64,000 nucleotides of DNA from Planctomycetota bacterium (GTDB lineage Bacteria > Planctomycetota > Phycisphaerae > Phycisphaerales > UBA1924): positions 1 through 64,000 of the forward strand of contig JBCBSM010000002.1 in the NCBI GenBank assembly GCA_039819165.1. The letters are read 5' to 3'. Every line of letters starts with the position of its first letter. The stretch's first letter is position 1. The position numbers and the translations under genes are program-made. The notes under the pieces were generated by a model that was not told the DNA's origin, made no database searches, and worked only from the letters and a program-made list of their open reading frames with translations. Shown in pieces: positions 1 through 64,000 of the stretch.

Positions 1-132
1 GAAAAACGGGATGCCCAGGGGCGGACAGACCTCGGCCGCCACGCTGGGCTGCCACACGCTGTGATTGACGTGCAGGACCTCGGGCCCCGCCTGCCGCAGC
101 GCCGCCGCCCGCGCCGCCGCCCACGCCGCCGC
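1..132 (-). pseudogene. Glycosyltransferase (GT4-like) fragment, cut by window edge
   Basis: Minus-strand frame open from the left edge up to an in-frame TAG at 133-135. The 44 visible residues include LHVNHSVWQPSVAAE and PPLGIPFF, which resembles the N-terminal HxNH...A..LGIP segment of GT4-type glycosyltransferases. Upstream of this the frame runs into the GCC-rich Ala repeat of the plus-strand gene and is closed, so the N-terminus of the enzyme is missing here. The neighbours to the right are also glycosyltransferases, which fits an envelope polysaccharide locus. Family assignment is inferred from a short stretch only. Confidence 0.35.
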
Positions 133-601
133 CTACGACGCCGCCTACGACGCCTACGCCGACGCCGCCGCCTACGCCGCCGACGCCGCCGCCCGCGCCG
201 CCGCCGCCGCCGCCGCCGACGCCTACGCCGCCTACGCCGCCGCCCACGCCGCCGCCTACGCCGCCGCCGCCGCGGATTACGAGCTACTGCTGGCCGCGAC
301 CGAGGCCGAGGCGTGGACCCACGGCACGCCGGTGCCGCCGGCGTTCTTCGGCCCGCTGTGGCCCGAGGGCGAGCCGGAGGGGTGGCCGGAGGAGGCGAAG
401 GAGGAGCGGGTTGGCGACAAGGCGCTGGATGTCACGATCGAGATTCCTGATGGCGTGAGCGACGCGGAACTGCTCGAACTCGTCGAGCAACTCGGCGGCG
501 ACATGGAGCGGTTCTACCGAGCCAATGGCGGACGGGGACTCGTCATCGGCCCGGTCGAGATCGACTCAACGGTCGATTCTCGCGTGGTGGTGCCGTCGTG
601 A
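65..601 (+). CDS. Ala/Tyr/Asp-repeat protein, hypothetical, probably 5'-truncated
   Basis: 178 residues. Residues 13-70 are a low-complexity tract built from AAY, AAD and AAR units. Then comes a normal-looking part with TPVPPAFFGPLWP and a C-terminal domain (LDVTIEIPDGVSDAELLELV). The only in-frame start after the stop at 62-64 is a poor TTG at 65, so the reading frame may be the 3' part of a longer gene. The tract overlaps the minus-strand glycosyltransferase fragment. The stop overlaps the next gene's GTG (GTGA), implying translational coupling. Ala-Tyr repeats of this type are known from planctomycete and actinobacterial hypothetical proteins; no function can be given. Confidence 0.55.
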   Translation: MTCRTSGPACRSAAARAAAHAAAYDAAYDAYADAAAYAADAAARAAAAAAADAYAAYAAAHAAAYAAAAADYELLLAATEAEAWTHGTPVPPAFFGPLWPEGEPEGWPEEAKEERVGDKALDVTIEIPDGVSDAELLELVEQLGGDMERFYRANGGRGLVIGPVEIDSTVDSRVVVPS

Positions 602-1002
602 CCCGGCGGGCGACCATCCGCGTGACCGCGAAGAACGCCGATGATGCGGCGCGGCTGATTGGTCAGCTAGGGCATGTCATCGAGAATCGCAACATCCATG
701 TCGCGCTGAGCGGGGACAGCTCGGACGCAGACAATACCGCCCAGCCCCGCCAGCGCACGTCACGCGATGAGCAACTGGAGCGCCAGGTTCGCGAGGCGGC
801 GGGCCGCGGTGTTGCCAAGGTCGCCGAAGAGATCGAGGCGAAGCCAGCGCCAGAAATGCTCGATCCCGAGCAGCGCGCCAAGGACATCGTCGAGGCGCGT
901 CGCAGCCTGTTGGGGCGAATCGGGTCGTGGATCAAGACGGGCTATGGGTTCACTGTTCGCAAGGTGGCCGCCGGCTTCGCCGACTCCACGCTCAACAAGT
1001 GA
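598..1002 (+). CDS. Hypothetical protein coupled to the Ala-repeat gene
   Basis: 134 residues starting at GTG 598, which overlaps the upstream stop by 4 bases. The N-terminus (residues 1-40) reads like a small alpha/beta domain (ATIRVTAKNADDAARLIGQL). The middle is charged and probably helical (residues 60-110). The C-terminus is basic and amphipathic (GRIGSWIKTGYGFTVRKVAAGF). No signal peptide or family motif is recognised. Its last 61 bases overlap tail-to-tail with the GT87 gene on the other strand. The start of the preceding protein's C-terminal domain (LDVTIEIPDGVSDAELL) is similar in style to this protein's N-terminus, so the pair may be distantly related or act together; this is inference. 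Confidence 0.65.
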   Translation: MTRRATIRVTAKNADDAARLIGQLGHVIENRNIHVALSGDSSDADNTAQPRQRTSRDEQLERQVREAAGRGVAKVAEEIEAKPAPEMLDPEQRAKDIVEARRSLLGRIGSWIKTGYGFTVRKVAAGFADSTLNK

Positions 1003-2294
1003 CGCACCCCACCCCACAGCACCAGCCCATACATCCCCAGCACCAGCCACGTCGCGCCGCCCACGAACCGCCAGGCGTGGACGGCGTCCTCGAACTGCCG
1101 GCCGCCCGGCGGCAGCATCAGCCCCGTGACCGCGAGCGTCAGCCCCAGCACGATGGGCCAGCGGGGGGTGCTCGCGCCATCGCGTTGCGGCAATAGCAGC
1201 ACGGCCGCGGGCAGCATCGCGACCGCCAGCTGCGTGGCGTGGTTGGTCGTGGTCTGCGGGCTGAAGGCCAGCGCGACCACGACCACGCCCGCCCACTCCA
1301 GCGGCCGCAGCGCACGCGGGTGGCCCGCCGGCCGCCACAACGCCAGCCCCCGGCGTCGATAGATCGCCCACGCAATCCCCACGCACCCCGCCGCCACGAA
1401 CGCGGTGGCCAGCAGCGCCGCCCCGGTCGGCAGGCCGAGCGTCGCGGCGATGCGCATCATCGCGCTCGGCACCGAGACGCTGTTGATCCACGCCAGCTCG
1501 TGGATGGGCGCGCCCTGGTCTCGGGGCACGTCCGCACCCAGCAGCCGCGCAACGCCCCCCAGCGCCACGCCCCAGTACCCCAGGTTGCGATCCCAGCCGT
1601 AGACCAACGCGGGCGCGAGCGCGAGCATCGCCAGCCCGCCCGCGAAGCCCGCGAGCGCCGCCCAGCAGCGACGGACCACGAAGTACAGCGCAAAGGCCGC
1701 CGCCGTGTACTTGATCGTCGCCGCCCCGGCCAGCAGCACGCCGGCGAGCACGGGCGCCCGCCGCATCGCCGCCAGCGCAAAGGCGAAGAGCGACAGCACC
1801 AGCACGTCGGTGCCCAGGTAGGCCAGCGACTTCTTGAGCTTGTCGGCCAGCAGCACGACCGGCAGCGCGGCGACGAACAGCGTCGGCGTGATTCCCGCCG
1901 GGCGATCCAGATCGAGCAGGCACGCCCGCGCCGCCAGCAGCAGGCTGGTGACGAGCGCGAGCGAGTTCGCCGCGAGCCACAGCGCGGCGGCCGTCCCGGC
2001 AGAGAGCATCGCCAGCAGCGCGAAGCCCGCGGCGGCCGTGGGCGGGTAGATGTAGCCCGCGCCGTCGGGCAGGTAGGGCGGCACGGGCAGGTCGGGCGTG
2101 GGCGGGTAGATCGTCTCGCCCAGCCGCGTCGCCAGGCCCGCGTTGTAGAAGTGCGCGAAGTCGCTGTACTCGTGCTTCGCGAGGTCCGAGGCCGACCCGG
2201 CGATCGCCCAGGCCAGCACCGCGGCGGCGGCGATGATCACGGCGACCGACGCCGCGCGCACCGCGCGGTAGCGCCACCCGCGTGCGCGCGTCAC
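942..2294 (-). CDS. GT87/DUF2029-type polyprenol-phosphate mannosyltransferase-like membrane protein
   Basis: 450 residues with about ten hydrophobic membrane segments, the first at residues 12-33. After the first segment comes an acidic periplasmic loop (EYSDFAHFYNAG) followed by YPPTPDLPVPPYLP. This matches the DUF2029/GT87 architecture, whose members transfer sugars from polyprenyl-phosphate donors outside the membrane. GTG start at 2294 overlaps the stop of the GT2 gene (GTGA), so the two are co-translated: the GT2 enzyme could make the polyprenyl-phosphate sugar used here. The C-terminus overlaps the convergent gene by 61 bp. Confidence 0.82.
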   Translation of the reverse strand: MTRARGWRYRAVRAASVAVIIAAAAVLAWAIAGSASDLAKHEYSDFAHFYNAGLATRLGETIYPPTPDLPVPPYLPDGAGYIYPPTAAAGFALLAMLSAGTAAALWLAANSLALVTSLLLAARACLLDLDRPAGITPTLFVAALPVVLLADKLKKSLAYLGTDVLVLSLFAFALAAMRRAPVLAGVLLAGAATIKYTAAAFALYFVVRRCWAALAGFAGGLAMLALAPALVYGWDRNLGYWGVALGGVARLLGADVPRDQGAPIHELAWINSVSVPSAMMRIAATLGLPTGAALLATAFVAAGCVGIAWAIYRRRGLALWRPAGHPRALRPLEWAGVVVVALAFSPQTTTNHATQLAVAMLPAAVLLLPQRDGASTPRWPIVLGLTLAVTGLMLPPGGRQFEDAVHAWRFVGGATWLVLGMYGLVLWGGVRHLLSVESAKPAATLRTVNP

Positions 2295-3214
2295 GCGCCG
2301 ATCCGCGTCGGCTCGCCCGCGGGCTTGGCCTCCAGCTCGGAGCGGGCCTCATCGGGCGCGGCGACGTCCAGCGTGCGCAGCCGCGTGGCGATCCGCCGTG
2401 CCTCGCGGAGCATCTTGAGCCCATCGCGGACCGGGCTGATGCTGCTGCCGTCGACGTGCCGCCAGGTGACGCCGATCTCCGCGACGCCCAGCCCGGCGCG
2501 CCGGCATAGCGCGATGTGCTCAATGTCGAAGGCGTAGCGATCTTCCTGGGCGTGCTCGAGCACCAGCCGGGCGGCGCGGGCCGAGTACAGCTTGAAGCCG
2601 CACTGCGTGTCGCGGGCCAGCCGCAGCCCCATGCACCCGAGCGCCGCACGGAAGGCGAGCCCCGTCAGCTTGCGGCTGGCGACGGCCCGCACGTCGGCGT
2701 CGGGCGTGGCGCGGGAGGCGATGACGAAGTCGGCCGTCGCGGCGGGCGCAATGCCGCGAGCGTGGGGCAGCAGCCAGCGGATCTCCCGCAGCCGCGCAGC
2801 GTTGTCGGCGTCCATCATCAGCGCCCAGTCCGCGCCGGTCTCGATCGCGGCGGCCAGCCCGGTGCGGACGGCCGCCCCCTTGCCGCGATTGCGCTCGTGC
2901 GGCAGCACCCGTGTCTGCACCCAGTCGGCGGCATCCGCCGCGGGCCCGGCGTCGTGGATGGCCCGCCGGGCAACCTCGGACGTGCCGTCCGTCGAGCCGT
3001 CGTCGACGAGCACGAGCTGCGCCGGCAGCGACCAGCCGTGCAGCGTCGCCAGCACGTCGGCCACGGTCGGCGCGATGCGGGCCGCCTCCTGGTACATCGG
3101 GATGACGATCGCCAGCCGATCGGGCCGGTGGGGCAGCGGCGGCAGCGTTTCGGCCGCGCGGGGAGCGTCGGTGGTGCCCGTGGTGCTCTTGGGAACAGTA
3201 ATGCCCTTCGGCAT
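2291..3214 (-). CDS. GT2 glycosyltransferase, dolichyl/polyprenyl-phosphate glucosyltransferase-like
   Basis: 307 residues. The GT-A fold shows IVIPMYQEAARI (residues 37-48), the nucleotide-binding DDGSTDGT (71-78) and a metal-binding DAD (135-137). Then come RNRGKGAAVRTGL and DTQCGFKLYSARAA, both hallmarks of the DPM1/ALG5-like group that transfers a sugar from a nucleotide donor to polyprenyl phosphate on the cytoplasmic face. There are no C-terminal membrane helices, as in ALG5-like soluble forms. It precedes and overlaps the GT87 gene, which would be the matching polyprenyl-phosphate-sugar user. The exact sugar is unknown. Confidence 0.88.
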   Translation of the reverse strand: MPKGITVPKSTTGTTDAPRAAETLPPLPHRPDRLAIVIPMYQEAARIAPTVADVLATLHGWSLPAQLVLVDDGSTDGTSEVARRAIHDAGPAADAADWVQTRVLPHERNRGKGAAVRTGLAAAIETGADWALMMDADNAARLREIRWLLPHARGIAPAATADFVIASRATPDADVRAVASRKLTGLAFRAALGCMGLRLARDTQCGFKLYSARAARLVLEHAQEDRYAFDIEHIALCRRAGLGVAEIGVTWRHVDGSSISPVRDGLKMLREARRIATRLRTLDVAAPDEARSELEAKPAGEPTRIGA

Positions 3215-3232
3215 CCGTCAGGGTAGCAGCCC

Positions 3233-4111
3233 CTAGCCGATTCGACGCAGCACCGCAAGCCCCATATCCACCGGCGCCAGCGGCAGCTCGACCCGCTCGT
3301 ACAGCCCGACGGCGAGCGCGTCGAGCCAGTCGAGCACCGCACGCGGGCCGTCGCAGCCCGCGGCCTGGGGATTCGTGTCGTGCAGGATCGCGTAGCCGCC
3401 GGGCGCCAGCACCGGCTCGACGGCCCACAGGTCGTGCCAGCAGCCGCGGACGGTGTGGTCGGCGTCGATGACCGCCAGCTGCACGCCGCCCGAGTCCCGC
3501 AACTCGGCGTGCAGCGCCTTGGCCGCGTGGCTGGTGTGCCCCTCGACCAGCCGCACGCGAGTGCCCACGCCTGCACGCTCCAGCCGCGTCCGCACCGCGT
3601 CCAGCCGATCGCCACCGGGCTCGGGGCCGATGGGCGTGAAGTCGTCGATGCCGACGTGCCGCGCGTCGTTCCCCAGGGCGCTGGCGATCCAGATCGTCGA
3701 CACGCCGAAGCCCACGCCCAGTTCGAAGACGGTGGCGGGCCGGATGTTCGCCGCCAGCGCGTGCAGCAGCAGGCCGGCCTCGGGCGCAACGGAGGTCGGA
3801 TAGGTCCCGGGCGCGGCGTACAGGTCGTCGAGCTCGGCCAGCCACGGCGTCGCGCGGCTCGCGAGCAGCGGCGTGCGGGGCCAGCGGTTGGCGTCGGGAT
3901 CCAGCCGCTCGCCGGTGTGCAGCGCCGTCGCGTCGCGCGGCAGGGCGACCTTGTGCATGGGCCGCTCGGGCAGCTCGAAGCGGCTGATGGTCGCGCCGCC
4001 GGCGTCCTCGGCCTCCTCGTGCAGGAAGGGCACCCGCCACCACTCCAGCTGCCAGGGCGGAACGCGGGCCTCGGTGCCGAGATCGGGCTGTCGCCGCACG
4101 GGCTGGGCCAT
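3233..4111 (-). CDS. Class I SAM-dependent methyltransferase (Methyltransf_24-like)
   Basis: 292 residues. Motif I is VFELGVGFGVST (128-139). An acidic motif II-like stretch (VGIDDF) and VIDADHTVRGCWHDL follow, the latter typical of the Methyltransf_24/cephalosporin-hydroxylase-like group that modifies sugars and small molecules. Then come LAPGGYAILHDTN and a C-terminal strand. The first ~100 residues have no recognised domain. The gene starts 3 bp after the kinase stop and sits inside the polysaccharide block, so a sugar or lipid substrate is likely but not proven. Confidence 0.8.
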   Translation of the reverse strand: MAQPVRRQPDLGTEARVPPWQLEWWRVPFLHEEAEDAGGATISRFELPERPMHKVALPRDATALHTGERLDPDANRWPRTPLLASRATPWLAELDDLYAAPGTYPTSVAPEAGLLLHALAANIRPATVFELGVGFGVSTIWIASALGNDARHVGIDDFTPIGPEPGGDRLDAVRTRLERAGVGTRVRLVEGHTSHAAKALHAELRDSGGVQLAVIDADHTVRGCWHDLWAVEPVLAPGGYAILHDTNPQAAGCDGPRAVLDWLDALAVGLYERVELPLAPVDMGLAVLRRIG

Positions 4112-4114
4112 GGG

Positions 4115-5050
4115 CTATTGAAGGTCGGGCTCGGCCAGCGGGTCGACGCGGGGCGTCGGGTCGCCGTGCACGCGGATCCGCTCGGCGATGCGGTGCCAGC
4201 CGGCGATCGCCCGCTCGGGAATAGAGGCCAGCAGCTCGTGCTCGGCCTTGAGGTCCAGCCGCAGCGCCGCCTCCACGGGCACGCCCGCGTAGCGGCGGGC
4301 GGCGTAGGCCGCCATGGTGGCGCGCAGGGTGCGCGCGATGTGCGGCCGCCGGGGCGTCATGCACAGACCCATGGGCTCGAGGATCAGCGACGCCTGCATC
4401 CGCATGCTGCGGTAGGCCCGCTTGCGGACCAGCCGCCGCACGCCCTGGCAATCGACGACCGTCAGCGAGGGCCATGCGTCGTCTGCGATGTCGCGGGCGG
4501 GGTCGCCCGGAGCATCGTCGTCCCACCGCACGATCAGGTTGCTGGGCTTGCTGTCGCGGTTGTAGAGGTCGCCCGCCAGGATGCACCCCACGTGCAGGCC
4601 GACCGCACGGGCCAGCCGCCGCTGCCGGCGGAATGCCAGCTCGCCCGCGTGCGCCAGGCGGGCGTAGTGCAGCAGGGTCTCGCCGGGCTCGAAGGCCGAG
4701 ATCAGGCACTGCCGCGGCGGCGTCCCGGGCGAGGGCCGCTCGGCCAGCAGGGCGAGCATCCGGGCGCACGGGATGCCCTCGGCCGCCAGCAGGGCGGCGC
4801 CGGCCCAGTTGCGATCTGCCGGAGAGAGCCCCAGCCGGGCCTTGATCGCCCGGGCCCGCACGCCGAGGTGGCCGAACTTGAGCACAACGGCCCGGTTCCG
4901 CAGCGTGGCGGCCAGGACGCGGGTGTCGCCGTCGACCTTGAGGGCACGGGCGGCGTCCCGCCAGGGCTCGGCCTCCAGCGCGCGGGCCCACGCCGGGCCG
5001 TCCTCGCCCGCCGCCGCCCGCGTCGCCCGCCATGCGCCCCCGTCCGCCAT
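4115..5050 (-). CDS. WaaP/Kdo-kinase-like lipopolysaccharide kinase family protein
   Basis: 311 residues from ATG 5050. Longer in-frame starts would run into the divergent GT2 gene. Kinase-like features are VVLKFGHLG (possible ATP-site Lys), the catalytic loop DLYNRDSKPSNLIV with Asp, Lys and Asn in place, and VVDCQG in the position of DFG. This loop pattern is that of the WaaP/BUD32-like family that phosphorylates heptose or Kdo in the LPS core. The surrounding glycosyltransferases support an LPS-core-type role. The next gene starts after 3 bp. The DFG-to-DCQG change is typical of this family rather than a sign of inactivity. Confidence 0.75.
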   Translation of the reverse strand: MADGGAWRATRAAAGEDGPAWARALEAEPWRDAARALKVDGDTRVLAATLRNRAVVLKFGHLGVRARAIKARLGLSPADRNWAGAALLAAEGIPCARMLALLAERPSPGTPPRQCLISAFEPGETLLHYARLAHAGELAFRRQRRLARAVGLHVGCILAGDLYNRDSKPSNLIVRWDDDAPGDPARDIADDAWPSLTVVDCQGVRRLVRKRAYRSMRMQASLILEPMGLCMTPRRPHIARTLRATMAAYAARRYAGVPVEAALRLDLKAEHELLASIPERAIAGWHRIAERIRVHGDPTPRVDPLAEPDLQ

Positions 5051-5107
5051 CGGAAACGAGCATATCGGCTTGATGTCCCGCCCCGGGCGCGCTTTGCTGG
5101 GGACGGC

Positions 5108-5929
5108 ATGACCCCGCAGCCCCAGCCGCTCTCGGTGTGCATCGTGTGCAAGAACAACGCCGGCACCATCGGCCGCACCCTCGAGAGCGTCCGGGGACTG
5201 GGCAAGGAGATCGTCGCGATCGACTCGGGGTCTACCGACGGCACGCTCGAGATCCTCGCCGACCACGGCTGCCGCGTCGTCGAGACCGAGTGGCTGGGCT
5301 ACGTCAGAACCAAGCAGTTCGGCCTAGAGCGCTGCGCCCAGCCCTGGGTGCTGTCGCTGGATAGCGACGAGTCGCTCGAGCCCGAGCTGCGACGGTCCAT
5401 CGAGGCCCTCGACCTCGTGCACGAGGAGGGCCCCACGGGGTACCGCGTCAACCGCAAGGTCTGGTACCGGGGCCGCTTCTTCGAGCACGCGTGGCAGCCC
5501 GAGTGGCGGCTGCGGCTGGTCCGGCGGGAGCGGTACCGCTGGCAGGGGCTCGATCCGCACGACGAGCTGCGGCCCGTTGATCCCGGCCAGACCCGAGAAG
5601 CCGATCTCGCGGGGGACCTGCGGCACGCGAGCTTCGCGAGCTTCGCCGAGCTGATGCGCAAGCACGCGGGGCACGCCGAGCTGACCGCCCGCAGCCTGCA
5701 CGCCGCGGGCAAGCGGGCGTCGCCGCTGAAGCTGGCATTGTCGCCGGCATCGGCCTTCGTGCGGGAGGTGATCGTCCGCCGCGGCTTCCTGGATGGCCGC
5801 CGGGGCTGGGCGGCCGCGGGCGCGATGGCGGCCTACACCTTCATGAAGTACGTGTGCCTGCTCGAATTGCAGGATGCCGACGCCGAGACCCCTCAGGCGA
5901 CCCCCGAGCCCTCCCCGGAGCATCCGTGA
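5108..5929 (+). CDS. GT2 glycosyltransferase, WaaE/KdtX-like (LPS core beta-glycosyltransferase)
   Basis: 273 residues from ATG 5108, divergent from the kinase gene with 57 bp between starts. The N-terminus has VCIVCKNNAGTIGRTLESV, then AIDSGSTDGT and the DxD-like LSLDSDE. This pattern matches the beta-1,4-glucosyltransferase group that decorates lipooligosaccharide inner core (WaaE/KdtX). The C-terminal half has W-Y-R-G-R-F and EWRLRLVRR, also typical, and a hydrophobic helix near residues 232-250. A divergent LPS-kinase/GT2 arrangement supports a shared core-biosynthesis role. The donor sugar is unknown. Confidence 0.85.
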   Translation: MTPQPQPLSVCIVCKNNAGTIGRTLESVRGLGKEIVAIDSGSTDGTLEILADHGCRVVETEWLGYVRTKQFGLERCAQPWVLSLDSDESLEPELRRSIEALDLVHEEGPTGYRVNRKVWYRGRFFEHAWQPEWRLRLVRRERYRWQGLDPHDELRPVDPGQTREADLAGDLRHASFASFAELMRKHAGHAELTARSLHAAGKRASPLKLALSPASAFVREVIVRRGFLDGRRGWAAAGAMAAYTFMKYVCLLELQDADAETPQATPEPSPEHP

Positions 5930-6711
5930 CCGCCACCGCCGACACGATCGATCTCGCCGGCGTCAACAAGACGCTGGCCTTCGAGGACGCCCGCGACCCC
6001 CGCATCGCGCCCACCGTGGCCGACATGAAGCGGTGGGCCCGCGGCTGGCGTCTCAAGGGCGAGCCGCTGGGAGTGAACGGGTACGTCAAGAAGCGGTGGT
6101 ACGTCCGCCGCCACAAGATGTGGGAGTACAGCCGCGGGCTCGCGCTCACCGCGGCCAGCGGGCCGACGCGGTCGCCCGGCGGGCCGCTGCACGTGCTCGA
6201 CGTTGGTGGCGCGATGACGCTGCCGATCCTCTACCTGGCCTCGCTGGGCGATCGCGTGGTGTGCCTGGACATCGATCCGACGATGACCGAGCAGTCCAAC
6301 GCCGCGGCGGCGCGCCAGGGGCTGGATCTGCATGCCCGCATGGACAACCTGGGCGAGGTCGATCCGAGCGCGGCCGACTTGGGCGCCCCTGAGTCGGGCT
6401 TCGACCGGGTGTACTGCTTCAGCGTGATCGAGCACATCCTGCCGCCGCAGCAGGAGCGGGTCGCCAGCCGCATGGGCCGGCTGGTGCGCCCGGGCGGGAT
6501 GCTGTGCGTGACCTTCGACTTCGGCGAGGACGGGCCGATGGAGGCCCCGATGCGCACGATGGAGGACGCGCACCGGCTGGCGGACCTGATCGGGCTCCCC
6601 CTCGTGGGCGGCCCGTTCTCGGATACCGGCGAGCGGTTCGCGCTCAACCGCAAGCACCCCGCGGCGCGGTACACCTTCGGCTCGATGTTCTTCCGCCGCC
6701 CGGCGGACTAG
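5926..6711 (+). CDS. Class I SAM-dependent methyltransferase
   Basis: 261 residues from GTG 5926, which overlaps the stop of the GT2 gene (GTGA). Residues before this in the same frame have no support. Motif I is VLDVGGAMTLPILYLASLG (a GGAM variant of GxGxG), followed by VVCLDIDP (acidic end of beta-2), YCFSVIEHILPPQQE and VRPGGMLCVTFDF. The SVIEH motif is common in methyltransferases that act on glycans or lipids. Coupling to the glycosyltransferase suggests modification of the same polymer. Confidence 0.78.
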   Translation: MTATADTIDLAGVNKTLAFEDARDPRIAPTVADMKRWARGWRLKGEPLGVNGYVKKRWYVRRHKMWEYSRGLALTAASGPTRSPGGPLHVLDVGGAMTLPILYLASLGDRVVCLDIDPTMTEQSNAAAARQGLDLHARMDNLGEVDPSAADLGAPESGFDRVYCFSVIEHILPPQQERVASRMGRLVRPGGMLCVTFDFGEDGPMEAPMRTMEDAHRLADLIGLPLVGGPFSDTGERFALNRKHPAARYTFGSMFFRRPAD

Positions 6712-6812
6712 GGCCGCGGGGGTTCTCGAATGGCCCCCGATGGTTGCGTGGGGTCGTGCTACGATGGTCGTTCCGCGATTGCGGCGGGCGCTCGCCCCCC
6801 ATGAGGACATCC

Positions 6813-8906
6813 ATGGCCAAGAAGACGACCAAGAAGACGGCGAAGGCCGGCTCGAAGAAGACCTCCAAGAAGGTCTCCAAGAAGACCGTGCGCAAGACCA
6901 GCAAGAAGACCACGAAGAAGACGGCCCCCGCGGCCGGCTCGCGGGGCGGCGTGCGGACGACGAAGAAGACCGGCGGACGGACGACCAAGAAGGCTCCATC
7001 GGGCGGTGGCCGGCGGGGTTCGTCCCGCAGCCGCGTGACCCGCACCGAGATCCGCTCGATCGCCATCGACGACGAGGATGGCCAGCGCCGGCCATCGCGC
7101 GCACCTCGGCCCGCGCGCGGTGGCCTGACCGTTCCCTCCGGGCCGAAGGCCGACCGCCAGCCCAAGCCGGAGCTCCGCCCTGCGCGGCGTGAATCCGAGG
7201 GCCGGCGGCCGGAGGCGCGATCGGCACCCGCCAAGCGCGACCGCGACGAGCGGCCGCCGAAGCCCATCGAGATTCCCAGCGGGCCGCGTGCAGACCGAGA
7301 GCGCAAGACGGACGACCGGGATCGCGATGGTCGCGACCGCAACGATCGCCCGCGCGGCGATCGCGATCGCGACAACGGCGAGGCCCGACCCGACGATGGA
7401 CGTCGGCGGAGCGACGACCGCGGCGGATCGCGGGACGAGCGCGGTCGCGGCAGCCGCGTAGGTGAGAATCCGAAGGCTGGCGGCCGGGAGCGTTCGCAGA
7501 CCAAGCCCCGCGGCAATCCCGGCAATAACCCCGGCAGCACCCCCCGCAGCAAGCCGGCCGACGACGCCGAGCGGGACGAGACCATCTTCGACGACACGGT
7601 GACCTTCGAGGACTTCGATCTGGTCGAGGACGTGCTCGACGGCGTTGAGGAAGAGGGCTTCGTCCACCCCACGGTCATCCAGGCCATGCTCATCCCGCCC
7701 GCACTGGAGGGCAAGGACGTGCTGGGGCAGGCCAAGACCGGCACGGGCAAGACCGCCGCTTTTGGTCTGCCGCTGCTGTCGCTGGTGGATCCGGGGGACG
7801 CCTTCGCGGGCCTGGTGCTGGCACCCACGCGGGAGCTTGCGCTGCAGATTACCGCCGAGCTCGAGACGCTGGGCAAGTACAGCGACCTGAACGTCGTGAC
7901 CGTGTACGGCGGCGATCCGATCGAGAAGCAGGCCAAGCGGCTGGCGAAGAAGCCCGAGATCATCGTGGGCACGCCGGGCCGGGTCATGGACATGGAGCGG
8001 CGGGGCTACCTGCGGTTCGATCGCGTGCAGGTGGCGATCCTCGACGAGGTCGACCGGATGCTCGACATCGGCTTCCGCGAGGACATCCGCAAGATCCTGG
8101 GCGCCTGTCCGAAGGACCGCCAGACCATCTTCGTGTCGGCCACGCTGACCGAGGAGATCGAGAAGCTCGCGCGGCGGTACATGCGGGACCCCGAGAAGCT
8201 GGTGGCGTCGGCGGGCTCGCTGACGGTCAGCGTCGTCGAGCAGCACTACATCAGCGTGCAGCCCTGGGACAAGAAGCGGCTGCTGCTGCACCTGCTGACG
8301 CACGAGGAGCCCGCGCTCACGGTCGTGTTCTGCCGGCTCAAGCGGGTGGTCGACGATCTCGAGAAGCACCTGCGGGACCACAAGATCGACGCGGTGGCGA
8401 TCCACGGCGACATGCGGCAGAGCCGGCGGAACAGCGTGATGCAGCGGCTCCGCAGCGGCGAGCTCGCGGTGCTGATCGCCAGCGACCTGGCCAGCCGCGG
8501 CATCGACGTCGAGGGCATCAGCCACGTCATCAACTACGACCTGCCCGAGGACCCGGACCTGTACATCCACCGCATCGGCCGGACGGCGCGGGCGGGCCGA
8601 GGCGGCATCGCGTGGAGCCTGGTGACGCCCGAGCAGGGCAAGCTGCTGACCGAGATCGAGAACCGCGCCAACGCCCACATCCCGCCGATGAGCTACCCCG
8701 ACTTCGAGCCCGGGCCCGAGCCGCGGCAGGTTCGCGAGCAGCGGCAGGAGGCCGAGCGCCGCGACGAGCAACTCCGCCGCAAGGCCCTTGAGCGGCAGGG
8801 TGCGGTGCTGCCCACCGAGGCGAGCGAGGACAAGTTTCCCGGGGGCGTGGTGCCCACCAAGCTGCCGCCGCGGCGGCTGGGTGGCCGCGTCGCGCGGCGG
8901 CGCTAG
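6813..8906 (+). CDS. DEAD-box RNA helicase with Lys-rich histone H1-like N-terminus
   Basis: 697 residues from ATG 6813, preceded by GAGG at 6803-6806; an ATG at 6801 in the same frame is less well spaced. Residues 1-80 are KKTTKKTAKKAS-type repeats like bacterial histone H1-like tails. Residues 80-250 are Arg/Asp-rich disorder (DRDRDGRDRNDRPRGD). The RecA-like core begins near residue 260 with TVIQAML (Q motif), then AKTGTGKT, PTRELALQ, DEVD in place of DEAD, SAT and HRIGRTARAGRGG. A short basic tail follows. Core helicases of this type remodel structured RNA or ribosome precursors. The basic extension probably adds nucleic-acid binding. The gene stands alone. Confidence 0.92.
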   Translation: MAKKTTKKTAKAGSKKTSKKVSKKTVRKTSKKTTKKTAPAAGSRGGVRTTKKTGGRTTKKAPSGGGRRGSSRSRVTRTEIRSIAIDDEDGQRRPSRAPRPARGGLTVPSGPKADRQPKPELRPARRESEGRRPEARSAPAKRDRDERPPKPIEIPSGPRADRERKTDDRDRDGRDRNDRPRGDRDRDNGEARPDDGRRRSDDRGGSRDERGRGSRVGENPKAGGRERSQTKPRGNPGNNPGSTPRSKPADDAERDETIFDDTVTFEDFDLVEDVLDGVEEEGFVHPTVIQAMLIPPALEGKDVLGQAKTGTGKTAAFGLPLLSLVDPGDAFAGLVLAPTRELALQITAELETLGKYSDLNVVTVYGGDPIEKQAKRLAKKPEIIVGTPGRVMDMERRGYLRFDRVQVAILDEVDRMLDIGFREDIRKILGACPKDRQTIFVSATLTEEIEKLARRYMRDPEKLVASAGSLTVSVVEQHYISVQPWDKKRLLLHLLTHEEPALTVVFCRLKRVVDDLEKHLRDHKIDAVAIHGDMRQSRRNSVMQRLRSGELAVLIASDLASRGIDVEGISHVINYDLPEDPDLYIHRIGRTARAGRGGIAWSLVTPEQGKLLTEIENRANAHIPPMSYPDFEPGPEPRQVREQRQEAERRDEQLRRKALERQGAVLPTEASEDKFPGGVVPTKLPPRRLGGRVARRR

Positions 8907-8932
8907 GGCGCCCCTTCGGCGGTCCGGAGGCG

Positions 8933-9319
8933 TCAGGCGATCTTGCGGGCGGCCCGTTCGCTGGTGCGGGCCACGACCACTAGGCGATCGACCCGCGTGG
9001 AGTGCAGCACGCTAGCGATGGGCCTCGCCAGCCCGCACACCGCGAGTTGGCCGCCGGCGGCGTGGCAGCGCTCCCGCAGCTCGAGCACCATCGAGATGCC
9101 CGCCGACACCATGAACTCCACGCCCGTGAGGTCGAGCACGACGCGGCCGCCGCAGCGGTCGACGTGTCCGGCGACCTGGGCGAGCACGCCGGCGGCATCC
9201 TCGTCCGAGAGGCTGGGGCCGCGGACCTTGACGATCAGTGCATGGCCGGCGTTCTCGAGGGTGGCGAATCGACCCTCGCCGGATCGGTGGTGCTGCTCGG
9301 CGTGGCGTGCGACGGCCAT
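8933..9319 (-). CDS. STAS-domain protein (anti-sigma-factor antagonist-like)
   Basis: 128 residues. It shows the STAS pattern ALIVKVRG, a helix, RVVLDLTGVEFMVSAGISMVLELRE, QLAVCGLARPIASVLHSTRVDRLV. The phosphorylatable Ser of SpoIIAA-like proteins would be the Ser in VSAG. Proteins of this type switch partner anti-sigma kinases or act in other regulatory complexes in the cytoplasm. No cognate HATPase kinase is adjacent; the gene is convergent with the helicase. Its promoter region is shared with the divergent dockerin gene. The first ~20 residues (HAEQHHRSGEG) are not part of the fold. Confidence 0.8.
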   Translation of the reverse strand: MAVARHAEQHHRSGEGRFATLENAGHALIVKVRGPSLSDEDAAGVLAQVAGHVDRCGGRVVLDLTGVEFMVSAGISMVLELRERCHAAGGQLAVCGLARPIASVLHSTRVDRLVVVARTSERAARKIA

Positions 9320-9474
9320 ATGCGTTCCCCCTGCGATCGACCGGCTGGCCTCGCTGGCGTGCGGGCCGTGTTACCGGACGCGACGTGGCGGCCCCGGCCG
9401 ATCGGTCGGCGGGTGGCCACGCTCCCGGGCGGAGGGTGCATTACACTGCTGGCAAGTGGAAAGGGGTGGACGCG

Positions 9475-10875
9475 ATGGGGACGGCGAGGCTTGGGGTGTG
9501 GTGGGGAATCGCGGTTTGTGCGGCCGGCGGGGCGGCAGTGGGGCAGTGCACGCCCGCGTGGGATGGGACCATCGGGCAGCCCGGCATCAGCCGCGGCTAC
9601 GTGCAGCCCATGGCGAATTGGGATGATGGGACCGGCGAGCGTCTGTACGCCGGCGGCTCGTTCGCGGGCTTCATCGGCGTGCCGGGCACGACGCTGATCG
9701 CTCAGTGGGATCGCGCTGCCGAGGCGTGGTCCCGCGTCGGCAGCCCGGGGCTGAGCACGGGCTCGACCAACGGCTTCCTGACGAGCCTGCTGCCCTTCGA
9801 GGTCGACGGCCGCGAGCAGCTGGTGGCGGCGGGCTTCTTCGCCAGCGCGGGCGGGCAGCCCGACACGCAGTCGATCGCGGCGTGGGACGGCGTGTCGTGG
9901 TCGTCGATGGGCGGCGGGCTGGTGGCGCCCAACTCGATCTGGTCGCTCATCGAGGGCGACCTGGGCGACGGGCCGCGGATGTTCGCCGGCGGGGCGTTCC
10001 CGACCATCGGCGGCATTGACGCCGGCGGGCTGGCGCAGTGGGACGGCGAGCGGTGGGCCGCCATCGGGCTAGGCATCGGCATCGAGGGCGTCTTCAGCCC
10101 GACGGTGTTCGGCGTCGAGCAGTTCGACGACGGCAGCGGCCCCGCCCTCTACGCCGGCGGCCGCTTCGACAGCATCGACGCGGAGCCCGGCACGGACCTG
10201 ATCGCGCGCTTCCGGGACGGCGCGTGGGAGGAGGTCGGCACCGGCCTGGGCGGCTCGAGTCCAACCGCCGACGCCGGTGTGCTCGCGGTGTTCGATGACG
10301 GCAACGGCCCGGCGTTGTATGTCGGCGGGCGATCGCTGACCGCGCCGGGCGAGCCGCGGACGAGCGTGTACAAGTGGGACGGCGTGTCGTGGGAGGCGGT
10401 CGGCCAGGACCTCGGCGGCGCGGTCATCGACCTGCAGGTGTGGGACGATGGCAACGGGCCCGCGCTGTATCTCGCGGGTACGGCCATGCCCGACATCGGT
10501 TACGTCGCGCGGCTCGAGGGCGATCGCTGGGTGACCGTCGACGGCGGCATCTCCAGCCAGCCCGCGGTGCCCACCTCGACCTTCGCGTCGGCCTTCGGCC
10601 TGCACGTGTGGGACGGTGACCTGTACGTCGCCGGCAACTTCACGCTGGTCGGCGATCCGGCGGTCGAGGTCGCGGGCATCATCCGCCGCACTGGATGCGC
10701 CGCGGACTGCTACGCGGACTTCGACGGCGACGGCGTGCTCACCCTCTTCGACTTCCTCGCGTTCCAGAACGCCTTCCAGGACGGCCTGCCCGAGACCGAC
10801 TGCGACGCCGACGGAAGCCTGACGCTGTTCGACTTCCTGTGCTTCCAGAACGCGTTCGACGCGGGTTGCGAGTAG
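9475..10875 (+). CDS. Secreted repeat protein with C-terminal GC-type dockerin-like anchor
   Basis: 466 residues from ATG 9475 (purine-rich AAAGGGG upstream). Residues 1-23 form a signal peptide ending near AAVGQ. The body is a repeated beta module: units such as WDDGNGPALYVGG, DGRMFAGGAF-like and WDGVSW recur about every 45-50 residues, suggesting a beta-propeller. The C-terminus holds two calcium-loop repeats, DFDGDGVLTLFDFLAFQNAF and DCDADGSLTLFDFLCFQNAF, which is the planctomycete GC-type dockerin-like ending thought to anchor exported proteins. The substrate or partner is unknown. No cohesin-like gene is in the window. Confidence 0.85.
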   Translation: MGTARLGVWWGIAVCAAGGAAVGQCTPAWDGTIGQPGISRGYVQPMANWDDGTGERLYAGGSFAGFIGVPGTTLIAQWDRAAEAWSRVGSPGLSTGSTNGFLTSLLPFEVDGREQLVAAGFFASAGGQPDTQSIAAWDGVSWSSMGGGLVAPNSIWSLIEGDLGDGPRMFAGGAFPTIGGIDAGGLAQWDGERWAAIGLGIGIEGVFSPTVFGVEQFDDGSGPALYAGGRFDSIDAEPGTDLIARFRDGAWEEVGTGLGGSSPTADAGVLAVFDDGNGPALYVGGRSLTAPGEPRTSVYKWDGVSWEAVGQDLGGAVIDLQVWDDGNGPALYLAGTAMPDIGYVARLEGDRWVTVDGGISSQPAVPTSTFASAFGLHVWDGDLYVAGNFTLVGDPAVEVAGIIRRTGCAADCYADFDGDGVLTLFDFLAFQNAFQDGLPETDCDADGSLTLFDFLCFQNAFDAGCE

Positions 10876-10897
10876 CGGGGGGCGTGCGCGGCACTGG

Positions 10898-12595
10898 TCA
10901 GTCGCTCCGCGGCGACTCGTCGGTGCGGCCGTCGGCGTAGAGGCCGATGATCGATGTGGCGCGTTGCTGCCCGGGCACAAAGCGGATCCGGAACGTGTCG
11001 TTGCCCTCGAGGGCGAACGTCGTGCCGCGCATCCATCGCAGCGTGAACCTTGGGCCGTCGCCGCGCTGGTACACCGCTGCGCCGGACTCGATGGAGACCC
11101 GCCGCGGGCCATAGCTGCCGACGAATTGCTCGAGCGGCGGACGGGCTCCGGCACGTGCCGGGTCGGCTGCCGCCAGTTCGTCCTCGATCCAGCCGATCTG
11201 GCCCGTGATCGATGCCGCGGTGCTGGCATCGACGAGGGGCATCGCGGCGCGTAGTGCGTCGATGGCCTCGGCGCTCCGACCGAGCGCTCGGAGGGAACGA
11301 GCGCGATCGAGCTGGAGTCCCGCGTTGCCGGGCTGGCGTTCGATCTGCCGGGCGAGCAGGCGGACGCGGCCGTCGTGCAGCGACCGGCCGTCGAGGATCC
11401 ACGACACGAAGCTGGCGACGGCGTCCATGTCCAGCTCCGGATGCTCGCGTTGGTAGCGCTCAAAGGTGGCCATGCCCCGATCGGCGTCGCCCTCGACGAA
11501 GGCGCGGACGGTGTCGCGGCGGGCGAGCCGCTCGGGGGCGTCCCACGAGGGGTAGCCGAGCCATTGCACCGCGGGCGAGTCGCCCGGGAGCAGGTCGGCC
11601 GCGAATTCGCCGGCGACGGCCATGCCGTAGAAGCTGTTGGTGAAGTAGGCGAAGGCCTCGTCGCGATCGGTCGATCCCATGGTGAAGCACTTGGCGGCGC
11701 CGTCGTCGCCCCAGTGGAAGAAGGTGCCGCGATCGGGTTCGAGCCCCCAGCCGACGCCCCAGGCGACGGCGCCGTTGGTGCCCGGTACGCGGATCTGTGG
11801 CTCGAGCATCGCGGCGTGCGAGTCCGTGGTGAGGCCCTCGCCGTCGAGCATCGCGCGCAGGAACCGGCCGTAGTCCCCGGGCGTGGTGAGCAGGCTGGCG
11901 GCCGCGTTCGCAGGGCGGCCGGGCTCGCGTTGTCGTTCGATCGGCTCTCCCAGCATGCGGTGCCGGGTGGCGAGGCGATCGGCGAACTCGACGCGGTACA
12001 CCAGCGAGCTGCTCTGCATGCCGAGCGGCTCGAAGACCTCGCGGCGAGCGATCTCCTCGAGCGTGGCATTCTCGAGGTGCTCGATCGCCCGCTGGACGAG
12101 GCGGTAGCCGGGGGGGTAGTAGCGGAACGCCTCGCCCGGGTCGTCCTCGAAGGCCAGGGTGCGATCGTCCGGGCCGCGCAATCCCGTGCTGTGGGAGAGC
12201 GCCATGCGGACCGTGACGCGTGCGCTGCGTGGGTCATCGGGGGGCAGCGGCAGCGTGGGTAGCAGGTCAACGAGCGGATCGTCGAGGCCCAGCCGTCCGC
12301 GATCGACCAGCCGCAGGACGGCGTAGGCCACGACGGGCTTGGTGAGCGAGGCCGCCTCGAAGATCGTGGACTCGGTTACGCATGCGCTGGGTCGCTCGGC
12401 GTAGCCGAACGCGGACACGTCGATTTGTTCGCCCGAGACCTCGGCGAGGCCGAGTCCGGGGATGTCGGCCCGCTGCATGAATTCGGGCTGCGGGCAGTCG
12501 GCCTGCCAAGCGGACGCGGCGGCGGGCTCGAGGACAGTGGTCAGGGCGGCGAGGGCGATCGCGCCCGCCGACGCGGCGGTTCTGGTGCGGGACAT
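10898..12595 (-). CDS. Secreted serine hydrolase of the beta-lactamase/class C (DUF/EstB-like) superfamily
   Basis: 565 residues. The signal peptide is about residues 1-29. The catalytic SxxK is SLTK (83-86) in the usual EAASLTKPVV context. The second motif, normally YxN, reads Y159-Y-P161 in FRYYPPGY, so the Asn is replaced by Pro. The HxG-like third motif is FFHWGDDGAAKCF. A C-terminal part (about residues 360-565) has helical repeats and then a DUF3471-like beta domain. Family members include D-aminopeptidases, esterases and PBP-like proteins in the periplasm. The motif change leaves activity and substrate open. It shares a strand with the DUF4097 gene upstream but is separated by 69 bp. 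Confidence 0.85.
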   Translation of the reverse strand: MSRTRTAASAGAIALAALTTVLEPAAASAWQADCPQPEFMQRADIPGLGLAEVSGEQIDVSAFGYAERPSACVTESTIFEAASLTKPVVAYAVLRLVDRGRLGLDDPLVDLLPTLPLPPDDPRSARVTVRMALSHSTGLRGPDDRTLAFEDDPGEAFRYYPPGYRLVQRAIEHLENATLEEIARREVFEPLGMQSSSLVYRVEFADRLATRHRMLGEPIERQREPGRPANAAASLLTTPGDYGRFLRAMLDGEGLTTDSHAAMLEPQIRVPGTNGAVAWGVGWGLEPDRGTFFHWGDDGAAKCFTMGSTDRDEAFAYFTNSFYGMAVAGEFAADLLPGDSPAVQWLGYPSWDAPERLARRDTVRAFVEGDADRGMATFERYQREHPELDMDAVASFVSWILDGRSLHDGRVRLLARQIERQPGNAGLQLDRARSLRALGRSAEAIDALRAAMPLVDASTAASITGQIGWIEDELAAADPARAGARPPLEQFVGSYGPRRVSIESGAAVYQRGDGPRFTLRWMRGTTFALEGNDTFRIRFVPGQQRATSIIGLYADGRTDESPRSD

Positions 12596-12664
12596 GGCGG
12601 GGAACTCCTGCGACGCGGGTCGCGGCGGATCGGTGCGTGGGCTGGGGGAGGGAGAGATCGGGTG

Positions 12665-13546
12665 CTACGGCGTGCGGATGTCGATCCGGCCGTTGGTGGT
12701 CTCGATCTGCACGCTCGAGCCGCCGCCGTTGATGTCGCCGATGGCGTACTCGCCGAAGTCGATGGCGAGGCTTCCGTCCTTGCGTTCGGTCACCCGGGGC
12801 GTCGTAGCCCGTTGATCGATCTCGAACTGCGTGCGGACGCCGTGGTGGCCGCCGCGGATCGTGGTCGTGGCCTCGACGCCGGCGGGGAGGGTGAGGGCGA
12901 CGTTGCCGTTGTAGGTCTCGAAGGAGAGCTCGCCGGTGACCTCTTGGAAGCTGGCCGACTGGCTTCCGTTGTAGCCGTACACGTCGGCGGTCCCCGCGAT
13001 GTCGGTGAGGATGATGTCGTTGTTCTGGCTCCGGGCGCGGACGTGGCCGCGGACGCCGTCGACGCGGATGACCCCGTTGCGGTAGGAGTCGAGCGTCAGG
13101 TCGATGGCGCGGGGCACGAGCACCTCGACGTGGGTCACCTGGTGGTAGTCGTTGGCGTCAAGCTCGATGGTGTTGCCGTCCTGGCGGATCTCGAAGTCGA
13201 GCGGGCGGGCCGACGCGGCGCGGAACCCATCGCCGTCGGCGCCCTGGGCGTGCTCCGCATCGGCCGGCACCCAGATCCGTACGCGGACGTCGTCGCCGTC
13301 GTGCGCGCTGACGATGATGTCGCCCCGCTTGATGTCGACGTCGAGGTGCCGCCGCTGGGTGGCGTGGGGGAAGGAGATCGCGAGTTCCTGGAGGAGGGTG
13401 CGTTGTTCGCCGGCGTGCGACGCATCGTCGGAGTACCGGGCGGGCGTGTCACCGGCGGTGTTCGCGTGGCCTGCGCTCGCGAGGGGCGTGGTGGCCATGC
13501 CGGCGAGGCACAGGGCGAGCAGCGTCGAGGGTCGGTTGCGGTGCAT
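12665..13546 (-). CDS. Exported DUF4097-family beta-strand repeat protein (putative adhesin)
   Basis: 293 residues. A signal peptide (about 1-28) is followed by short beta repeats with the DUF4097 rhythm: VDIKRGDIIVSAHDGDDVRVRIWV, GVIRVDGVRGHVRARSQNNDIILTDIAGTADVYGYNG, LSFETYNGNVALTLPAG, VQIETTNGRIDIRTP. These motifs form a right-handed beta-helix-like stack in related proteins, whose function is unknown. It lies upstream of the serine hydrolase gene and divergent from katG. The 250 bp between this gene and katG contain the PerR-like palindrome. Confidence 0.8.
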   Translation of the reverse strand: MHRNRPSTLLALCLAGMATTPLASAGHANTAGDTPARYSDDASHAGEQRTLLQELAISFPHATQRRHLDVDIKRGDIIVSAHDGDDVRVRIWVPADAEHAQGADGDGFRAASARPLDFEIRQDGNTIELDANDYHQVTHVEVLVPRAIDLTLDSYRNGVIRVDGVRGHVRARSQNNDIILTDIAGTADVYGYNGSQSASFQEVTGELSFETYNGNVALTLPAGVEATTTIRGGHHGVRTQFEIDQRATTPRVTERKDGSLAIDFGEYAIGDINGGGSSVQIETTNGRIDIRTP

Positions 13547-13737
13547 GGGGCGTCTCCGTGGGTTGGCGGGGAGGACGGACCCGCGGCGCGATCAACTCCG
13601 CGATCGCCGCTGGACGCGGGCCTTCGCTACCAAGTCGAGGCCCGGGAGGCCGCCTTGCGCGTGTTCCGGGGATTCCTGCCGCCGGCGGACCGGTGCTTCG
13701 CCGGGGTGCGTGGACGAGGCGGCGGCGGCCGCTACTC

Positions 13738-13750
13738 TAGAATCATTCTA
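13738..13750 (+). promoter_or_regulatory. PerR/Fur-like operator upstream of katG
   Basis: Perfect 13-bp palindrome TAGAATCATTCTA, extended to CTAGAATCATTCTAA at 13737-13751. It agrees with the Per-box consensus TTATAATNATTATAA at 11 of 14 defined positions. It stands out as AT-rich in very GC-rich surroundings and ends 47 bp before the katG start. In PerR-controlled genes such a box overlaps the promoter and is released by peroxide. Binding by a Fur-family repressor is inferred. Confidence 0.65.
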
Positions 13751-13797
13751 AATGAAAGCCACGAGGTGAATTCCGCCTCCGCACAGGAATCACGCCC

Positions 13798-16143
13798 ATG
13801 ACCACGAGTGCGACGCCCAGCAGCACGCCGGGCACCAACGGCATCAACGGCCAGCAGCAATCCGGCGCGTGCCCCTTCCGCGGCACCCGCATCGGCGGCG
13901 CGCTGGGGTCTCGGCCGCAGATCGGCGACTGGTGGCCCAACCGGCTGCAGGTCGAACTGCTGCACCAGAATCCGCCGATGGGCAACCCGCTGCGCGATGA
14001 GGACTACCGCAGGGCCTTCGCGACGCTCGACCTCGACGCGGTGAAGGCCGACATCCGCGCGATGCTCACCGACTCGCAGCCGTGGTGGCCCGCGGACTAC
14101 GGGCACTACGGGCCGCAGATGGTCCGGATGGCGTGGCACGCCGCGGGCACGTATCGCATCGCCGATGGCCGCGGCGGCGCGGGCACTGGCATGCAGCGAT
14201 TTGCGCCGACCAACTCGTGGGACGACAACGGCAACATCGACAAGTCCCGCCGGCTGATGTGGCCCATCAAGCAGAAGTACGGGGCCGCACTGTCGTGGGG
14301 CGACCTGATGATCCTCGTCGGCAACGTCGCGCTCGAGGACATGGGCTTCAAGACCTTCGGCTTCGGCGGCGGCCGCGTGGATACCTGGGAGCCCGATCGC
14401 GGCATCTATCTGGGCCCCGAGTTCTGGGATGGCAAGGCGGTGGACGACTTCCTGCCTCCGGCCGATCGCCTGGAGTCCGGCGGCGGGCATCCGGGCGAGA
14501 TGGTCACCCGCACCAAGCGGTGGCGGGGCGAGGCGGGCACGCCGAGTTCGGACCTGGAGAACCCGCTGGGCGCGAGCTTCCAGGGGCTGATCTACGTGCA
14601 CCCCGAGGGGCCGAAGCGCGACGGCGACCCGGCCGCGTCGGCCCACGACATCCGCGAGACCTTCGCCCGCATGGCGATGAACGACGAGGAGACCGTGGCG
14701 CTCATCGCGGGCGGCCATGCCTTCGGCAAGAGCCATGGCGCCGTGCCGGGCGACAAGATCGGCCCCGCGCCCGAGGGCGCACCCATGCAGGCCATGGGCA
14801 TGGGCTGGCAGAATACCGAGGGCACGGGCTTCGCGCAGTATGCCATGACCAGCGGCATCGAGGGCGCGTGGACGCCCGAGCCCACCAAGTGGGACAACGC
14901 CTACCTCGAGAACCTCTTCAAGTACGAGTGGGAGCTGACGAAGAGCCCCGCGGGTGGCATCCAGTACAAGCCCAAGAGCGACGACGCGCCCACGACGCCC
15001 GACGCGCACGTCGAGGGCCAGCAGAACGAGCTGATGATGCTCGCGACCGACCTGGCGCTCAAGGTCGATCCGGCCTATCGAAAGATCTGCGAGCGCTTCC
15101 TCGAGGACTTCGATTACTTCTCGGAGTGCTTCGCGCGGGCCTGGTTCAAGCTCACGCACCGCGACATGGGGCCGAAGGTTCGCTACCTGGGTCCCGACGT
15201 GCCGAGCGAGGATTTGCTCTGGCAGGACCCCATCCCGGCGGTCGACCATGGGCTTGTCGGTGATGAGGACATTGCGACGCTGAAGCGGGCCATCCTCGCC
15301 ACGGGCCACACCGTTCCAGAGCTGGTGTCGGCGGCGTGGGCGTCGGCCTCGAACTACCGCGACTCGGACAAGCGGGGCGGCGCGAATGGCGCCCGCGTCC
15401 GCCTCGATCCGCAGCGCGGCTGGGCGGTCAACCGGCCCGAGGAGCTCGTGCGGGTGCTCGATTCGCTGGAGGCCGTGCAGCGCGAGTTCAACGACGCGCA
15501 GGCGAACGGCACACGGGTCTCGCTGGCCGACCTCATCGTGCTCGGCGGCTGCGCTGCGGTCGAGAAGGCCGCGAAGGACGCCGGCGTCGACGCGGAGGTG
15601 CCCTTCACGCCCGGCCGCACGGATTGCTCGCAGGAGCAGACCGACGTGGAGAGCTTCGACTGGCTGCAGCCCGTTGCCGACGGCTTCCGCAACTACATGA
15701 ACCGGAGCGTGGGCTTCGAGGTCTCGCCCGAGCGGTTGTTCCTCGATCGCGCCCACCTGCTGACACTCACCGCGCCCGAATGGACCGTGCTCGTGGGCGG
15801 CCTCCGCGTGCTGGACCAGAACGTTGACCGCTCGAAGCACGGCGTCTTCACCGATCGGCCCGGCGTGCTGAGCAACGACTTCTTCACGGTGCTGTGCAGC
15901 ATGGACTACGAGTGGGTGCCGGCCGACAAGGCAGAGATGGGTTTCTACATCAACGACCGCGCGACAGGCCAGGCGAGGTTTACCGCCACGCGGTGCGATC
16001 TGATCTTCGGGTCCAATGCGCAGCTGAGGGCGCTCGCCGAGGTGTACGCCTCCGACGACGGGCACGAGCGGATGGTCCGCGACTTCGTGCGGGCCTGGGA
16101 CAAGGTGATGATGCTCGACCGTTTCGAGCTCGCCGCGACGTAA
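13798..16143 (+). CDS. katG: Catalase-peroxidase KatG
   Basis: 781 residues, slightly longer than the usual 720-750 owing to extra N-terminal residues. The distal haem site R110-M-A-W113-H114 is present. The Trp-Tyr-Met crosslink partners fit W113, the Tyr in [10 protein letters not shown] and the Met in [13 protein letters not shown]. The [10 protein letters not shown] segment carries the proximal His. Two homologous halves are visible. The enzyme removes H2O2 by catalase and peroxidase reactions in the cytoplasm. The PerR-like box directly upstream indicates peroxide-inducible expression. It converges on the lipoprotein gene with a possible hairpin between. Confidence 0.97.
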
Positions 16144-16159
16144 CTCGCTTGGCTTTCGC

Positions 16160-16179
16160 GCCGTGTGCTCTGGCACGGC
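16160..16179. terminator. Small hairpin between convergent katG and lipoprotein genes
   Basis: GCCGTG (16160-16165) pairs with CACGGC (16174-16179) across an 8-base loop. There is no T-run on either side. It lies in the 70-bp convergent gap, so it could serve as a weak bidirectional terminator. Confidence 0.3.
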
Positions 16180-16213
16180 TTGCGGGATCGACGGTTGTCG
16201 TGCGGCCGGAGGG

Positions 16214-17455
16214 TCACCCCACCGGGAGCGTCAGCACGGGTCGTATGGATGGCCGCTCTCCGCTCTGCAGCGTGAAGAGGTGGCGTAGGAGCAGGAAGGT
16301 CGACTTGCTGGTCTCGTCGTGGTCGGCGATATAGAACCAAACGCCTCGATGCCGGACGGCGACCGCGGCATCGCGCGGTCGTGAGTCGCTGTGGCTGATC
16401 TGGAATAGCCCACCGAGCAACTCGCTCCATTGGAAGACGCCGCCGTCTTCGGATCGCGTCTGGGTCACGACGCGGCGTGCTAGGTCGGCGTCCGGGGGCT
16501 GCACGCCCTGGGAGAGCAGGTACAGCACGCCCTGCAACGAGCGGGTGTCGAGGACGAGCTGCGTTCGGTCCGAGCGGGGCAGCAGCGGATCCTGCTCGGC
16601 GTCGTCCGTGGCCACGACGTCGTAGTGATCCAGCGAGGGATCGAGCCCAAGGAGCGCACGCAGCCGGGCCACGTTGGCCTTGTCTTCCGCTCGCGCGCGG
16701 ATGCGCATCACGAGCCGCCGCTCCTCGAACGTGGGGCGATAGTCGTCGCCCTCGCCGGCACGCTTGAACTCGATCCCCTGCCGCGCCGCGCTGATGAGGT
16801 GGTCGCCCGAGATCTGCGAGCGGGGGATCGGGTCGGAGAATGCCTTCTCGCGGAGGGCGAACTCGAACTCGACGTCTCCCGCTTCGGTGAGGCTCTGGAG
16901 AAGCGTGACCGCCTCGAGGAAGTCGCGGAACTCCGGCGCGGCCGATGGCGTCGGGCCGGACGCCGAGGTCGCGTGCCGGAGGCCGTTCAGCGATTCGACC
17001 GTCAGGCGGAGCACGCGATCAACCCGCCAGCCCGAGTCGGCGAGGAGCGCGATCGTGTTGATGCTCACCGGCTCGAGGATCTCGCGCTCGAACTCGTCGC
17101 CGCTGAGGATGCCAAAAGTGATCGTGGGCCGCTCGGAATACTCGATCCCACCGCCGAGACCGAGCACGTCGGCCCCGGCCTCGACGATGCTGCCGTCGAT
17201 GGACGCCGACGCGCCGACCTCGAATTGGGTCGAGATGCTCGTGACGCTGAGGTACACGGGGTGGTCCCGGTAGCGGAGACGCACCAGGTTGATGAGCAGC
17301 TGCTCGGTCTGCGCAATGCGGACGGCATCGCTGTAGTGTGCGCTGGAGACGGCCAGCGTGCCCGGGCCGAATTGGCATCCGGCAAGGGCGATCGCAGCCA
17401 GCGGGACCGCGAGTCCCGCGAGGGCCATCCGCCTTGGATACGAGCTGATTCGCAT
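16214..17455 (-). CDS. Large lipoprotein, unknown function
   Basis: 413 residues from ATG 17455, chosen because GAGGAA lies 7 bases upstream; an ATG at 17470 is also in frame. The N-terminus RRMALAGLAVPLAAIALAGC is a lipoprotein signal with lipobox LAGC. The mature part has segments RIAQTEQLLINLVRLRYRDHPVYLSVTSIS and DTRSLQGVLYLLSQGV, and a C-terminal FQISHSDSRPRDAAVAVRHRGVWFYIADHDETSKSTFLLL. Proteins with this pattern occur as hypothetical lipoproteins in many Gram-negative genomes; I know no assigned role. It probably sits on the inner or outer membrane facing the periplasm. Confidence 0.75.
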   Translation of the reverse strand: MRISSYPRRMALAGLAVPLAAIALAGCQFGPGTLAVSSAHYSDAVRIAQTEQLLINLVRLRYRDHPVYLSVTSISTQFEVGASASIDGSIVEAGADVLGLGGGIEYSERPTITFGILSGDEFEREILEPVSINTIALLADSGWRVDRVLRLTVESLNGLRHATSASGPTPSAAPEFRDFLEAVTLLQSLTEAGDVEFEFALREKAFSDPIPRSQISGDHLISAARQGIEFKRAGEGDDYRPTFEERRLVMRIRARAEDKANVARLRALLGLDPSLDHYDVVATDDAEQDPLLPRSDRTQLVLDTRSLQGVLYLLSQGVQPPDADLARRVVTQTRSEDGGVFQWSELLGGLFQISHSDSRPRDAAVAVRHRGVWFYIADHDETSKSTFLLLRHLFTLQSGERPSIRPVLTLPVG

Positions 17456-17556
17456 GCATGCGTTCCTCATCCCGGTGGCAGATCCGGACGGCGCTGTTTG
17501 CAGGGGTCGCAATGCTACCCGCGATGGTCCCTCGGCGCTCGGCCCGCCGCTCGGCG

Positions 17557-17592
17557 GCATCCGCATCGAGGCATCCGCATCGAGGCATCCGC
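17557..17592 (+). repeat. 14-bp tandem repeat (2.6 copies)
   Basis: GCATCCGCATCGAG occurs at 17557-17570 and 17571-17584 with a partial third copy to 17592. It lies in the divergent region between the lipoprotein and sbtA genes, so it could act in either promoter. No known operator is recognised. Confidence 0.7.
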
Positions 17593-17729
17593 GCTCTGCG
17601 TGTCCGCCACGAATATTTCTTGGCTTGTGCGAAGGGACCTAGGGTGTCCACTCCGTCGGGTGTGGCGTGGAGGCTCGACGGCGCGGAGGGCCTTCCGCGA
17701 TTGCGGCGGCGTCTCGTGCAGGGGCAGTG

Positions 17730-18710
17730 GTGGACCCATCGGCGCTGACACAGAATCTGCTCTCGCCGCCGATCCTGTTCTTCGGACTCGGGCTCGTTGC
17801 TGCGCTGATCCGCTCGGACTTGACGATTCCGCCGGCGGTCGCCAGGGCGCTCTCGATCTACTTGCTCGTTGCCATCGGCTTCCATGGTGGCTACGAGCTG
17901 CAGCGCAGCGGGATGGATGCCTCGGTGGTTTCGACGCTCGCCGTCGCGATGCTCTCCAGCACGCTGCTCCCGGTGCTCGGGTATCTCGTGCTGCGCACGA
18001 GGCTCGGTACGGCCGACGCGGCCGGCATCGCGGCGTGCTATGGCTCGGTCAGCGCGGTGACGTTCATCACCGCCGTGGGCTTCCTGGAGCGTGCGGGCAC
18101 CGAGTACGGCGGGCACCTGATCGCCGCAATGGCGCTGATGGAGTCGCCGGCCATCGTTACGGGCATCGTGCTCGCGTCGCTGGCGCGTCGGTCGCAGCGG
18201 GATTCTTCGGTCGAGCGGCCGCAGTGGCGCACGATGGCGCACGAGTCGCTGGCCAACAGCGCGATCGTGCTGCTGCTGGGCAGCCTGGTCATCGGGTACC
18301 TCTCGGGCGAGTCGGGCTGGGCCACGATGAAGCCCCTGGTCAAGGATCCCTTCCAGGCGGTGCTGTGCCTGTTCCTGCTCGACATGGGGCTGGTGGCGGC
18401 CCGCCGGCTGGGCGACCTGCGGCGCTCGGGCGTGTTCCTGGTCGCCTTCGCGCTCCTCGCGCCGCCGGTCCAGGCGGCGATCGGCATCGTCGCCGCCCGG
18501 GGGCTCGGGCTCGAGCCGGGCGATGCGCTGCTGTTGTCGGTGCTCTTCGGCAGCGCAAGCTACATCGCGGCGCCGGCCGCATTGCGTCTGGCGCTCCCCG
18601 CCGCCAATCCGAGCCTGTTCGTGCCCCTGAGCCTGGGCGTGACCTTCCCGTTCAACATCATCGTCGGCATCCCGCTGTACGCGATGCTCATCGATCTCTG
18701 GTGGACCTGA
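17730..18710 (+). CDS. sbtA: SbtA-type sodium-dependent bicarbonate transporter family protein
   Basis: 326 residues from GTG 17730 (GGGG upstream; GTG 17727 is equally possible). It begins LTQNLLSPPILFFGLGLVAALIRSDLTIP, the signature start of the SbtA/DUF897 family. About ten membrane segments follow, in two halves with FHGGYELQRSG and ACYGSVSAVTFITAVGFLE, a charged central loop, then CLFLLDMGLVAARRLGDL and GSASYIAAPAALRLALPAANPSL. SbtA imports bicarbonate with Na+ in the inner membrane. The stop overlaps the next gene's ATG, a PII-like partner. Substrate is inferred from the family and pairing. Confidence 0.88.
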   Translation: MDPSALTQNLLSPPILFFGLGLVAALIRSDLTIPPAVARALSIYLLVAIGFHGGYELQRSGMDASVVSTLAVAMLSSTLLPVLGYLVLRTRLGTADAAGIAACYGSVSAVTFITAVGFLERAGTEYGGHLIAAMALMESPAIVTGIVLASLARRSQRDSSVERPQWRTMAHESLANSAIVLLLGSLVIGYLSGESGWATMKPLVKDPFQAVLCLFLLDMGLVAARRLGDLRRSGVFLVAFALLAPPVQAAIGIVAARGLGLEPGDALLLSVLFGSASYIAAPAALRLALPAANPSLFVPLSLGVTFPFNIIVGIPLYAMLIDLWWT

Positions 18711-19039
18711 TGCAGAACGAATCAGATGCACACGCGGGCGAGGGCATGCGTGTCGTTACACGGCTGGAGATCGTGGTCGACTCGCTCCACCTCGAGCGGC
18801 TGCTGCAGCGGTTGCGTGCCGCGGGCGCCACCGGATACACCGTCCTGCACAACGCGTCGGGACTCGGCCACAGCGGCACCCAGCGAGGCGACGACGTGAG
18901 CGGCGTGTCCGACAACGCGTGCGTGCTCATCGCCGTGCCGCCCGACATTGCGCCGGCGGTCATCGAGGCGGCCCGGGCCACTTTGCGCTCGTATGGCGGG
19001 GTGTGCCTGGTTTCGGATGCACTCTGGCTGGTGCACTGA
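18710..19039 (+). CDS. sbtB: SbtB-like PII-family regulator of the bicarbonate transporter
   Basis: 109 residues from ATG 18710, overlapping the sbtA stop (TGATG). It shows the PII-like ferredoxin fold: RLEIVVDSLHLERLLQRLRAAGATGYTVLHNASGLGHSG (strand-helix-strand leading to a T-loop), DNACVLIAVPPDIAPAVIEAARATLRSYGGVCLVSDALWL. The Cys-Gly-x-x-x-Cys end seen in some cyanobacterial SbtB proteins is absent. SbtB proteins bind adenine nucleotides such as cAMP and close SbtA. The overlap supports a transporter-regulator unit. Confidence 0.82.
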   Translation: MQNESDAHAGEGMRVVTRLEIVVDSLHLERLLQRLRAAGATGYTVLHNASGLGHSGTQRGDDVSGVSDNACVLIAVPPDIAPAVIEAARATLRSYGGVCLVSDALWLVH

Positions 19040-19071
19040 CCTTGGTTGCGGGCCAAGCCGATCCGTCCTCG

Positions 19072-19102
19072 GGCACCGGCGGCTCGTTCGTCGGCCGGTG
19101 CC
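19072..19102 (+). terminator. Stem-loop downstream of sbtAB
   Basis: GGCACCGGC (19072-19080) pairs perfectly with GCCGGTGCC (19094-19102) around a 13-base loop, 33 bp after the sbtB stop. No T-run follows, so factor-independent termination is uncertain. The remaining sequence up to the tRNA (19103-19384) shows no supportable gene. Confidence 0.4.
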
Positions 19103-19384
19103 GGGAGACGCTGCCGCGGGAGGTCGCCATCCCGACCGGCGTGACCATTCTCCTGCCCATGACGTCGTCCTCCGAGGCGTCGCCGGATCGGTGCCGTCCC
19201 GCAGGGCCGCGGGTGGATGGCCGTAGACCGTCCCCCAATCGAGCCGGCATCTTCGCCGTTCTCGACGCCATGGAAGGCGGGCGTACAATCGCCCTGGCGG
19301 TAGTTCGGTACGACCTCTGGTACGTTTTGCGTCGAGTGTCGCAACCGCGGGCACGCCACCCTCGGGCAGGATGTGTTCGGCATT

Positions 19385-19456
19385 GCGGGTGTAGTTCAGT
19401 GGTAGAACGTCAGCTTCCCAAGCTGAATGTCGCCGGTTCGACTCCGGTCACCCGCT
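19385..19456 (+). tRNA. tRNA-Gly (anticodon CCC)
   Basis: 72 nt. The acceptor GCGGGTG pairs with CACCCGC at 19449-19455, discriminator T. D-arm TAGTTCAGTGGTAGAA, anticodon stem TCAGC/GCTGA with loop TTCCCAA giving anticodon CCC, and T-loop TTCGACT are all in place. The CCA end is not encoded. It marks the left border of the accessory region. Confidence 0.95.
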
Positions 19457-19888
19457 CTGGTTTTACTTCTTGGTAGCGACTCTGGACGATTGGCGACCTG
19501 ATTCGATCTAGGCCGTTCGCTGCTCCCTCGATCTCGATCGGGAGTGGCTCGATGACGAGTGTCGGCCAGATCCGCGAGCCTCCCGATCCGAGGATCCGCG
19601 GCCTTCGGATCTGCATCTGCTCGAAGCTCGACGGCAAGATGGTCTCATCCGGCGGCGTGCAGTTCCTCGCCGTGCAGCACATTGCGCGGGCTCTCGGCGG
19701 GCAATGGGCGACAGATGGCCGCAGAATTCCGCCGATGGGGACATCGTTGATCAGGCGGACCTCTGCGGCGGTGATTGCGAGGGCGCCGGCAGGGTCGCGG
19801 GCTCATTCATCGACGCGTGCCGCCCCGACCAACCGCCGCTCGTGTGTACCATGCGAGCCACGCTTGGCACACGGGTCGCTGCGAGTGA
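19457..19888. other. Intergenic region with no supportable gene
   Basis: 432 bp after tRNA-Gly. Several open frames exist on both strands but none has a ribosome-binding site, biased third positions or a recognisable motif. It could hold an untranslated leader of the antiporter gene or remains of an insertion next to the tRNA; no direct repeat of the tRNA 3' end was found by eye. Confidence 0.5.
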
Positions 19889-21580
19889 GTGTTATCCCTG
19901 AACGCGCAAGTCGAAGCCATCCTGCCCGCGGTCCTGCTATTGAGCGCCGGCATCGTCTCCGTCGTTGCTAGCCATTTGGCGCGGATCAGCTCCATCGTTG
20001 GCTTCATCGTCGTCGGCGCCGTGATTGGACATGGTGGGCTCGGGTTGGTCAGCGAGACGCCGACCAGCCATCTGCTTGCCGAACTCGGGATCGTGTTCCT
20101 GCTCTTCGATATCGGGCTGCACTTCTCTGCGAGGAGGATCTGGGCTGCCCGGCGCGACGTCTTCGGGCTCGGGCCCATCCAGATGGCGCTCTGTGGCGGG
20201 ACGCTGATTGGCGTCCTGCTGTTGCTCGGGACGCCGCTGGCCGTGTGCATACTGGCCGGGGGAGCGCTCGCGCTCTCTTCCACCGCCGTCGTGTCGCGTG
20301 TTCTCTCTGAGAAGGGCCTCGACGCCTCCCCCGTCGGCCGATCCGCCCTCGCCGTGCTCGTCGTGCAGGACGTTTTCGCCATCGGCTTGCTCGTCCTGCT
20401 CTCGGCGGACGCGTCGGGCGAGCGTTCGCTGCCCGGGTCGCTCGGTATCGCGGCGATGCAGACGGTGGCGGCCCTCGCAGCAGCGCTGCTGCTTCGTCGG
20501 ATCGCGGTGGAACCGGTCTTCGCGCTGATCGCCCGTACACGCAGCTCGGAGGCGATGACGGGCTTCGCGTTGCTCCTCGTGCTGTCTGCAGCAACGGTCA
20601 CCGGCGCCGCGGGCCTCTCGCTCACGCTCGGCGCGTTCCTTGCGGGGATGATGATTGCCGACACGCCGTATCAGTACACCGTGCAGACCGAGACGAAGCC
20701 CTTTCGGGAGCTGCTCCTGGGCTTCTTCTTCTTGAGCATCGGCATGTCGATCGTGCCTGTGGAGGTCCTCCGCGGAGCGCACTGGATACTGCTGGCAACC
20801 CTGGCCTACTTGCTGATCAAGGCCTCGCTCATACTGTGTGCATGCCTCGTGGTGCGCACGAAGTTCGCGCCTTCGATCGCATTGGCGCTTCTGCTCGCGC
20901 AGGGCAGTGAGTTTGCGTTCATCATCCTGGCGGACGTCGCGGTCTCGGAGGCGCTCGGCGAGAGGCTCCGAACGTCGCTCGCGATGGCCGTCGTGCTCAG
21001 CCTCGCGTTGACTCCCTGGATCGCGGGCGTCGGCTTTGGGTTGGCTCGACGGTGGTGCGAGCGCACGGAATCGGACGCCGCAGACGAGAAGGTCCTGTCG
21101 GTCACCCAGCCATCGGTCATCTTCGGACTCGGACCGGCGGCGCGACGGGTTTCCGCGGGATTGGCGGTCCACGGCATCCGCAGCCTCATCGTCGAAAGCG
21201 ACTTCGATCGCTTTGCGCAGGCCCGAGCCGAAGGACTGGCCGCGATCTTCGGCGATCTTGCGGACCTGCGGTTTGCGGATGCCATAGGTGTTGATGAGCG
21301 CCCGATGGTGATCATCCCTGAGCTCGAACTGGATCTCGCCCGCCGCGTCGCGCCCGAGGTGCTCACGCGGTATCCGGATTTAATCCGCATCGGGGGCGTC
21401 CGGAACATCCGGGACCAGGGCGAATTTGAGCGTTTGGGCATCGTCAGTGTTGTCGACAGCAACCTGCCGCATGGCATCGATCTTGCCGCAAAGGTTCTCG
21501 AGCTGCACGGCGTGCCACGCGATGCGATCAGCCGATGGGTCGCCGATGAGCAACGGCGGGCCTTCCCGGTCGCCGACTGA
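19889..21580 (+). CDS. CPA2-family monovalent cation:proton antiporter (KefB/KefC-like)
   Basis: 563 residues from GTG 19889. About 12 membrane segments fill residues 8-390. Conserved stretches are SSIVGFIVVGAVIGHGGLGLV, LAELGIVFLLFDIGLHFS, GGALALSSTAVVSRVL and ALAVLVVQDVFAIGLL, which carries the transport Asp. A C-terminal TrkA-N-like Rossmann domain begins at PSVIFGLGPAARRVSAGLAV (about residue 410), with a degenerate GxGxxG, and ends near DSNLPHGIDLAAKVLELHGV. It exchanges K+ or Na+ for protons in the inner membrane. No KefF/G partner is adjacent, though a flavodoxin-fold protein lies 3.4 kb away. Confidence 0.88.
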   Translation: MLSLNAQVEAILPAVLLLSAGIVSVVASHLARISSIVGFIVVGAVIGHGGLGLVSETPTSHLLAELGIVFLLFDIGLHFSARRIWAARRDVFGLGPIQMALCGGTLIGVLLLLGTPLAVCILAGGALALSSTAVVSRVLSEKGLDASPVGRSALAVLVVQDVFAIGLLVLLSADASGERSLPGSLGIAAMQTVAALAAALLLRRIAVEPVFALIARTRSSEAMTGFALLLVLSAATVTGAAGLSLTLGAFLAGMMIADTPYQYTVQTETKPFRELLLGFFFLSIGMSIVPVEVLRGAHWILLATLAYLLIKASLILCACLVVRTKFAPSIALALLLAQGSEFAFIILADVAVSEALGERLRTSLAMAVVLSLALTPWIAGVGFGLARRWCERTESDAADEKVLSVTQPSVIFGLGPAARRVSAGLAVHGIRSLIVESDFDRFAQARAEGLAAIFGDLADLRFADAIGVDERPMVIIPELELDLARRVAPEVLTRYPDLIRIGGVRNIRDQGEFERLGIVSVVDSNLPHGIDLAAKVLELHGVPRDAISRWVADEQRRAFPVAD

Positions 21581-21629
21581 TCGAGGCATGGAAGCCTGGC
21601 GCGTTACCGCCGGGCTTGATTAGCCCTCG

Positions 21630-24170
21630 CTATTGGGGTTTCGAGGCCCAGCTGTCCGAGAGCGTACTGTCGCCGAGTTCGGCAAAGTGCTCGGCGAGAC
21701 GACGGGCCACGCGACTCGCCAGCGCGGAATCCGATCGGCCTGCATCCGACAGAAGCCGATGTGACGCGCCGAGCACCTCGACGCCCTTCGCAGAGAGTTC
21801 GGTCGTAAGCAGAGGCAGGCCGACGGAGACTCTGTACTCGGCGCGCTTCTGGATCGGCAAGCTCGTAGCCGCATCGACTTCGGCCACGATCGCGTCGACA
21901 ACTCTGGCCGCTTCTTCTGTCTTCCCTGCACGAAGCAAGATCGCGGGCAGCTGCGTCCGCCAGCCGAGCCACTTCCCCTCGGACACCGAGGCCCTAAGTT
22001 CTTCGTGTTCCAGGACGCCCTGCGCTTCGGCTATTGCACGGTCATGCTCGCCGCTCTGGCTGAGCGCCGTCGCGAACAACATGGTTGCAAACGCAACTTC
22101 CGGATGACTCGAGCCGAGCGAATCGCGGGCGACAACCAGCCGAGGTTCGAGTACTTCTACGGCCTCCGTTGGCCGGCCATCTGAGATGAGAGCGATAGCA
22201 AACCCGATGGCCGACTGGAGCAATCCTGCATGCTCCGGCGCAAGCGTATCCAGCGAGATTGCGTACGCCTCCGCGGAAGCCTCGGACGCCTCCGCCGTCT
22301 CGCCAACAGCCGCGAGTGATCGCGAGAGGCTGCGGAGCGCGAAGGCGAGTGCGCTGGGGGCGGCATCGCCTTCTCGCAACTCGACGACATTTTGCCTTTG
22401 CTGCTCGATCGCCGCTCGATAGTCGCCGCGAATCAGGAATAGATTGGCTCGCAATGTGCTCGCCCGCGAACGAAGTGTTAGACTCTGTTCGGCAGCTTGA
22501 CTCGCGAGCACCTCCTCTATCGTTGCAAGTGCACGGTCCGCATCACCCTGGGACATCTGGGTCTGTGCCAGCATGAACGAGATCCGTGCCCACAGCATCC
22601 TGGCTTGGTTCGTATTCACGGACGCAGCGGCGGCCTGGCCAAGGTCGAGCACGGTTCGGGCGCGTTCGTAGTCGGCGGTCGCGAAGATCGGTTCGCCGAT
22701 CGCAAGGGCCGCGTTGGCCCTTCCTGCAGGATCGATGGGAGCGGCGGAGTCAAACTCGGTCGCCACGTGGGCAAGAAGCTCGCGAAGCGTGGCATCCGGA
22801 CCCAGACGCTCCGCCCGGACTTCGTTGAGGACCTGCCGGAGATAGTCGGTCGTCGCGGAAGCCGTGCGCTCCGATGCGCGCGCATTGTCGCGCTCCCGGG
22901 CAGCATGCACAAACGCGGCGGTCGAGAATGCGGTTGCGGCGATGAGGGCGGCGGCGACTAGCGAGCCGGCGGCCGCTACGACCCGGTGACGACGCAAGAA
23001 TTTTCTGAATCGATACGAGCGACTGGGCATCCGGGCGGACACGGCTGCTCCATCGAGGTATCGACCAAGATCATCGACAAAGTCCTGGACCGAGCGATAT
23101 CGACGTTCGCAGTTCTTCTCGAGAGACTTGAGCATGATGCTCGACAGGTCACGGTCGACCGCGGAGTTCGCTCTGTTTGCCTCGCGCCTGGGCGCAGTAG
23201 GGCGGGGCGCGGCCTCGTCTCGGACAAATCGCTCGAGCTCGGCGGGGCTGAGGGTTGCAAGTTCATCGTGCCCAAATGGGACACGGCCGGTGACGAGCTC
23301 GTAGAGAACGACTCCGAGCGAGTAGACGTCCGATCGAACATCGACATCGCCCCCGCGTACAATCTGCTCCGGGCTCATGTACGCGAGCGTCCCGATGAGC
23401 TGGCCGGGCAACGAATAGGTGGTGATTACTGGATCATCGCCGGCATCGAGCAGCTTGGCAATGCCGAAGTCGATCACCTTGGGCCGCGGCCGACCGTCCT
23501 CCGGCGCAATCAGGATGTTGGAGGGCTTGATGTCGCGATGGATGAGTCCCCGGGAGTGGGCATACTGGATGGCGTTGGCCACATCGATGAAGAGTTCGAC
23601 ACGTTCCCTCGTTGAGATGGCATGCTCGCGCACATAGTCCGTAATTGGCGCACCATCCACGAGTTCCATGACGATGTACGGCGGCCCGTAGGGCTCGGCG
23701 CCGGCATCAAGGATCCGTGCGATCCCGCTATGCGAGAGTCGGGAGAGCGCCGCACGTTCTACATCGAAGCGATCGAGCAGCACCCTTGGGTTGAGCGTCG
23801 GACGCACGATCTTGATCGCGACGGTTCGTCGCACGGGCCCGTCCTGCCGCCCGCGGAGCACCCAGCCCATGCCGCCCTTGCCCAGGACACCTTCGATCGT
23901 ATACGGCCCGATCTTGCTGGGCAGGGCGAATGCGTCTGGCGGTGTGCCGGGCATCTGGCGTGCAGGGTTTATGCTGGTCGACGACTCCGTACCGATCTTC
24001 TCTTCGATTTCGATGAACTGCATGAGCCTGATCCGCAGGTCGTTCTGGGCTTCAAACGCATCGCGAACCCACACGCGGCGCTCGTGGGGCTCTCTGTCGA
24101 GCACCGCCTCCCACGCCGCCTTGAACTCATCCGATGTCGAAGGATCCACTTCACTTTTGGACATCTTCAT
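21630..24170 (-). CDS. Receptor-type Ser/Thr protein kinase with extracytoplasmic TPR-like repeats
   Basis: 846 residues from ATG 24170, which overlaps the sigma-factor stop (ATGA). The kinase domain spans about residues 87-375: GKGGMG (97-102), AIK with K120, HRDIKPSN (HRD at 211-213) and DFG (234-236), then YMSPEQ and a full C-lobe. A membrane segment follows at 398-420. The rest is helical with TPR-like repeats (AIGEPIFATADYERARTVLDLGQ, LFLIRGDYRAAIEQQRQNV, ATALSQSGEHDRAIAEAQGVLE). This is the standard planctomycete sensor kinase plan. Co-transcription with an ECF sigma factor suggests the kinase controls it. Confidence 0.92.
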   Translation of the reverse strand: MKMSKSEVDPSTSDEFKAAWEAVLDREPHERRVWVRDAFEAQNDLRIRLMQFIEIEEKIGTESSTSINPARQMPGTPPDAFALPSKIGPYTIEGVLGKGGMGWVLRGRQDGPVRRTVAIKIVRPTLNPRVLLDRFDVERAALSRLSHSGIARILDAGAEPYGPPYIVMELVDGAPITDYVREHAISTRERVELFIDVANAIQYAHSRGLIHRDIKPSNILIAPEDGRPRPKVIDFGIAKLLDAGDDPVITTYSLPGQLIGTLAYMSPEQIVRGGDVDVRSDVYSLGVVLYELVTGRVPFGHDELATLSPAELERFVRDEAAPRPTAPRREANRANSAVDRDLSSIMLKSLEKNCERRYRSVQDFVDDLGRYLDGAAVSARMPSRSYRFRKFLRRHRVVAAAGSLVAAALIAATAFSTAAFVHAARERDNARASERTASATTDYLRQVLNEVRAERLGPDATLRELLAHVATEFDSAAPIDPAGRANAALAIGEPIFATADYERARTVLDLGQAAAASVNTNQARMLWARISFMLAQTQMSQGDADRALATIEEVLASQAAEQSLTLRSRASTLRANLFLIRGDYRAAIEQQRQNVVELREGDAAPSALAFALRSLSRSLAAVGETAEASEASAEAYAISLDTLAPEHAGLLQSAIGFAIALISDGRPTEAVEVLEPRLVVARDSLGSSHPEVAFATMLFATALSQSGEHDRAIAEAQGVLEHEELRASVSEGKWLGWRTQLPAILLRAGKTEEAARVVDAIVAEVDAATSLPIQKRAEYRVSVGLPLLTTELSAKGVEVLGASHRLLSDAGRSDSALASRVARRLAEHFAELGDSTLSDSWASKPQ

Positions 24171-24751
24171 CCCCCCCGATCGGTTGCCAGCATTCTGCCG
24201 TGTATCCAAGTGCGTGCGAAGAGCCAGTCGCGACGAACGGTGCGAGGTGTTACGCCGAGCACTGACGCGATCTGATGCTCGGGCATGGAGAGAATAAATC
24301 GCAGCACGACCACCTGCGCGGCTCTTTCATCCTGCGCGCGCAGGTCTTCGATGAGTTCGTCGACCATCACGGTTTGGTGATCATCCGGTGCGATCCAGGT
24401 GACGTCCTCTGCCAGAGGACGCGGGCGCTCCCCGCTGCCGCGCTTGGTGCGCAGTCTCGCCCGGGCGCGATCAACGAGCACGCTCCGCATCGCCATCGCG
24501 GCGACATCGATGAAGTGTTTTCGGCTCTGCCAGCTCTCGCAGGAGCCCGCGGCAAGCTTCACGAACACCTCGTGGACCAGCTCGGTCGGGCAAAGGCTCT
24601 GCTCGGCAGGAAAGTCGCGCAGGCGATGCTGCGCGAGTGCCCGCAGCTCTCCGTATGTCTGTGGCAGCACGGACTCGACCCGGATGGCGCGATCATCGGC
24701 GCCCTCGGTGCTCGTCTGGCGATGGTGGAGGTCGTGCGTGTGCTTCGGCAT
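24167..24751 (-). CDS. ECF-type RNA polymerase sigma factor (planctomycete Sigma70_ECF group)
   Basis: 194 residues. Region 2 reads LPQTYGELRALAQHRLRDF, LCPTELVHEVFVKLA and FIDVAAMAMRSVLVDRARAR, the signature of the ECF group (PF07638) common in planctomycetes. Region 4 is LRAQDERAAQVVVLRFILSMPEHQIASVLGVTPRTVRRDWLFARTW, a helix-turn-helix for -35 recognition. The stop overlaps the kinase start. The pair points away from the catabolic cluster that begins 260 bp beyond, so the cluster is a candidate target; no promoter motif proves this. Confidence 0.92.
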   Translation of the reverse strand: MPKHTHDLHHRQTSTEGADDRAIRVESVLPQTYGELRALAQHRLRDFPAEQSLCPTELVHEVFVKLAAGSCESWQSRKHFIDVAAMAMRSVLVDRARARLRTKRGSGERPRPLAEDVTWIAPDDHQTVMVDELIEDLRAQDERAAQVVVLRFILSMPEHQIASVLGVTPRTVRRDWLFARTWIHGRMLATDRGG

Positions 24752-25013
24752 GGCGCATCTCCCTGATCGGGAGGTGTACGCCCAGTTGCCGCCTCTTGTA
24801 GCGGCTTTCTACAAGCTTGTGGGGACTTCCCCTCCCGCAAAACCGCTCGGCCATGTCCCGATGCGGCTTCGGATGTCGTGATCTTCCGGGATCGGACCGC
24901 ACGTCGTGCCAATGCCGGCGGCGCAGCACGCTCCCTTCCGGACCGGCGATCAAGGGCGGATAGCGCGCTTTATGGACCCAACGGAGCGACTCGGAGCCGT
25001 CGTGAGAAGGACC

Positions 25014-25622
25014 ATGGCACGGATCATCGTGGTGTACCACAGCGAGAACGGCCACACGCGGCTCGTCGCGGAGACGATCGTCCGGGCGATGCAAGAGTCG
25101 CTCGGCCCGAACGGCAGCGCTGAACTGGGAAACGCGGAGGATGCCGCGCTCCGCGTATCCGAGCTCGAGGCAGCCGACATGATCGTGTTCGGGACGCCGA
25201 CGTACATGGGCGGTCCCTCCGCGACGTTCAAGGCCTTTGCCGAGGCCACGAGCCGGACGTGGGTGCAGAGGCGATGGGTTGGCAAGCTCGCAGCCGGGTT
25301 CACGAACTCCGGCGGACTGCATGGAGACAAGCAGACGACACTCTTCTATTTGGTCACCCTGGCCGCCCAGCATGGAATGGTCTGGGTGCCACTCGTCGAA
25401 ATGGCTCCGGATCGCACGAACGACCACGGCGGAAAGCCGGATGATATCAACCGTGTCGGTGCGTCAATTGGCCTGATGACGCAGTCCGACCGAACGGCTC
25501 CTGGGCATGCACCATCGCCCGGTGACCTGGCTACGGCGTCCCGATTCGGGCACCACCTCGCCAAGACGGCGCTCCGCCTACTCGGAGGTGGGGCGCGGGG
25601 AGAACTCGTGTCCAGCAGTTGA
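25014..25622 (+). CDS. Flavodoxin-fold NAD(P)H:quinone oxidoreductase, WrbA-like
   Basis: 202 residues from ATG 25014 (AGAAGG just upstream). MARIIVVYHSENGHTRLVAETI carries the FMN phosphate loop SENGHT. DMIVFGTPTYMGGPSATFKAFAEATS and GFTNSGGLHGDKQTTLFYLVTLAAQHGMVWVPL are WrbA signatures for flavin and quinone binding. WrbA-type enzymes do two-electron reduction of quinones to avoid radical formation. It is the first gene of a long same-strand cluster with several hydrolases. A second protein of the same fold lies at 30106-30840. Confidence 0.85.
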   Translation: MARIIVVYHSENGHTRLVAETIVRAMQESLGPNGSAELGNAEDAALRVSELEAADMIVFGTPTYMGGPSATFKAFAEATSRTWVQRRWVGKLAAGFTNSGGLHGDKQTTLFYLVTLAAQHGMVWVPLVEMAPDRTNDHGGKPDDINRVGASIGLMTQSDRTAPGHAPSPGDLATASRFGHHLAKTALRLLGGGARGELVSSS

Positions 25623-25694
25623 AGCGGTACGTTGGCCCTCGATGCTCGCCGTCGCCGTACCCAATAAGTAAGTGCAGTAACGCAGGAGAATCCC

Positions 25695-26453
25695 ATGAAT
25701 CCGAAACAGGTCCTCATCGTCACGAGCGCTCTCGCCGCGTCCGCAGGTCTCTGGGCCGTGTCGATCGGGACCACGCCGGCGTATGCCAAGGGCACAACGG
25801 CTCGTGCCACACAGGTCCGGAATGACTCGGTGCTGCTCACTCCGGAGAATTCGACGCTGCTGCTGATCGACTTCCAGCCCCAGATGATCTTCGGGGTGCA
25901 CTCGCACGATCGGCAGATGCTGCGGAACAACGTCGAGGCCCTCGCGAAGTCCGCGAAGGTATTCGACGTGCCAACGGTTCTCACGACGGTCACGGCCGAG
26001 TCGTTCTCAGGGCCCATGATCCCGGAGCTGAAGGCCGTCTTCCCGTCCCACACGATCTACGACCGGACCAGCATGAACACCTGGGACGATGAGCGGGTCG
26101 TGGCCGAATTGGAGAGTACGGGCCGCAAGAAGCTCGTGATCGCTGCGCTCTGGACCGAGGTCTGTCTGACCATGCCGGCCATCGAGGCCTTGGTCGAGGG
26201 CTACGAGGTCTATATCGTGACCGACGCCTCAGGCGGCACGAGCAAAGAGGCGCACGACATGGCGGTGATGCGGATGGTCCAGGCCGGAGCCAAGCCGGTC
26301 ACCTGGCAGCAGGTGCTGCTGGAGTGGCAGCGAGACTGGGCGCACCAGGACACGTACGACGCCGTCACCGGCATCGCGCGCGAGCACTCCGGGGCCTACG
26401 GCGTGGGCATCGACTACGCCTACGGCATGTTCGGGGCCAAGGAAGGTCACTAG
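25695..26453 (+). CDS. Exported isochorismatase-family cysteine hydrolase (copy 1)
   Basis: 252 residues. Residues 1-31 form a signal peptide ending in TPAYA, unusual for this normally cytosolic family. The hydrolase core has LLLIDFQPQM (Asp59), GRKKLVIAALWTEVC (Lys146, Cys157), the Asp-Lys-Cys triad of YcaC/isochorismatase-like amidases. VTDASGGTSKEAHDMAVMRMVQAGAKPVTWQQVLLEW matches the YcaC-like subgroup. The natural substrate of that subgroup is unknown; a periplasmic amide or imide is possible. RBS GCAGGAG lies 8 bases before the start. It is one of three paralogues in this cluster. Confidence 0.88.
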   Translation: MNPKQVLIVTSALAASAGLWAVSIGTTPAYAKGTTARATQVRNDSVLLTPENSTLLLIDFQPQMIFGVHSHDRQMLRNNVEALAKSAKVFDVPTVLTTVTAESFSGPMIPELKAVFPSHTIYDRTSMNTWDDERVVAELESTGRKKLVIAALWTEVCLTMPAIEALVEGYEVYIVTDASGGTSKEAHDMAVMRMVQAGAKPVTWQQVLLEWQRDWAHQDTYDAVTGIAREHSGAYGVGIDYAYGMFGAKEGH

Positions 26454-26463
26454 CTGCAATCGG

Positions 26464-26490
26464 ACGCCGCGGGGTGATGCCCCGCGGTGT
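26464..26490 (+). terminator. Strong intergenic stem-loop between hydrolase 1 and amidohydrolase
   Basis: ACGCCGCGGGG (26464-26474) pairs with CCCCGCGGTGT (26480-26490), with one G-T pair, around loop TGATG. It starts 10 bp after the upstream stop and ends 28 bp before the next ATG. No T-run follows, so it may be a partial terminator or an mRNA-stabilising hairpin that sets the expression ratio inside the cluster. Confidence 0.5.
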
Positions 26491-26518
26491 CCATCCCGTT
26501 CGAGGTGCTGGAGCGCCC

Positions 26519-28297
26519 ATGTTTGCGACGCTGAGAATCCTGTTGGCCATCGGTCTCCTGGCGAGCGCGTACCTGTCCGAGTTTGCGATGGCTCAGCCTG
26601 CGGCGATGGTCGTCGTCAATGCCCGGGTCACCACCCAGAGCGATCTCGGAGAGGCCGAAGCGTTCGCGGTAGACGGCGGGTTGTTCACGATCGTCGGGGG
26701 CAATCGCGACGTCGAACCACTCATCGGACCGGACACGATCGTGATTGACGCCGGCTGGCGTCGCGTGATTCCCGGCCTTAACGATTCGCACATCCACGCG
26801 ACTCGGGGCGGACGGTTCTACAACGCGGAACTCCGCTGGGGCGGTGTACGGTCGCTTGCACGTGGCCTTGAGATGATCCGGCTCCAGGCGCTGCGAACGC
26901 CGGAAGACCAGTGGGTTCGCGTAGTCGGCGGCTGGTCCCCGTATCAGTTTGAGGAACGACGGCTGCCGACGCCTGCCGAACTTACTCGTGCGGCGCCACG
27001 CACACCCGTCTTCGTCCTGTTTCTCTACTCAAAGGGCTACCTGAACGCGGCAGGCGTCGAAGCTCTTGGTATCGACGAGCACACCGTGGTGCCAGAGGGT
27101 GGCAGGATCGAACTCACCGCGGACGGGGGCGCAATTCTGCACGCGGAGCCAAGCCCGGTCATCCTGTACCGGACGGTAGCGGCCTTGCCCAGCCTCTCGA
27201 TCGAGGATCAGGTAAACTCGACTCTGCACTTCTATCGCGAGTTGAACCGCTTCGGAGTCACGAGCGTCGTGGATCCGGGTGGAGGCGGCCACGTGTTTCC
27301 CGCCGACTACGCCGCGTCCCAGAAGCTCGCCGCAGACGGACGCCTGAACCTGCGAGTCGGCAACTATCTCTTCGCTGGAGATCCCGGGCGCGAACTCGAC
27401 CAGTACAGCGCGTGGAGCCGCCGGGAACGCGTCGGCATGAACCGGGCGGTCGACCTGCTCCGCGGGTTCACGACCAGCGGTGCCGGCGAGAACCTCACGG
27501 CCGCGGCCGCCGATTACGAGAACTTCATGGCGCCACGACCGGTGCTTGCCGGGGCCATGGAGGGCGAACTGGGAGCCGTCGTTTCCTTCCTGGTCGAGAG
27601 CCGATGGCCGATCCGGATCCATGCAACCTATGACGAGTCGATCGCACGAATTCTGGATGTGCTCGAGACGGCCGACCGCACGCACGGTCTGGATGGACTC
27701 CGAGTGGCAATCGACCATGGCGAGACGATGTCGGTCGAGAGCATCCGCCGCCTGGCGAAGCTCGGCGGCGGCGTGGCGATCCAGAACCGCATGGCGTTTG
27801 CCGGCGAGTTCTTCGCGGACCGATACGGCCCTGAGGCTGCGCGGTACGCTCCGCCGCTGCGAGCGCTCATCGATGCTGGCGTCCCGGTCGGTGCGGGCAC
27901 CGACGCGACACGCGTCTCGAATCACAACCCGTGGCTCAGTCTTGAGTGGTTGGTGACCGGACGCACGCTCGGCGGGCTGACCCTATTCGCAGACGACAAC
28001 CGCCTGACCCGTAGCGAGGCACTCCAGGCGTACACGATCGGAAGCGCGTGGTTCACCGGTGACCAGCAGGTTAAGGGTCGCATCGCGCCGGGCCAGTACG
28101 CAGACTTCGCGGTGCTCAGCGACGACTACTTCGCCGTTGACGAGGACGCCATTGGACACATCGAATCATTGCTGACGGTTGTCCAGGGTCGGCCCGCGTA
28201 CGCATCGGGCCGATATGCCGAAGCCGTGGATGTGCCGGCGCTTCCCCCAGTCACGCCCGCCTGGTCGCCCGTCCGCACATTCGGCGGGTTCCAATGA
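26519..28297 (+). CDS. Exported YtcJ-like amidohydrolase (Amidohydro_3)
   Basis: 592 residues from ATG 26519 (GGAG at 26510-26513). Residues 1-25 are a signal peptide ending AMA. The metal-dependent hydrolase core has VIPGLNDSHIHATRGG (H91, H93), GVTSVVDPGG, WPIRIHATYDESI, VAIDHGETM and VPVGAGTDATRVSNHNPWLSL, ending with GRIAPGQYADFAVLSDDYF. YtcJ-like enzymes cleave N-acyl amides and related C-N bonds with one or two metal ions. Export with hydrolase 1 suggests the first steps occur outside the cytoplasm. The substrate cannot be told from sequence. Confidence 0.88.
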   Translation: MFATLRILLAIGLLASAYLSEFAMAQPAAMVVVNARVTTQSDLGEAEAFAVDGGLFTIVGGNRDVEPLIGPDTIVIDAGWRRVIPGLNDSHIHATRGGRFYNAELRWGGVRSLARGLEMIRLQALRTPEDQWVRVVGGWSPYQFEERRLPTPAELTRAAPRTPVFVLFLYSKGYLNAAGVEALGIDEHTVVPEGGRIELTADGGAILHAEPSPVILYRTVAALPSLSIEDQVNSTLHFYRELNRFGVTSVVDPGGGGHVFPADYAASQKLAADGRLNLRVGNYLFAGDPGRELDQYSAWSRRERVGMNRAVDLLRGFTTSGAGENLTAAAADYENFMAPRPVLAGAMEGELGAVVSFLVESRWPIRIHATYDESIARILDVLETADRTHGLDGLRVAIDHGETMSVESIRRLAKLGGGVAIQNRMAFAGEFFADRYGPEAARYAPPLRALIDAGVPVGAGTDATRVSNHNPWLSLEWLVTGRTLGGLTLFADDNRLTRSEALQAYTIGSAWFTGDQQVKGRIAPGQYADFAVLSDDYFAVDEDAIGHIESLLTVVQGRPAYASGRYAEAVDVPALPPVTPAWSPVRTFGGFQ

Positions 28298-28356
28298 TGA
28301 ACCGTTGTGTCACTCACGAGTTGCCAGGCAAATCAGTTAACACGAAGAGGAACAAC

Positions 28357-28956
28357 ATGAAGAACGCATTCACCACTAAAGACGCCGCGATGCTGCTCAT
28401 CGATCACCAGCGGGGCACGATCAAGCTTGCCCAGAACATCGATCATCGCGAACTGGTCGCCAACACCCGCGCGCTCGCGCGAACGGCGGCCGAGACCGGC
28501 ATGCCGCTGGTTCTGACGTCGAGCCAAGAGGACCACTTCCAGGGACTACTACTCGATGACATCCAGCACATTGCACCCGAGGCTTACGAGGCTCGGATCA
28601 AGCGCCCCGGCGTGGTGGATGCATGGATGTACGAGCCGTTCAAGGGTGCGGTAGAGGCGACGGGCCGCAAGCGATTGATCATGGCGGGACTCACGAATGA
28701 CGTCTGCATCGTATATCCCGCCATCAGCGCCTTCGAGGAGGGCTACGACGTGCAGGTCGTCGTCGATGCCGGCGGCTCTCCGACGCAGGCCGCCGACACC
28801 GCCGCAATCGAGCGGATGCGGAACGCGGGCGTCACGATTACGTCGACGAACCAGGTCATGGCGGAGCTCGCGACCGACTGGTCGTCGGATGTGGGCCAGA
28901 CCATCCAGGGCATCATGTACGAAGAGAACCTCAAGCCGTTGGTCGAGACGCCCTAG
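28357..28956 (+). CDS. Isochorismatase-family cysteine hydrolase, YcaC-like (copy 2)
   Basis: 199 residues from ATG 28357, with AAGAGGA 6 bases upstream; an earlier in-frame ATG lacks support. The triad is D16 (MLLIDHQRG), K105 and C117 (GLTNDVCIVY). No signal peptide is present, so it is cytosolic, unlike copy 1. VVVDAGGSPTQAADTAAIERMRNAGVTITSTNQVMAEL is typical of the YcaC subgroup. It follows the amidohydrolase by 59 bp. Copies 2 and 3 share the start AMLLIDHQ-GT, closer to each other than to copy 1. Confidence 0.9.
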   Translation: MKNAFTTKDAAMLLIDHQRGTIKLAQNIDHRELVANTRALARTAAETGMPLVLTSSQEDHFQGLLLDDIQHIAPEAYEARIKRPGVVDAWMYEPFKGAVEATGRKRLIMAGLTNDVCIVYPAISAFEEGYDVQVVVDAGGSPTQAADTAAIERMRNAGVTITSTNQVMAELATDWSSDVGQTIQGIMYEENLKPLVETP

Positions 28957-29065
28957 CAGCCCGGAAGGCAACGCGATGTTCGCGACCAGCTCCGCCGCCC
29001 GGCCGCAGATGCTGCAACAGTCCAAATGCCGGCGGCGGCCACACGCGGCACGGGAGCACGAAGCC

Positions 29066-29956
29066 ATGCCAGTCTTCGCCGCCAGTGACCATCACGTCGT
29101 CGCTCTCGCCACCGGGGTGTCGTTGGGCTGCTCGATTCTTGGCTCGGGGCCACCGGTGCTGCTGTGGCACGGCTTTCTGGGCAACCGCGCGGCGTGGCGA
29201 CACGTTGCCTCGATGCTCCAGGACCGCTACACCGTGATCGTTCCCGACATGCGTGGCTACGGCAGTTCTTCACGACCGGCAACTGGGTACGACGGCCTCT
29301 CGCTGATGTCCGATTGTCGCGCACTCCTCCGGCACCTGGGCTACCGAGAGACGCACATCATCGCGCATGACATGGGGGCGGCACCGGCGCTGCTGTGGGC
29401 GGCGACGCACCCGGGCGAGGTGCTCTCGCTCTCGTATGTCGAGGAACCCTTGCTGACCTCGGACGTGGTCGGCACGCTCATTCGGATGACGCCCGAAGAG
29501 GCCCGCAACGGCGGACTGTGGTGGTGGATGCTTGCGTATGCAAGCGACATGGCCGAGCGGCTCATTTCGGGTCACGAGCGAGCGTTCGTCGATTGGTTCT
29601 ACGACTCCTACGCCGCCGCTCCGGATCGCATAGACAATGAAGCGCGAGAGTGCTACGCCAGCGATCTCATGCAACCAGGCGGCATACGAGGCTGGTTCGG
29701 CGTGTACCGCGCCGTCTTCGAGACGATTCGCCAGACCGAGAGCGCCCTCCGGGTCCCGGTGGAGACCCCGATTCTCGCACTCGGCGGCGAGCATTCTCTG
29801 GGCAGTCGCGTTGGGGACATGCTCCGTCCGATCGGCCGCGATGTCGAGGTGGGCGTGATTCCCGGATCGGGCCACTTTGTGCCCGAAGAGAAGCCGCACG
29901 AGCTATGCCGCAGGTGGCTGGAATTCGTCCAGCGGCACCAGATGGAGATTGCATAG
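29066..29956 (+). CDS. Alpha/beta hydrolase, epoxide hydrolase/haloalkanoate dehalogenase-like
   Basis: 296 residues from ATG 29066 (GGGAG upstream); ATG 28976 with GGAAGG upstream is an alternative that adds 30 basic residues. LLWHGFLGNRAAWRHV is the oxyanion HG region, DMRGYGSSSRP follows, and the nucleophile elbow is IIAHDMGAAPAL with Asp102, the aspartyl type used by epoxide hydrolases and dehalogenases. VIPGSGHFVPEEKP gives the catalytic His. A tryptophan-rich cap (GLWWWMLAYASDM) lies between. It probably opens an epoxide or removes halide; which is not determined. Confidence 0.86.
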   Translation: MPVFAASDHHVVALATGVSLGCSILGSGPPVLLWHGFLGNRAAWRHVASMLQDRYTVIVPDMRGYGSSSRPATGYDGLSLMSDCRALLRHLGYRETHIIAHDMGAAPALLWAATHPGEVLSLSYVEEPLLTSDVVGTLIRMTPEEARNGGLWWWMLAYASDMAERLISGHERAFVDWFYDSYAAAPDRIDNEARECYASDLMQPGGIRGWFGVYRAVFETIRQTESALRVPVETPILALGGEHSLGSRVGDMLRPIGRDVEVGVIPGSGHFVPEEKPHELCRRWLEFVQRHQMEIA

Positions 29957-30105
29957 ACGCGAGTACATCGGCCAGCAGCACTCGTACGGGGATCGCGACG
30001 CGACGAGGATCGATGGATCGACGCCCCGGCCACGCACGACACGGTGTGCCGGCAGTGCGGCATCCAGATGAATCGTGGCAGCGCCCCGCTAGCAGGAGTC
30101 CGACG

Positions 30106-30840
30106 ATGATCAATGGCCAGAGCTGCAAGGTGCTGCTCGTCTTCACGACCGAGACAAATTCGACGCGTCAGATGGCGGACGCGGTTGCCGAGGGTGTGCG
30201 GTCCGTCCCAGGGTCAACCTGCGAGGTCGTGTGCCTCGAGCGGGGCACGGAGGTCCAGGCGTCGGACGTGCCCGTGTACGACGCGCTCATACTCGGCACT
30301 CCGGTCCGACATCGGACGATGCACCATCGAGTGAAGCGATTCATCGAGAGCACCCTTGAGACCCTCTGGCTCCGTGATGAGACCGTCGGTATGGTCGGCG
30401 GAGTATTCTGCGTTGGCGGGGGCCACGGGGACACCGGAGCGGGAGCCGAGTTGTGCCTGCTCGGCATGCTCTCCGCGATGGCCGCCAACGGGATGATCCC
30501 GGCGCCCCTTCCAAAGTGCACGCCCGGATTCGATCACGCCGGGAACCACTGGGGACCGGTCGGGAGATCGGGGGGGGCGAAGATGCAGCCGCTGTGGCTG
30601 AGTGCCGACATGCTGGCGTGCGCGACGACGCACGGATCGAACATCGCACGGCTCGCTCGGGTCCTCAAGCCGCACCGCCCAAGCCTGTTCCAGAGGGGGA
30701 ACGTGGCCCCAACGCCCGAGCTCGCCGAGGCATTTTCGATGGGCGCGGGCGGCGAGCACGCGGGCGTGCCAGAACCGGGCGCGAACGTTGCCCATCGTGT
30801 GGAGCCGCCCCACGGGTTCCCGTCCGGGCCGAGCGATTGA
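30106..30840 (+). CDS. Flavodoxin-fold oxidoreductase, WrbA-like (second copy)
   Basis: 244 residues from ATG 30106 with CAGGAG 8 bases upstream. KVLLVFTTETNSTRQMADAV carries a phosphate loop, but with TTETNST instead of the usual S-x-x-G-x-T. DALILGTPVRHRTMHHRVKRFIEST and GVFCVGGGHGDTGAGAELCLLGMLSAMAANGMI correspond to the flavin and quinone sites. The C-terminal ~60 residues (QRGNVAPTPELAEAFSMGAGGEHA) extend past the family's usual 200. It is more diverged than the copy at 25014-25622, so FMN binding should be regarded as probable, not shown. Confidence 0.75.
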   Translation: MINGQSCKVLLVFTTETNSTRQMADAVAEGVRSVPGSTCEVVCLERGTEVQASDVPVYDALILGTPVRHRTMHHRVKRFIESTLETLWLRDETVGMVGGVFCVGGGHGDTGAGAELCLLGMLSAMAANGMIPAPLPKCTPGFDHAGNHWGPVGRSGGAKMQPLWLSADMLACATTHGSNIARLARVLKPHRPSLFQRGNVAPTPELAEAFSMGAGGEHAGVPEPGANVAHRVEPPHGFPSGPSD

Positions 30841-30902
30841 TAGCGCTCGCGTGCCAGCCGCCGGGCCGCAGCACGGCCGATGATCCTCGTCCCATCCAGC
30901 AC

Positions 30903-32369
30903 ATGGCACCCATGCACAGGCACTCGCTCGCTCACGGAGATGCACGCGGCGCGCATCGCACGGGTCCTCGTTCGGCGGCCTGCAGCGCGCTCATGGTGCT
31001 CACAGCGTGCGCCGCTCGTGGCCATGCGCAGCAGGAAGGCCGCCAATCTGCCTACAGGCTTCCGCCGGTGCAGATGCTTCGCTGGGCGGAGGACTACACG
31101 ACGCTCCTGGATCAACCCCTGCGAGGCATCGATCGACTCAAGTACATACCGCTCGATCCGGCGGGACGCAGCCATCTCTCGCTTGGCGGATCCATCCGAG
31201 AGCAGTTCGAGTTCTACAACAACCGAGACTTTGGATTCGCCGAGGCAGACGATGATGCGTTCTTGCTGCACCGGCTCATGGTGCATGCCGATCTCCACGT
31301 GGATGACGGCGTGCGGGTGTTCGCTGAACTCGGCAATACGCGAGCCATCGGCCTCGGCGAGGAGCCGCCACCGCTCGACGAGAACAGGCTCTTCCTCCAC
31401 CAAGGATTCATCGATCTTGCGGTCGTAGATGGTCTCGATGGCATGCCCGGCCTCGATCTGCGGGTCGGTCGGCAGGAAATGCCGCTTGGCTCCGCCCGGC
31501 TGATCTCGCTCCGGGACGGGCCGAACAACCGCCTGAGCTTCGACGCTGCGCGGGCAACGGTCTCCGGAGAGAACTGGGCAACGGACGTCTTCGCTGCGAC
31601 GCCCGTCGACCTGCAGTCGGGCGTGTTCGACGACCAGATCAACGACGAGACCCTGCTGTGGGGCGCGTACGGCACGCTGCACGAGATCCAAGAGCACACG
31701 AGCGTTGATCTGTACTACATCGGGATCCATCGCGATGAGCGGCGATTCGGGAACGCCTTCGGCGACGAGGTCCGCCATTCGGTTGGTACCAGGATCTTCG
31801 GGCACACGAATGGCTTCGATTTCAATACGGAGTTGGTGTACCAGTTCGGCTCCATTGGCTCCGCCGATATTGCCGCTGGCACGATCGCGAACGACTTCGG
31901 CTATACGTGGGCGTCGGCGCCATGGGCGCCGCGGGTCGGCATCCGGCTGGACTACAGCAGCGGCGCTCGCGGCGCCGGTTCGACGACCGAGACGTTCGAC
32001 CCGCTGTTCCCCAAGAACAACTACTTCAGCGAGGCCGCCGTCATCTTCCCCGCCAACATCATCGACGTGAATCCGAACGTCACGGTCTACCCGACGGAGC
32101 ATCTCGCCATCGAGATCATGTGGGACTTTCTCTGGAGGGCTTCGCCGGATGACGCGGTGTACATACCGCCGGGACGCCCCCTCTTCGCGCCGACGCTCTC
32201 GGATGGCCGCTTCATCGGCAACAGCCTCTCCCTCCTTGCCGAGTACCACCTCGCCCGGGGAACGAGCGTTAACGCGGCCTTCACGTTCTTCGATGCCGGC
32301 AACGCCGTTCGAGACGCCGGCGGCGAGGACATCGTCTATGCGGCCGCCTGGGTGGAGTTCAAGTTCTAG
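30903..32369 (+). CDS. Outer-membrane alginate-export-family porin
   Basis: 488 residues from ATG 30903 (ATG 30912 also in frame). The N-terminal signal ends near RGHAQ. The rest shows alternating beta-strand segments with turns: LSLGGSIREQFEFYNNRDFGF, FLLHRLMVHADLHVDDGVRVFAELGNTRAIG, LDLRVGRQEMPLGSARLISLRDGPNNRLSFD, and the C-terminal aromatic ending AAWVEFKF required for barrel assembly. This is the alginate_exp (AlgE-like) pattern. It would let the substrate of the adjacent exported hydrolases enter the periplasm. No alginate lyase or synthesis genes are near. Confidence 0.85.
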   Translation: MAPMHRHSLAHGDARGAHRTGPRSAACSALMVLTACAARGHAQQEGRQSAYRLPPVQMLRWAEDYTTLLDQPLRGIDRLKYIPLDPAGRSHLSLGGSIREQFEFYNNRDFGFAEADDDAFLLHRLMVHADLHVDDGVRVFAELGNTRAIGLGEEPPPLDENRLFLHQGFIDLAVVDGLDGMPGLDLRVGRQEMPLGSARLISLRDGPNNRLSFDAARATVSGENWATDVFAATPVDLQSGVFDDQINDETLLWGAYGTLHEIQEHTSVDLYYIGIHRDERRFGNAFGDEVRHSVGTRIFGHTNGFDFNTELVYQFGSIGSADIAAGTIANDFGYTWASAPWAPRVGIRLDYSSGARGAGSTTETFDPLFPKNNYFSEAAVIFPANIIDVNPNVTVYPTEHLAIEIMWDFLWRASPDDAVYIPPGRPLFAPTLSDGRFIGNSLSLLAEYHLARGTSVNAAFTFFDAGNAVRDAGGEDIVYAAAWVEFKF

Positions 32370-32765
32370 GGACGTCCTGCACACGTCCGCCACCTCGGCC
32401 GTGAGCAGCCGCCGTGACGCAACCGCGTGGGTATGCCCGCCATGGACCACGACGCCTCGGGAGTGGACGCGGAGTGCCCCGCGCGACGAGAAGGCCGCGG
32501 ACCCGAGGGGGATCCTCCCGGGCGTGGAATCCGCGTCCGTCCAGGATTCGTGCCGGATGTGGCGGATCCAGAAGGGACACGTCGGCTCTTTCGGGCGACT
32601 CCTCCGCCGCCCCAGGAGCAGCGGATCGTCCGTTATCCAGAATCTGCGTCAGACGCATCGAAGCCCTGTCCGCAACTCGGGGTGATCGTCGTGATCTGCA
32701 TGGCGACCTGGCATCGCACGCGCAGGCTCGCCACGCAGGCCACGCCGATCTATTGAGGGAGTCTC
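32370..32765 (+). other. Intergenic region with leader-like features, no supportable gene
   Basis: 396 bp between the porin and aldehyde dehydrogenase genes. A weak hairpin GGACGT/ACGTCC (32370-32375/32383-32388) follows the porin stop. Open frames here lack ribosome sites and family motifs. GAGGGA at 32756-32761 serves the next gene. A promoter for the right half of the cluster may lie here, but no clear -35/-10 pair is seen. Confidence 0.45.
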
Positions 32766-34283
32766 ATGATGACCGTAGTAGCGCACCCGGAACACGCCGT
32801 TGGGCCCGCGGGGGCCTTTCTCAGGAAGACGCACCGACTCTTGATCGACGGCAACTGGGTCGATGCACGGTCTGGCGAGACGTTCGAGACCATCAACCCA
32901 GCAACCGAAGGCGTCCTGGCCTCGGTCGCCCTCGGGGATGCGGCCGACATCGATGCCGCGGTTGCCGCCGCTCGCAGGGCTTTCGATGACGGCCCCTGGC
33001 CGCGCATGACTCCCGCAGAGCGCCAGCGCATCCTGCAGCGACTCGGCGATCTCATCGAACAACACGGCGAGGAGCTTGCCTGGATCGAGAGCCTGGACAA
33101 TGGCAAGCCGGTAAGCGTCGCTCGGGTGGCCGACATTCCGCTCACCGCCGACCTGTTCCACTACATGGCGGCGCACGCCCGAACGCGGGAGGGGCACGTC
33201 GTGCCGACGTCGGACTTCGCCGTTCCGGGGGCCGATTTCCACGCATACACATTAGAGGAGCCCGTCGGCGTAGTCGGTTTGGTGACGCCGTGGAACTACC
33301 CACTCCTGATCGCGGCCGGCTGGCAGATGGCCGGTGCGCTAGCCGCGGGCAACACCATCGTCCTCAAGCCCTCGGAGGTGACTCCGCTGTCGATCATCCG
33401 TTTCGGTGAGCTTGCGCTGGAGGCGGGCGTGCCGCCGGGGGTGATCAACATCGTCCAGGGCTACGGCGCCGGTGCCGGGGCTCGATTGGTTGAGCATCCG
33501 CAGGTCGACAAGATCGGATTCACGGGATCTACCAGGACGGGCCGGGGGCTGTTGAAGTCTGTCGCCGACTCGAACCTCAAGAAGGTCACGCTCGAGCTGG
33601 GTGGGAAGTCGCCGGACATCATCTTCGCGGACGCGGATATCGACGCCGCGATTGCAGGCGTGTCCATGGGCGTGTTCTTCAACCAGGGAGAGTGCTGCTG
33701 TGCCGGCACGCGCATCTTCGTGGAAGACAAGGTATACGACCGGGTCGTCGCCGGGATGGTGGAAGAGGCGCGGAAGATCCGTCTCGGGTCGGGGCAGGAG
33801 CCGGAGACGGACATGGGTCCGGTCGTGTCGCAGCGGCAACTCGACACGGTCATGGGCTACATCGACGCCGGAAGGAACGATGGTGCGACCATTGCGGTCG
33901 GCGGTGCCCGCGTCGGCGACCAGGGGTACTTCGTAGAACCGACCCTGTTCACCGATGTCGATCCCGGCATGTCGATCGTCCGCGAGGAAATATTCGGACC
34001 CGTCGCATCCATCGAGCGGTTCTCCGACGTGGACGACGTGATCCGGCGTGCCAACGACACGGAGTACGGGCTCGGTGCCGGGGTCTGGACCACCGATGTC
34101 GCCAAGACGCACCGCGTCGCGCGTGCGATCCGCGCCGGGACGGTGTTCACGAACTGCTACAACGTCTTCGATGCGGCCATGCCGTTCGGAGGCTACAAGC
34201 AGTCTGGGTGGGGCCGCAACCGCGGGCGGCAGGCGTTCGAGGCGTTCACCGAGACCAAGGCGGTCTACGTGAAGCTCAACTGA
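32766..34283 (+). CDS. NAD(P)-dependent aldehyde dehydrogenase (betaine-aldehyde/phenylacetaldehyde DH-like)
   Basis: 505 residues. Classic ALDH motifs: VTPWNYPLL, KPSEVTP (Lys201), GFTGSTRTGR (cofactor loop), LELGGKSPDIIF with the general base E277, and NQGECCCAGTR with the catalytic Cys as the middle residue (C311). EEIFGPVASIERF and AMPFGGYKQSGWGR complete the fold. The enzyme oxidises an aldehyde to an acid in the cytoplasm; the ECCCAG variant is seen in class 1/2 and betaine-type enzymes. In this cluster it could finish breakdown of an aldehyde from the hydrolases. Length is normal for the family. Confidence 0.93.
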   Translation: MMTVVAHPEHAVGPAGAFLRKTHRLLIDGNWVDARSGETFETINPATEGVLASVALGDAADIDAAVAAARRAFDDGPWPRMTPAERQRILQRLGDLIEQHGEELAWIESLDNGKPVSVARVADIPLTADLFHYMAAHARTREGHVVPTSDFAVPGADFHAYTLEEPVGVVGLVTPWNYPLLIAAGWQMAGALAAGNTIVLKPSEVTPLSIIRFGELALEAGVPPGVINIVQGYGAGAGARLVEHPQVDKIGFTGSTRTGRGLLKSVADSNLKKVTLELGGKSPDIIFADADIDAAIAGVSMGVFFNQGECCCAGTRIFVEDKVYDRVVAGMVEEARKIRLGSGQEPETDMGPVVSQRQLDTVMGYIDAGRNDGATIAVGGARVGDQGYFVEPTLFTDVDPGMSIVREEIFGPVASIERFSDVDDVIRRANDTEYGLGAGVWTTDVAKTHRVARAIRAGTVFTNCYNVFDAAMPFGGYKQSGWGRNRGRQAFEAFTETKAVYVKLN

Positions 34284-34488
34284 CGGATGCTCGGTCCGGA
34301 CGCCGGTCTTCGGTGCTGCCAGCACATCGCCCATCCTGCCAGTGGATGATCTATGGGCGCGAGCCAAGGCCATACCCGAAACCGATGTGCAGGGCCTCCT
34401 CCGCCTGACGCCCCCGCAGCACACGTGCACCGCCGCCGGAGAGTTCGGCGTTGCACTCCGAACCACCACAGACGCAAGGAAGTCCACG

Positions 34489-35127
34489 ATGAACGAATCG
34501 CTCCGTAAACGCCTCACCGCCGACAATTCGGCGATGCTCCTCATCGACCACCAGACAGGCACCATGCTCGGAGTCCAGGACATCCGCCTGGATCAGTTCC
34601 GCAGCAACGTCCTCGCACTCGCCAAGACGGCGCAGGTGCATGGGATGCCCGTCGTGCTCACGGCCAGCTACGCCGAGGGGCCAAACGGTCCGCTCATGCC
34701 TGAGTTAGTCGAGATGTTTCCCGACGCCCCCACGGTGTACCGCCCGGGCCCCATCAGCGCGTGGGACGATCCGAATTTCGTAGCGGCCGTCGAAGCGACC
34801 AATCGCAAGAAGCTCATCATGGCGGGTGTCACGACGGACGTCTGCCTGATGTTCCCGGTGCTCCAGGCACTCGATGCCGGATACGACGTACACGCCGTGT
34901 ATGACGCATCGGGGTGCTGGGACCAGATGAGCGAGACGATGGCGTGCATGCGGATGGCCCAGGCCGGCGCCGTCGTGTGCAACTGGGCCGCGGTATGTGC
35001 CGATCTCCAATCCGACTGGCGCAATCCCACGGCCGAGGGAACGCTCGGCGTCTTCGGCGACCATCTCCCCTTCTACGGCATGCTTGCCAACAACCTGGCG
35101 AGCGCCCAGGGAGCACCGTCGGCATGA
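34489..35127 (+). CDS. Isochorismatase-family cysteine hydrolase, YcaC-like (copy 3)
   Basis: 212 residues from ATG 34489 with AAGGA 8 bases upstream. Triad residues are D20 (AMLLIDHQTGT), K107 or K108 (NRKKLIMAG) and C119 (VTTDVCLMF). VYDASGCWDQMSETMACMRMAQAGAVVCNWAAVCADLQSDW matches the same subgroup as copies 1 and 2. It has no signal peptide. Its stop overlaps the ATG of the YciI-like lipoprotein gene, so the two are coupled. Three paralogues within 9 kb suggest sequential or overlapping substrate use. Confidence 0.9.
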   Translation: MNESLRKRLTADNSAMLLIDHQTGTMLGVQDIRLDQFRSNVLALAKTAQVHGMPVVLTASYAEGPNGPLMPELVEMFPDAPTVYRPGPISAWDDPNFVAAVEATNRKKLIMAGVTTDVCLMFPVLQALDAGYDVHAVYDASGCWDQMSETMACMRMAQAGAVVCNWAAVCADLQSDWRNPTAEGTLGVFGDHLPFYGMLANNLASAQGAPSA

Positions 35128-35660
35128 TCGCTTCGCCCATGCCCCGCGTCCTTGTCGCCCTCACGGCCGCCGCATGCTGGGCGGCCTCATCGCTGCTCCT
35201 GGGAGGCTGCGCCGCTGGTCGCCACTACGAGGCCCCGCCGGCGGACGAGGTTCTGCGCACAACCACGAGCATGGAGCGTCCCGGCATCCCCTCGGGTCTC
35301 ATCAAGCGGGACGTCGGGGAATCGCTGGGACTCCAGCTCTACGTCGTGGAGTCGCGTGCCGTCGATCTCGAACACGTCAAGCGGGTCCTTGCCGACCACA
35401 GGGCCTACCTGCGTGAGCTCGAGAGGACCGACGTGCTCTTCGCGGCCGGCCCAACGTGGTCGGCGGATGGCGATACCTTCCATGGCGACGGGATCATCGT
35501 GCTGCGGGCGAACTCGCCCGCCCATGCGGCCAGGATCGCCGAAGAGGATCCCATGCACGATCGCGGCGCACGAGCGTATTCGATCACGCCCTGGATGCTC
35601 AATGACGGCGCGCTGACCCTCCGAGTGGAGTTGTCCACACGGCACCGCGAAGTTCGGTGA
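35124..35660 (+). CDS. Lipoprotein with YciI-like domain
   Basis: 178 residues from ATG 35124, overlapping the previous stop (ATGA). Residues 1-30 are a lipoprotein signal with lipobox LLGGC. From residue ~72 the chain reads LQLYVVESRAVDLEHVKRVLADHRAYLRELERTDVLFAAGP, GDGIIVLRANSPAHAARIAEEDPMHDRGARAYSITPWMLNDG, the YciI dimeric alpha-beta barrel pattern with a conserved His and Asp. YciI proteins are usually cytosolic small enzymes or accessory domains; a membrane-anchored periplasmic form is unusual. Role in the cluster is unknown. Confidence 0.8.
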   Translation: MIASPMPRVLVALTAAACWAASSLLLGGCAAGRHYEAPPADEVLRTTTSMERPGIPSGLIKRDVGESLGLQLYVVESRAVDLEHVKRVLADHRAYLRELERTDVLFAAGPTWSADGDTFHGDGIIVLRANSPAHAARIAEEDPMHDRGARAYSITPWMLNDGALTLRVELSTRHREVR

Positions 35661-35694
35661 AACGCCACCGGCACTTCTGTCCAAGCAGCACGAC

Positions 35695-36462
35695 CTACCG
35701 ACTCGTGCCCCTGAGACGTCGACGCCCGCTCAGCGTTCCTCGATCCGTGTAGGGCGCAGCGAGGTCGTAGACGAAGCACACGATCTCGGCGTCCGAGTGT
35801 GCCAAGATCTCGCCCTCGGATTCCCCCGGGCTCGCGAGCGAGTCGCCCTCGCCGATTCGCATCCCGTCGATCTCAACCTCGCCGGAAAACACGTAGATCC
35901 ACCAGCCACAACCCGTCCTCGCCGGCACGTGCCGGCGATCGCCCGTGCCGAGACGCGTGTCGTACAGATCCACGGCGCTGCGCACGTAGATCGCAGCTCC
36001 GGTTCCCTCGGCTCCGACGAGAAGCCGCCACTCGGCGTCCGGCACCACCGGGTCGACGTCGCCGAACTGGACTCCTGGCTCGAGACCAAGCGCACGGGGG
36101 CGCACGAAGATCTGGAGCATCCGAACTCTGGCGGCCTCGGCAGGCACGGATTCTTCGTGGGACAAGCCCGACCCCGCGTTCATGACCATGAGACGCCCCG
36201 GCGAGAGCTCGACGTTCCGGCCTGAGCTATCCGTGTGCATCATCACGCCCGACCGGAGATACGAGATGATCTCGTCGTCCTTGTGCTCGTGCATCGGGAC
36301 GCGGAGGCCCACGAGGAGATCGCCGTGGTCTACGGCTCCAATTGGGCCTAGACCCGAATCCGCGGCGACACCGCGCCCGGGATAGGAACGCCATATCCGG
36401 AACGGGCCGTCCGCATAGGCCATTCGCTCGGACGCCCTTTGCAAGACTAGCGCCACGTTCAT
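35695..36462 (-). CDS. Pirin-family protein
   Basis: 255 residues from ATG 36462 (AAGGA directly upstream). The N-terminal cupin shows MHEHKDDEIISYLRSGVMMHTDSSG with metal ligands His-x-His...Glu, then GRLMVMNAGSGLSHEESVP, the pirin signature with the second His. The second half (IYVFSGEVEIDGMRIGEGDSLASPGESEGEILAHSDAEIVCFVYDL) is a second cupin without metal ligands. Some pirins are quercetin dioxygenases or redox sensors. It is convergent to the hydrolase cluster, with 34 bp to the lipoprotein stop. Confidence 0.9.
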   Translation of the reverse strand: MNVALVLQRASERMAYADGPFRIWRSYPGRGVAADSGLGPIGAVDHGDLLVGLRVPMHEHKDDEIISYLRSGVMMHTDSSGRNVELSPGRLMVMNAGSGLSHEESVPAEAARVRMLQIFVRPRALGLEPGVQFGDVDPVVPDAEWRLLVGAEGTGAAIYVRSAVDLYDTRLGTGDRRHVPARTGCGWWIYVFSGEVEIDGMRIGEGDSLASPGESEGEILAHSDAEIVCFVYDLAAPYTDRGTLSGRRRLRGTSR

Positions 36463-36811
36463 TCCTTCCTTTCGCCGTACAAGATTGGTGGATCGCACCG
36501 CGTTGTTTCTGCTTCGTACGCACAGCAAGAGCAGCGAACGAAGCATAGTGGACGAGCGCCCCCCAGATCACCCCCCCGTTGCCCTTCGCGCAAGAAGGCG
36601 TGCGGCCAGCACAGAAGCTGGAGTTGAGGCCCGGCGCCGGATGAGGCCATCCCGTGTTGCGCAGCGACGCCTGCGTTCGATCAACACGCGTGCGCGATCC
36701 GGCGTACGGAATGAACCAAGTTCGAGTTCCGCCAGTGCATCTAATGGCCTTTCCCCCTGGACCCATCCCGGCTCGTATCTTCGGATCGGCCGGCAATCAA
36801 GAGGATCGGAC
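36463..36811. other. Gene-poor stretch upstream of pirin, next to the IS scar
   Basis: 349 bp. It must contain the pirin promoter on the minus strand. Open frames on both strands (for example one continuing through 36796 on the minus strand) have no recognised motif or convincing codon bias. Sequence similar to an IS left end was looked for and not seen. Confidence 0.4.
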
Positions 36812-36979
36812 ATGGCCAGGAAGCGTCATTCGGCTGAGGAGATCGTGAACAAGCTTCGGCAGGCGGAGGTCGAGTCCTGGCGTTGGCATTACAATGCGGA
36901 GCGACCACACAGCGCCTTGAGAAGCCTGGCCCCTGAGGAGTTCGCTGCTTCATCCGGCCAGGCATGCCTGGCCGGATGA
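36812..36979 (+). pseudogene. IS3-family transposase remnant (OrfA head fused to OrfB tail)
   Basis: 55 codons. Residues 1-20 (MARKRHSAEEIVNKLRQAEV) are the start of a typical IS3-family OrfA. They run without a break into SWRWHYNAERPHSALRSLAPEEFAA, the C-terminal end of the OrfB integrase (the Y-N-x-x-R-P-H motif). About 1 kb that should lie between, including the DDE catalytic core, is deleted in frame. The remnant ends inside a 40-bp perfect palindrome. It cannot transpose. It marks past mobile-element activity at the right side of the accessory region. Confidence 0.85.
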
Positions 36980-36984
36980 AGCAG
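36945..36984. repeat. 40-bp perfect palindrome with no spacer
   Basis: Each 20-base arm is the exact reverse complement of the other; the left arm is CTGCTTCATCCGGCCAGGCA and the axis lies between 36964 and 36965. It covers the last codons and stop of the transposase remnant. Such a long spacer-free palindrome is not expected by chance and would extrude as a hairpin or cruciform. It could be an inverted duplication left by the deletion that destroyed the IS, or a site used by another element. Confidence 0.9.
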
Positions 36985-37079
36985 AATCCCTCACCCTGCA
37001 GCTGGTACAGGAACGGGGACAAACGCATGGAAGACTCGGGCCGGATCTCAGCTCCAGACCTGACATTCTCCGATCCGAG

Positions 37080-37325
37080 TCAGCTGGCCCAGACAATCTT
37101 GATCGGCCACTCGCCGGACGCCTCATACCCCGAGATCGCCTTGTGAGCTACGCAGGATGCGTAGGGTGTCGATTTGCCTTCTCCAGGTGCAGGCTTGATT
37201 ACTTCTGCTTCATGTGACCGAACATCGATGCTGAGTAGCCCCGGCTCCTGACCATCACGATTATACCGATACACAATCGCATGTTCGGTGACGTTCTCTT
37301 GCTGAGCAAATACTACGAGAGCCAC
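37080..37325 (-). CDS. Small immunity-like protein downstream of the Rhs toxin tip
   Basis: 81 residues from GTG 37325, chosen because it follows the toxin-tip stop by one base and has GGAGG 5 bases upstream; longer in-frame starts would overlap the toxin gene by up to 107 bp. The protein has alternating strands (ALVVFAQQENVTEHAIVYRYN, GLLSIDVRSHEAEVIKPAPG) and ends PIKIVWAS. No family is recognised. Small size, position immediately 3' of a toxin domain and lower GC than the genome are what is expected of a cognate immunity gene. Function is inferred from context only. Confidence 0.6.
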   Translation of the reverse strand: MALVVFAQQENVTEHAIVYRYNRDGQEPGLLSIDVRSHEAEVIKPAPGEGKSTPYASCVAHKAISGYEASGEWPIKIVWAS

Positions 37326-37326
37326 A

Positions 37327-38235
37327 TCAGCCTCCGCCACCATCCTCGGGATCCCACACTCGGCCGGATCGTTCCGGTGCTCTATGGGCATCCAAGTAAT
37401 CCGTTCGGTGAATAGCTTCAAATCTAGATTCAAATATTTCGTGCTTTAATAGGTCGATATCCCGAGGCCCAGACGCTCCTTCCTGCAGACGCTGCCATGC
37501 ATTAGCAATCTTAGGATGTGCATCGAATCGCTTGATCACTTGTTCTCCGTTCTGATATCGAATCACGTGATCAGCATGGAATAAGCGATGCTCGATGCGA
37601 CGCACACGTTCTTCTGACATGCCACTGCTCTTTGCGATTGCAGTGATGTCAGAACCCTCTCGTCGAATTGTATCATAGTACTCCTCGGCACGCTTGTGGT
37701 TATCACGAGCAATTCGACCGTATGATCCACCCGAAGCCACCATCTCAGCAAAGATGTTGTCCCAGCAGTTTCGCGCTGTCCTTCCAGCTCTTGCCGCACT
37801 TGGCAGGTGTCGAACCAGATACGCACCGCCCGCGACAGCGACTCCGATTTCGTCGGGTAGCGGCGTCACGAGACTTGCACCGAGAGCCAGCCCAGCCTGC
37901 GCAACCTCTCCCGTCGTTTCGAGCCCCTGCCGAACCCCCTCCATGCCACGCATGTGCTCCCGGTGCCGATCCTGCATGGCGGTCACGGCATCCGGCCCGC
38001 CCTGGGGGCCGGCATCACCGCCCATCATCGCACGATGCTGTTCCCGTGCTTGCCGGTCTTTTTGCGCCTGGATGGCCGGGTGTGGCTGGGTACTTGCCGC
38101 TCGTGTTTCGGCTGCTTCTGTGCCGCCAAACAAGAAGCCAAACACACTAAAGCCAGACGACTTGCTGCCTCCATCCTCATCGTCCGGATCCAGCCCCCAC
38201 GGATCGAGGTAGACCAGCGGGCTCCACGGGCCGTT
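37327..38235 (-). pseudogene. Orphan Rhs C-terminal tip with toxin-like domain
   Basis: The frame reads NGPWSPLVYLDPWGLDP at its start, the end of an Rhs/YD-repeat core (DPxGL motif), then a linker and a variable C-terminal domain. No YD repeats precede it: an in-frame stop lies at 38335-38337 and unrelated sequence follows. A GTG at 38145 is the first possible start. The tip has a hydrophobic helix, then GSYGRIARDNHKRAEEYYDTI, DITAIAKSSGMSEERVRRIEHRLF, FDAHPKIANAWQRLQ and DIDLLKHEIFESRFE. That last pattern resembles a domain found in polymorphic toxins and phage head proteins, activity unknown. Its 3' half is AT-richer than the neighbours. It is probably a displaced toxin cassette. Confidence 0.65.
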
Positions 38236-38262
38236 CGTGGCGAGGCATCGCTCGCCAATCCC

Positions 38263-38568
38263 ATGTGCTCCATCGCGTACTGCACGATGCTGGCCTGCGC
38301 CGCCTTGGCACGCGATGGAGTCCCGATCCCGGCATCACGGCTCGAGGCCAACCCAGATCACGCTCATCGAAGCGAACATCGGCTGGCCGCCGAATGCCTG
38401 GCCCACTCGAAGCTCATCGCCACCCTGAACGGCATCGACCCCGGCCTGCTCGACCGCCGCGACTGGGCGTGGGTCGAGTCGGTGGTGCGGCCGGCCACCG
38501 CCACGAGCCTCGCAGACTCCGGTGACGTGGCCGGCTTCGCGGAGCGTGTGCTTGCAGCGTTGGCCTGA
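38263..38568 (+). CDS. Hypothetical protein or gene remnant
   Basis: 101 residues from ATG 38263. The second half uses strongly GC-ending codons like genuine genes here (HSKLIATLNGIDPGLLDRRDWAWVESVVRP, ending GFAERVLAALA). The first half and the start have no ribosome site, and the frame stays open further upstream through the Rhs tip on the other strand. It may therefore be the 3' end of a gene cut by the same rearrangement. No family recognised. Confidence 0.4.
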   Translation: MCSIAYCTMLACAALARDGVPIPASRLEANPDHAHRSEHRLAAECLAHSKLIATLNGIDPGLLDRRDWAWVESVVRPATATSLADSGDVAGFAERVLAALA

Positions 38569-38720
38569 GTGCGTGGCCGAGGCGTGCGCCGCGGAGAACG
38601 CAGCGGAACTCAGTCCGAGGCTCGAAATCGCCCGATCTGGGAACTCATCTGGAACTCAGGGGTGCCAAGTCGCCGCAGAACCGCCCTCACGGGCTCTCAG
38701 ACGGGCATTTCTCGACCAAG

Positions 38721-38807
38721 CGGAGAGGGGGGGATTCGAACCCCCGATGACCCGAAGGCCATACCGGATTTCGAATCCGGCGCATTCAACCGCTCTGCCA
38801 CCTCTCC
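38721..38807 (-). tRNA. tRNA-Ser (anticodon CGA)
   Basis: 87 nt class II tRNA. On the minus strand the acceptor GGAGAGG pairs with CCTCTCC, discriminator G. Anticodon stem CCGGA/TCCGG encloses loop TTCGAAA, anticodon CGA. The long variable arm (TGGCCTTCGGGTCA region) and T-loop TTCGAAT are present. CCA is not encoded. It lies next to the Rhs/IS scar and forms the right border of the accessory region. Confidence 0.95.
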
Positions 38808-39031
38808 GTGCGGCTTCGCCGCGGCTATCTGTAGGCCCGCCGACCGCCAGGGGCTACGCGGCCGCAGTCGCCCACCGGCCTCCGAACCAGTCAGGAACGC
38901 CACATCTTCTCGCCGATCGCGGGGAATGCCGGGCCGCCCGCCGTGGTTTGCGGCATGCCGCCGCCCTCGTGGGCCGCGGCAAGACACCCGGTCCGCGATC
39001 GATCGCGGTCCGCCGCGAAGGAGCCCCAGGA

Positions 39032-39478
39032 ATGCCCAAGGTCCGCACGATCGCCGCTGCCGCCGGCCTCGCCGCCCTCGCCGCCGTCCTCACCCCCGCT
39101 GCCCTCGCCCAGATGTCCACGCAGGACCAGGCCCAGGAGGTCAAGGTCGAGCTGCGCAAGCCCAAGGTCACGCTGATCAAGATGCATGCCGACTGGTGCC
39201 CCTTCTGCCGCGCCCTCGAGGGGCCCTGGGAGGCCGCCCAGCGGGACCTCGTCGGCGAGGACATCCTCTTCGTCCGCCTGGATCGCACCGACAAGGCCAC
39301 CTCCCGCCAGTCGGCGTTCCACCTAGCGGCCCTGGACCTCGAGAGCATCTGGACCGAGTACGGCAACAAGACCGGCACCATGGTGCTCGTCGATACCGAG
39401 TCGGGCAAGGTGCTCAAGGCCTTCAACGGCCGCACCGCCGGCAGCTCCGTGACGGCCGACATCCGCGAGCACCTGTAG
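39032..39478 (+). CDS. Exported thioredoxin-like protein
   Basis: 148 residues from ATG 39032, with AAGGAG 8 bases upstream. Residues 1-27 are a signal peptide ending ALAQ. The mature domain has VTLIKMHADWCPFCRALEGPW with the redox pair C56-P-F-C59, VRLDRTDKATSRQSA and MVLVDTESGKVLKAFNG. The CPFC sequence differs from the CGPC of thioredoxin and is closer to periplasmic TlpA/DsbE- or YbbN-like reductants. It probably works in the periplasm on disulfides. The conserved cis-Pro before the last strand is replaced (KTGTMVLV), which leaves activity less certain. Confidence 0.82.
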   Translation: MPKVRTIAAAAGLAALAAVLTPAALAQMSTQDQAQEVKVELRKPKVTLIKMHADWCPFCRALEGPWEAAQRDLVGEDILFVRLDRTDKATSRQSAFHLAALDLESIWTEYGNKTGTMVLVDTESGKVLKAFNGRTAGSSVTADIREHL

Positions 39479-39543
39479 CCCGCCTCGGCATCCGGCCCTG
39501 ACCAATCCAGGACTCCGGCCGCCGCACCGCCAACGATGGCGGC

Positions 39544-40134
39544 ATGGCCGGCCATCCCGATCTGGCAGCACGCTCCAACGACGCCGCGCAGAGGGCCACC
39601 CTCCGCGTCGTGGGGGCGTTGTCGTTCATGCTCTACACGACCGTCGGCGCGTACGTCGCCATCCCCATCCCGCCCTTCGGCGTGCCGATGACGCTCCAGA
39701 CGCTGGCCGTCGTGCTGGCGGCTGTGTGCCTGGGGCCGAAGGTCGGCACCGCGAGCATGGCGCTCTACCTCGTCGCCGGCATGGTGGGTGTGCCGCTCTA
39801 CGCCGACGGCAACGCGGGCCTCGGCGTGATCCTTGGGCAAACCGGCGGGTATCTCGTCGGCTTTGTCGCCTGCCAGCCCGTGGTCGCGTGGCTGATGCGC
39901 GGGCCGGGCGGCCTGCCCCGCGGCTGGGGCGAGTTCGCCCTCGCCGTCGTGGCCGCCCACGCCGTGATCTTCCTCATCGGCGTGCCGTGGCTGGCGATCG
40001 TCCGCGGCATCGACCTGTGGACCGCCGCCAAGGGAGGCATGCTGCCCTTTCTCCCCGGCATGGTCGTGAAGTGCGCGATCGCCGTGCTCATCGGCCGGCT
40101 CGCGCTGCCGTGGTGCACGCGGAACATCTGGTAG
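39544..40134 (+). CDS. bioY: BioY biotin transporter S component
   Basis: 196 residues with about six membrane segments. Diagnostic BioY motifs are GAYVAIPIPPFGVPMTLQTLAVVLAAVCLGPKVG, LYLVAGMVGVPLYADGNAGLGVILGQTGGYLVGF and LPFLPGMVVKCAIAVLIGRLAL. BioY binds biotin in the membrane and works with the shared EcfA/EcfT energising module, or alone with lower efficiency. No ecf genes are adjacent. A biotin source fits the accB biotin carrier encoded 11 kb away. It starts 65 bp after the thioredoxin-like gene on the same strand. Confidence 0.93.
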   Translation: MAGHPDLAARSNDAAQRATLRVVGALSFMLYTTVGAYVAIPIPPFGVPMTLQTLAVVLAAVCLGPKVGTASMALYLVAGMVGVPLYADGNAGLGVILGQTGGYLVGFVACQPVVAWLMRGPGGLPRGWGEFALAVVAAHAVIFLIGVPWLAIVRGIDLWTAAKGGMLPFLPGMVVKCAIAVLIGRLALPWCTRNIW

Positions 40135-40168
40135 GCCGCGGTGAAGACAGCCGACAGCTCTCGATCGC

Positions 40169-41335
40169 CTACCGCCGGTACGCCGCCGCCACCTTCGCCA
40201 CCGCCTCGCCCACGCGATCGATCTGCTCCTCGCCCAGGTCGTGGTGCATCGGCAGCGAGAACACGCGGGACGCGAGCCTATCGGCCACCGGCGGATGCTC
40301 CGACACGTGGCCGGCGAACGCGGGCTGCCGCGTCAGCGAACGCGGATAGTGCACCGCTGTCGGCACGCCCTCGGCACGCAGCGCCGCGGCGAACTCGTCC
40401 CGCTCCGCCGACACGGCGCCGAGATCGAGCTTCACGGTGTACAGGTGCCAGGCCGAGTCGGCCCCGGGCGTCCGCGTCGGCGGCTCGACCGCGTCGATGG
40501 GCGCCAGCAGCGCGTCGTATCGCTCGGCCACGCGGCGGCGGGCGTTGGTCTCGTCGAGCAGGCGATCGAGCCGCGAGCAGCCGATCGCGCCCGTGATGTC
40601 GTTCATGCGGTAGTTGAAGCCGATGCTCTCGTGCAGGTACTTGTCGGTCTCGCCGTGGCTGCGGAGCAAGCCGATGCGGCGGGCGACCTGCTCGTCGTTG
40701 GTCGTGACGATGCCCCCCTCGCCCGTGCCGAGGTTCTTGGTGGCATAGAAGGAATAGGTGCAGGCATCGCCGAAGCCCCCGATGCCCGCGCCGTCGATCG
40801 TCGCGAGGTGCGCCTGGGCGCAGTCGTAGATGACCTTCAGGCCATGCGCCTCGGCCAGCCGCTGCACGCCGTGGACGTCCACGGGCATGCCATACATGTG
40901 GGTGCAGGCGATGGCCCTGGTCTTCGGCGTGATGCGTCGGGCGACGTCCTCGACGTCGACCTGCATCGTGTCCTCGCGGGAATCGCACCACACGGGCCGG
41001 CAGCCGGCGGCGACGAGCATCGACGCCGTCGCGATGTAGGTCCAGGCCGGCACGATCACCTCGTCGCCCGGCTCGAGCAAGGCCCCATAAGCAAGCTGGA
41101 GTGCGCAGGTGCCGTTGGCGCAGGCCAGCGCGTGCGTGGCGCCACTGGCGTCAGCGAAGCGTTCCTCCAGCTCGGCGCACTTCGAGGCCGCCCGCAGCAT
41201 GCCGCTCTCGAGCACGGCGTGGGCCGCCGCCACGTCCTGCGGCTTGAGCCCCGGGGACATGAAGGGAATGGGATCGGGGCTGACGGGGTTTCCACCCTCC
41301 GCGGCGAGCGTGGCCGCCGTGCTGGCCTGGGTCAT
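40169..41335 (-). CDS. DegT/DnrJ/EryC1/StrS-family PLP aminotransferase
   Basis: 388 residues from ATG 41335, which has AGGAGG 5 bases upstream. Motifs: LACANGTCALQLAYGALLEPGDEVIVPAWTYIATA, CTHMYGMPVDV, VIYDCAQAH (D171, pairing with the PLP nitrogen) and YSFYATKNLGTGEGG with the Schiff-base Lys K200. GFNYRMNDITGAIGCSRLDRLLDETNARRRVAERY is typical of sugar aminotransferases that make amino sugars for surface polysaccharides or antibiotics. No other sugar-nucleotide gene is adjacent, so the sugar is unknown. It converges on bioY. Confidence 0.92.
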   Translation of the reverse strand: MTQASTAATLAAEGGNPVSPDPIPFMSPGLKPQDVAAAHAVLESGMLRAASKCAELEERFADASGATHALACANGTCALQLAYGALLEPGDEVIVPAWTYIATASMLVAAGCRPVWCDSREDTMQVDVEDVARRITPKTRAIACTHMYGMPVDVHGVQRLAEAHGLKVIYDCAQAHLATIDGAGIGGFGDACTYSFYATKNLGTGEGGIVTTNDEQVARRIGLLRSHGETDKYLHESIGFNYRMNDITGAIGCSRLDRLLDETNARRRVAERYDALLAPIDAVEPPTRTPGADSAWHLYTVKLDLGAVSAERDEFAAALRAEGVPTAVHYPRSLTRQPAFAGHVSEHPPVADRLASRVFSLPMHHDLGEEQIDRVGEAVAKVAAAYRR

Positions 41336-41493
41336 GCAGTCCTCCTGGGCGGCCCGCGAGGGCGGCATCCGACGCCGCCGGCGACTGGCCACGCCCGCTG
41401 ACGCATCGTAGTCGTACGGAGCGCCGCGCCCCGCACGAAAGCCCCATCCCCTAGGAACTGGGACCCACCCGCATCCCGTATACTGGCCCGACC

Positions 41494-42546
41494 ATGGCAC
41501 ACAACGCTCCCGTCCGCAGCATCCCCCTCCGGCTCCCACGCTCGCGCACCGCGACGGCCGCCCTCGCCGCCGCCTCGATGTGCCTCGCGCTCGCCCCCAC
41601 CGTCGCCGCCCATGGGGCGAGCCAGGACGCCCGTCGGGGAAGCGCCCAGGCCGCCGACCCGCTGTCCCGAGACCCCGCCTGGGTGGCGGTCTTCGACGGC
41701 ATCTACCACTTCGCCGAGCCCAGCAAGGACGCCCGCATGGGCTTCGCCCAGCCCTCGGAGATCCGCGACATCCTGGTCCGCACCGGCGACCGCGTGGCCA
41801 AGGGCGACGTGCTCGTCCGAGCCCGCGACGGCGGCGCGCGGGAGGCCGTCAACCTCCAGCGCCGCCGCGCCGAGAACCGCCTGGAGATCCTGAGCGCCGA
41901 GAACGACCTCGCGCTCGCCCAGATCGAGTTCGACAACCAGGAACGCGCGCGGGAGGATGGCGCCAGCAACAACCTCGAGTACGACCGATCCAAGACCCGC
42001 CTCGAGGCCGCCAAGCTGCAACTCGACGCCGCCCACGAGCGCTTCACCGAGCAGGGCATCACCCTCAAGCGGCTCGAGTCCGAGCTCGAACGCTTCAGCC
42101 TGATCGCGCAGTTCGACGGCGTCGTCGAGTCCGTCGAGGTCTCGCCGGGCCAGGTCATGCAGGACTCCGCCCCCGTCCTGCGGCTGGTCGCCATTGATCC
42201 GCTGCACATCCGCCTGCCCACCCCCACCTCGATGATCCGCGTCGGCCAGGACGACGAGATCAAGCCCGGCAACGACGCCTGGGTCGTGATGAACGTCGCG
42301 GGCGATCCCAAGATGGTCCGGGGCCGCGTCCTGGAGGTCAGCCCGGTCGCCAACTTTGCGGCCGACCGCGTGACCGTGAAGATCGAGATCCCCAACGCCG
42401 AACGCCTGCTGGCGGGCCTGCAGGCCTGGGTCCGCTTCGAGGAGCCGTCGGCCGAGTTCATGCAGACGCTGGCCCGCTATCCCGGATCGATCATGCCGGC
42501 CCCCGACATTGACGCGAACCCGACCGCCGTCGCCGATGCGCCCTAG
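41494..42546 (+). CDS. HlyD/RND-type periplasmic adaptor (first gene of the M50/SecA-like operon)
   Basis: 350 residues. The N-terminus holds a signal sequence ending near VAAHGASQ. A half lipoyl motif (ARMGFAQPSEIRDILVRTGDRVAKGDVLVRARD) is followed by a coiled coil (RRAENRLEILSAENDLALAQIEFDNQERAREDG) and the second half (FSLIAQFDGVVESVEVSPGQVMQDSAPVLRLVAID). A beta-barrel domain follows (PTPTSMIRVGQDDEIKPG, AWVVMNV). This is the plan of periplasmic adaptors of tripartite pumps. There is no adjacent pump or outer-membrane channel; instead the next genes encode another HlyD-like fusion, an M50-like protein and a SecA-like ATPase. The following start is 51 bp away. Confidence 0.85.
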   Translation: MAHNAPVRSIPLRLPRSRTATAALAAASMCLALAPTVAAHGASQDARRGSAQAADPLSRDPAWVAVFDGIYHFAEPSKDARMGFAQPSEIRDILVRTGDRVAKGDVLVRARDGGAREAVNLQRRRAENRLEILSAENDLALAQIEFDNQERAREDGASNNLEYDRSKTRLEAAKLQLDAAHERFTEQGITLKRLESELERFSLIAQFDGVVESVEVSPGQVMQDSAPVLRLVAIDPLHIRLPTPTSMIRVGQDDEIKPGNDAWVVMNVAGDPKMVRGRVLEVSPVANFAADRVTVKIEIPNAERLLAGLQAWVRFEEPSAEFMQTLARYPGSIMPAPDIDANPTAVADAP

Positions 42547-42597
42547 CCCGCGGCCCCGCCGGCCGAACGAGCCCGACCCCACCGAGACGCACCACCC

Positions 42598-44577
42598 GTG
42601 ACCGACCTGTCCAAACTCCGCACGCCCGCCTGGCGACGCGTCGTCGAGGAGCTGTCGAGCGACGCCGCCAACGCGACGGCCTTCCTGACCCGGCTGTGCG
42701 GCGTGCTGGCCCGCGTGGCCAACGCGCGGCAGGGCGCCATCGTGCTCGTCGCGCCCGACACCGAGACCGGCGGCGACGAGGCCAGCATTCCGTATGCCGT
42801 CGCGGTCGCGTCCGCCGGAGGTCGCCCCCCCGAGGCAGCCCCCATCGACCCCGCCCGCGTCGAGCACGGCTCGTGGATGCGGGCCGCCGCCACCGAAGCG
42901 CAGAAGACCGGCGACGCCCGGGTGTTCTCGCTGGCCGAGGATGACGACGGCATCTACTCCGCGGGCGGCCAGGCCGCCGCGGTCCTCGCCTGCCCGGTGG
43001 ACCTCAAGTTCGAGGATGGCAAGCGGGCGACCATCTGCATCACCGTCGAGCAGCGCTCCCGCGAGGCCATCCAGACCACGATGGCGCTCATGGAGCTGCT
43101 GTGCGGCTACGCGCGGCTGCATGTCGCCCGCCAGGACGCACGCGGCGCGTGGCAGGCGTCGGCAGCACTCGATCTCGCCGGCCGCCTCATCGCCTCCATC
43201 AACGAGGCCGACGGCTTCAAGGGCGCGTGCCTGCAGATGGTCAACGACCTCGCCCGCGCAGCCGGCGCCGACCGCGCCGCGCTGGGCTGGGTCAAGGGGT
43301 TGGGTGATTCGGGCGTAGTCCGCGTCGTCGCGCTCAGCGATACCGAGCACGTCGACCGCCGCCTCAAGATGGTCCGCATGATCGAGGCGGCGATGGAGGA
43401 GTGCTTCGACCAGGAGCACGCCGTCGTCTATCCGCTGCCCAAGGCGCCACCGAGCGTCGACGGCAGCGAGCCGGACGCCGACCCGGTGCTCGCCGCCGCC
43501 ATCACCCACGCCCACCGCGAGCTGTCGTCCAGCGACGCCCGCATGCGGGTCGGCTCGCTGCCCATCCGCTCGGGAGAGAACGTCGTCGGCGTCGCCACCC
43601 TCGAGGTCACCGACGGCGTGGAGGTCAATCCCGCCCGCCTCGAATTGCTCCAGGCCACGCTCGACCTCGTCGGCCCGGTCATCGAGCTCCGCCGCAGCGA
43701 CGACCGCCCGCTGCCGGTCCGCGCCTGGCACAGCACGCTGCGGACGGCCGCCTGGGTGCTCACGCCCAAGCACACCGCGTGGAAGCTTGCGGCCGTCGTT
43801 GCACTGGTGATCCTGCTGGCGATCACCTTCATCAAGATCCCCTACCGCATCGACGCGCAGGCCGAGCTGGTCGCCGTCGACGAGCGGGTGGTGGCCGCGC
43901 CCTACGCCGGCATCATCTTCGAGGTGCCCGAGGGCATCAAGCCCGGCGCCCAGGTGAGCGCGGGCGACGTGCTGCTGCGGCTGGATACCACCGAGCTCCA
44001 GGAGAGCCAGCTCGACGCCCAGAGCCGCATGTCGGCCGCCCTCCGCGAGGCCGACGAGGCCCGCAAGGAGAACGACCTCAACGCCGCGACGCAGGCCGAG
44101 GCGCGGGCCGAGCAGGCCGCCGCAAGCCTCCGCTACGTCAACCTGCAGATCGAGCGGGCCGTCGTTCGCGCCCCCATCGACGGCACGATCATCTCCGGCG
44201 ATGCGCGACGCCGCGTCGGATCGGCCGCCGAGCTCGGCGAACCGATCTACCGCATCGCCAGCCTCGACCAGCTCGAGGTCGTCGCCCGCGTCGAGGACCG
44301 CGACATCGGCTACGTCACCGCCGAGAGCGTCGGCGGCTTCGCCACCCGGGCGCGCCCGGGTGAGCGATTCGAGCTGCAGGGCCAGACCCTCGTGCCCCTG
44401 GGCCGCCCCGACGAGGGCGCCAACGTCTTCGAGCTGCGCGGCGTGCTCGTCGATCCGCCCGGCTGGCTGCGGCCGGGCATGGAGGGCATTGCCTACTTCG
44501 ATACCGAGAACAAGCGGATCGTGTGGGTGCTCAGCCGCCGGCTGATCGACACCGTCCGCCTCTGGCTCTGGTACTAG
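42598..44577 (+). CDS. GAF-HlyD fusion membrane protein
   Basis: 659 residues from GTG 42598. Residues ~20-180 and ~190-365 look like two GAF-type sensory modules (ANARQGAIVLVAPD..., AACPVDLKFEDGKRATICITVEQRS; GCLQMVNDLARAAGADRAALGW, VGSLPIRSGENVVGVATLEV). One membrane helix lies at ~395-412. After it comes a HlyD-like periplasmic part: RIDAQAELVAVDERVVAAPYAGIIFEVPEGIKPGAQVSAGDVLLRLD, a helical hairpin rich in Ala/Glu, then VVRAPIDGTIISGDARRRVGSAAELGEPIYRIAS. A cytoplasmic sensor fused to a membrane fusion protein is unusual and suggests signal-gated export. It ends IDTVRLWLWY. Confidence 0.82.
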   Translation: MTDLSKLRTPAWRRVVEELSSDAANATAFLTRLCGVLARVANARQGAIVLVAPDTETGGDEASIPYAVAVASAGGRPPEAAPIDPARVEHGSWMRAAATEAQKTGDARVFSLAEDDDGIYSAGGQAAAVLACPVDLKFEDGKRATICITVEQRSREAIQTTMALMELLCGYARLHVARQDARGAWQASAALDLAGRLIASINEADGFKGACLQMVNDLARAAGADRAALGWVKGLGDSGVVRVVALSDTEHVDRRLKMVRMIEAAMEECFDQEHAVVYPLPKAPPSVDGSEPDADPVLAAAITHAHRELSSSDARMRVGSLPIRSGENVVGVATLEVTDGVEVNPARLELLQATLDLVGPVIELRRSDDRPLPVRAWHSTLRTAAWVLTPKHTAWKLAAVVALVILLAITFIKIPYRIDAQAELVAVDERVVAAPYAGIIFEVPEGIKPGAQVSAGDVLLRLDTTELQESQLDAQSRMSAALREADEARKENDLNAATQAEARAEQAAASLRYVNLQIERAVVRAPIDGTIISGDARRRVGSAAELGEPIYRIASLDQLEVVARVEDRDIGYVTAESVGGFATRARPGERFELQGQTLVPLGRPDEGANVFELRGVLVDPPGWLRPGMEGIAYFDTENKRIVWVLSRRLIDTVRLWLWY

Positions 44578-44593
44578 CCGCCCGGACCGCACC

Positions 44594-46774
44594 ATGAGCG
44601 AACGACCAACCTTCAGCCCGGTGTGGAGCCGCGTGCGGGCGCTCAAGCCCCACCTGCGTTCGCACACCCAGATCACCCGGCAGCACTACCGCGGCCGCCG
44701 GTGGCATGTGGTGCACGATCCCGCCAGCAACCAGTTCTACCGCCTCACGCCCATGGCCTACGAGCTGGTGTGCCTGCTCGACGGCCGCCGCACCGTCGAG
44801 GACGCCTGGAAGCTGTGCCTCGAGACCCACGGCGACGAGGCGCCCACCCAGGTCGAGGCCGTCGAGCTCATCGGCCAGCTCTACAACGCCAACCTGCTGG
44901 CCGTCGACGACACGCCCGAGACCGAGCAGCTGCTCAGCCGCTCGCGGAAGCGCAAGGAGCGCAAGGCCATCCAGCAGGCCATGGGCATCATGTACTTCCG
45001 CGTCCGGCTGTTCAATCCGGACGGCATCTTCGAGGCCCTCGAGCCCATCGTCCGCCCGCTGATCACCCGCTGGGGCCTGATCGCCTGGATCGTGCTGCTC
45101 GGCTCGGCCCTGATCGCGCTCGCCAGCGAGTTCGATGCGCTCTTCGCCTCGGAGCGCTTCCAGGGCGCCATCGCCCCGGCCAATTGGCCCTGGCTGATCG
45201 TCATCTTCGTCATCAGCAAGATCATCCACGAGAGCGGCCACGGGCTGGTCTGCAAGCGCTTCGGCGGCCAGGTCCCCGAGATCGGCATCATGATGCTGGT
45301 GCTGTTCCCCGCGCCCTACGTCGATGCGTCGAGCTGCTGGGCCTTCCCCAGCAAGTGGCAGCGGGTCGCCGTCGCCGCCGCCGGCATGCTCTTCGAGCTG
45401 GCCACCGCGGCCCTCGCCGCCTTCGTCTGGCTCGCGACGCTCGATAGCGGCGGCCTGTTCAACCAGCTGGCCTACAGCACCATGCTCACGGCGAGCATCA
45501 CAACGCTGCTGTTCAACGCCAACCCGCTGATGCGCTTCGACGGCTACTACATCCTCAGCGACTTGATGGAGGCGCCCAACCTGATGCAGCGGGCCCAGGG
45601 CCTCATCAAGTACCACTTCCAGAAGCTGCTGTACTTCAACAAGCGGGCCAAGCCCCCCACCATCCAGCCCGGCGAGGGACCGCTGCTGTTCGTCTACGGC
45701 TGGGCGGCGCTGGCCTATCGCGTCTTCCTGTTCTTCTCGATCACGCTCTTCGTCATGGGCCAGCTCTTCGGCATCGGGCTGGTGCTCGCCATCTGGACCG
45801 CCGCCGCGTGGTTCCTGATCCCCACGGGCAAGTGGGTCCACTGGCTGGCGACGCACCCGCACCTGGCCGAGCACCGCACGCGGGCGGTGCTCACGAGCAT
45901 CCTGGCGGTGGCCTTCGGGGCCATCGTGCTCGGGGCGATCCCCGTGCCCGACCACCGCCGCACCGACGCGGTCGTCGAGAGCATGCAGCAGACCGGCGTC
46001 TTCGCGGGCGCCGACGGCTTCGTCGTCGACGTGCCGGCCGAGCCGGGCACCCGCGTGGCGGAGGGCGACGTCCTGGTTGTCTGCGAGAACCCCGAGCTGG
46101 TCGCGCAGCTCGCGCAGGCCCGGAGCCGGGCCGCCGAGCTGGAGGCCCGCTTCCGCCTGGCGATGTCCGAGCAGATGCCCATCAACGACCTGATGACCCA
46201 GCGCCGCCGGGCGCTGGCCGAGCGGCTCGCCTTCCTGCAGGATCGCGTCGATGCACTGACCATCCGCGCACCGCACGCGGGCTACGTCGCCGACGATCCG
46301 GGCCGCCACGCCGGGGCCTTCGTCCGCATCGGCGAGCCGATCTGCACCGTCGTCGAGAGCGAGGACATCCAGGTGGTGGCCTCGCTGGACCAGGGCGAGG
46401 CCGACTGGCTGCAGCTCCTGGCCTTCGAGGAGGACTTCACCGCCAAGATCCGCCGGCGGACCGAGCCAGGCCAGAGCCATCCGGTGGTCGCCGTCCGCCG
46501 CCGCGCCGCCGGCGACCGCACGCTCCCCCACCCGGCGCTGGCCGACGTCGGCGGCGGCCAGGTGCTCACCGATCGCCAGCAGCAGGGCGCCCCCACGGCC
46601 AAGCGCGCCCGCTTCGTCGTCGAGATGGACGCGACCTTCGAGCCGGGCCAGTCGAGGTCGGCCCCGATGCCCGGCGAGCGGGTGGTCGTGCTCTTCACGC
46701 TGCCGTCGCGACCGCTGGCGAGCCAGTGGATTGATCGCCTCCGCCGGCTGGTCCAGGGGCGCATCGACCTGTGA
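44594..46774 (+). CDS. PqqD-like / M50 site-2-protease-like / HlyD fusion protein
   Basis: 726 residues, 16 bp after the previous stop. Residues ~25-110 form a PqqD-like winged module (WHVVHDPASNQFYRLTPMAYELVCLLDG). Membrane helices begin at ~162. The metalloprotease motif HESGH (H212, E213, H216) lies in KIIHESGHGLVCKRFGG, and NPLMRFDG (Asp316) supplies the third ligand, so the zinc site looks intact. After more helices, residues ~455-660 carry a HlyD-type lipoyl/hairpin segment (TGVFAGADGFVVDVPAEPGTRVAEGDVLVVCENPEL; LTIRAPHAGYVADDPG). Such fusions occur in RiPP and efflux-like loci. The stop overlaps the SecA-like gene (GTGA). Confidence 0.88.
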   Translation: MSERPTFSPVWSRVRALKPHLRSHTQITRQHYRGRRWHVVHDPASNQFYRLTPMAYELVCLLDGRRTVEDAWKLCLETHGDEAPTQVEAVELIGQLYNANLLAVDDTPETEQLLSRSRKRKERKAIQQAMGIMYFRVRLFNPDGIFEALEPIVRPLITRWGLIAWIVLLGSALIALASEFDALFASERFQGAIAPANWPWLIVIFVISKIIHESGHGLVCKRFGGQVPEIGIMMLVLFPAPYVDASSCWAFPSKWQRVAVAAAGMLFELATAALAAFVWLATLDSGGLFNQLAYSTMLTASITTLLFNANPLMRFDGYYILSDLMEAPNLMQRAQGLIKYHFQKLLYFNKRAKPPTIQPGEGPLLFVYGWAALAYRVFLFFSITLFVMGQLFGIGLVLAIWTAAAWFLIPTGKWVHWLATHPHLAEHRTRAVLTSILAVAFGAIVLGAIPVPDHRRTDAVVESMQQTGVFAGADGFVVDVPAEPGTRVAEGDVLVVCENPELVAQLAQARSRAAELEARFRLAMSEQMPINDLMTQRRRALAERLAFLQDRVDALTIRAPHAGYVADDPGRHAGAFVRIGEPICTVVESEDIQVVASLDQGEADWLQLLAFEEDFTAKIRRRTEPGQSHPVVAVRRRAAGDRTLPHPALADVGGGQVLTDRQQQGAPTAKRARFVVEMDATFEPGQSRSAPMPGERVVVLFTLPSRPLASQWIDRLRRLVQGRIDL

Positions 46775-48789
46775 GCGCCGCCGCTCCATCGCCCGCCGGC
46801 GTCTCGCCGCTCACGCGGTACGAGGTGCTCTACCAGGCGCTCCGCGCACGACGCCGGCGGCCGCCGAGCTACTCGGCCCTGGACAAGATCGCCGTCGCGG
46901 CGGGCGCCAAGGCCGAACTGCTCCGCGTCTCCCGCCGCTACCTGCTGGCCGAGGCCGAGCAGATCGACGCGCTGCGGCCCACCATCGCCGACCTGGGCGA
47001 AGGCCCGCTCGACGACGCCATCCGCACGGCGCGGGAGGCCTTCGTGCGGGGCAGGGCGGACCGCGAACAGGTCCGCCACGCCTTCGCGCTGCTCCGCGAG
47101 GTCGCCCGCCGCCAGACCGGCGAGGAGCCCTTCGTCGTACAGCTCGCCGGCGCGCTGGGCATGTACCATGGCCGCGTCGTCGAGATGGCGACCGGCGAGG
47201 GCAAGACGCTCACCGGCTCGATCGCCGCCCCGCTCATTGCCTGGTCCCGCAAGCGGCTGCACGTGCTCACGGTCAACGACTACCTCGCCGCTCGGGACGC
47301 CGAGTCCCGCCGGCCGATCTACGAGCGGTGCGGCTTGCGGGTCGGCGCCATCACCCAGGAGATGACCCCCGCCGAGCGCGCGGGCATGTACGCCCGGCAC
47401 ATCGTCTACGGCACGCCCAAGCAGATCACCGCCGACTGGCTCCGCGACCAGCTGCGGCTCGGCCGGCTCAAGACGCCGTGGGTCGGCCGCCAGGCGCTCG
47501 CGCGGCTGGGTGACCGCGCCGAAGCCGGCGGCCTGGCGCCGCTCGTCCCCGGGCTGCACGCCGCCCTCGTCGACGAGGCCGACGCCGTGCTCATCGACGA
47601 GGGAGTCGTCCCCCTGATCATCGCCCAGCCCCGCACGCAGGACGACATGGGCCCCGTCTACCGCACCGCCTCGCAGCTGGCCGCCCAGCTCGACGAGGGA
47701 CCCGACTACTCGATCGACCACGTCCGCCGCAAGGCCGAGCTCAAACGCCGGGGCCGCGAGCGGCTCAAGGACCTCTTCGCCGAGCAGGACGAGGCCATCT
47801 GGCGGGCGCAGCGGCGGGCCGAGGAGCTCATCCGCCAGGCACTCGTCGCCCGGCATTGCTACCTGCGCGGGCACCACTACCAGATCGTCGACGGCCGCGT
47901 GGTCATCGTCGACGAGTACACCGGCCGCTTCCTGGCCGACCGCTCGTGGGAGCACGGCCTGCACCAGTCGGTCGAGGCCAAGGAGGACGTCGAGGTCACC
48001 GCCGACCGCGAGACGCTCGCCCGCGTCAGCTTCCAGCGATTCTTCCGCAGCTACCGCTTCCTGGCGGGCATGACGGGCACCGCGGCCGACGCGCGGAGCG
48101 AGATCGAGACGGTCTACGCCCGGCCGGTCGTCGTCATCCCGACCAACAAGCCGGTGATCCGCGAGCGGATGCCCAGCCGCATCTTCCGCTCCAACGCCGC
48201 CAAGACCGCCGCCATCGTCGACTCGATCGTCGCCCAGCACGCCCAGGGCCGACCGGTGCTCGTGGGCACGCGGTCCATCGAGGCCTCCGAGCGGCTGGCC
48301 GAGCGGCTCGAGGCCCGCGGGCTGCCCCACCGCGTGCTCAACGCCAACTTCGACGAGACCGAGGCCGACATGATCGCCGACGCCGGCCGCAGCGGCGCCA
48401 TCACCGTCGCCACCAACATGGCCGGCCGCGGCACCGACATCGTGCTCGACCGGCAGGCCCGCGACGCCGGCGGGCTGCACGTGCTGCTGTCCGAGGTCCA
48501 CGCCGCCACCCGGATCGACCGCCAGTTCATCGGACGCAGCGGCCGGCAGGGCGACCCGGGGTCGGCCCAGGTCTTCGCGAGCCTCGAGGACGAGGTGCTC
48601 ATCCACGAGTGCCCGGGCTGGGTCGCATCCATCCGCCGCCGCACGACCCGGGAGGAGATCTCCCACTCGCGGCTCGCCCGCTTCGTCCTGGGCCTCGCCC
48701 AGCGAAGGGCCGAGCGCCGAGCCCGCATCAACCGCGGCCAGGTGATGCGGCAGGACGACTGGATCGACAAGCACCTGCCCGGCGCGTAG
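46771..48789 (+). CDS. Divergent SecA-like ATPase
   Basis: 672 residues, against about 830-930 for housekeeping SecA. Walker A VEMATGEGKTLTG (SecA has EMRTGEGKT) is at ~138-149, then TVNDYLAARDAE, VDEADAVLIDEG (DEAD-type Walker B), the crosslinking-domain stretch VVIVDEYTGRFLADRSWEHGLHQSVEAKE, FRSYRFLAGMTGTA and TNMAGRGTDIVL. It ends at QDDWIDKHLPGA: the C-terminal zinc-binding tail of SecA is missing. A basic N-terminal extension (RARRRRPPS) precedes the motor. GTG start overlaps the M50-like gene, so the ATPase is co-translated with it. It probably powers transfer of a protein substrate through this locus-specific machine; it is not expected to replace the general SecA. Confidence 0.92.
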   Translation: MSAAAPSPAGVSPLTRYEVLYQALRARRRRPPSYSALDKIAVAAGAKAELLRVSRRYLLAEAEQIDALRPTIADLGEGPLDDAIRTAREAFVRGRADREQVRHAFALLREVARRQTGEEPFVVQLAGALGMYHGRVVEMATGEGKTLTGSIAAPLIAWSRKRLHVLTVNDYLAARDAESRRPIYERCGLRVGAITQEMTPAERAGMYARHIVYGTPKQITADWLRDQLRLGRLKTPWVGRQALARLGDRAEAGGLAPLVPGLHAALVDEADAVLIDEGVVPLIIAQPRTQDDMGPVYRTASQLAAQLDEGPDYSIDHVRRKAELKRRGRERLKDLFAEQDEAIWRAQRRAEELIRQALVARHCYLRGHHYQIVDGRVVIVDEYTGRFLADRSWEHGLHQSVEAKEDVEVTADRETLARVSFQRFFRSYRFLAGMTGTAADARSEIETVYARPVVVIPTNKPVIRERMPSRIFRSNAAKTAAIVDSIVAQHAQGRPVLVGTRSIEASERLAERLEARGLPHRVLNANFDETEADMIADAGRSGAITVATNMAGRGTDIVLDRQARDAGGLHVLLSEVHAATRIDRQFIGRSGRQGDPGSAQVFASLEDEVLIHECPGWVASIRRRTTREEISHSRLARFVLGLAQRRAERRARINRGQVMRQDDWIDKHLPGA

Positions 48790-48867
48790 CGGCATCCATC
48801 CATACCGTTTCGAGTTCCGCCGTGAGCCGCGGGCGCAACCATCGCTCCTGCGGATCGGAGGCCGCCC

Positions 48868-49326
48868 ATGGACACGCCCATCTTCCCGCCGCTGCCCAGC
48901 GACGCCTTCGTCCGCAAGGCGGTCATGAACGGCGTCGTCGACGGCGACACCATCGACGTGCAGATCGACGTCGGCTGGTCGCTGCACATGAACGAGCGCC
49001 TGCGCCTCGAATCGGTCAACACCCCCGAGACCAGGGGCGACGAACGCGAGGCGGGGCTCTTCGTCAAGGCTTGGCTCGAGGCCGAACTGCCCACCGAGAC
49101 GCCGCTGGTCATCGCCTCGACGGTCTACGACCGCACGGGTCGGGTCCGGGGCAAGTTCGGCCGCACGGTCGCCATCGTGTATCGCGCCACCGACGGCTGG
49201 TGCCTCAACGAGCAGCTTCTGACGCTGAAGCTCGCGTGGCCGACGGACGACTCGGGTTCGATCATCGGCGAGCGATCGATGTCGCTGCTCACCGGCGTTC
49301 CCGAGGAACTACGAACGCCCGCGTGA
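48868..49326 (+). CDS. Staphylococcal-nuclease-like (thermonuclease) domain protein
   Basis: 152 residues from ATG 48868 (GGAG 8 bases upstream). The SNase fold shows AVMNGVVDGDTIDVQIDVGW, MNERLRLESVNTPETRGDEREAGLFVKAWLEAEL and STVYDRTGRVRGKFGRTVAIV. The calcium-binding Asp in VVDGDTID and the active-site Arg in RLRLESVNTPE are present, as is an Arg/Glu pair in ETRGDEREAG. There is no signal peptide, so it is probably cytosolic, unlike the secreted enzymes. It follows the SecA-like gene by 78 bp and may be read from the same promoter. Confidence 0.85.
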   Translation: MDTPIFPPLPSDAFVRKAVMNGVVDGDTIDVQIDVGWSLHMNERLRLESVNTPETRGDEREAGLFVKAWLEAELPTETPLVIASTVYDRTGRVRGKFGRTVAIVYRATDGWCLNEQLLTLKLAWPTDDSGSIIGERSMSLLTGVPEELRTPA

Positions 49327-49351
49327 TCGGGCGATCTTGCGGCACCCATCA

Positions 49352-49393
49352 TTCGACGAGAAGCAGAATGGGTTCGACGAGAAGCAGAGTGGC
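49352..49393 (+). repeat. 21-bp tandem repeat (2 copies)
   Basis: Two adjacent 21-bp units, each starting TTCGACGAGAAGCAGA, at 49352-49372 and 49373-49393, differing at two positions. They lie between the SNase stop and the terminator of the convergent PEP-CTERM gene. A similar CGAAGCAGAAC...CGAAGCAGCAC pair occurs at 54603-54627, upstream of the other terminator. Confidence 0.75.
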
Positions 49394-49401
49394 AACAACA
49401 A

Positions 49402-49422
49402 CGCCCGGCGATGAGCCGGGCG
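49402..49422 (-). terminator. Rho-independent-like terminator of the minus-strand PEP-CTERM gene
   Basis: CGCCCGGC (49402-49409) and GCCGGGCG (49415-49422) form an 8-bp perfect stem with loop GATGA. On the minus strand it is followed by TTGTTGTTG, a T-rich tail. It lies 37 bp beyond the stop of the gene at 49459-50076. Confidence 0.75.
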
Positions 49423-49458
49423 CTGCGGGGTTGACAGGGTTGTCTGTCGCGACCGGGA

Positions 49459-50076
49459 TTAGCGGCGACGACGGATGGCGGCCAGGCCGCCCATGCCGAG
49501 CAGGGCCAGCGACGCCGGCGCCGGGACGGCGGTGATCTGGACGTCGTCGATGTACCAGCCAACGCGCTCGACGACGGTGGTCGAGACGAAGTTGAAGGTG
49601 ATCTCGACGTCGCTCAGGCCGGCGTAGGCATCGAGGTTGATGTTCACCTCGCGCCAGTCGCCCGTCGGGCCGCCGTCGGCTAGCAGGACCTCGTCGCCGT
49701 TGACGATGACGCTGGCCATGTCGAAGGTCGACGAACCACTGTCCAGCCACTCCTGGTAGGAGAGGTTGATGTCGGTCAGGCCGGTGAAGTCGAAGGTCTG
49801 GCTGAGCTGCTCATCGCTGCCGACGCCGTGCAGGCCGCCGATGACGGTGCCCCACACGAAATCGCCGCTGAAGCCGCCGACGGGCTCGGGGCCGCCGAAG
49901 CCGCCGAGAGCCGTGCCGTCCGCTCCGACGGGGATGCCACGCTCCCAGTCGCCGTTCACGCCACTGGCCACGAAGCCGCCACCATCGGCCTCAAAGTCGG
50001 AAAAGAAGATCGTCGACTGGGCGGCGGCGGCCGAAGCCACGCCAGCGACGGCAACAACACTCAGAGCAATGCGCAT
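49459..50076 (-). CDS. PEP-CTERM-anchored secreted protein (first)
   Basis: 205 residues from ATG 50076, with AGGAG 8 bases upstream; ATG 50091 is an alternative. Signal peptide 1-20 (ending ASAAAAQ). The mature domain is a beta-sandwich-like module: FFSDFEADGGGFVASGVNGDWERGIPVG, LSQTFDFTGLTDINLSYQEWLDSG, VERVGWYIDDVQI, similar to MAM/adhesion-type folds with a DDVQI end. The tail VPAPASLALLGMGGLAAIRRRR is a PEP-CTERM sorting signal: a motif, a hydrophobic helix and an Arg cluster, read by exosortase. No exosortase gene is in the window. Confidence 0.9.
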   Translation of the reverse strand: MRIALSVVAVAGVASAAAAQSTIFFSDFEADGGGFVASGVNGDWERGIPVGADGTALGGFGGPEPVGGFSGDFVWGTVIGGLHGVGSDEQLSQTFDFTGLTDINLSYQEWLDSGSSTFDMASVIVNGDEVLLADGGPTGDWREVNINLDAYAGLSDVEITFNFVSTTVVERVGWYIDDVQITAVPAPASLALLGMGGLAAIRRRR

Positions 50077-50160
50077 CGTCTCACTCCTCATACGAATGGA
50101 CGCCGGACGCGTTCCGGCGGTGTCAAGTCTCTCCACCGGCTATGCCGGTCGATTGGCGAG

Positions 50161-50226
50161 AGCATACCCGAACTCCCTGGGTTCGGAAGCCGATTGTTCG
50201 CGAAATTCCACAAAAAAGGGCGGAAT
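50161..50226 (-). promoter_or_regulatory. Upstream element and -10-like box of the first PEP-CTERM gene
   Basis: On the minus strand, ATTCCGCCCTTTTTTGTGGA begins at 50226, and a TATGCT hexamer lies at 50166-50161, 85 bp before the start codon. The same two motifs occur before the PEP-CTERM gene at 54009. They stand out as AT-rich. A shared regulator or sigma factor is inferred. The rest of 50077-50354 shows no gene. Confidence 0.45.
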
Positions 50227-50354
50227 CCGTCGACGACGCCCGTATTTGTATTATTTTAGGGTCACGGTAACTCGGTCCGCCTAATCGCCGCGGCGCCGCC
50301 ACCGGCCAAGAACCGATACCTGGGCAGGGCAAGCAAGGAAACGGGAGCGCCGGG

Positions 50355-51722
50355 TCAGCCCGCCGAGGGACCCAGCAGGCCCTGCTTCAGGGACCGCTCC
50401 AGGAAGTGGATGTCGACCGCGTTCTCGCGGAAGGCCGAGTGCTCCAGCAGCTGCAGGTGCAGCGGCACCACCGTCTTGATGGGCCCCACCTGCAGCTCGC
50501 GGAGGGCCCGCACCATGCGGACGATGCAGGCTTCTCGGTCCTCGCCGTGGGCCAGCAGCTTGCCGACCATCGAGTCGTACGTCGGCGGCACGGTGTACCC
50601 CGGCACGACGTGGCTGTCGACGCGGACGCCCGGGCCGCCGGGCAGCTCCCAGGTCTCGATCCGGCCCGGGCTGGGCATGAAGTTGCGGGCGGGGTCCTCG
50701 GCGTTCAGGCGGCACTCCATGGCGTGGCCCTGCACCGAGACGTCCTTCTGCTTCATGCCCAGCTTCTCGCCCGCCGCCACCAGGATGGACGTCCGGACGA
50801 TGTCCACGCCCGTAATCAGCTCGGTGACCGGATGCTCGACCTGCACCCGGGTGTTCACCTCGAGCATGTAGAAACTCTGGTCGGCGTCCATAAGGAACTC
50901 GACCGTGGCCGCGCCGGCGTACTCGGCGTTGCGGATGAGCCTCGCGGCCGAATCGCACACGCCGGCGACCTTCTTGCGATCGACGCCCGGCGCGGGGGCT
51001 TCCTCGATGATCTTCTGGTGGCGGCGCTGCATCGAGCAATCCCGCTCGAAGAGGTGCACCGAGTGGCCGTGCTTGTCGCCCAGCACCTGGACCTCGACGT
51101 GGCGGGCGCTCTCGAGGAACTTCTCGATGAAGACCGCGCCGTTGCCGAAGGCGGCCTGGGCCTCCTGCTGGGCCTTCTTGATGTTGGCCCGCAGCGCCGA
51201 TTCGTTGTGGCAGACCCGCATGCCGCGGCCGCCGCCGCCCGCGGCCGCCTTGATGATGACCGGGTAGCCGATGTCGGCCGCGACCTCGACCGCCTCGTCC
51301 TCTTCCTCGATGGCGCCCTCGGAGCCCGGGAACACGGGCACCTTGGCGGCCCGGGCGGCCTTCTTGGCCTCGACCTTGTCGCCCAGCTGCGCCATCGCCT
51401 CGGGACTGGGCCCGATGAACTCGATCTTGCACTCGCGGCAGATGGCCGCGAAGTCGGCCCGCTCGGCCAGGAAGCCGTAGCCCGGGTGGATCGCGTCGGC
51501 GTCGCTGACCTCGGCCGCGGCGATGATCCGCGGGATGTTGAGGTAGCTGTCCTTGGCCGGCCCCTTACCGATGCAGATCGCCCGGTCGGCCAGCCGCAGG
51601 TAGGGCGCGTCCTTGTCGGCCTCGGAGTAGACGCAGACGGCCTCGACGCCCAGCTCTCGGCAGGCCCGGAGGATGCGGAGGGCGATCTCGCCCCGGTTGG
51701 CGATCAGGATGCGTCGGAACAT
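50355..51722 (-). CDS. accC: Acetyl-CoA carboxylase biotin carboxylase subunit
   Basis: 455 residues from ATG 51722, the exact first base pair of the accB stop overlap. FRRILIANRGEIALRILRACRELG is the classic start. The ATP-grasp motifs VIIKAAAGGGGRGM, the Lys/Glu pairs of FIEKFLESARHVEVQVLGD, RRHQKIIEEAPAP and FLMDADQSFYMLEVNTRVQVEHPVTE are all present. It carboxylates biotin on AccB with ATP and bicarbonate in fatty-acid synthesis. Length is normal (about 450). The accA/accD transferase genes are not in the window. Confidence 0.97.
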   Translation of the reverse strand: MFRRILIANRGEIALRILRACRELGVEAVCVYSEADKDAPYLRLADRAICIGKGPAKDSYLNIPRIIAAAEVSDADAIHPGYGFLAERADFAAICRECKIEFIGPSPEAMAQLGDKVEAKKAARAAKVPVFPGSEGAIEEEDEAVEVAADIGYPVIIKAAAGGGGRGMRVCHNESALRANIKKAQQEAQAAFGNGAVFIEKFLESARHVEVQVLGDKHGHSVHLFERDCSMQRRHQKIIEEAPAPGVDRKKVAGVCDSAARLIRNAEYAGAATVEFLMDADQSFYMLEVNTRVQVEHPVTELITGVDIVRTSILVAAGEKLGMKQKDVSVQGHAMECRLNAEDPARNFMPSPGRIETWELPGGPGVRVDSHVVPGYTVPPTYDSMVGKLLAHGEDREACIVRMVRALRELQVGPIKTVVPLHLQLLEHSAFRENAVDIHFLERSLKQGLLGPSAG

Positions 51723-52186
51723 CAGGCCGGACGCACCATGAACAGCGGCTGGCCGAACTCCACCGCGTCGCCGCTCTTCACGCATACCCGCTCGACGGTG
51801 CCCGAGATCTCGGCCTTGATCTCGTTGAAGACCTTCATGGCCTCGACCAGGCAGACCACCGAATCGGGCGAGACCGCAGCCCCCACCGACGTGAACGTCG
51901 GCGAATCGGGATCGGGCGCGGAATAGAAGGTGCCCACCATGGGCGACTCGATGGCCTTGAGGCCGTCGTCGGATGGGGCGGCCGGGGGAGCCTCGCTCGC
52001 CGATCCTGCGGGTGCGGCCGTCGCGGGCATAGCCCCGGGCGCCGGCTGGGCCGCCGGATAGACGATCGCACCCCCGGGGCCGCGTTTCAGCGTGATGGAC
52101 TCGTCCTCGTCACTCAGATCGATCTCGGTGAGCTCGTGCTCGACCATCAGGTCCACGAGCTGGCGGAGCTTCTCGATATCGATCAT
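51722..52186 (-). CDS. accB: Acetyl-CoA carboxylase biotin carboxyl carrier protein
   Basis: 154 residues. The N-terminal helical domain IDIEKLRQLVDLMVEHELTEIDLSDEDESITLKRG is followed by an Ala/Pro-rich linker (42-75) and the biotinyl domain: IESPMVGTFYSAPDPDSPTFTSVGAAV, VVCLVEAMKVFNEIKAEISGTVERV with biotinylated K118 in EAMK. The stop TGA overlaps the accC ATG by one base, so expression is coupled. Biotin could come through the BioY transporter encoded at 39544. Confidence 0.97.
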   Translation of the reverse strand: MIDIEKLRQLVDLMVEHELTEIDLSDEDESITLKRGPGGAIVYPAAQPAPGAMPATAAPAGSASEAPPAAPSDDGLKAIESPMVGTFYSAPDPDSPTFTSVGAAVSPDSVVCLVEAMKVFNEIKAEISGTVERVCVKSGDAVEFGQPLFMVRPA

Positions 52187-52294
52187 GGGCGGGCTACTCC
52201 ACGGCTGGCACGCACGCGACGCACCCGGCCCCGCGTTGCGGCCCGGCTCGCGCGTGCCCGGATGATACCGATCGTCCCCCGCACGGGCGACGCC

Positions 52295-53818
52295 TCAGGT
52301 TTCGCGGTCCAGCAGCCGGTACTGCACCGCCTCGGCCACGTGCTGGACATCGAGCCCGTCGGCGGCCTCCAGGTCGGCCACGGTGCGGGCGACCCGGCGC
52401 ACCTTGTCGTACGCGCGTGCCGACAGGCCCAGCTCGGCGATGGCCTGCCCCAGCAGCGCCCGAGCCGCTTCGCTCATGGGGGCAAGCTCGTCGAGCTCCC
52501 TGCCCCTCAGCCGCGCGTTGGGGCGATCGCCCTGCCGGGCCCGCTGGGCGGACCGAGCCGCGAGCACCCTCTCGCGCATCTCGGCAGATCCGGTGGACGC
52601 GACGCCCGTGGCCGACAGCTCCTTCCACGGCACCGCCGGCGCCTCGACGTGGATGTCGATGCGGTCCAGCAAGGGGCCCGAGATCCGCGCCCGGTATCGC
52701 TCCGCCGCCCGGGCCCCGCCGGCCTTGGCAGCGCCGCCCGGCGCGGGGTTCATGGCCGCCACGAAGAGGAAATCCGCCGGGAAGCGGACGGTGCCCCGCG
52801 ACCGCGAGATCGTCACGACCTGGTCCTCGAGCGGCTGGCGGAGCGTCTCGAGGACGGCCCTCGGAAACTCGGGCAGCTCATCCATGAACAGCACGCCGTG
52901 GCTCGCCAGCGAGACCTCGCCGGGCCGGGGCACGACCCCGCCGCCCACGATCGACGCCGCCGACGCGGTGTGGTGCGGCGTGCGGACCGGCCGGCTGGTG
53001 ACCAACCCCCGCCCCGCGGGCAACTCGCCGGCGGCCGAATGCACGCGGGTGGCCTCGATGGCTTCGGCCGGCGACATCCGCGGCAGCACGCCCGGCAGGG
53101 CCCGAGCCATCATCGTCTTGCCCGTGCCGGCGGGACCGAGCATCAGCAGGTTGTGCCCCCCGCCGGCGGCGACGACGATCGCCCGCTTGACGGCCTCTTG
53201 CCCCCGTACCTCGGCGAAGTCGATCGGGGCGGCCGCCCCACCGAGCAGGGCGTCGAGGTCGGGTGCCGGCAGCGGTTCGAGATCGAGCACGCCGTTGAGC
53301 AGCCCGACGACCTCCGCCAGCGTCCGCACCCCGTAGGCACAGGGCCCCGCGACGGCGGCCTCGGCCGCGTTCTCGGCCGGCACGATGGCGGCGTCGAGCC
53401 CTTCACGCCTTGCGAGGTCCGCCATCGCGATGACCCCGCGGATGGGCCGCACCCTGCCGTCCAGGGCCAACTCCCCCGCGATCATGCAGCGATGCAACCG
53501 CGGCGGGCCCTCGTCGGGACGGGACCCGCGGACCACCCCCGTCGCCCGCAGCAGCGCCACGGCGATGGGCAGGTCGTAGATCGGCCCCTCCTTGCGGACG
53601 TGGGCCGGCGCCAGGTTGATCACCAGCCGCCCGCTGGGGAAGGCGTACCCCGCGTTGCCCATGGCCGCCCGCACCCGCTCCATGGACTCGCGGATGGCGG
53701 CATCGGGCAGCCCCACGATGGTCTCGCGGGCGAGGGCCGCATCGTCCAGGTCGACCTCGACCTCGCACGGCTCGGCGTCGACGCCCCGCAGCAGGAATGA
53801 TCGGATATTGGACGGCAT
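52295..53818 (-). CDS. comM: YifB/ComM-family Mg-chelatase-like AAA+ ATPase
   Basis: 507 residues from ATG 53818; upstream in-frame sequence overlaps the divergent PEP-CTERM promoter. N-terminal Lon-like fold: IRSFLLRGVDAEPCEVEVDL, VGLPDAAIRESMERVRAAMGNAGY, then the AAA+ domain with DFAEVRGQEAVKRAIVVAAGGGHNLLMLGPAGTGKT and the Walker B LFMDELPEF, and a conserved YRARISGPLLDRIDIHVEAP. ComM is a hexameric helicase that extends branch migration during natural transformation. This suggests DNA uptake potential, although no pilus genes are visible here. Confidence 0.95.
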   Translation of the reverse strand: MPSNIRSFLLRGVDAEPCEVEVDLDDAALARETIVGLPDAAIRESMERVRAAMGNAGYAFPSGRLVINLAPAHVRKEGPIYDLPIAVALLRATGVVRGSRPDEGPPRLHRCMIAGELALDGRVRPIRGVIAMADLARREGLDAAIVPAENAAEAAVAGPCAYGVRTLAEVVGLLNGVLDLEPLPAPDLDALLGGAAAPIDFAEVRGQEAVKRAIVVAAGGGHNLLMLGPAGTGKTMMARALPGVLPRMSPAEAIEATRVHSAAGELPAGRGLVTSRPVRTPHHTASAASIVGGGVVPRPGEVSLASHGVLFMDELPEFPRAVLETLRQPLEDQVVTISRSRGTVRFPADFLFVAAMNPAPGGAAKAGGARAAERYRARISGPLLDRIDIHVEAPAVPWKELSATGVASTGSAEMRERVLAARSAQRARQGDRPNARLRGRELDELAPMSEAARALLGQAIAELGLSARAYDKVRRVARTVADLEAADGLDVQHVAEAVQYRLLDRET

Positions 53819-53923
53819 CGGCGCAGCGTAGCGGCGACGGACCGGCCCCGGCAAGACCGATCGGATCATGAACAGATGCGGACGCCTGCCGATAAAACCA
53901 AAAATTCTTGGCCGGATCGTTGC

Positions 53924-53968
53924 ATTCCGCCTTTTTCGTTGAACGAGCGGCCGGGTCTGTGATATGCT
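53924..53968 (+). promoter_or_regulatory. Promoter of the second PEP-CTERM gene
   Basis: ATTCCGCCTTTTTCGTTGAA begins at 53924 and contains -35 TTGAAC (53939-53944); -10 TATGCT (53963-53968) follows after 18 bp, 40 bp before the ATG. It resembles the element before the first PEP-CTERM gene, with the same ATTCCGCC-poly T and TATGCT, although spacing differs. No start-site data are available. Confidence 0.55.
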
Positions 53969-54008
53969 GGAACCGCGTAGGTAGGAGCTGCGCTTCAGGA
54001 GAGACGAG

Positions 54009-54587
54009 ATGCACCGCACCCAGATTGCCGCTATCGCCGTGGCCGCCATGTCCGCCACGGCCCTGGCATCGCTCGATACCAACGGCTACGAGATCCGCGT
54101 CAGCAACGTGGTCAGCCCCGGCACGCCCAGCACGACCGTCGAGGTCTGGGCCGACTGGGATTCGCCGACGTTCTTCGCCTTCGCCGCCGCCGAGTTCGAC
54201 CTGAGCGCCGACACGAGCGGCATGTTCAGCGGTCCGGCCTCCGCGTTCAGCGACCCGGGCCAGGAGCCCGGCGATATCGAGGTGGACGGCGTCGAGAACA
54301 TCGTCGTCGGCCAGCTGCAGTTCCCGCCCGGCGGCCTGTTCGCCGACACCTCGGACCCGATCCTGGTCTGGTCGGCCACGTGGTCGACGACCGACTTCTC
54401 GACCCGCTCGGTGCCGCTGGCCACCATCACCGACCAGTACACGCTCTACACCGGCTCGGACGGCAGCAGTTCCGACGTGACCATGACGGTCATTGAGGCC
54501 ACGGGCGCGATCCGTGTCATCCCAGCGCCGGCCTCGCTGGCGTTGCTGGGCCTCGGCGGCCTCGCCGCCGCACGCCGCCGCCGCTAG
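54009..54587 (+). CDS. PEP-CTERM-anchored secreted protein (second)
   Basis: 192 residues from ATG 54009 with AGGAG 7 bases upstream. Signal peptide 1-21 (SATALAS). The mature part has strand-rich segments (YEIRVSNVVSPGTPSTTVEVWADW, DPILVWSATWSTTDFSTRSVPLATI) and a GPASAFSDPGQ loop. It ends IPAPASLALLGLGGLAAARRRR, a PEP-CTERM sorting signal nearly identical to that of the first gene, so both should be processed by the same exosortase. No catalytic motif is seen; a structural surface role is likely. A terminator follows. Confidence 0.9.
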   Translation: MHRTQIAAIAVAAMSATALASLDTNGYEIRVSNVVSPGTPSTTVEVWADWDSPTFFAFAAAEFDLSADTSGMFSGPASAFSDPGQEPGDIEVDGVENIVVGQLQFPPGGLFADTSDPILVWSATWSTTDFSTRSVPLATITDQYTLYTGSDGSSSDVTMTVIEATGAIRVIPAPASLALLGLGGLAAARRRR

Positions 54588-54646
54588 GCCGAGGGTACCC
54601 CTCGAAGCAGAACCTCCCGAAGCAGCACGTCTTGGATCAGCACCGA

Positions 54647-54670
54647 GCCCGCCCTCCCGGCGGGCTTTCT
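54647..54670 (+). terminator. Rho-independent terminator of the second PEP-CTERM gene
   Basis: GCCCGCC (54647-54653) and GGCGGGC (54659-54665) form a 7-bp stem, extended by an A-T pair, with loop CTCCC, followed by TTTCT. It is 60 bp after the stop codon. Confidence 0.78.
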
Positions 54671-54703
54671 CCTGCGCCCATGCCGGCCGGGTCGCCGATT
54701 CCG

Positions 54704-56482
54704 ATGAACCGGCGGCGGAAAGCGGCCGATGCCGTAGTGATGGCGTCCGGCGGATCCAAGACCAGGGAGGCGGCGGCCATCGGCACGTCCGCGGCGGCCG
54801 AAGAGCCGGCCCGCAGCCTCATCCCCGAGGCGTTCCGGCCCGACGAGCCGGGCAAGGCCACCTTCCAGGCCCGCAACCCCGCCACCGGGTCGCTGCTGCC
54901 GACGGTCGCGTGCAGCGCGTCGAGCGATGAGGTCCGGGCGGCAGGCGACGCGGCGTGGGCGGCCTTCCAGGACGCCCTCCGGATGGACGACGAGCAGCGG
55001 GCCCTCATGCTCGAGGAGATCGCCAACGCCGTCCGGCTGCTGGGCGACGACCTGACCAAGCTCGCCACCAAGGAGACGGGCTTCAGCGCCGTGCGGATCG
55101 TCGCCGAGCGGGAGCGGCTGGTCGCCACGCTCCGGATGTTCGCTGGCCTGGTGCGAGCGAGGCCCTGGAGCGATCCGAGCATCGACACGGCCGAGCCGAG
55201 CCGCCGCCCGCTGCCCAAGCCCGATCTGAGGCGGGTCCGCCGGCCTCTGGGGCCGGTCGTCGTCCTGGGGCCGGCCAACCAGCCGCTGACGGCGGGATGC
55301 CTCGGGGCTGATGCGGCCTCGGTGCTGGCGGCGGGATGCCCCATCGTCGCGGTGGCCCACCACGAGCACCCGATGACCGACGCGATGATCGCCGGGGCGG
55401 CCATCGATGCCTGCCGGCACGCGGGCGCGCCCGAGGGCATGGTGACGCTGCTGCACGCCGCCGAGGACCGCGTCGGCGGCGTGGTCGACGAACTCGTGGA
55501 GCACCACGCCATCCGGGGCGTCGCGTTCACGGGCCGGCGGCGCACCGCCGACCGCATCGCCCAGCGGGTCGCGGCGTACGCCCCGGGGGTGCGCCTGCAC
55601 GCCTCGATCGGCACGATCAATCCGGTCTTCGTGCTGCCGGGGGCGCTCGAATCCAACACCGACGGCGTGGCCGAGCGGCTCTTCCGCGCCTGCACCAACG
55701 TGGCCGGCCAGACCTGCACACGGCCGAGCGTGGTGGTCGTACCACGCGGCGCACCGGGCCAGAAGTTCGTCGGCCAGCTCGCCTCGCTGTTCGACCAGCT
55801 GCCCGCGTCGCGGATGCGGAGCCTGCGGGTGCGGACCTCATTCCTCGAGGAGCTGGGTCGCTGCCTCGACACGCCGGGCGTGCGGCTGGAGGGGGGCTCG
55901 CACTACGCCCAGGAGGCCGAGGCCGACGGCCCGGCGACGGCCCACGGCTGCCTGCTTCGCTGCTCGGCGGGCGTCTTCGCCGACAGCCGCACGCTCCACG
56001 ACGAGATGTTCGGCCCGGTGCTGCTCGCGGTGGTCGCCGACGACGAGGAGGACCTGCTCGGCGCCGCCGCGAGCGTCGGCGGGGCGCTCACCGCCTCGAT
56101 GTGGATGTCGTCCTCGGACTCCAAGCTGTGCCACAAGCTGGCGGCCATCCTGGAGCACCGCGCGGGGCGGCTGGTCTTCAACGCATCCCCCACCGGGCTG
56201 GAGCTGTGCACCTCGCTGGTGCACGCCGGCCCGTACCCGGCGTCGCTGGGCGAGGGCCGGACGGCCGTCGGCCCCGCCGCCGCCACCCGCTGGCTCCGCG
56301 ACGTGAGCTACCAGAACGCCCCCGAGGCCCTGCTGCCCCGCGAGCTCCGCACCGCCAACCCGCTGGAGATCCCCCGCATCGTCAACGGCGAGCTGATCGA
56401 CCCCACGGACGCGGACCGGGACGACGAAGGCGACGCGGGCGAGGCCGCCGGGCCGTCCGGCGACGCGGCCCGAGCGGCCTGA
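54704..56482 (+). CDS. NADP-dependent aldehyde dehydrogenase, alpha-ketoglutaric-semialdehyde DH-like
   Basis: 592 residues from ATG 54704 (ATG 54680 and 54740 are also in frame and no ribosome site decides). LIPEAFRPDEPGKATFQARNPATG is the N-terminal arm typical of the KGSADH group. PLGPVVVLGPANQPLTAG, GVAFTGRRRTADRI, HASIGTINPVFVLPGAL and NVAGQTCTRPSVVVV (catalytic Cys in GQTCTRP) follow, with EMFGPVLLAVVADDEEDL near the end. The general-base Glu of the usual E-x-G-G motif appears replaced (SIGTINP), as in this subgroup. The C-terminal ~30 residues are acidic and Ala/Gly-rich (DADRDDEGDAGEAAG). It oxidises a semialdehyde in sugar-acid or hydroxyproline breakdown; partner genes are not adjacent. 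Confidence 0.82.
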   Translation: MNRRRKAADAVVMASGGSKTREAAAIGTSAAAEEPARSLIPEAFRPDEPGKATFQARNPATGSLLPTVACSASSDEVRAAGDAAWAAFQDALRMDDEQRALMLEEIANAVRLLGDDLTKLATKETGFSAVRIVAERERLVATLRMFAGLVRARPWSDPSIDTAEPSRRPLPKPDLRRVRRPLGPVVVLGPANQPLTAGCLGADAASVLAAGCPIVAVAHHEHPMTDAMIAGAAIDACRHAGAPEGMVTLLHAAEDRVGGVVDELVEHHAIRGVAFTGRRRTADRIAQRVAAYAPGVRLHASIGTINPVFVLPGALESNTDGVAERLFRACTNVAGQTCTRPSVVVVPRGAPGQKFVGQLASLFDQLPASRMRSLRVRTSFLEELGRCLDTPGVRLEGGSHYAQEAEADGPATAHGCLLRCSAGVFADSRTLHDEMFGPVLLAVVADDEEDLLGAAASVGGALTASMWMSSSDSKLCHKLAAILEHRAGRLVFNASPTGLELCTSLVHAGPYPASLGEGRTAVGPAAATRWLRDVSYQNAPEALLPRELRTANPLEIPRIVNGELIDPTDADRDDEGDAGEAAGPSGDAARAA

Positions 56483-56551
56483 TTCGGCCCTCGCAGGGGG
56501 CAAGCCGGCAATCTACCGCGCCGGCCGGGGCCGCGCCGATAACGTTCGTTC

Positions 56552-59482
56552 ATGGCCCGAGCGCACGAGGTCGAGGACGACGCGGCACCGATCGCGCGCT
56601 GGCTCGCGTGGCTGGTCGCCGCGGCGCTGCTGCTCTTCGTCGCCGCCAGCCTGCTGGGCTTCGACCGGGCCGACGCCCCGGGCTACGCCGTCTGGCCGCC
56701 CAACGAGCCCGCCGCCAACTGGATGGGCGGCATCGGGGCGGCGGTCGCCTTCTGGTCGTACCAGGCGCTCGGCGTCGGCGCCTGGGCCTTCCTCGCCGGC
56801 CTGTCGGTGCTCATCGTGCTGCACTTCTGCGGCGCCCGCGTCGACCATCCGCTCGTCCGCGGGCTGGGCGCGGTGCTCATCGCGGTTGCGGTCGCCGGCC
56901 TGCAGGCGTTGCTGCTGCCCTCGACGGCCCTCCTGCCCGACCTGCCCGGCGGCGTCATCGGCCTGGTTGGTGCGCACGAGCTGCGGGCCCACTTCAACGC
57001 TGCGGGCACGGCGCTATGGATGTTGCTGCTAGCGCTCATCGGCGTCGTGATCGCCTACGACCGGTGGCTGCTGCCCGCCGGCATCTGGGCGTGGGACCGT
57101 GCGTCGCTCGCGGCCGCCGGCGCCCGCGGCGCCCCGGGCGTGCTCGCGTCGATCGGCGCCTGGTTCGCCGGCCTCGCGGGCGGGCTGAAGCCGGCGCCGC
57201 GGTCGCGCGTCCGGGCCAACGACCTCGACGACGACGAGCGGCTGCCCGCCGCCAAGCGCGTGCGCCAGCGGAAGGCCGAGGCCCGAGGCCGCCGTGTCGA
57301 GGAGGCTATCGAGGACGACCTCGAGGAGCCCGACGATGAGTTCGAGGAGGACGACGAGTACGAATACGAGTATGAGTACGAAGACGACGAGCCGGAGGAA
57401 GAGGAGGACGTGGAACAGGTCGCGGCCCTCGACGACGACGAGGCCCCGGGCGCACCGCAGATCTTCAACGAGGACCGCCTCCGTGAGAAGATCGAGCAGA
57501 TGCCGGTGCTCTTCGCCCGCGACACCCGCTCGGTCGCAACCGAGGATGACCTACGCGACCTCCAGGGCGTGGAGCTGGAGGGCTACCGCTTCCCGAGCGT
57601 CGAACTGCTCGAGGCCCCCGACGAGGGCTTCAACGAGACCCTCGACGAGATGGTCCGTGAGGGAGCCGAGGCCCTCGAGCGCGCCCTGCACCAGTACCGC
57701 ATAGACGGCGAGGTCGTGGGCATCGAGAGCGGGCCGGTCATCACGCAGTACGACGTGCGGCTGGCGCCGGGCACCAAGGTCAGCAGCCTGAACGCGATCT
57801 CCAGCGACATTGCCCGCGCGCTCAAGTCGGTCAACATCCGCGTCGTCGCCAACCAGGCCGGCCGCGACACCGTGGGCATCGAGGTGCCCAACCCGACCAA
57901 GGAACGCGTCCGCCTGAAGGAACTCATGGGCATGCCCGAGAAGTTCCAGGGCATGCGGCTGCCGATGTTCCTGGGCAAGGACGCCAGCGGCGAGCCGCTC
58001 ATCGCCGACCTGACCAAGATGCCCCACGTGCTCATCGCGGGCACGACCGGCAGCGGCAAGTCGGTGTGCATGAACACCATCATCATGTCGTTCCTGTACA
58101 CCCGCAAGCCCAACGAATTGCGGCTCGTGCTCGTCGACCCCAAGATGGTCGAGATGAGCCAGTTCAAGGACATCCCCCACCTGATGTGCCCGGTGGTGAC
58201 CGAGATGTCCAAGGCCGCCGCCATCCTGGAGTGGGCCGTCACCAAGATGGACGAGCGCTACGAGCTGCTCGCCGAGGCCGGCTGCCGCGACATCTCGGGC
58301 TACAACGAGCTGGACTGGGACGAGATCAAGGACCGCTTCGGCAAGACCACCGACGAAGAGGCCGCCCGCATCCCCCGCAAGCTGCCCTACATGGTCTTCA
58401 TCATCGACGAGCTGGCCGACCTGATGATGACCAACAAGGAGGTCGAGGGCTCGATCGTCCGCATCGCCCAGAAGGCCCGCGCGGTGGGCATCCACCTCAT
58501 CCTGGCGACGCAGCGGCCGCAGGCCAACGTCGTCACGGGCCTGATCAAGGGCAACATGCCCTGCCGCATCTCCTTCAAGGTCGCCAGCGGTCTCGACAGC
58601 CGCATCATCCTCGACCAGAAGGGCGGCGAGCTGCTGCTGGGCCAGGGCGACATGCTGTTCCTCTCGCCCAGCAGCCACAAGCTGATCCGCTCGCAGGGCA
58701 CGCTGGTGGACGACTTCGAGATCCGCCGCGTCGTCAAGTTCGTCAAGGAGGTTGCCGGCCCAACCTTCGAGCGGCAGATCATGCAGCTGGGCCAGGCCGA
58801 CGGCGGGTTGACCGACGACGACCGCCTGCTCGCCAGCGCCAACAACAACTCCGCCAGCCTGCGTCGCGCACTCAGGGACCCGCTGTTCGATCGGGCCGTC
58901 GAGATCGTCCTGGAGTCACGCCGCGGCAGCGTGAGCCTGCTGCAGCGCCGCCTCGCGATCGGCTACACCCGCGCCAGCCGCCTCGTGGACCTCATGGGCA
59001 TCGCCGGCATCATCAGCGACCACAAGGGCAGCGTCGCCCGCGACGTGCTCGTGACGCCCGAGGAATGGGTCGCCATGAAAGAACTCGCCGCCCGCGACGC
59101 CGGCGCCGACGACGAGCCTGACGAGCCCTTCCCGGAGGACCTCGAGGACGAACTCGAGCCGGCCGCCACGGACGATGGGGTGCTCGAAGACGAGATTCTC
59201 GACGAGGACGCGGAAGAGGACGAGGCCGAAGGGGCCGGCGACGAACTAGTCGACGAGGCGTCCGGGGACGAGGAACTCGAGGGCGAAGAGGACGACGAAG
59301 AGCTCGAGGATGAGGAAGCCGAGGACGAGCTCGACGAGGACGAGGAGTTCGACGAAGAAGAGGAATACGAGGACGAGGAGCTAGAGGACGAAGAACTCGA
59401 AGACGTAGAACTCGAAGACGAGGACGACGAGGCCGAGGAACCTCCCTTCGAGCCCGATCCGCCGCGGGCGCAGCGGGCCTAG
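56552..59482 (+). CDS. ftsK: FtsK/SpoIIIE DNA translocase with acidic C-terminal tail
   Basis: 976 residues. Four membrane segments fill residues ~15-185. A charged linker (residues ~220-320) contains acidic runs EEDDEYEYEYEYEDDEPEEE. The motor has LPMFLGKDASGEPLIADLTKMPH, VLIAGTTGSGKSVCMN (Walker A from ~496), LRLVLVDPKMVEMSQF, FIIDELADLMM and LATQRPQANVVTGLIKGNMP. The winged-helix gamma domain RRGSVSLLQRRLAIGYTRASRLVDLM binds KOPS-like DNA. After it, residues ~853-976 are almost only Asp/Glu, an extension not seen in standard FtsK. The protein pumps chromosomes through the division septum. Confidence 0.95.
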   Translation: MARAHEVEDDAAPIARWLAWLVAAALLLFVAASLLGFDRADAPGYAVWPPNEPAANWMGGIGAAVAFWSYQALGVGAWAFLAGLSVLIVLHFCGARVDHPLVRGLGAVLIAVAVAGLQALLLPSTALLPDLPGGVIGLVGAHELRAHFNAAGTALWMLLLALIGVVIAYDRWLLPAGIWAWDRASLAAAGARGAPGVLASIGAWFAGLAGGLKPAPRSRVRANDLDDDERLPAAKRVRQRKAEARGRRVEEAIEDDLEEPDDEFEEDDEYEYEYEYEDDEPEEEEDVEQVAALDDDEAPGAPQIFNEDRLREKIEQMPVLFARDTRSVATEDDLRDLQGVELEGYRFPSVELLEAPDEGFNETLDEMVREGAEALERALHQYRIDGEVVGIESGPVITQYDVRLAPGTKVSSLNAISSDIARALKSVNIRVVANQAGRDTVGIEVPNPTKERVRLKELMGMPEKFQGMRLPMFLGKDASGEPLIADLTKMPHVLIAGTTGSGKSVCMNTIIMSFLYTRKPNELRLVLVDPKMVEMSQFKDIPHLMCPVVTEMSKAAAILEWAVTKMDERYELLAEAGCRDISGYNELDWDEIKDRFGKTTDEEAARIPRKLPYMVFIIDELADLMMTNKEVEGSIVRIAQKARAVGIHLILATQRPQANVVTGLIKGNMPCRISFKVASGLDSRIILDQKGGELLLGQGDMLFLSPSSHKLIRSQGTLVDDFEIRRVVKFVKEVAGPTFERQIMQLGQADGGLTDDDRLLASANNNSASLRRALRDPLFDRAVEIVLESRRGSVSLLQRRLAIGYTRASRLVDLMGIAGIISDHKGSVARDVLVTPEEWVAMKELAARDAGADDEPDEPFPEDLEDELEPAATDDGVLEDEILDEDAEEDEAEGAGDELVDEASGDEELEGEEDDEELEDEEAEDELDEDEEFDEEEEYEDEELEDEELEDVELEDEDDEAEEPPFEPDPPRAQRA

Positions 59483-59502
59483 CCGATCTACGCTGGGGCT
59501 CG

Positions 59503-60855
59503 ATGGCGACCCGCGCCGACCCGCAGCCCGCACCCATCGCGACCGAGTCGCGCGACGAGCCCACGCTTGCGCCACCCGAGAAGCCCCGCTTCTTCTACGG
59601 ATGGGTGATGGCCGGCGTCTGCACGGTGGCCTTCATCGCCACCGCCCCGGGCCAGACGCTCATCGTCAGCCAGTTCAACGAATCGTTCACCACGTCGCTC
59701 GGGCTCTCGGCCACGATGCTGAGCACCGCCTACCTCGTGGGCACGGTGCTGGCGGCGTCTCCGCTCGTGCTGGTGGGCCGTGCGTCGGATCGAATCGGGC
59801 CGCGGCGGGTGATGCTGGCCGTCGCCGTGCTCTTCGGCCTGGCGTGCGTCTTCGCGGGCCAGGCACGGGGGGTGGTGATGCTCACCGTTGCCTTCTTCCT
59901 GCTGCGGTTCCTGGGCCAGGGCTCGCTCGCGCTGACGAGTGGACACGCGCTCGCGCTGTGGTTCGAGCGCAGGCTCGGCACCGTCAACGCGATGAAGCTG
60001 GTGGGCACCCAGCTGGGCTTCGCCGCCTTCGCGCCACTGGCGGCCTTCCTCATCGCCGAGGTCGGCTGGCGGACGGCGTACGCGCTGCTCGGCCTGCTGG
60101 TATGGATCCTCGTGCTGCCGATGGGCCTGCTGCTCTCGCGGGACCACCCAGAGCAGATGGGCCAGCGGATCGACGGCGATCCGCCGCACGCCAGCGAAGA
60201 CTCGGGCGGCGAAGCGGGCGATGAAATGGGCGATAAGCCAAGGTCCGAGCCGAGGTACGACCCGGCCTTCACGCTGCGGGCCGCCGTCCGCACGCCGGCG
60301 TACTGGATCCTCGCGCTCAGCAGCGTGATGAATGGCCTGATCGGCACGGCGCTGATCTTCCACGCCCAGCCGATGCTCGCCGAGGCGGGTCTGGACCCCG
60401 AGGCGTCCGCGGCGCTGGTGATGGCCTGGTCCATCACGATGGCGGTCGCCGTGCTGCCCGCGGGCTGGCTGGCGGATCGCGTGCACCCGAGGATCCTGTT
60501 GTCCCTGGCGGCGCTGCTGCTGGCGGCGGCAGCGACGCTCTTCCTGTCGCTCGGGAGCGTCGCCATCGGCGTGCTCGCGATGGCCTGCTTCGGCGTGTCG
60601 CAGGCGGCCGCCACCGCCGCGGGCGTGCCCACGGTTGCGCGCTACTTCGGCCGGGCCCATCACGGCGCCATCCGCGGCTCGGTGACGCGGCTGGCCGTCG
60701 CGGGCACGGGGCTGGGCCCGATCGTGCTGGGCGTGAGCATCGACGAATTGGGCAGCTTCCGCCCGGGGATGTTGGTGTTCGTCGCCGCCTCGGTCGCGCT
60801 AGGGGCATGGTGCTCGAGGCTCGAGCGGCCGGCGCCGCCGCACGCCGCGGAGTAG
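59503..60855 (+). CDS. MFS transporter (OFA/monocarboxylate-type)
   Basis: 450 residues with 12 membrane helices. RFFYGWVMAGVCTVAFIATAPGQTLIVSQF is the typical helix-1 region of the oxalate/formate-antiporter-like MFS group, GRASDRIGPRRVMLAVAV is the conserved loop 2-3 motif, and FLGQGSLALTSGHALALWFERRLG follows. A long cytoplasmic loop (SRDHPEQMGQRIDGDPPHASEDSGGEAGDE) separates the halves, and VLPAGWLADRVHPRILLS repeats the loop motif in the second half. It moves a small acid or drug across the inner membrane; the substrate is unknown. It is 8 bp upstream of the methyltransferase and so may belong to the polyketide operon as an exporter. Confidence 0.87.
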   Translation: MATRADPQPAPIATESRDEPTLAPPEKPRFFYGWVMAGVCTVAFIATAPGQTLIVSQFNESFTTSLGLSATMLSTAYLVGTVLAASPLVLVGRASDRIGPRRVMLAVAVLFGLACVFAGQARGVVMLTVAFFLLRFLGQGSLALTSGHALALWFERRLGTVNAMKLVGTQLGFAAFAPLAAFLIAEVGWRTAYALLGLLVWILVLPMGLLLSRDHPEQMGQRIDGDPPHASEDSGGEAGDEMGDKPRSEPRYDPAFTLRAAVRTPAYWILALSSVMNGLIGTALIFHAQPMLAEAGLDPEASAALVMAWSITMAVAVLPAGWLADRVHPRILLSLAALLLAAAATLFLSLGSVAIGVLAMACFGVSQAAATAAGVPTVARYFGRAHHGAIRGSVTRLAVAGTGLGPIVLGVSIDELGSFRPGMLVFVAASVALGAWCSRLERPAPPHAAE

Positions 60856-60863
60856 CCTGCCCG

Positions 60864-61553
60864 ATGCCCAGGCGGCTCGTCGGCGAACTGATGGACGATC
60901 CGGCGATCGACCCCGCCGCGCACGACGCGGCCCTGCGTGGGCTCGCCCGGCTCAACCGCATGAGCCGCTCGGCCGCCATGCTGTGGCCCCACGTTCGTCG
61001 CGAGGCGGCCGCGCTCGATCGTCCGCTGCGACTCCTCGATGTCGCGACGGGCAGCGGCGACGTGCCCATCGCCCTCGCCCTGCGCTCGCGGCAGGCCGGG
61101 CTCGAGGTCGAGTGCTCGGCCTGCGACGTCAGCGAGCACGCGCTCCGCCGGGCTCGCGAACGTGCAGACGCCGCCGGCATCGAGCTGCGGACCATGCCGC
61201 TGGACCTGCTCCGCGAGCCGCTGCCGGATACCGACGTCGCGGTGTGCTCGCTCTTCCTGCACCACCTGACCAACGAAGAGGCCGAGCGTGTGCTGCGAAG
61301 CATGTGCGACGCCGCCGGCAGGCTGGTGCTCGCCAACGACCTGCGGCGCGGCGCATGGGGCACGGCGCTGGCCGCCACGGTGCCCCGGATCGCCACCCGG
61401 TCGCCGGTCGTGCACGTCGATGCGCTGCGCTCGGCGCGGGCGGCGTTCTCGTTGGCAGAAGCCCGAGACCTGGTGCGGGGAATCGCGGGGCGATGGAGCG
61501 TTGCGCCGCGATTCCCCGGGCGTATGCTGCTGGCATGGAGTCCGACGCCCTGA
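60864..61553 (+). CDS. Class I SAM-dependent methyltransferase of the type III PKS set
   Basis: 229 residues from ATG 60864. Helical N-terminus, then LRLLDVATGSGDVPIALALRSRQAG (motif I GSG), ECSACDVSEHALRRARERADAAGI, CSLFLHHLTNEEAERVLRSM and LVLANDLRRGAWG. The LFLHHLTNEEA pattern is common in polyketide and quinone methyltransferases. It overlaps the FAD oxidoreductase gene by 19 bp. It could methylate a phenolic product of the type III PKS; this is inferred from the neighbours. Confidence 0.83.
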   Translation: MPRRLVGELMDDPAIDPAAHDAALRGLARLNRMSRSAAMLWPHVRREAAALDRPLRLLDVATGSGDVPIALALRSRQAGLEVECSACDVSEHALRRARERADAAGIELRTMPLDLLREPLPDTDVAVCSLFLHHLTNEEAERVLRSMCDAAGRLVLANDLRRGAWGTALAATVPRIATRSPVVHVDALRSARAAFSLAEARDLVRGIAGRWSVAPRFPGRMLLAWSPTP

Positions 61554-62668
61554 GTGCGCGGGACAGGTGGGACGCGATCGTGGTGGGCGCCGGGCCCGCC
61601 GGCGCCCTGGCCGCGTGCCTCTTGGCCCGCGAAGGCGCATCCGTGCTGCTGGCCGAGAAGGCCCGCCGCGGCCGGCCCAAGGTCTGTGGATGCTGCCTGG
61701 GTTCGGGCGGTGCCGCCGTGCTGGACCGCGCCAACCTCGGCGGCGTGCTCCGCGATGCCGCACCGATCCGCGTGCTCCGGCTGTCGACCCGCGGCCACAC
61801 GACCACGCTGCCTCTCGACGGGATGCGGGCGATCTCTCGCGAGGCGCTCGACGCACGCCTCGCCGACGCCGCGGAGAACGCGGGCGCGGTGCTCGCCTGG
61901 AATACGACGGTGGCCGCCGACGCCGAGGGCGGAGTGCGCATCACGCACGCCGGCGAAACCCGGACCGTGCGCGCCGGCGTCGTCATCAACGCCGCGGGCC
62001 TGCTGGCCCATCGCGTGGACGGCGTCCCGTTCCGCGTCCGCCGCACCAATCGCGTCGGACTCGGCACCACCACGGCCGCGCCGCGCAATGGCATCGACCC
62101 GTGCGGATCCGACCTGCGGATGATCGTCGGCGGGGACGGTTATCTGGGCGGCGTCGCGCTGCCCGACGGCCGCACGGATTGGGCGGCGGCCGTCTCGCCA
62201 GCGTGGCTGCGGCGGCACGGCTCGCCCGCCGCGCTCCTGCGTGCCATGGCCGCCCGGGCGGGCCTCGATCCGGCGAGCGTCCCGACCGGCCCCTGGCGGG
62301 GCACGCCCACGCTCACGCGGTCCCGTCCCGCGCAGTCGGGCCGCGTGCTCTCGGTGGGCGACGCGGCGGGCTACGTCGAGCCGTTCACGGGCGAGGGCAT
62401 GTCGTGGGCGTTGCTCTCGGCCGAGGCCGTCGTGCCGCACGCGCTGGCGTGCCTCGAGCACGACCCCGCCGCGGCCGCGTGGTCCCGCGAGCACCGCACG
62501 CTGCTCGGCCGTGCACACCGGCGATGCCGGCGCACCGCGTTGCTCGTGCGGCGGCCTGCGCTCATCGGTGCCGGGGCTCGGCTCGCGGCCATCCGCCCCG
62601 CCGTGGCGCGCCACCTCGAGGGCGCACTCAGCACGCACGCAACCTCCACGGCCAGGAGTTCGGCGTGA
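61535..62668 (+). CDS. FAD-dependent oxidoreductase, geranylgeranyl-reductase/hydroxylase-like
   Basis: 377 residues from ATG 61535. WDAIVVGAGPAGALAACLLAREGASVLLAEK is the FAD-binding Rossmann start (GAGPAG), RGRPKVCGCCLGSGG follows, then ISREALDARLADAAENAGA and the C-terminal GRVLSVGDAAGYVEPFTGEGMSWALLSAEAV (GD motif for FAD ribityl). The CCLGSGG and GDAAGYVEPFTGEG motifs are those of the geranylgeranyl-reductase-like and halogenase/hydroxylase group. In type III PKS loci such flavoproteins oxidise the ring or the acyl chain. The stop overlaps the PKS start (GTGA). Confidence 0.87.
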   Translation: MESDALSARDRWDAIVVGAGPAGALAACLLAREGASVLLAEKARRGRPKVCGCCLGSGGAAVLDRANLGGVLRDAAPIRVLRLSTRGHTTTLPLDGMRAISREALDARLADAAENAGAVLAWNTTVAADAEGGVRITHAGETRTVRAGVVINAAGLLAHRVDGVPFRVRRTNRVGLGTTTAAPRNGIDPCGSDLRMIVGGDGYLGGVALPDGRTDWAAAVSPAWLRRHGSPAALLRAMAARAGLDPASVPTGPWRGTPTLTRSRPAQSGRVLSVGDAAGYVEPFTGEGMSWALLSAEAVVPHALACLEHDPAAAAWSREHRTLLGRAHRRCRRTALLVRRPALIGAGARLAAIRPAVARHLEGALSTHATSTARSSA

Positions 62669-63723
62669 GCGCGACCATCGTCGGCATCGGCCTGGCAACC
62701 CCCGGGCAGACCATCGCCCAGGATCGCGTGGCCGAGCTGATCGCACGCGCATCGGGCGCGAATGGCACGCGGGCGCGGGCGATAAGCACGCTCTACCGCA
62801 ATTCGGGCGTGCGCTCACGGGGCATCGCGTCGGCGGCCTTCCACGAGGGCGACCTCGCCATCGCCCAGGCCGAGGGCACGGCCGAGCGGATGCGCCGCTA
62901 CCACGAGCTCGCGCCCCCCATCGCCGCCCACGCGTGCACGACCGCGCTCGGCCGCGCCGGCGTGCGGCCAGACGGCGTCACCCATCTCATCACCGTCAGC
63001 TGCACCGGGCTGGCCTCGCCCGGGCTCGACATCGAGCTGATCCACCGGCTGGAGCTGCCAGCGAGCACCGAGCGCGTCAACGTCGGCTTCATGGGCTGCC
63101 ACGGCGCGCTCAACGGCCTGCGTGTAGCGCGGGCGCTCGCGGCATCGAGCGAGCACGCGGTGGTGCTGCTGTGCTGCGCCGAGCTGTGCTCGCTGCACTT
63201 CCAGGGCGGGCAGCCCGAGGGATCCGCCGTGGCCGACGCCCTCTTTGCCGACGGTGCGGCCGCCTGCGTCGTCCGCCGCGGCGGCGACGGTCCCGCGATC
63301 GCCCACTCCGAGGCCGTCCTGCTGCCCGACAGCCTCAGCGAGATGGCCTGGGACGTCGGACCCTCGGGCTTCCTCATGACGCTCTCGCCGCGCGTCCCCG
63401 ACCTGCTCAGCCGGCACGTGCCCGGCTGGGTCGATGGATTGCTCTCGGCTCGGGGCATGGCCCGCGGCGACATCGCCTCCTGGGCCATCCATCCCGGCGG
63501 GCCCAGGGTGCTGCAACGCGTCGCCGGTGCGCTCGGCCTCGACCCGTCGGCGACCGAGGCGTCGGCTGACGTGCTCGGCCAGCACGGCAACATGTCGTCG
63601 GCCACCATCCTCTTCATCATCGACAGGATGCTGCGCGCGGGCGCCCGCCTGCCCCTGCTGGCGATGGCCTTCGGCCCCGGACTGACGGGCGAAGCCGTGC
63701 TGCTCGCGGACGATGCGCGGTAG
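62665..63723 (+). CDS. Type III polyketide synthase (chalcone/stilbene synthase family)
   Basis: 352 residues from GTG 62665, with CAGGAG 6 bases upstream. The catalytic triad is C145 (VGFMGCHGALNGLR), H276 (WAIHPGGPR) and N309 (GQHGNMSSATI). VSCTGLASPGLDIEL is the standard thiolase-fold loop. LADALFADGAAACVVR and MAFGPGLTGEAVLL complete the family signature. The enzyme condenses an acyl-CoA starter with malonyl-CoA to make pyrones, resorcinols or related phenols. With a methyltransferase and a flavoprotein it matches, by function, the phenolic-lipid pathway set found in Streptomyces (SrsA/B/C). The starter cannot be told from sequence. Confidence 0.95.
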   Translation: MSATIVGIGLATPGQTIAQDRVAELIARASGANGTRARAISTLYRNSGVRSRGIASAAFHEGDLAIAQAEGTAERMRRYHELAPPIAAHACTTALGRAGVRPDGVTHLITVSCTGLASPGLDIELIHRLELPASTERVNVGFMGCHGALNGLRVARALAASSEHAVVLLCCAELCSLHFQGGQPEGSAVADALFADGAAACVVRRGGDGPAIAHSEAVLLPDSLSEMAWDVGPSGFLMTLSPRVPDLLSRHVPGWVDGLLSARGMARGDIASWAIHPGGPRVLQRVAGALGLDPSATEASADVLGQHGNMSSATILFIIDRMLRAGARLPLLAMAFGPGLTGEAVLLADDAR

Positions 63724-63734
63724 AGGCGGATCAC

Positions 63735-64000
63735 CTAGTCCGCGTCAAGGTCCGCCGGAATCAGGATGAGCCGCACGTTGACGAACTCGTAGTCGTCCTT
63801 GTCCGAGCCCGGCCGCGCGACCGACTCGATCTCCAGCACGTTGCCACCCGCCCGCAGCAGCCGCAGCGGGACGGGGATCGACTGCTCCCCGAAGCTGCCG
63901 TCGCGGGGCGACTGCCGCAGCGTCCCCACCTCTTCGCCGTTGATCCGCAGCGGGTTGGGGGCCTGCGAGCCCTTCACGAACAGCCGCAGTTCGGCCCCCC
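63735..64000 (-). CDS. C-terminal part of an unidentified beta-rich protein, cut by window edge
   Basis: The frame runs open to the right edge (AELRLFVKGSQAPNP at the visible start), so the gene begins outside the window and only about 88 residues are seen. Strands such as QSIPVPLRLLRAGGNVLEIESVARPG and YEFVNVRLILIPADLDAD, with LRINGEEVG, look like a jelly-roll/sugar-binding-like module: residues NGEEVG and GGNVLEIE recur in galactose-binding-like domains of glycoside hydrolases. No catalytic part is visible. It is convergent with the PKS gene, 11 bp between stops. Confidence 0.6.
   Translation of the reverse strand, partial: GAELRLFVKGSQAPNPLRINGEEVGTLRQSPRDGSFGEQSIPVPLRLLRAGGNVLEIESVARPGSDKDDYEFVNVRLILIPADLDAD

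Follow-up and report, generated by a model that had tools for sequence, protein, structure and literature searches.

Which compound does a block of hydrolases, redox enzymes and a porin act upon in a planctomycete, and do its genes form a functional unit? We addressed this in a window of 64,000 nucleotides from a Planctomycetota bacterium (contig JBCBSM010000002.1). An earlier note, made from the letters of this stretch, had described a coherent set of genes and proposed that they take up a compound with an amide or epoxide group, cleave it outside and inside the cytoplasm, and give protection from quinone-type intermediates.

Results

Layout of the cluster

All eleven genes, ten on one strand and a convergent pirin, were located where the earlier note had placed them, the outer limits being the starts of the first WrbA-like gene and of the pirin gene (Table 1). 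The porin, the YciI-like lipoprotein and the aldehyde dehydrogenase named in it were all recovered by domain profiles. The Pfam scan covered 20 ORFs between 19.9 and 39.5 kb of the window; it was run on the longer ORFs, and the coordinates reported are those of trimmed starts. As a gap of about 396 bases precedes the aldehyde dehydrogenase gene, the cluster possibly yields two transcripts. A scan for sigma-70-like promoters, too weak a test to build on, found 0 sites against 1.5 expected by shuffling.

Table 1. Genes and other features of the cluster and its upstream region (window coordinates)
Feature	Position	Strand	Profile match (bits)	Remarks
Ser/Thr protein kinase with TPR region	21630..24164	-	Pkinase 144.8; TPR_12 35.6	
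ECF sigma factor	24167..24751	-	Sigma70_ECF 117.5	divergent from cluster
Palindrome CTTGTAG-N7-CTACAAG	24795..24815			in the interval from sigma factor to WrbA-like gene; possible operator or hairpin
WrbA-like flavoprotein 1 (quinone reductase-like)	25014..25622	+	FMN_red 47	FMN_red/flavodoxin
YcaC-like cysteine hydrolase 1	25695..26453	+	Isochorismatase 94.7	predicted exported
YtcJ-like metal-dependent amidohydrolase	26519..28297	+	Amidohydro_3 327.7 (cut-off 29.7)	predicted exported
YcaC-like cysteine hydrolase 2	28357..28956	+	Isochorismatase 81	second in-frame start at 28294
Alpha/beta hydrolase related to Cif-like epoxide hydrolases	28976..29956	+	Abhydrolase_1 89	
Flavodoxin/WrbA-like protein 2	30106..30840	+	Flavodoxin_5 26.6	marginally below cut-off 27
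Outer-membrane alginate-export-type porin	30903..32369	+	Alginate_exp 265	
Aldehyde dehydrogenase	32766..34283	+	Aldedh 583	
YcaC-like cysteine hydrolase 3	34489..35127	+	Isochorismatase 79.9	
YciI-like putative lipoprotein	35124..35660	+	YCII 41	lipobox-like LLLGGC near N terminus
Pirin/quercetinase-like protein	35695..36462	-	Pirin 62.6; Pirin_C_2 37.6	convergent

The hydrolases and their companions

The search of the assembly turned up three isochorismatase-family genes, each of them inside the cluster, in agreement with the three hydrolases originally proposed. Their Asp-Arg-Cys site is intact in every copy (D59, R124 and C157 in copy 1), and the three residues are conserved in 110 of 110 aligned YcaC-like sequences. 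YcaC of E. coli and of P. aeruginosa belongs to the same sequence family and has the same type of site, D19, R84 and C118 in the P. aeruginosa protein (PMC4519933); structures of YcaC have been solved and its substrate is not known, according to the available text of that paper. The window copies differ from these proteins in that one is predicted to be exported and all three fall below the equivalog cut-off of the YcaC model NF041461 (157, 151 and 236 bits, the last being 235.8, against 310), and canonical YcaC identity was thus rejected. The same holds for WrbA: the two flavoproteins score 72 and 58 bits (57.6 for the second) with model NF002999, whose equivalog cut-off is 141. Since no copy attains its NCBIfam cut-off, the labels YcaC-like and WrbA-like of the earlier note stand at superfamily level only.

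The YtcJ-like protein matches the PF07969 profile and has the expected metal-ligand positions (His-x-His, two His, Asp and Glu), indicating a putative metal-binding site. These residues, H92, H94, E325, H369, H401 and D463 in the numbering of the frame at 26516-28297, are invariant among 19 aligned sequences. Its structure model (pLDDT 89) is closest to the folds 3igh and 3icj. Exported enzymes of this type with amide hydrolase activity are on record in the accessible part of a preprint (PMC13081902), which describes secreted, metal-dependent bile salt hydrolases. These share with the window protein the Pfam family PF07969 and the character of an exported metal-dependent amidohydrolase, but they are longer, at 945 residues compared with 592 here, and carry an additional domain at the C terminus. 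Our literature search found neither function nor substrate for the clade of the window protein.

A rule-of-thumb scan flagged Sec-type signals on YcaC-like copy 1 and on the YtcJ-like protein, the two hydrolases for which export had been suggested, and not on copies 2 and 3. Across loci, the same heuristic flagged 10 of 102 YcaC-like and 9 of 61 YtcJ ORFs.

Cif-type epoxide hydrolases rely on an Asp nucleophile and a His/Tyr ring-opening pair. The best solved relatives of the alpha/beta hydrolase are Cif-like 1 (E 8e-40), whose Asp nucleophile has its counterpart in the window protein, as do the Glu and Tyr; where Cif-like 1 and its relative carry His, the window protein has Trp. The epoxide reading is weak. 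By eye, we saw no export signal on this protein. The closest NCBIfam model for the aldehyde dehydrogenase is the StyD phenylacetaldehyde dehydrogenase (552 bits, cut-off 850), and flavodoxin/WrbA-like protein 2 is 63% identical to a Sulfitobacter protein encoded near a tyrosinase, a porin and YtcJ.

Recurrence of the core pair

The pair formed by a YcaC-like hydrolase and a YtcJ-like amidohydrolase is widespread and recurs across several phyla. Of the 80 YcaC-type loci that our search gave, 46 contained YtcJ, and the other 34 lacked it in the fetched flanks; Pseudomonas loci had it in just 2 of 17 cases, though they are among the nearest to the window by sequence. With growing distance from the YcaC-type gene, YtcJ density fell from 9.8 to 0.4 and then 0.0 per 100 kb. 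When the search was led by YtcJ within the phylum of the window, 16 of 18 close YtcJ genes had a YcaC-like neighbour at a gap of at most 1.6 kb, with pirin at 10 and porin at 5 of these loci, whereas none of the three was found beside any of seven distant YtcJ paralogues. Each of the 18 YtcJ-bearing genomes has only 1-4 pirins. The top two non-self matches of the cluster porin in 392 genomes lie at most 4 kb from these YtcJ genes. For YcaC-like, YtcJ, pirin and porin genes, co-occurrence is thus far above controls, and neither scattering among relatives nor chance accounts for this core. The outer members are seldom linked to it (WrbA in 1/80 and aldehyde dehydrogenase in 2/80 YcaC-type loci), and the proposed coherence of the whole set holds for the core and not for these genes. 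A full-text literature search aimed at the gene combination found no paper on it, in line with the initial impression that no described pathway has this composition. The pair is apparently an undescribed module, although each enzyme family is already known.

Partners related to quinone chemistry

Among 106 loci, other neighbours include pirin (19), DoxX (17), an ABM-domain protein (15) and a dioxygenase/MhqD-like component (5). The latter genes directly adjoin YtcJ in the congener G002; in the other four loci they lie 1.3-8.2 kb off the pair, non-adjacent, and one of these (L029) has no YtcJ. In all three Bacillota loci they are no further than 8.2 kb from the YcaC-like gene, L054 being the only one of the three checked against a curated model. 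Nitroreductase and tyrosinase are also found in some relatives, the tyrosinase in Sulfitobacter. Because relatives add dioxygenase/MhqD-like, nitroreductase, DoxX or tyrosinase genes, protection from quinone-type intermediates, as suggested before, has become likelier.

Two known systems resemble the cluster. The MhqR regulon and mhq genes of Bacillota, which confer quinone and methylhydroquinone resistance, likewise mix quinone reductases and hydrolases, and MhqR-regulon enzymes have quinones as substrates, as stated in the consulted text of PMC6798810. Nevertheless, no MarR-type MhqR regulator was present among the 20 Pfam-scanned ORFs, and neither the ring-cleaving dioxygenase MhqA/E/O nor the carboxylesterase MhqD had a match in the cluster; membership of the Mhq regulon was rejected on these grounds. 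The YcaC-XapX(DUF1427)-YtcJ-DoxX-MFS-alginate porin loci of Pseudomonadota (for example on plasmids of Bosea Tri-49 and Sphingobium RAC03) have YcaC-like, YtcJ-like and porin genes in common with the window. XapX, DoxX and the MFS pump gave no match of their own in the window by tblastn at E 1e-5. The window has three YcaC-like genes (one predicted exported) as well as two WrbA-like genes, aldehyde dehydrogenase and YciI, and its ECF-kinase pair contrasts with the LysR, AraC or two-component genes of the Pseudomonadota loci.

Regulators and origin of the island

The cluster reaches upstream to the sigma factor and kinase-TPR genes, which were absent from the earlier description. Among 7 genomes, with six congeners compared, the top non-self match of the sigma factor adjoins the G002 cluster (159 bits, next 104.5), and so does that of the kinase (341 bits, next 303.5). 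The cluster of another genome, G001, is headed by a different ECF-kinase pair. Adjacent ECF sigma factor and Ser/Thr kinase genes divergent from the cluster were thus found in the window, G002 and G001. The kinase is likely to be the input of the cluster's regulator. The palindrome upstream of the cluster is exact, with 0.02 expected in the window at up to 2 mismatches. The case for a palindrome regulon is weak: the exact form occurs once in the genome, the approximate pattern is no commoner there than its reversed counterpart used as control, and inspection by eye of the intergenic stretches of G002 and G001 did not show it.

Low G+C and a mosaic make-up indicate that the island was probably acquired; we read it as carrying a variant of the widespread YcaC-like/YtcJ module. 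In congeners that have both left and right flank genes, these lie on separate contigs, which makes the empty-site comparison uninformative. The position of the G002 YtcJ in our trees, which contain long branches, is provisional. The regulator pair, the probable acquisition of the island and the wide spread of the core pair all go beyond the earlier note.

Discussion

Our best explanation, to which we give a probability of about 0.4, is that an acquired, regulated module breaks down a small amide or ester of aromatic type, beginning outside the cytoplasm, and handles quinone-type products. The ECF sigma factor, associated with the cluster in more than one genome, would turn it on under the control of the neighbouring kinase, and the outer-membrane barrel may let in a small aromatic or phenolic compound. 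The YtcJ-like protein and YcaC-like 1, with their sites preserved and their export predicted by the heuristic, would cut an amide- or ester-like bond extracytoplasmically, leaving the fragments to be handled in the cytosol by YcaC-like 2 and 3, the alpha/beta hydrolase and the aldehyde dehydrogenase. Judging from family knowledge and the partners of relatives, the two flavodoxin-type reductases, the pirin and the YciI-like protein could reduce or remove quinone-type by-products. Detoxification and carbon-source use are both possible roles; as the 20 scanned ORFs contain no ring-cleavage or CoA-ligase gene, we favour detoxification or partial processing. Several observations weigh against this explanation: each quinone partner is missing from most loci, MhqO/MhqD, DoxX, XapX and an MFS pump are absent from the window, the WrbA and aldehyde dehydrogenase genes are seldom linked elsewhere, YtcJ is missing from many YcaC-type loci, and export seems exceptional among YcaC-like and YtcJ ORFs.

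The mixed reductases, aldehyde dehydrogenase, Cif-like hydrolase, YciI and pirin would also suit a general electrophile-stress island, whose enzymes of wide specificity act on quinones, aldehydes, epoxides and further reactive compounds with no single substrate or ordered pathway. Composition differs strongly among relatives while the core pair persists, and control by a sigma factor and kinase would fit a stress response; yet the porin and two predicted exported hydrolases suggest a defined external compound, and the pair is very constant in the phylum of the window, so that we regard such an island as possible but doubtful. A true catabolic pathway, in which an amide or epoxide compound is taken up and cut step by step and its products support growth, seems rather unlikely to us. 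It agrees with the presence of porin, predicted exported amidohydrolase, aldehyde dehydrogenase and hydrolases in a single block, with the amide hydrolysis reported for PF07969 relatives in the preprint cited above, and with the proposal that the mhqPOD genes of a Paenibacillus break down a lignin dimer (PMC12673573), but the scanned ORFs of the block encode neither an uptake system of the inner membrane nor a CoA ligase or ring-cleavage enzyme, and the alpha/beta hydrolase has Trp at the Cif-type His position.

It is improbable that the module serves to destroy a signal or antimicrobial, such as an N-acyl amide or a similar compound, that neighbours secrete. An amidohydrolase and a hydrolase predicted to be exported and a distribution spanning phyla would agree with this, as would a Pseudomonas putida JBC17 ytcJ insertion mutant with more fungal-spore inhibition and more swimming, described in the available text of PMC8766522, whose ytcJ may belong to a different clade; the reductases, pirin and aldehyde dehydrogenase, however, would have no obvious role. 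Equally improbable is that unrelated stress genes came together by chance on a single island. The mosaic nature of the island and the rare linkage of WrbA and aldehyde dehydrogenase to the pair point that way, but the co-occurrence of the four core genes and the regulator common to the window and G002 oppose it, and for the core it is largely refuted.

Returning to the cleavage of an aromatic amide or ester, it is tempting to speculate, although we consider it unlikely as a specific proposal, that the YcaC-like and YtcJ proteins form a two-hydrolase system removing one common quinone-forming natural product, both enzymes being exported in some lineages and the system having its own sigma factor and kinase in the genus of the window.

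In summary, the recurrent YcaC-like/YtcJ pairing across phyla joins two orphan families of enzymes in a single question that can be tested, and the partners pirin, dioxygenase/MhqD-like genes, tyrosinase and DoxX point to quinone-forming aromatics. The ECF sigma factor and the kinase seem to be carried along with a metabolic island, offering a route to the targets of such regulators. If the two-hydrolase proposal is true, identifying the compound would also supply the function that the YcaC family has long lacked.

Gene content and putative regulators of the cluster

The assembly of the window (G000) is 3.14 Mb in size. An earlier note had claimed an eleven-gene set in it, and all of these genes are present at the positions that it gave. 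They encode a WrbA-like flavoprotein, a YcaC-like hydrolase and a YtcJ-like amidohydrolase that are both predicted to be exported, a second YcaC-like protein, an alpha/beta hydrolase, a second WrbA-like protein, an alginate-type porin, an aldehyde dehydrogenase, a third YcaC-like protein and a YciI-like putative lipoprotein, with a pirin on the opposite strand. The three isochorismatase-family genes found in the assembly are all within the cluster. An ECF sigma factor and a Ser/Thr kinase are encoded divergently from it.

Searches of six congeners placed the best match to the sigma factor beside the G002 cluster (159 bits vs 104.5 for the runner-up), as was the case, by a narrower margin, for the kinase (341 bits vs 303.5). 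The G002 cluster (L017) comprises a flavodoxin-like gene, two YcaC-like genes, YtcJ, a glyoxalase/dioxygenase-family gene, an Abhydrolase_2 esterase, a small cupin-like protein scoring under its cut-off, and a porin. The cluster of a second congener, G001 (L022), is likewise headed by a sigma factor and a kinase, the latter not being the closest relative of the window kinase. Thus, all three congener clusters seen, the window included, have such a regulator. The exported YcaC-like protein had no match in the other four congeners searched (E 0.001). The view of these genes as a coherent, undescribed set is supported in part, for the core; the outer members vary, and the sigma factor and kinase had been overlooked.

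Features of the window and of two related loci
Feature	Sequence	Position	Remarks
Ser/Thr kinase with TPR region	window	21630-24164	divergent from cluster
ECF sigma factor	window	24167-24751	directly divergent from cluster
Perfect palindrome CTTGTAG-N7-CTACAAG	window	24795-24815	between sigma factor and WrbA-like gene; single copy in genome
tRNA-Gly	window	19385-19457	
tRNA-Ser	window	38720-38807	
Transposase remnant, short	window	36813-36979	just past pirin; rve_3 match; looks by eye like an IS3-type gene with an internal deletion
ORF resembling C-terminal end of RHS-type protein by eye	window	37327-38145, minus	DPWGLDP in frame upstream; no Pfam match
Tandem YcaC-like triplet beside YtcJ	L054, Paenibacillus sp. 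V4I3 (Bacillota)	9983-12388	two of the three YcaC-like genes with near-identical signal peptides
YcaC-like, ABM-domain protein, YtcJ, LysR, pirin, two further YcaC-like genes	L035, Pseudomonas taiwanensis	9869-16887	about 7 kb

Distribution of the YcaC-YtcJ pair

When named genomes were searched with an alignment built on the exported YcaC-like protein, at least 80 loci were found. Among the 80 listed, YtcJ was present in 46, followed by a LysR regulator (40), an alpha/beta hydrolase (36), XapX (33), an MFS pump (25) and a kinase domain (20), while pirin (9), porin (9), DoxX (6), ALDH (2) and WrbA (1) were rarer. YtcJ reached 9.8 per 100 kb in the first 3 kb around YcaC-type genes, dropping to 0.4 at 3-6 kb and to 0.0 at 6-10 kb. 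Just 2 of the 17 Pseudomonas loci listed had YtcJ, although they were among the nearest by sequence.

In a pooled set of 106 loci, mostly YcaC-led, 68 of 73 YtcJ ORFs shared their locus with a YcaC-like ORF, and 60 lay within 1 kb of one (39 on the same strand, 21 on the opposite). As the 80 loci had been selected through the YcaC-like gene, the converse direction was also tested. A YtcJ search of 392 genomes classed by genome search in the window's phylum found matches at E 1e-40 or better in 27 of them. Besides the window's own, these were 18 close ones, 7 distant paralogues and a contig-edge fragment that was not used. The earlier note had proposed a synteny check, and co-occurrence in relatives was borne out for the YcaC-like, YtcJ, pirin and porin genes. 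With loci extended to at most 20 kb, 16 of the 18 close YtcJ genes had a YcaC-like gene at a gap of at most 1.6 kb, vs 0 of the 7 distant paralogues, which also had neither pirin nor porin and some of whose contigs were short. Of the two close loci lacking a YcaC-like gene, one (L138) sits on a contig of 5.2 kb, and in the other (L141) YtcJ runs into the contig end. Pirin was found in 10 and porin in 5 of the close loci; per genome, the number of pirins among these 18 ranges from one to four. A porin-led search of the 392 genomes gave two best non-self matches (G422 and G180) within 4 kb of close YtcJ genes.

Active sites and predicted export

All 110 YcaC-like sequences in the alignment, including the three window copies, retain the Asp, Arg and Cys described for the active site of YcaC (PMC4519933). 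In YtcJ, His-x-His, two further His, Asp and Glu are kept in 19/19 aligned sequences. The closest folds to the predicted YtcJ model (mean pLDDT 89) are those of two uncharacterised metal-dependent hydrolases from Pyrococcus, followed by an adenosine deaminase, triazine hydrolases and imidazolonepropionases, so that the fold gives no substrate. Many YtcJ relatives (among them L033, L042, L045, L065, L074, L079, L092, L097, L103, L054 and L055) end in a Cys/His-rich tail, an HxHxH-like stretch followed by FWGxxGCxCFAF or variants; this form is common to Pseudomonadota and Bacillota, and the window copy is without it. The closest relatives of the alpha/beta hydrolase are Cif-like epoxide hydrolases, but it has Trp at the His position, so that an epoxide step is no more than possible.

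A rule-of-thumb signal-peptide scan flagged 10 of 102 YcaC-like ORFs and 9 of 61 YtcJ ORFs; the YcaC-like ones came from the window's phylum, Microbulbifer, Bacillus and Paenibacillus. Both proteins were flagged in six loci (the window, L017, L024, L043, L125 and L126), and the YcaC-like proteins of L022 and L124 also look exported by eye. Predicted export is thus a trait of some lineages rather than of the family at large. A preprint reports YtcJ-type amide hydrolases that are exported (PMC13081902).

Origin of the island

The island has a G+C content of 65%, vs 71% on both flanks, and tRNA-Gly and tRNA-Ser genes bracket the low-GC region, a common context for integrated islands. The window ORFs scanned included no integrase. 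Among the loci listed, the exported YcaC-like protein has its best named match (71%) in a MAG of the Phycisphaerales (Planctomycetota), a group that regulation by an ECF sigma factor and a kinase also fits. The bacterium is therefore probably a planctomycete, although the gene behind this match may itself have been transferred. The YcaC-like tree joins the window copy to three others, from the window's phylum or Planctomycetota (99/99), within which it is placed with G002 and L024 (98/90); its highest identity, 82%, is to a copy from another family. The YtcJ tree places the window in an eight-member group (100/99) that also takes in Microbulbifer and a Sulfitobacter plasmid, with G002 outside it. 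The phylum label requires at least 5 changes on each tree. Transfer across phyla and a mosaic composition give the simplest reading, although long branches leave the details of the trees unsure.

Discussion

The YcaC-like and YtcJ core is a real, widespread module. We found no paper on this combination in the open-access literature, which leaves out most subscription journals. In some relatives, the genes that accompany it suggest quinone-forming aromatics. A dioxygenase/MhqD-like component is found in 5 of the 106 pooled loci (G002, three Bacillota loci and Rubrimonas), and adjoins YtcJ in G002. Quinones are described as substrates of MhqR-regulon enzymes (PMC6798810), and mhqPOD genes have been proposed to act in lignin dimer degradation, although purified MhqO was inactive in that study (PMC12673573). 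On the Sulfitobacter plasmid, the top-ranked YtcJ has as neighbours a tyrosinase, an alginate-type porin and a protein sharing 63% identity with the second flavodoxin of the window. Pirin, DoxX and an ABM-domain protein occur in 19, 17 and 15 of the pooled loci, respectively.

Each quinone-type partner is present in a minority of loci, which counts against the quinone reading, as does the lack of a substrate, none being reported for YcaC and none found for the window's YtcJ clade. Neither MhqO/MhqD, DoxX, XapX nor an MFS pump was found among the cluster ORFs or in the window. Outside G002, a distance of 1.3-8.2 kb separates the dioxygenase/MhqD-like component from the YcaC-like gene, and one such locus, L029, is without YtcJ. 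None of the loci run against curated models (L017, L054 and L103) reached the MhqD cut-off; L054 scored 182.5 bits against a cut-off of 325. The distance of these genes and the Pseudomonas loci without YtcJ slightly lower our confidence in the preferred reading and slightly raise that in two rival ones. We tentatively propose, as the most likely role and with a probability of about 0.4, that the cluster cleaves a quinone-forming aromatic compound under regulation, with the first step taking place outside the cytoplasm. For its role, detoxification of the compound would be somewhat likelier than growth on it.
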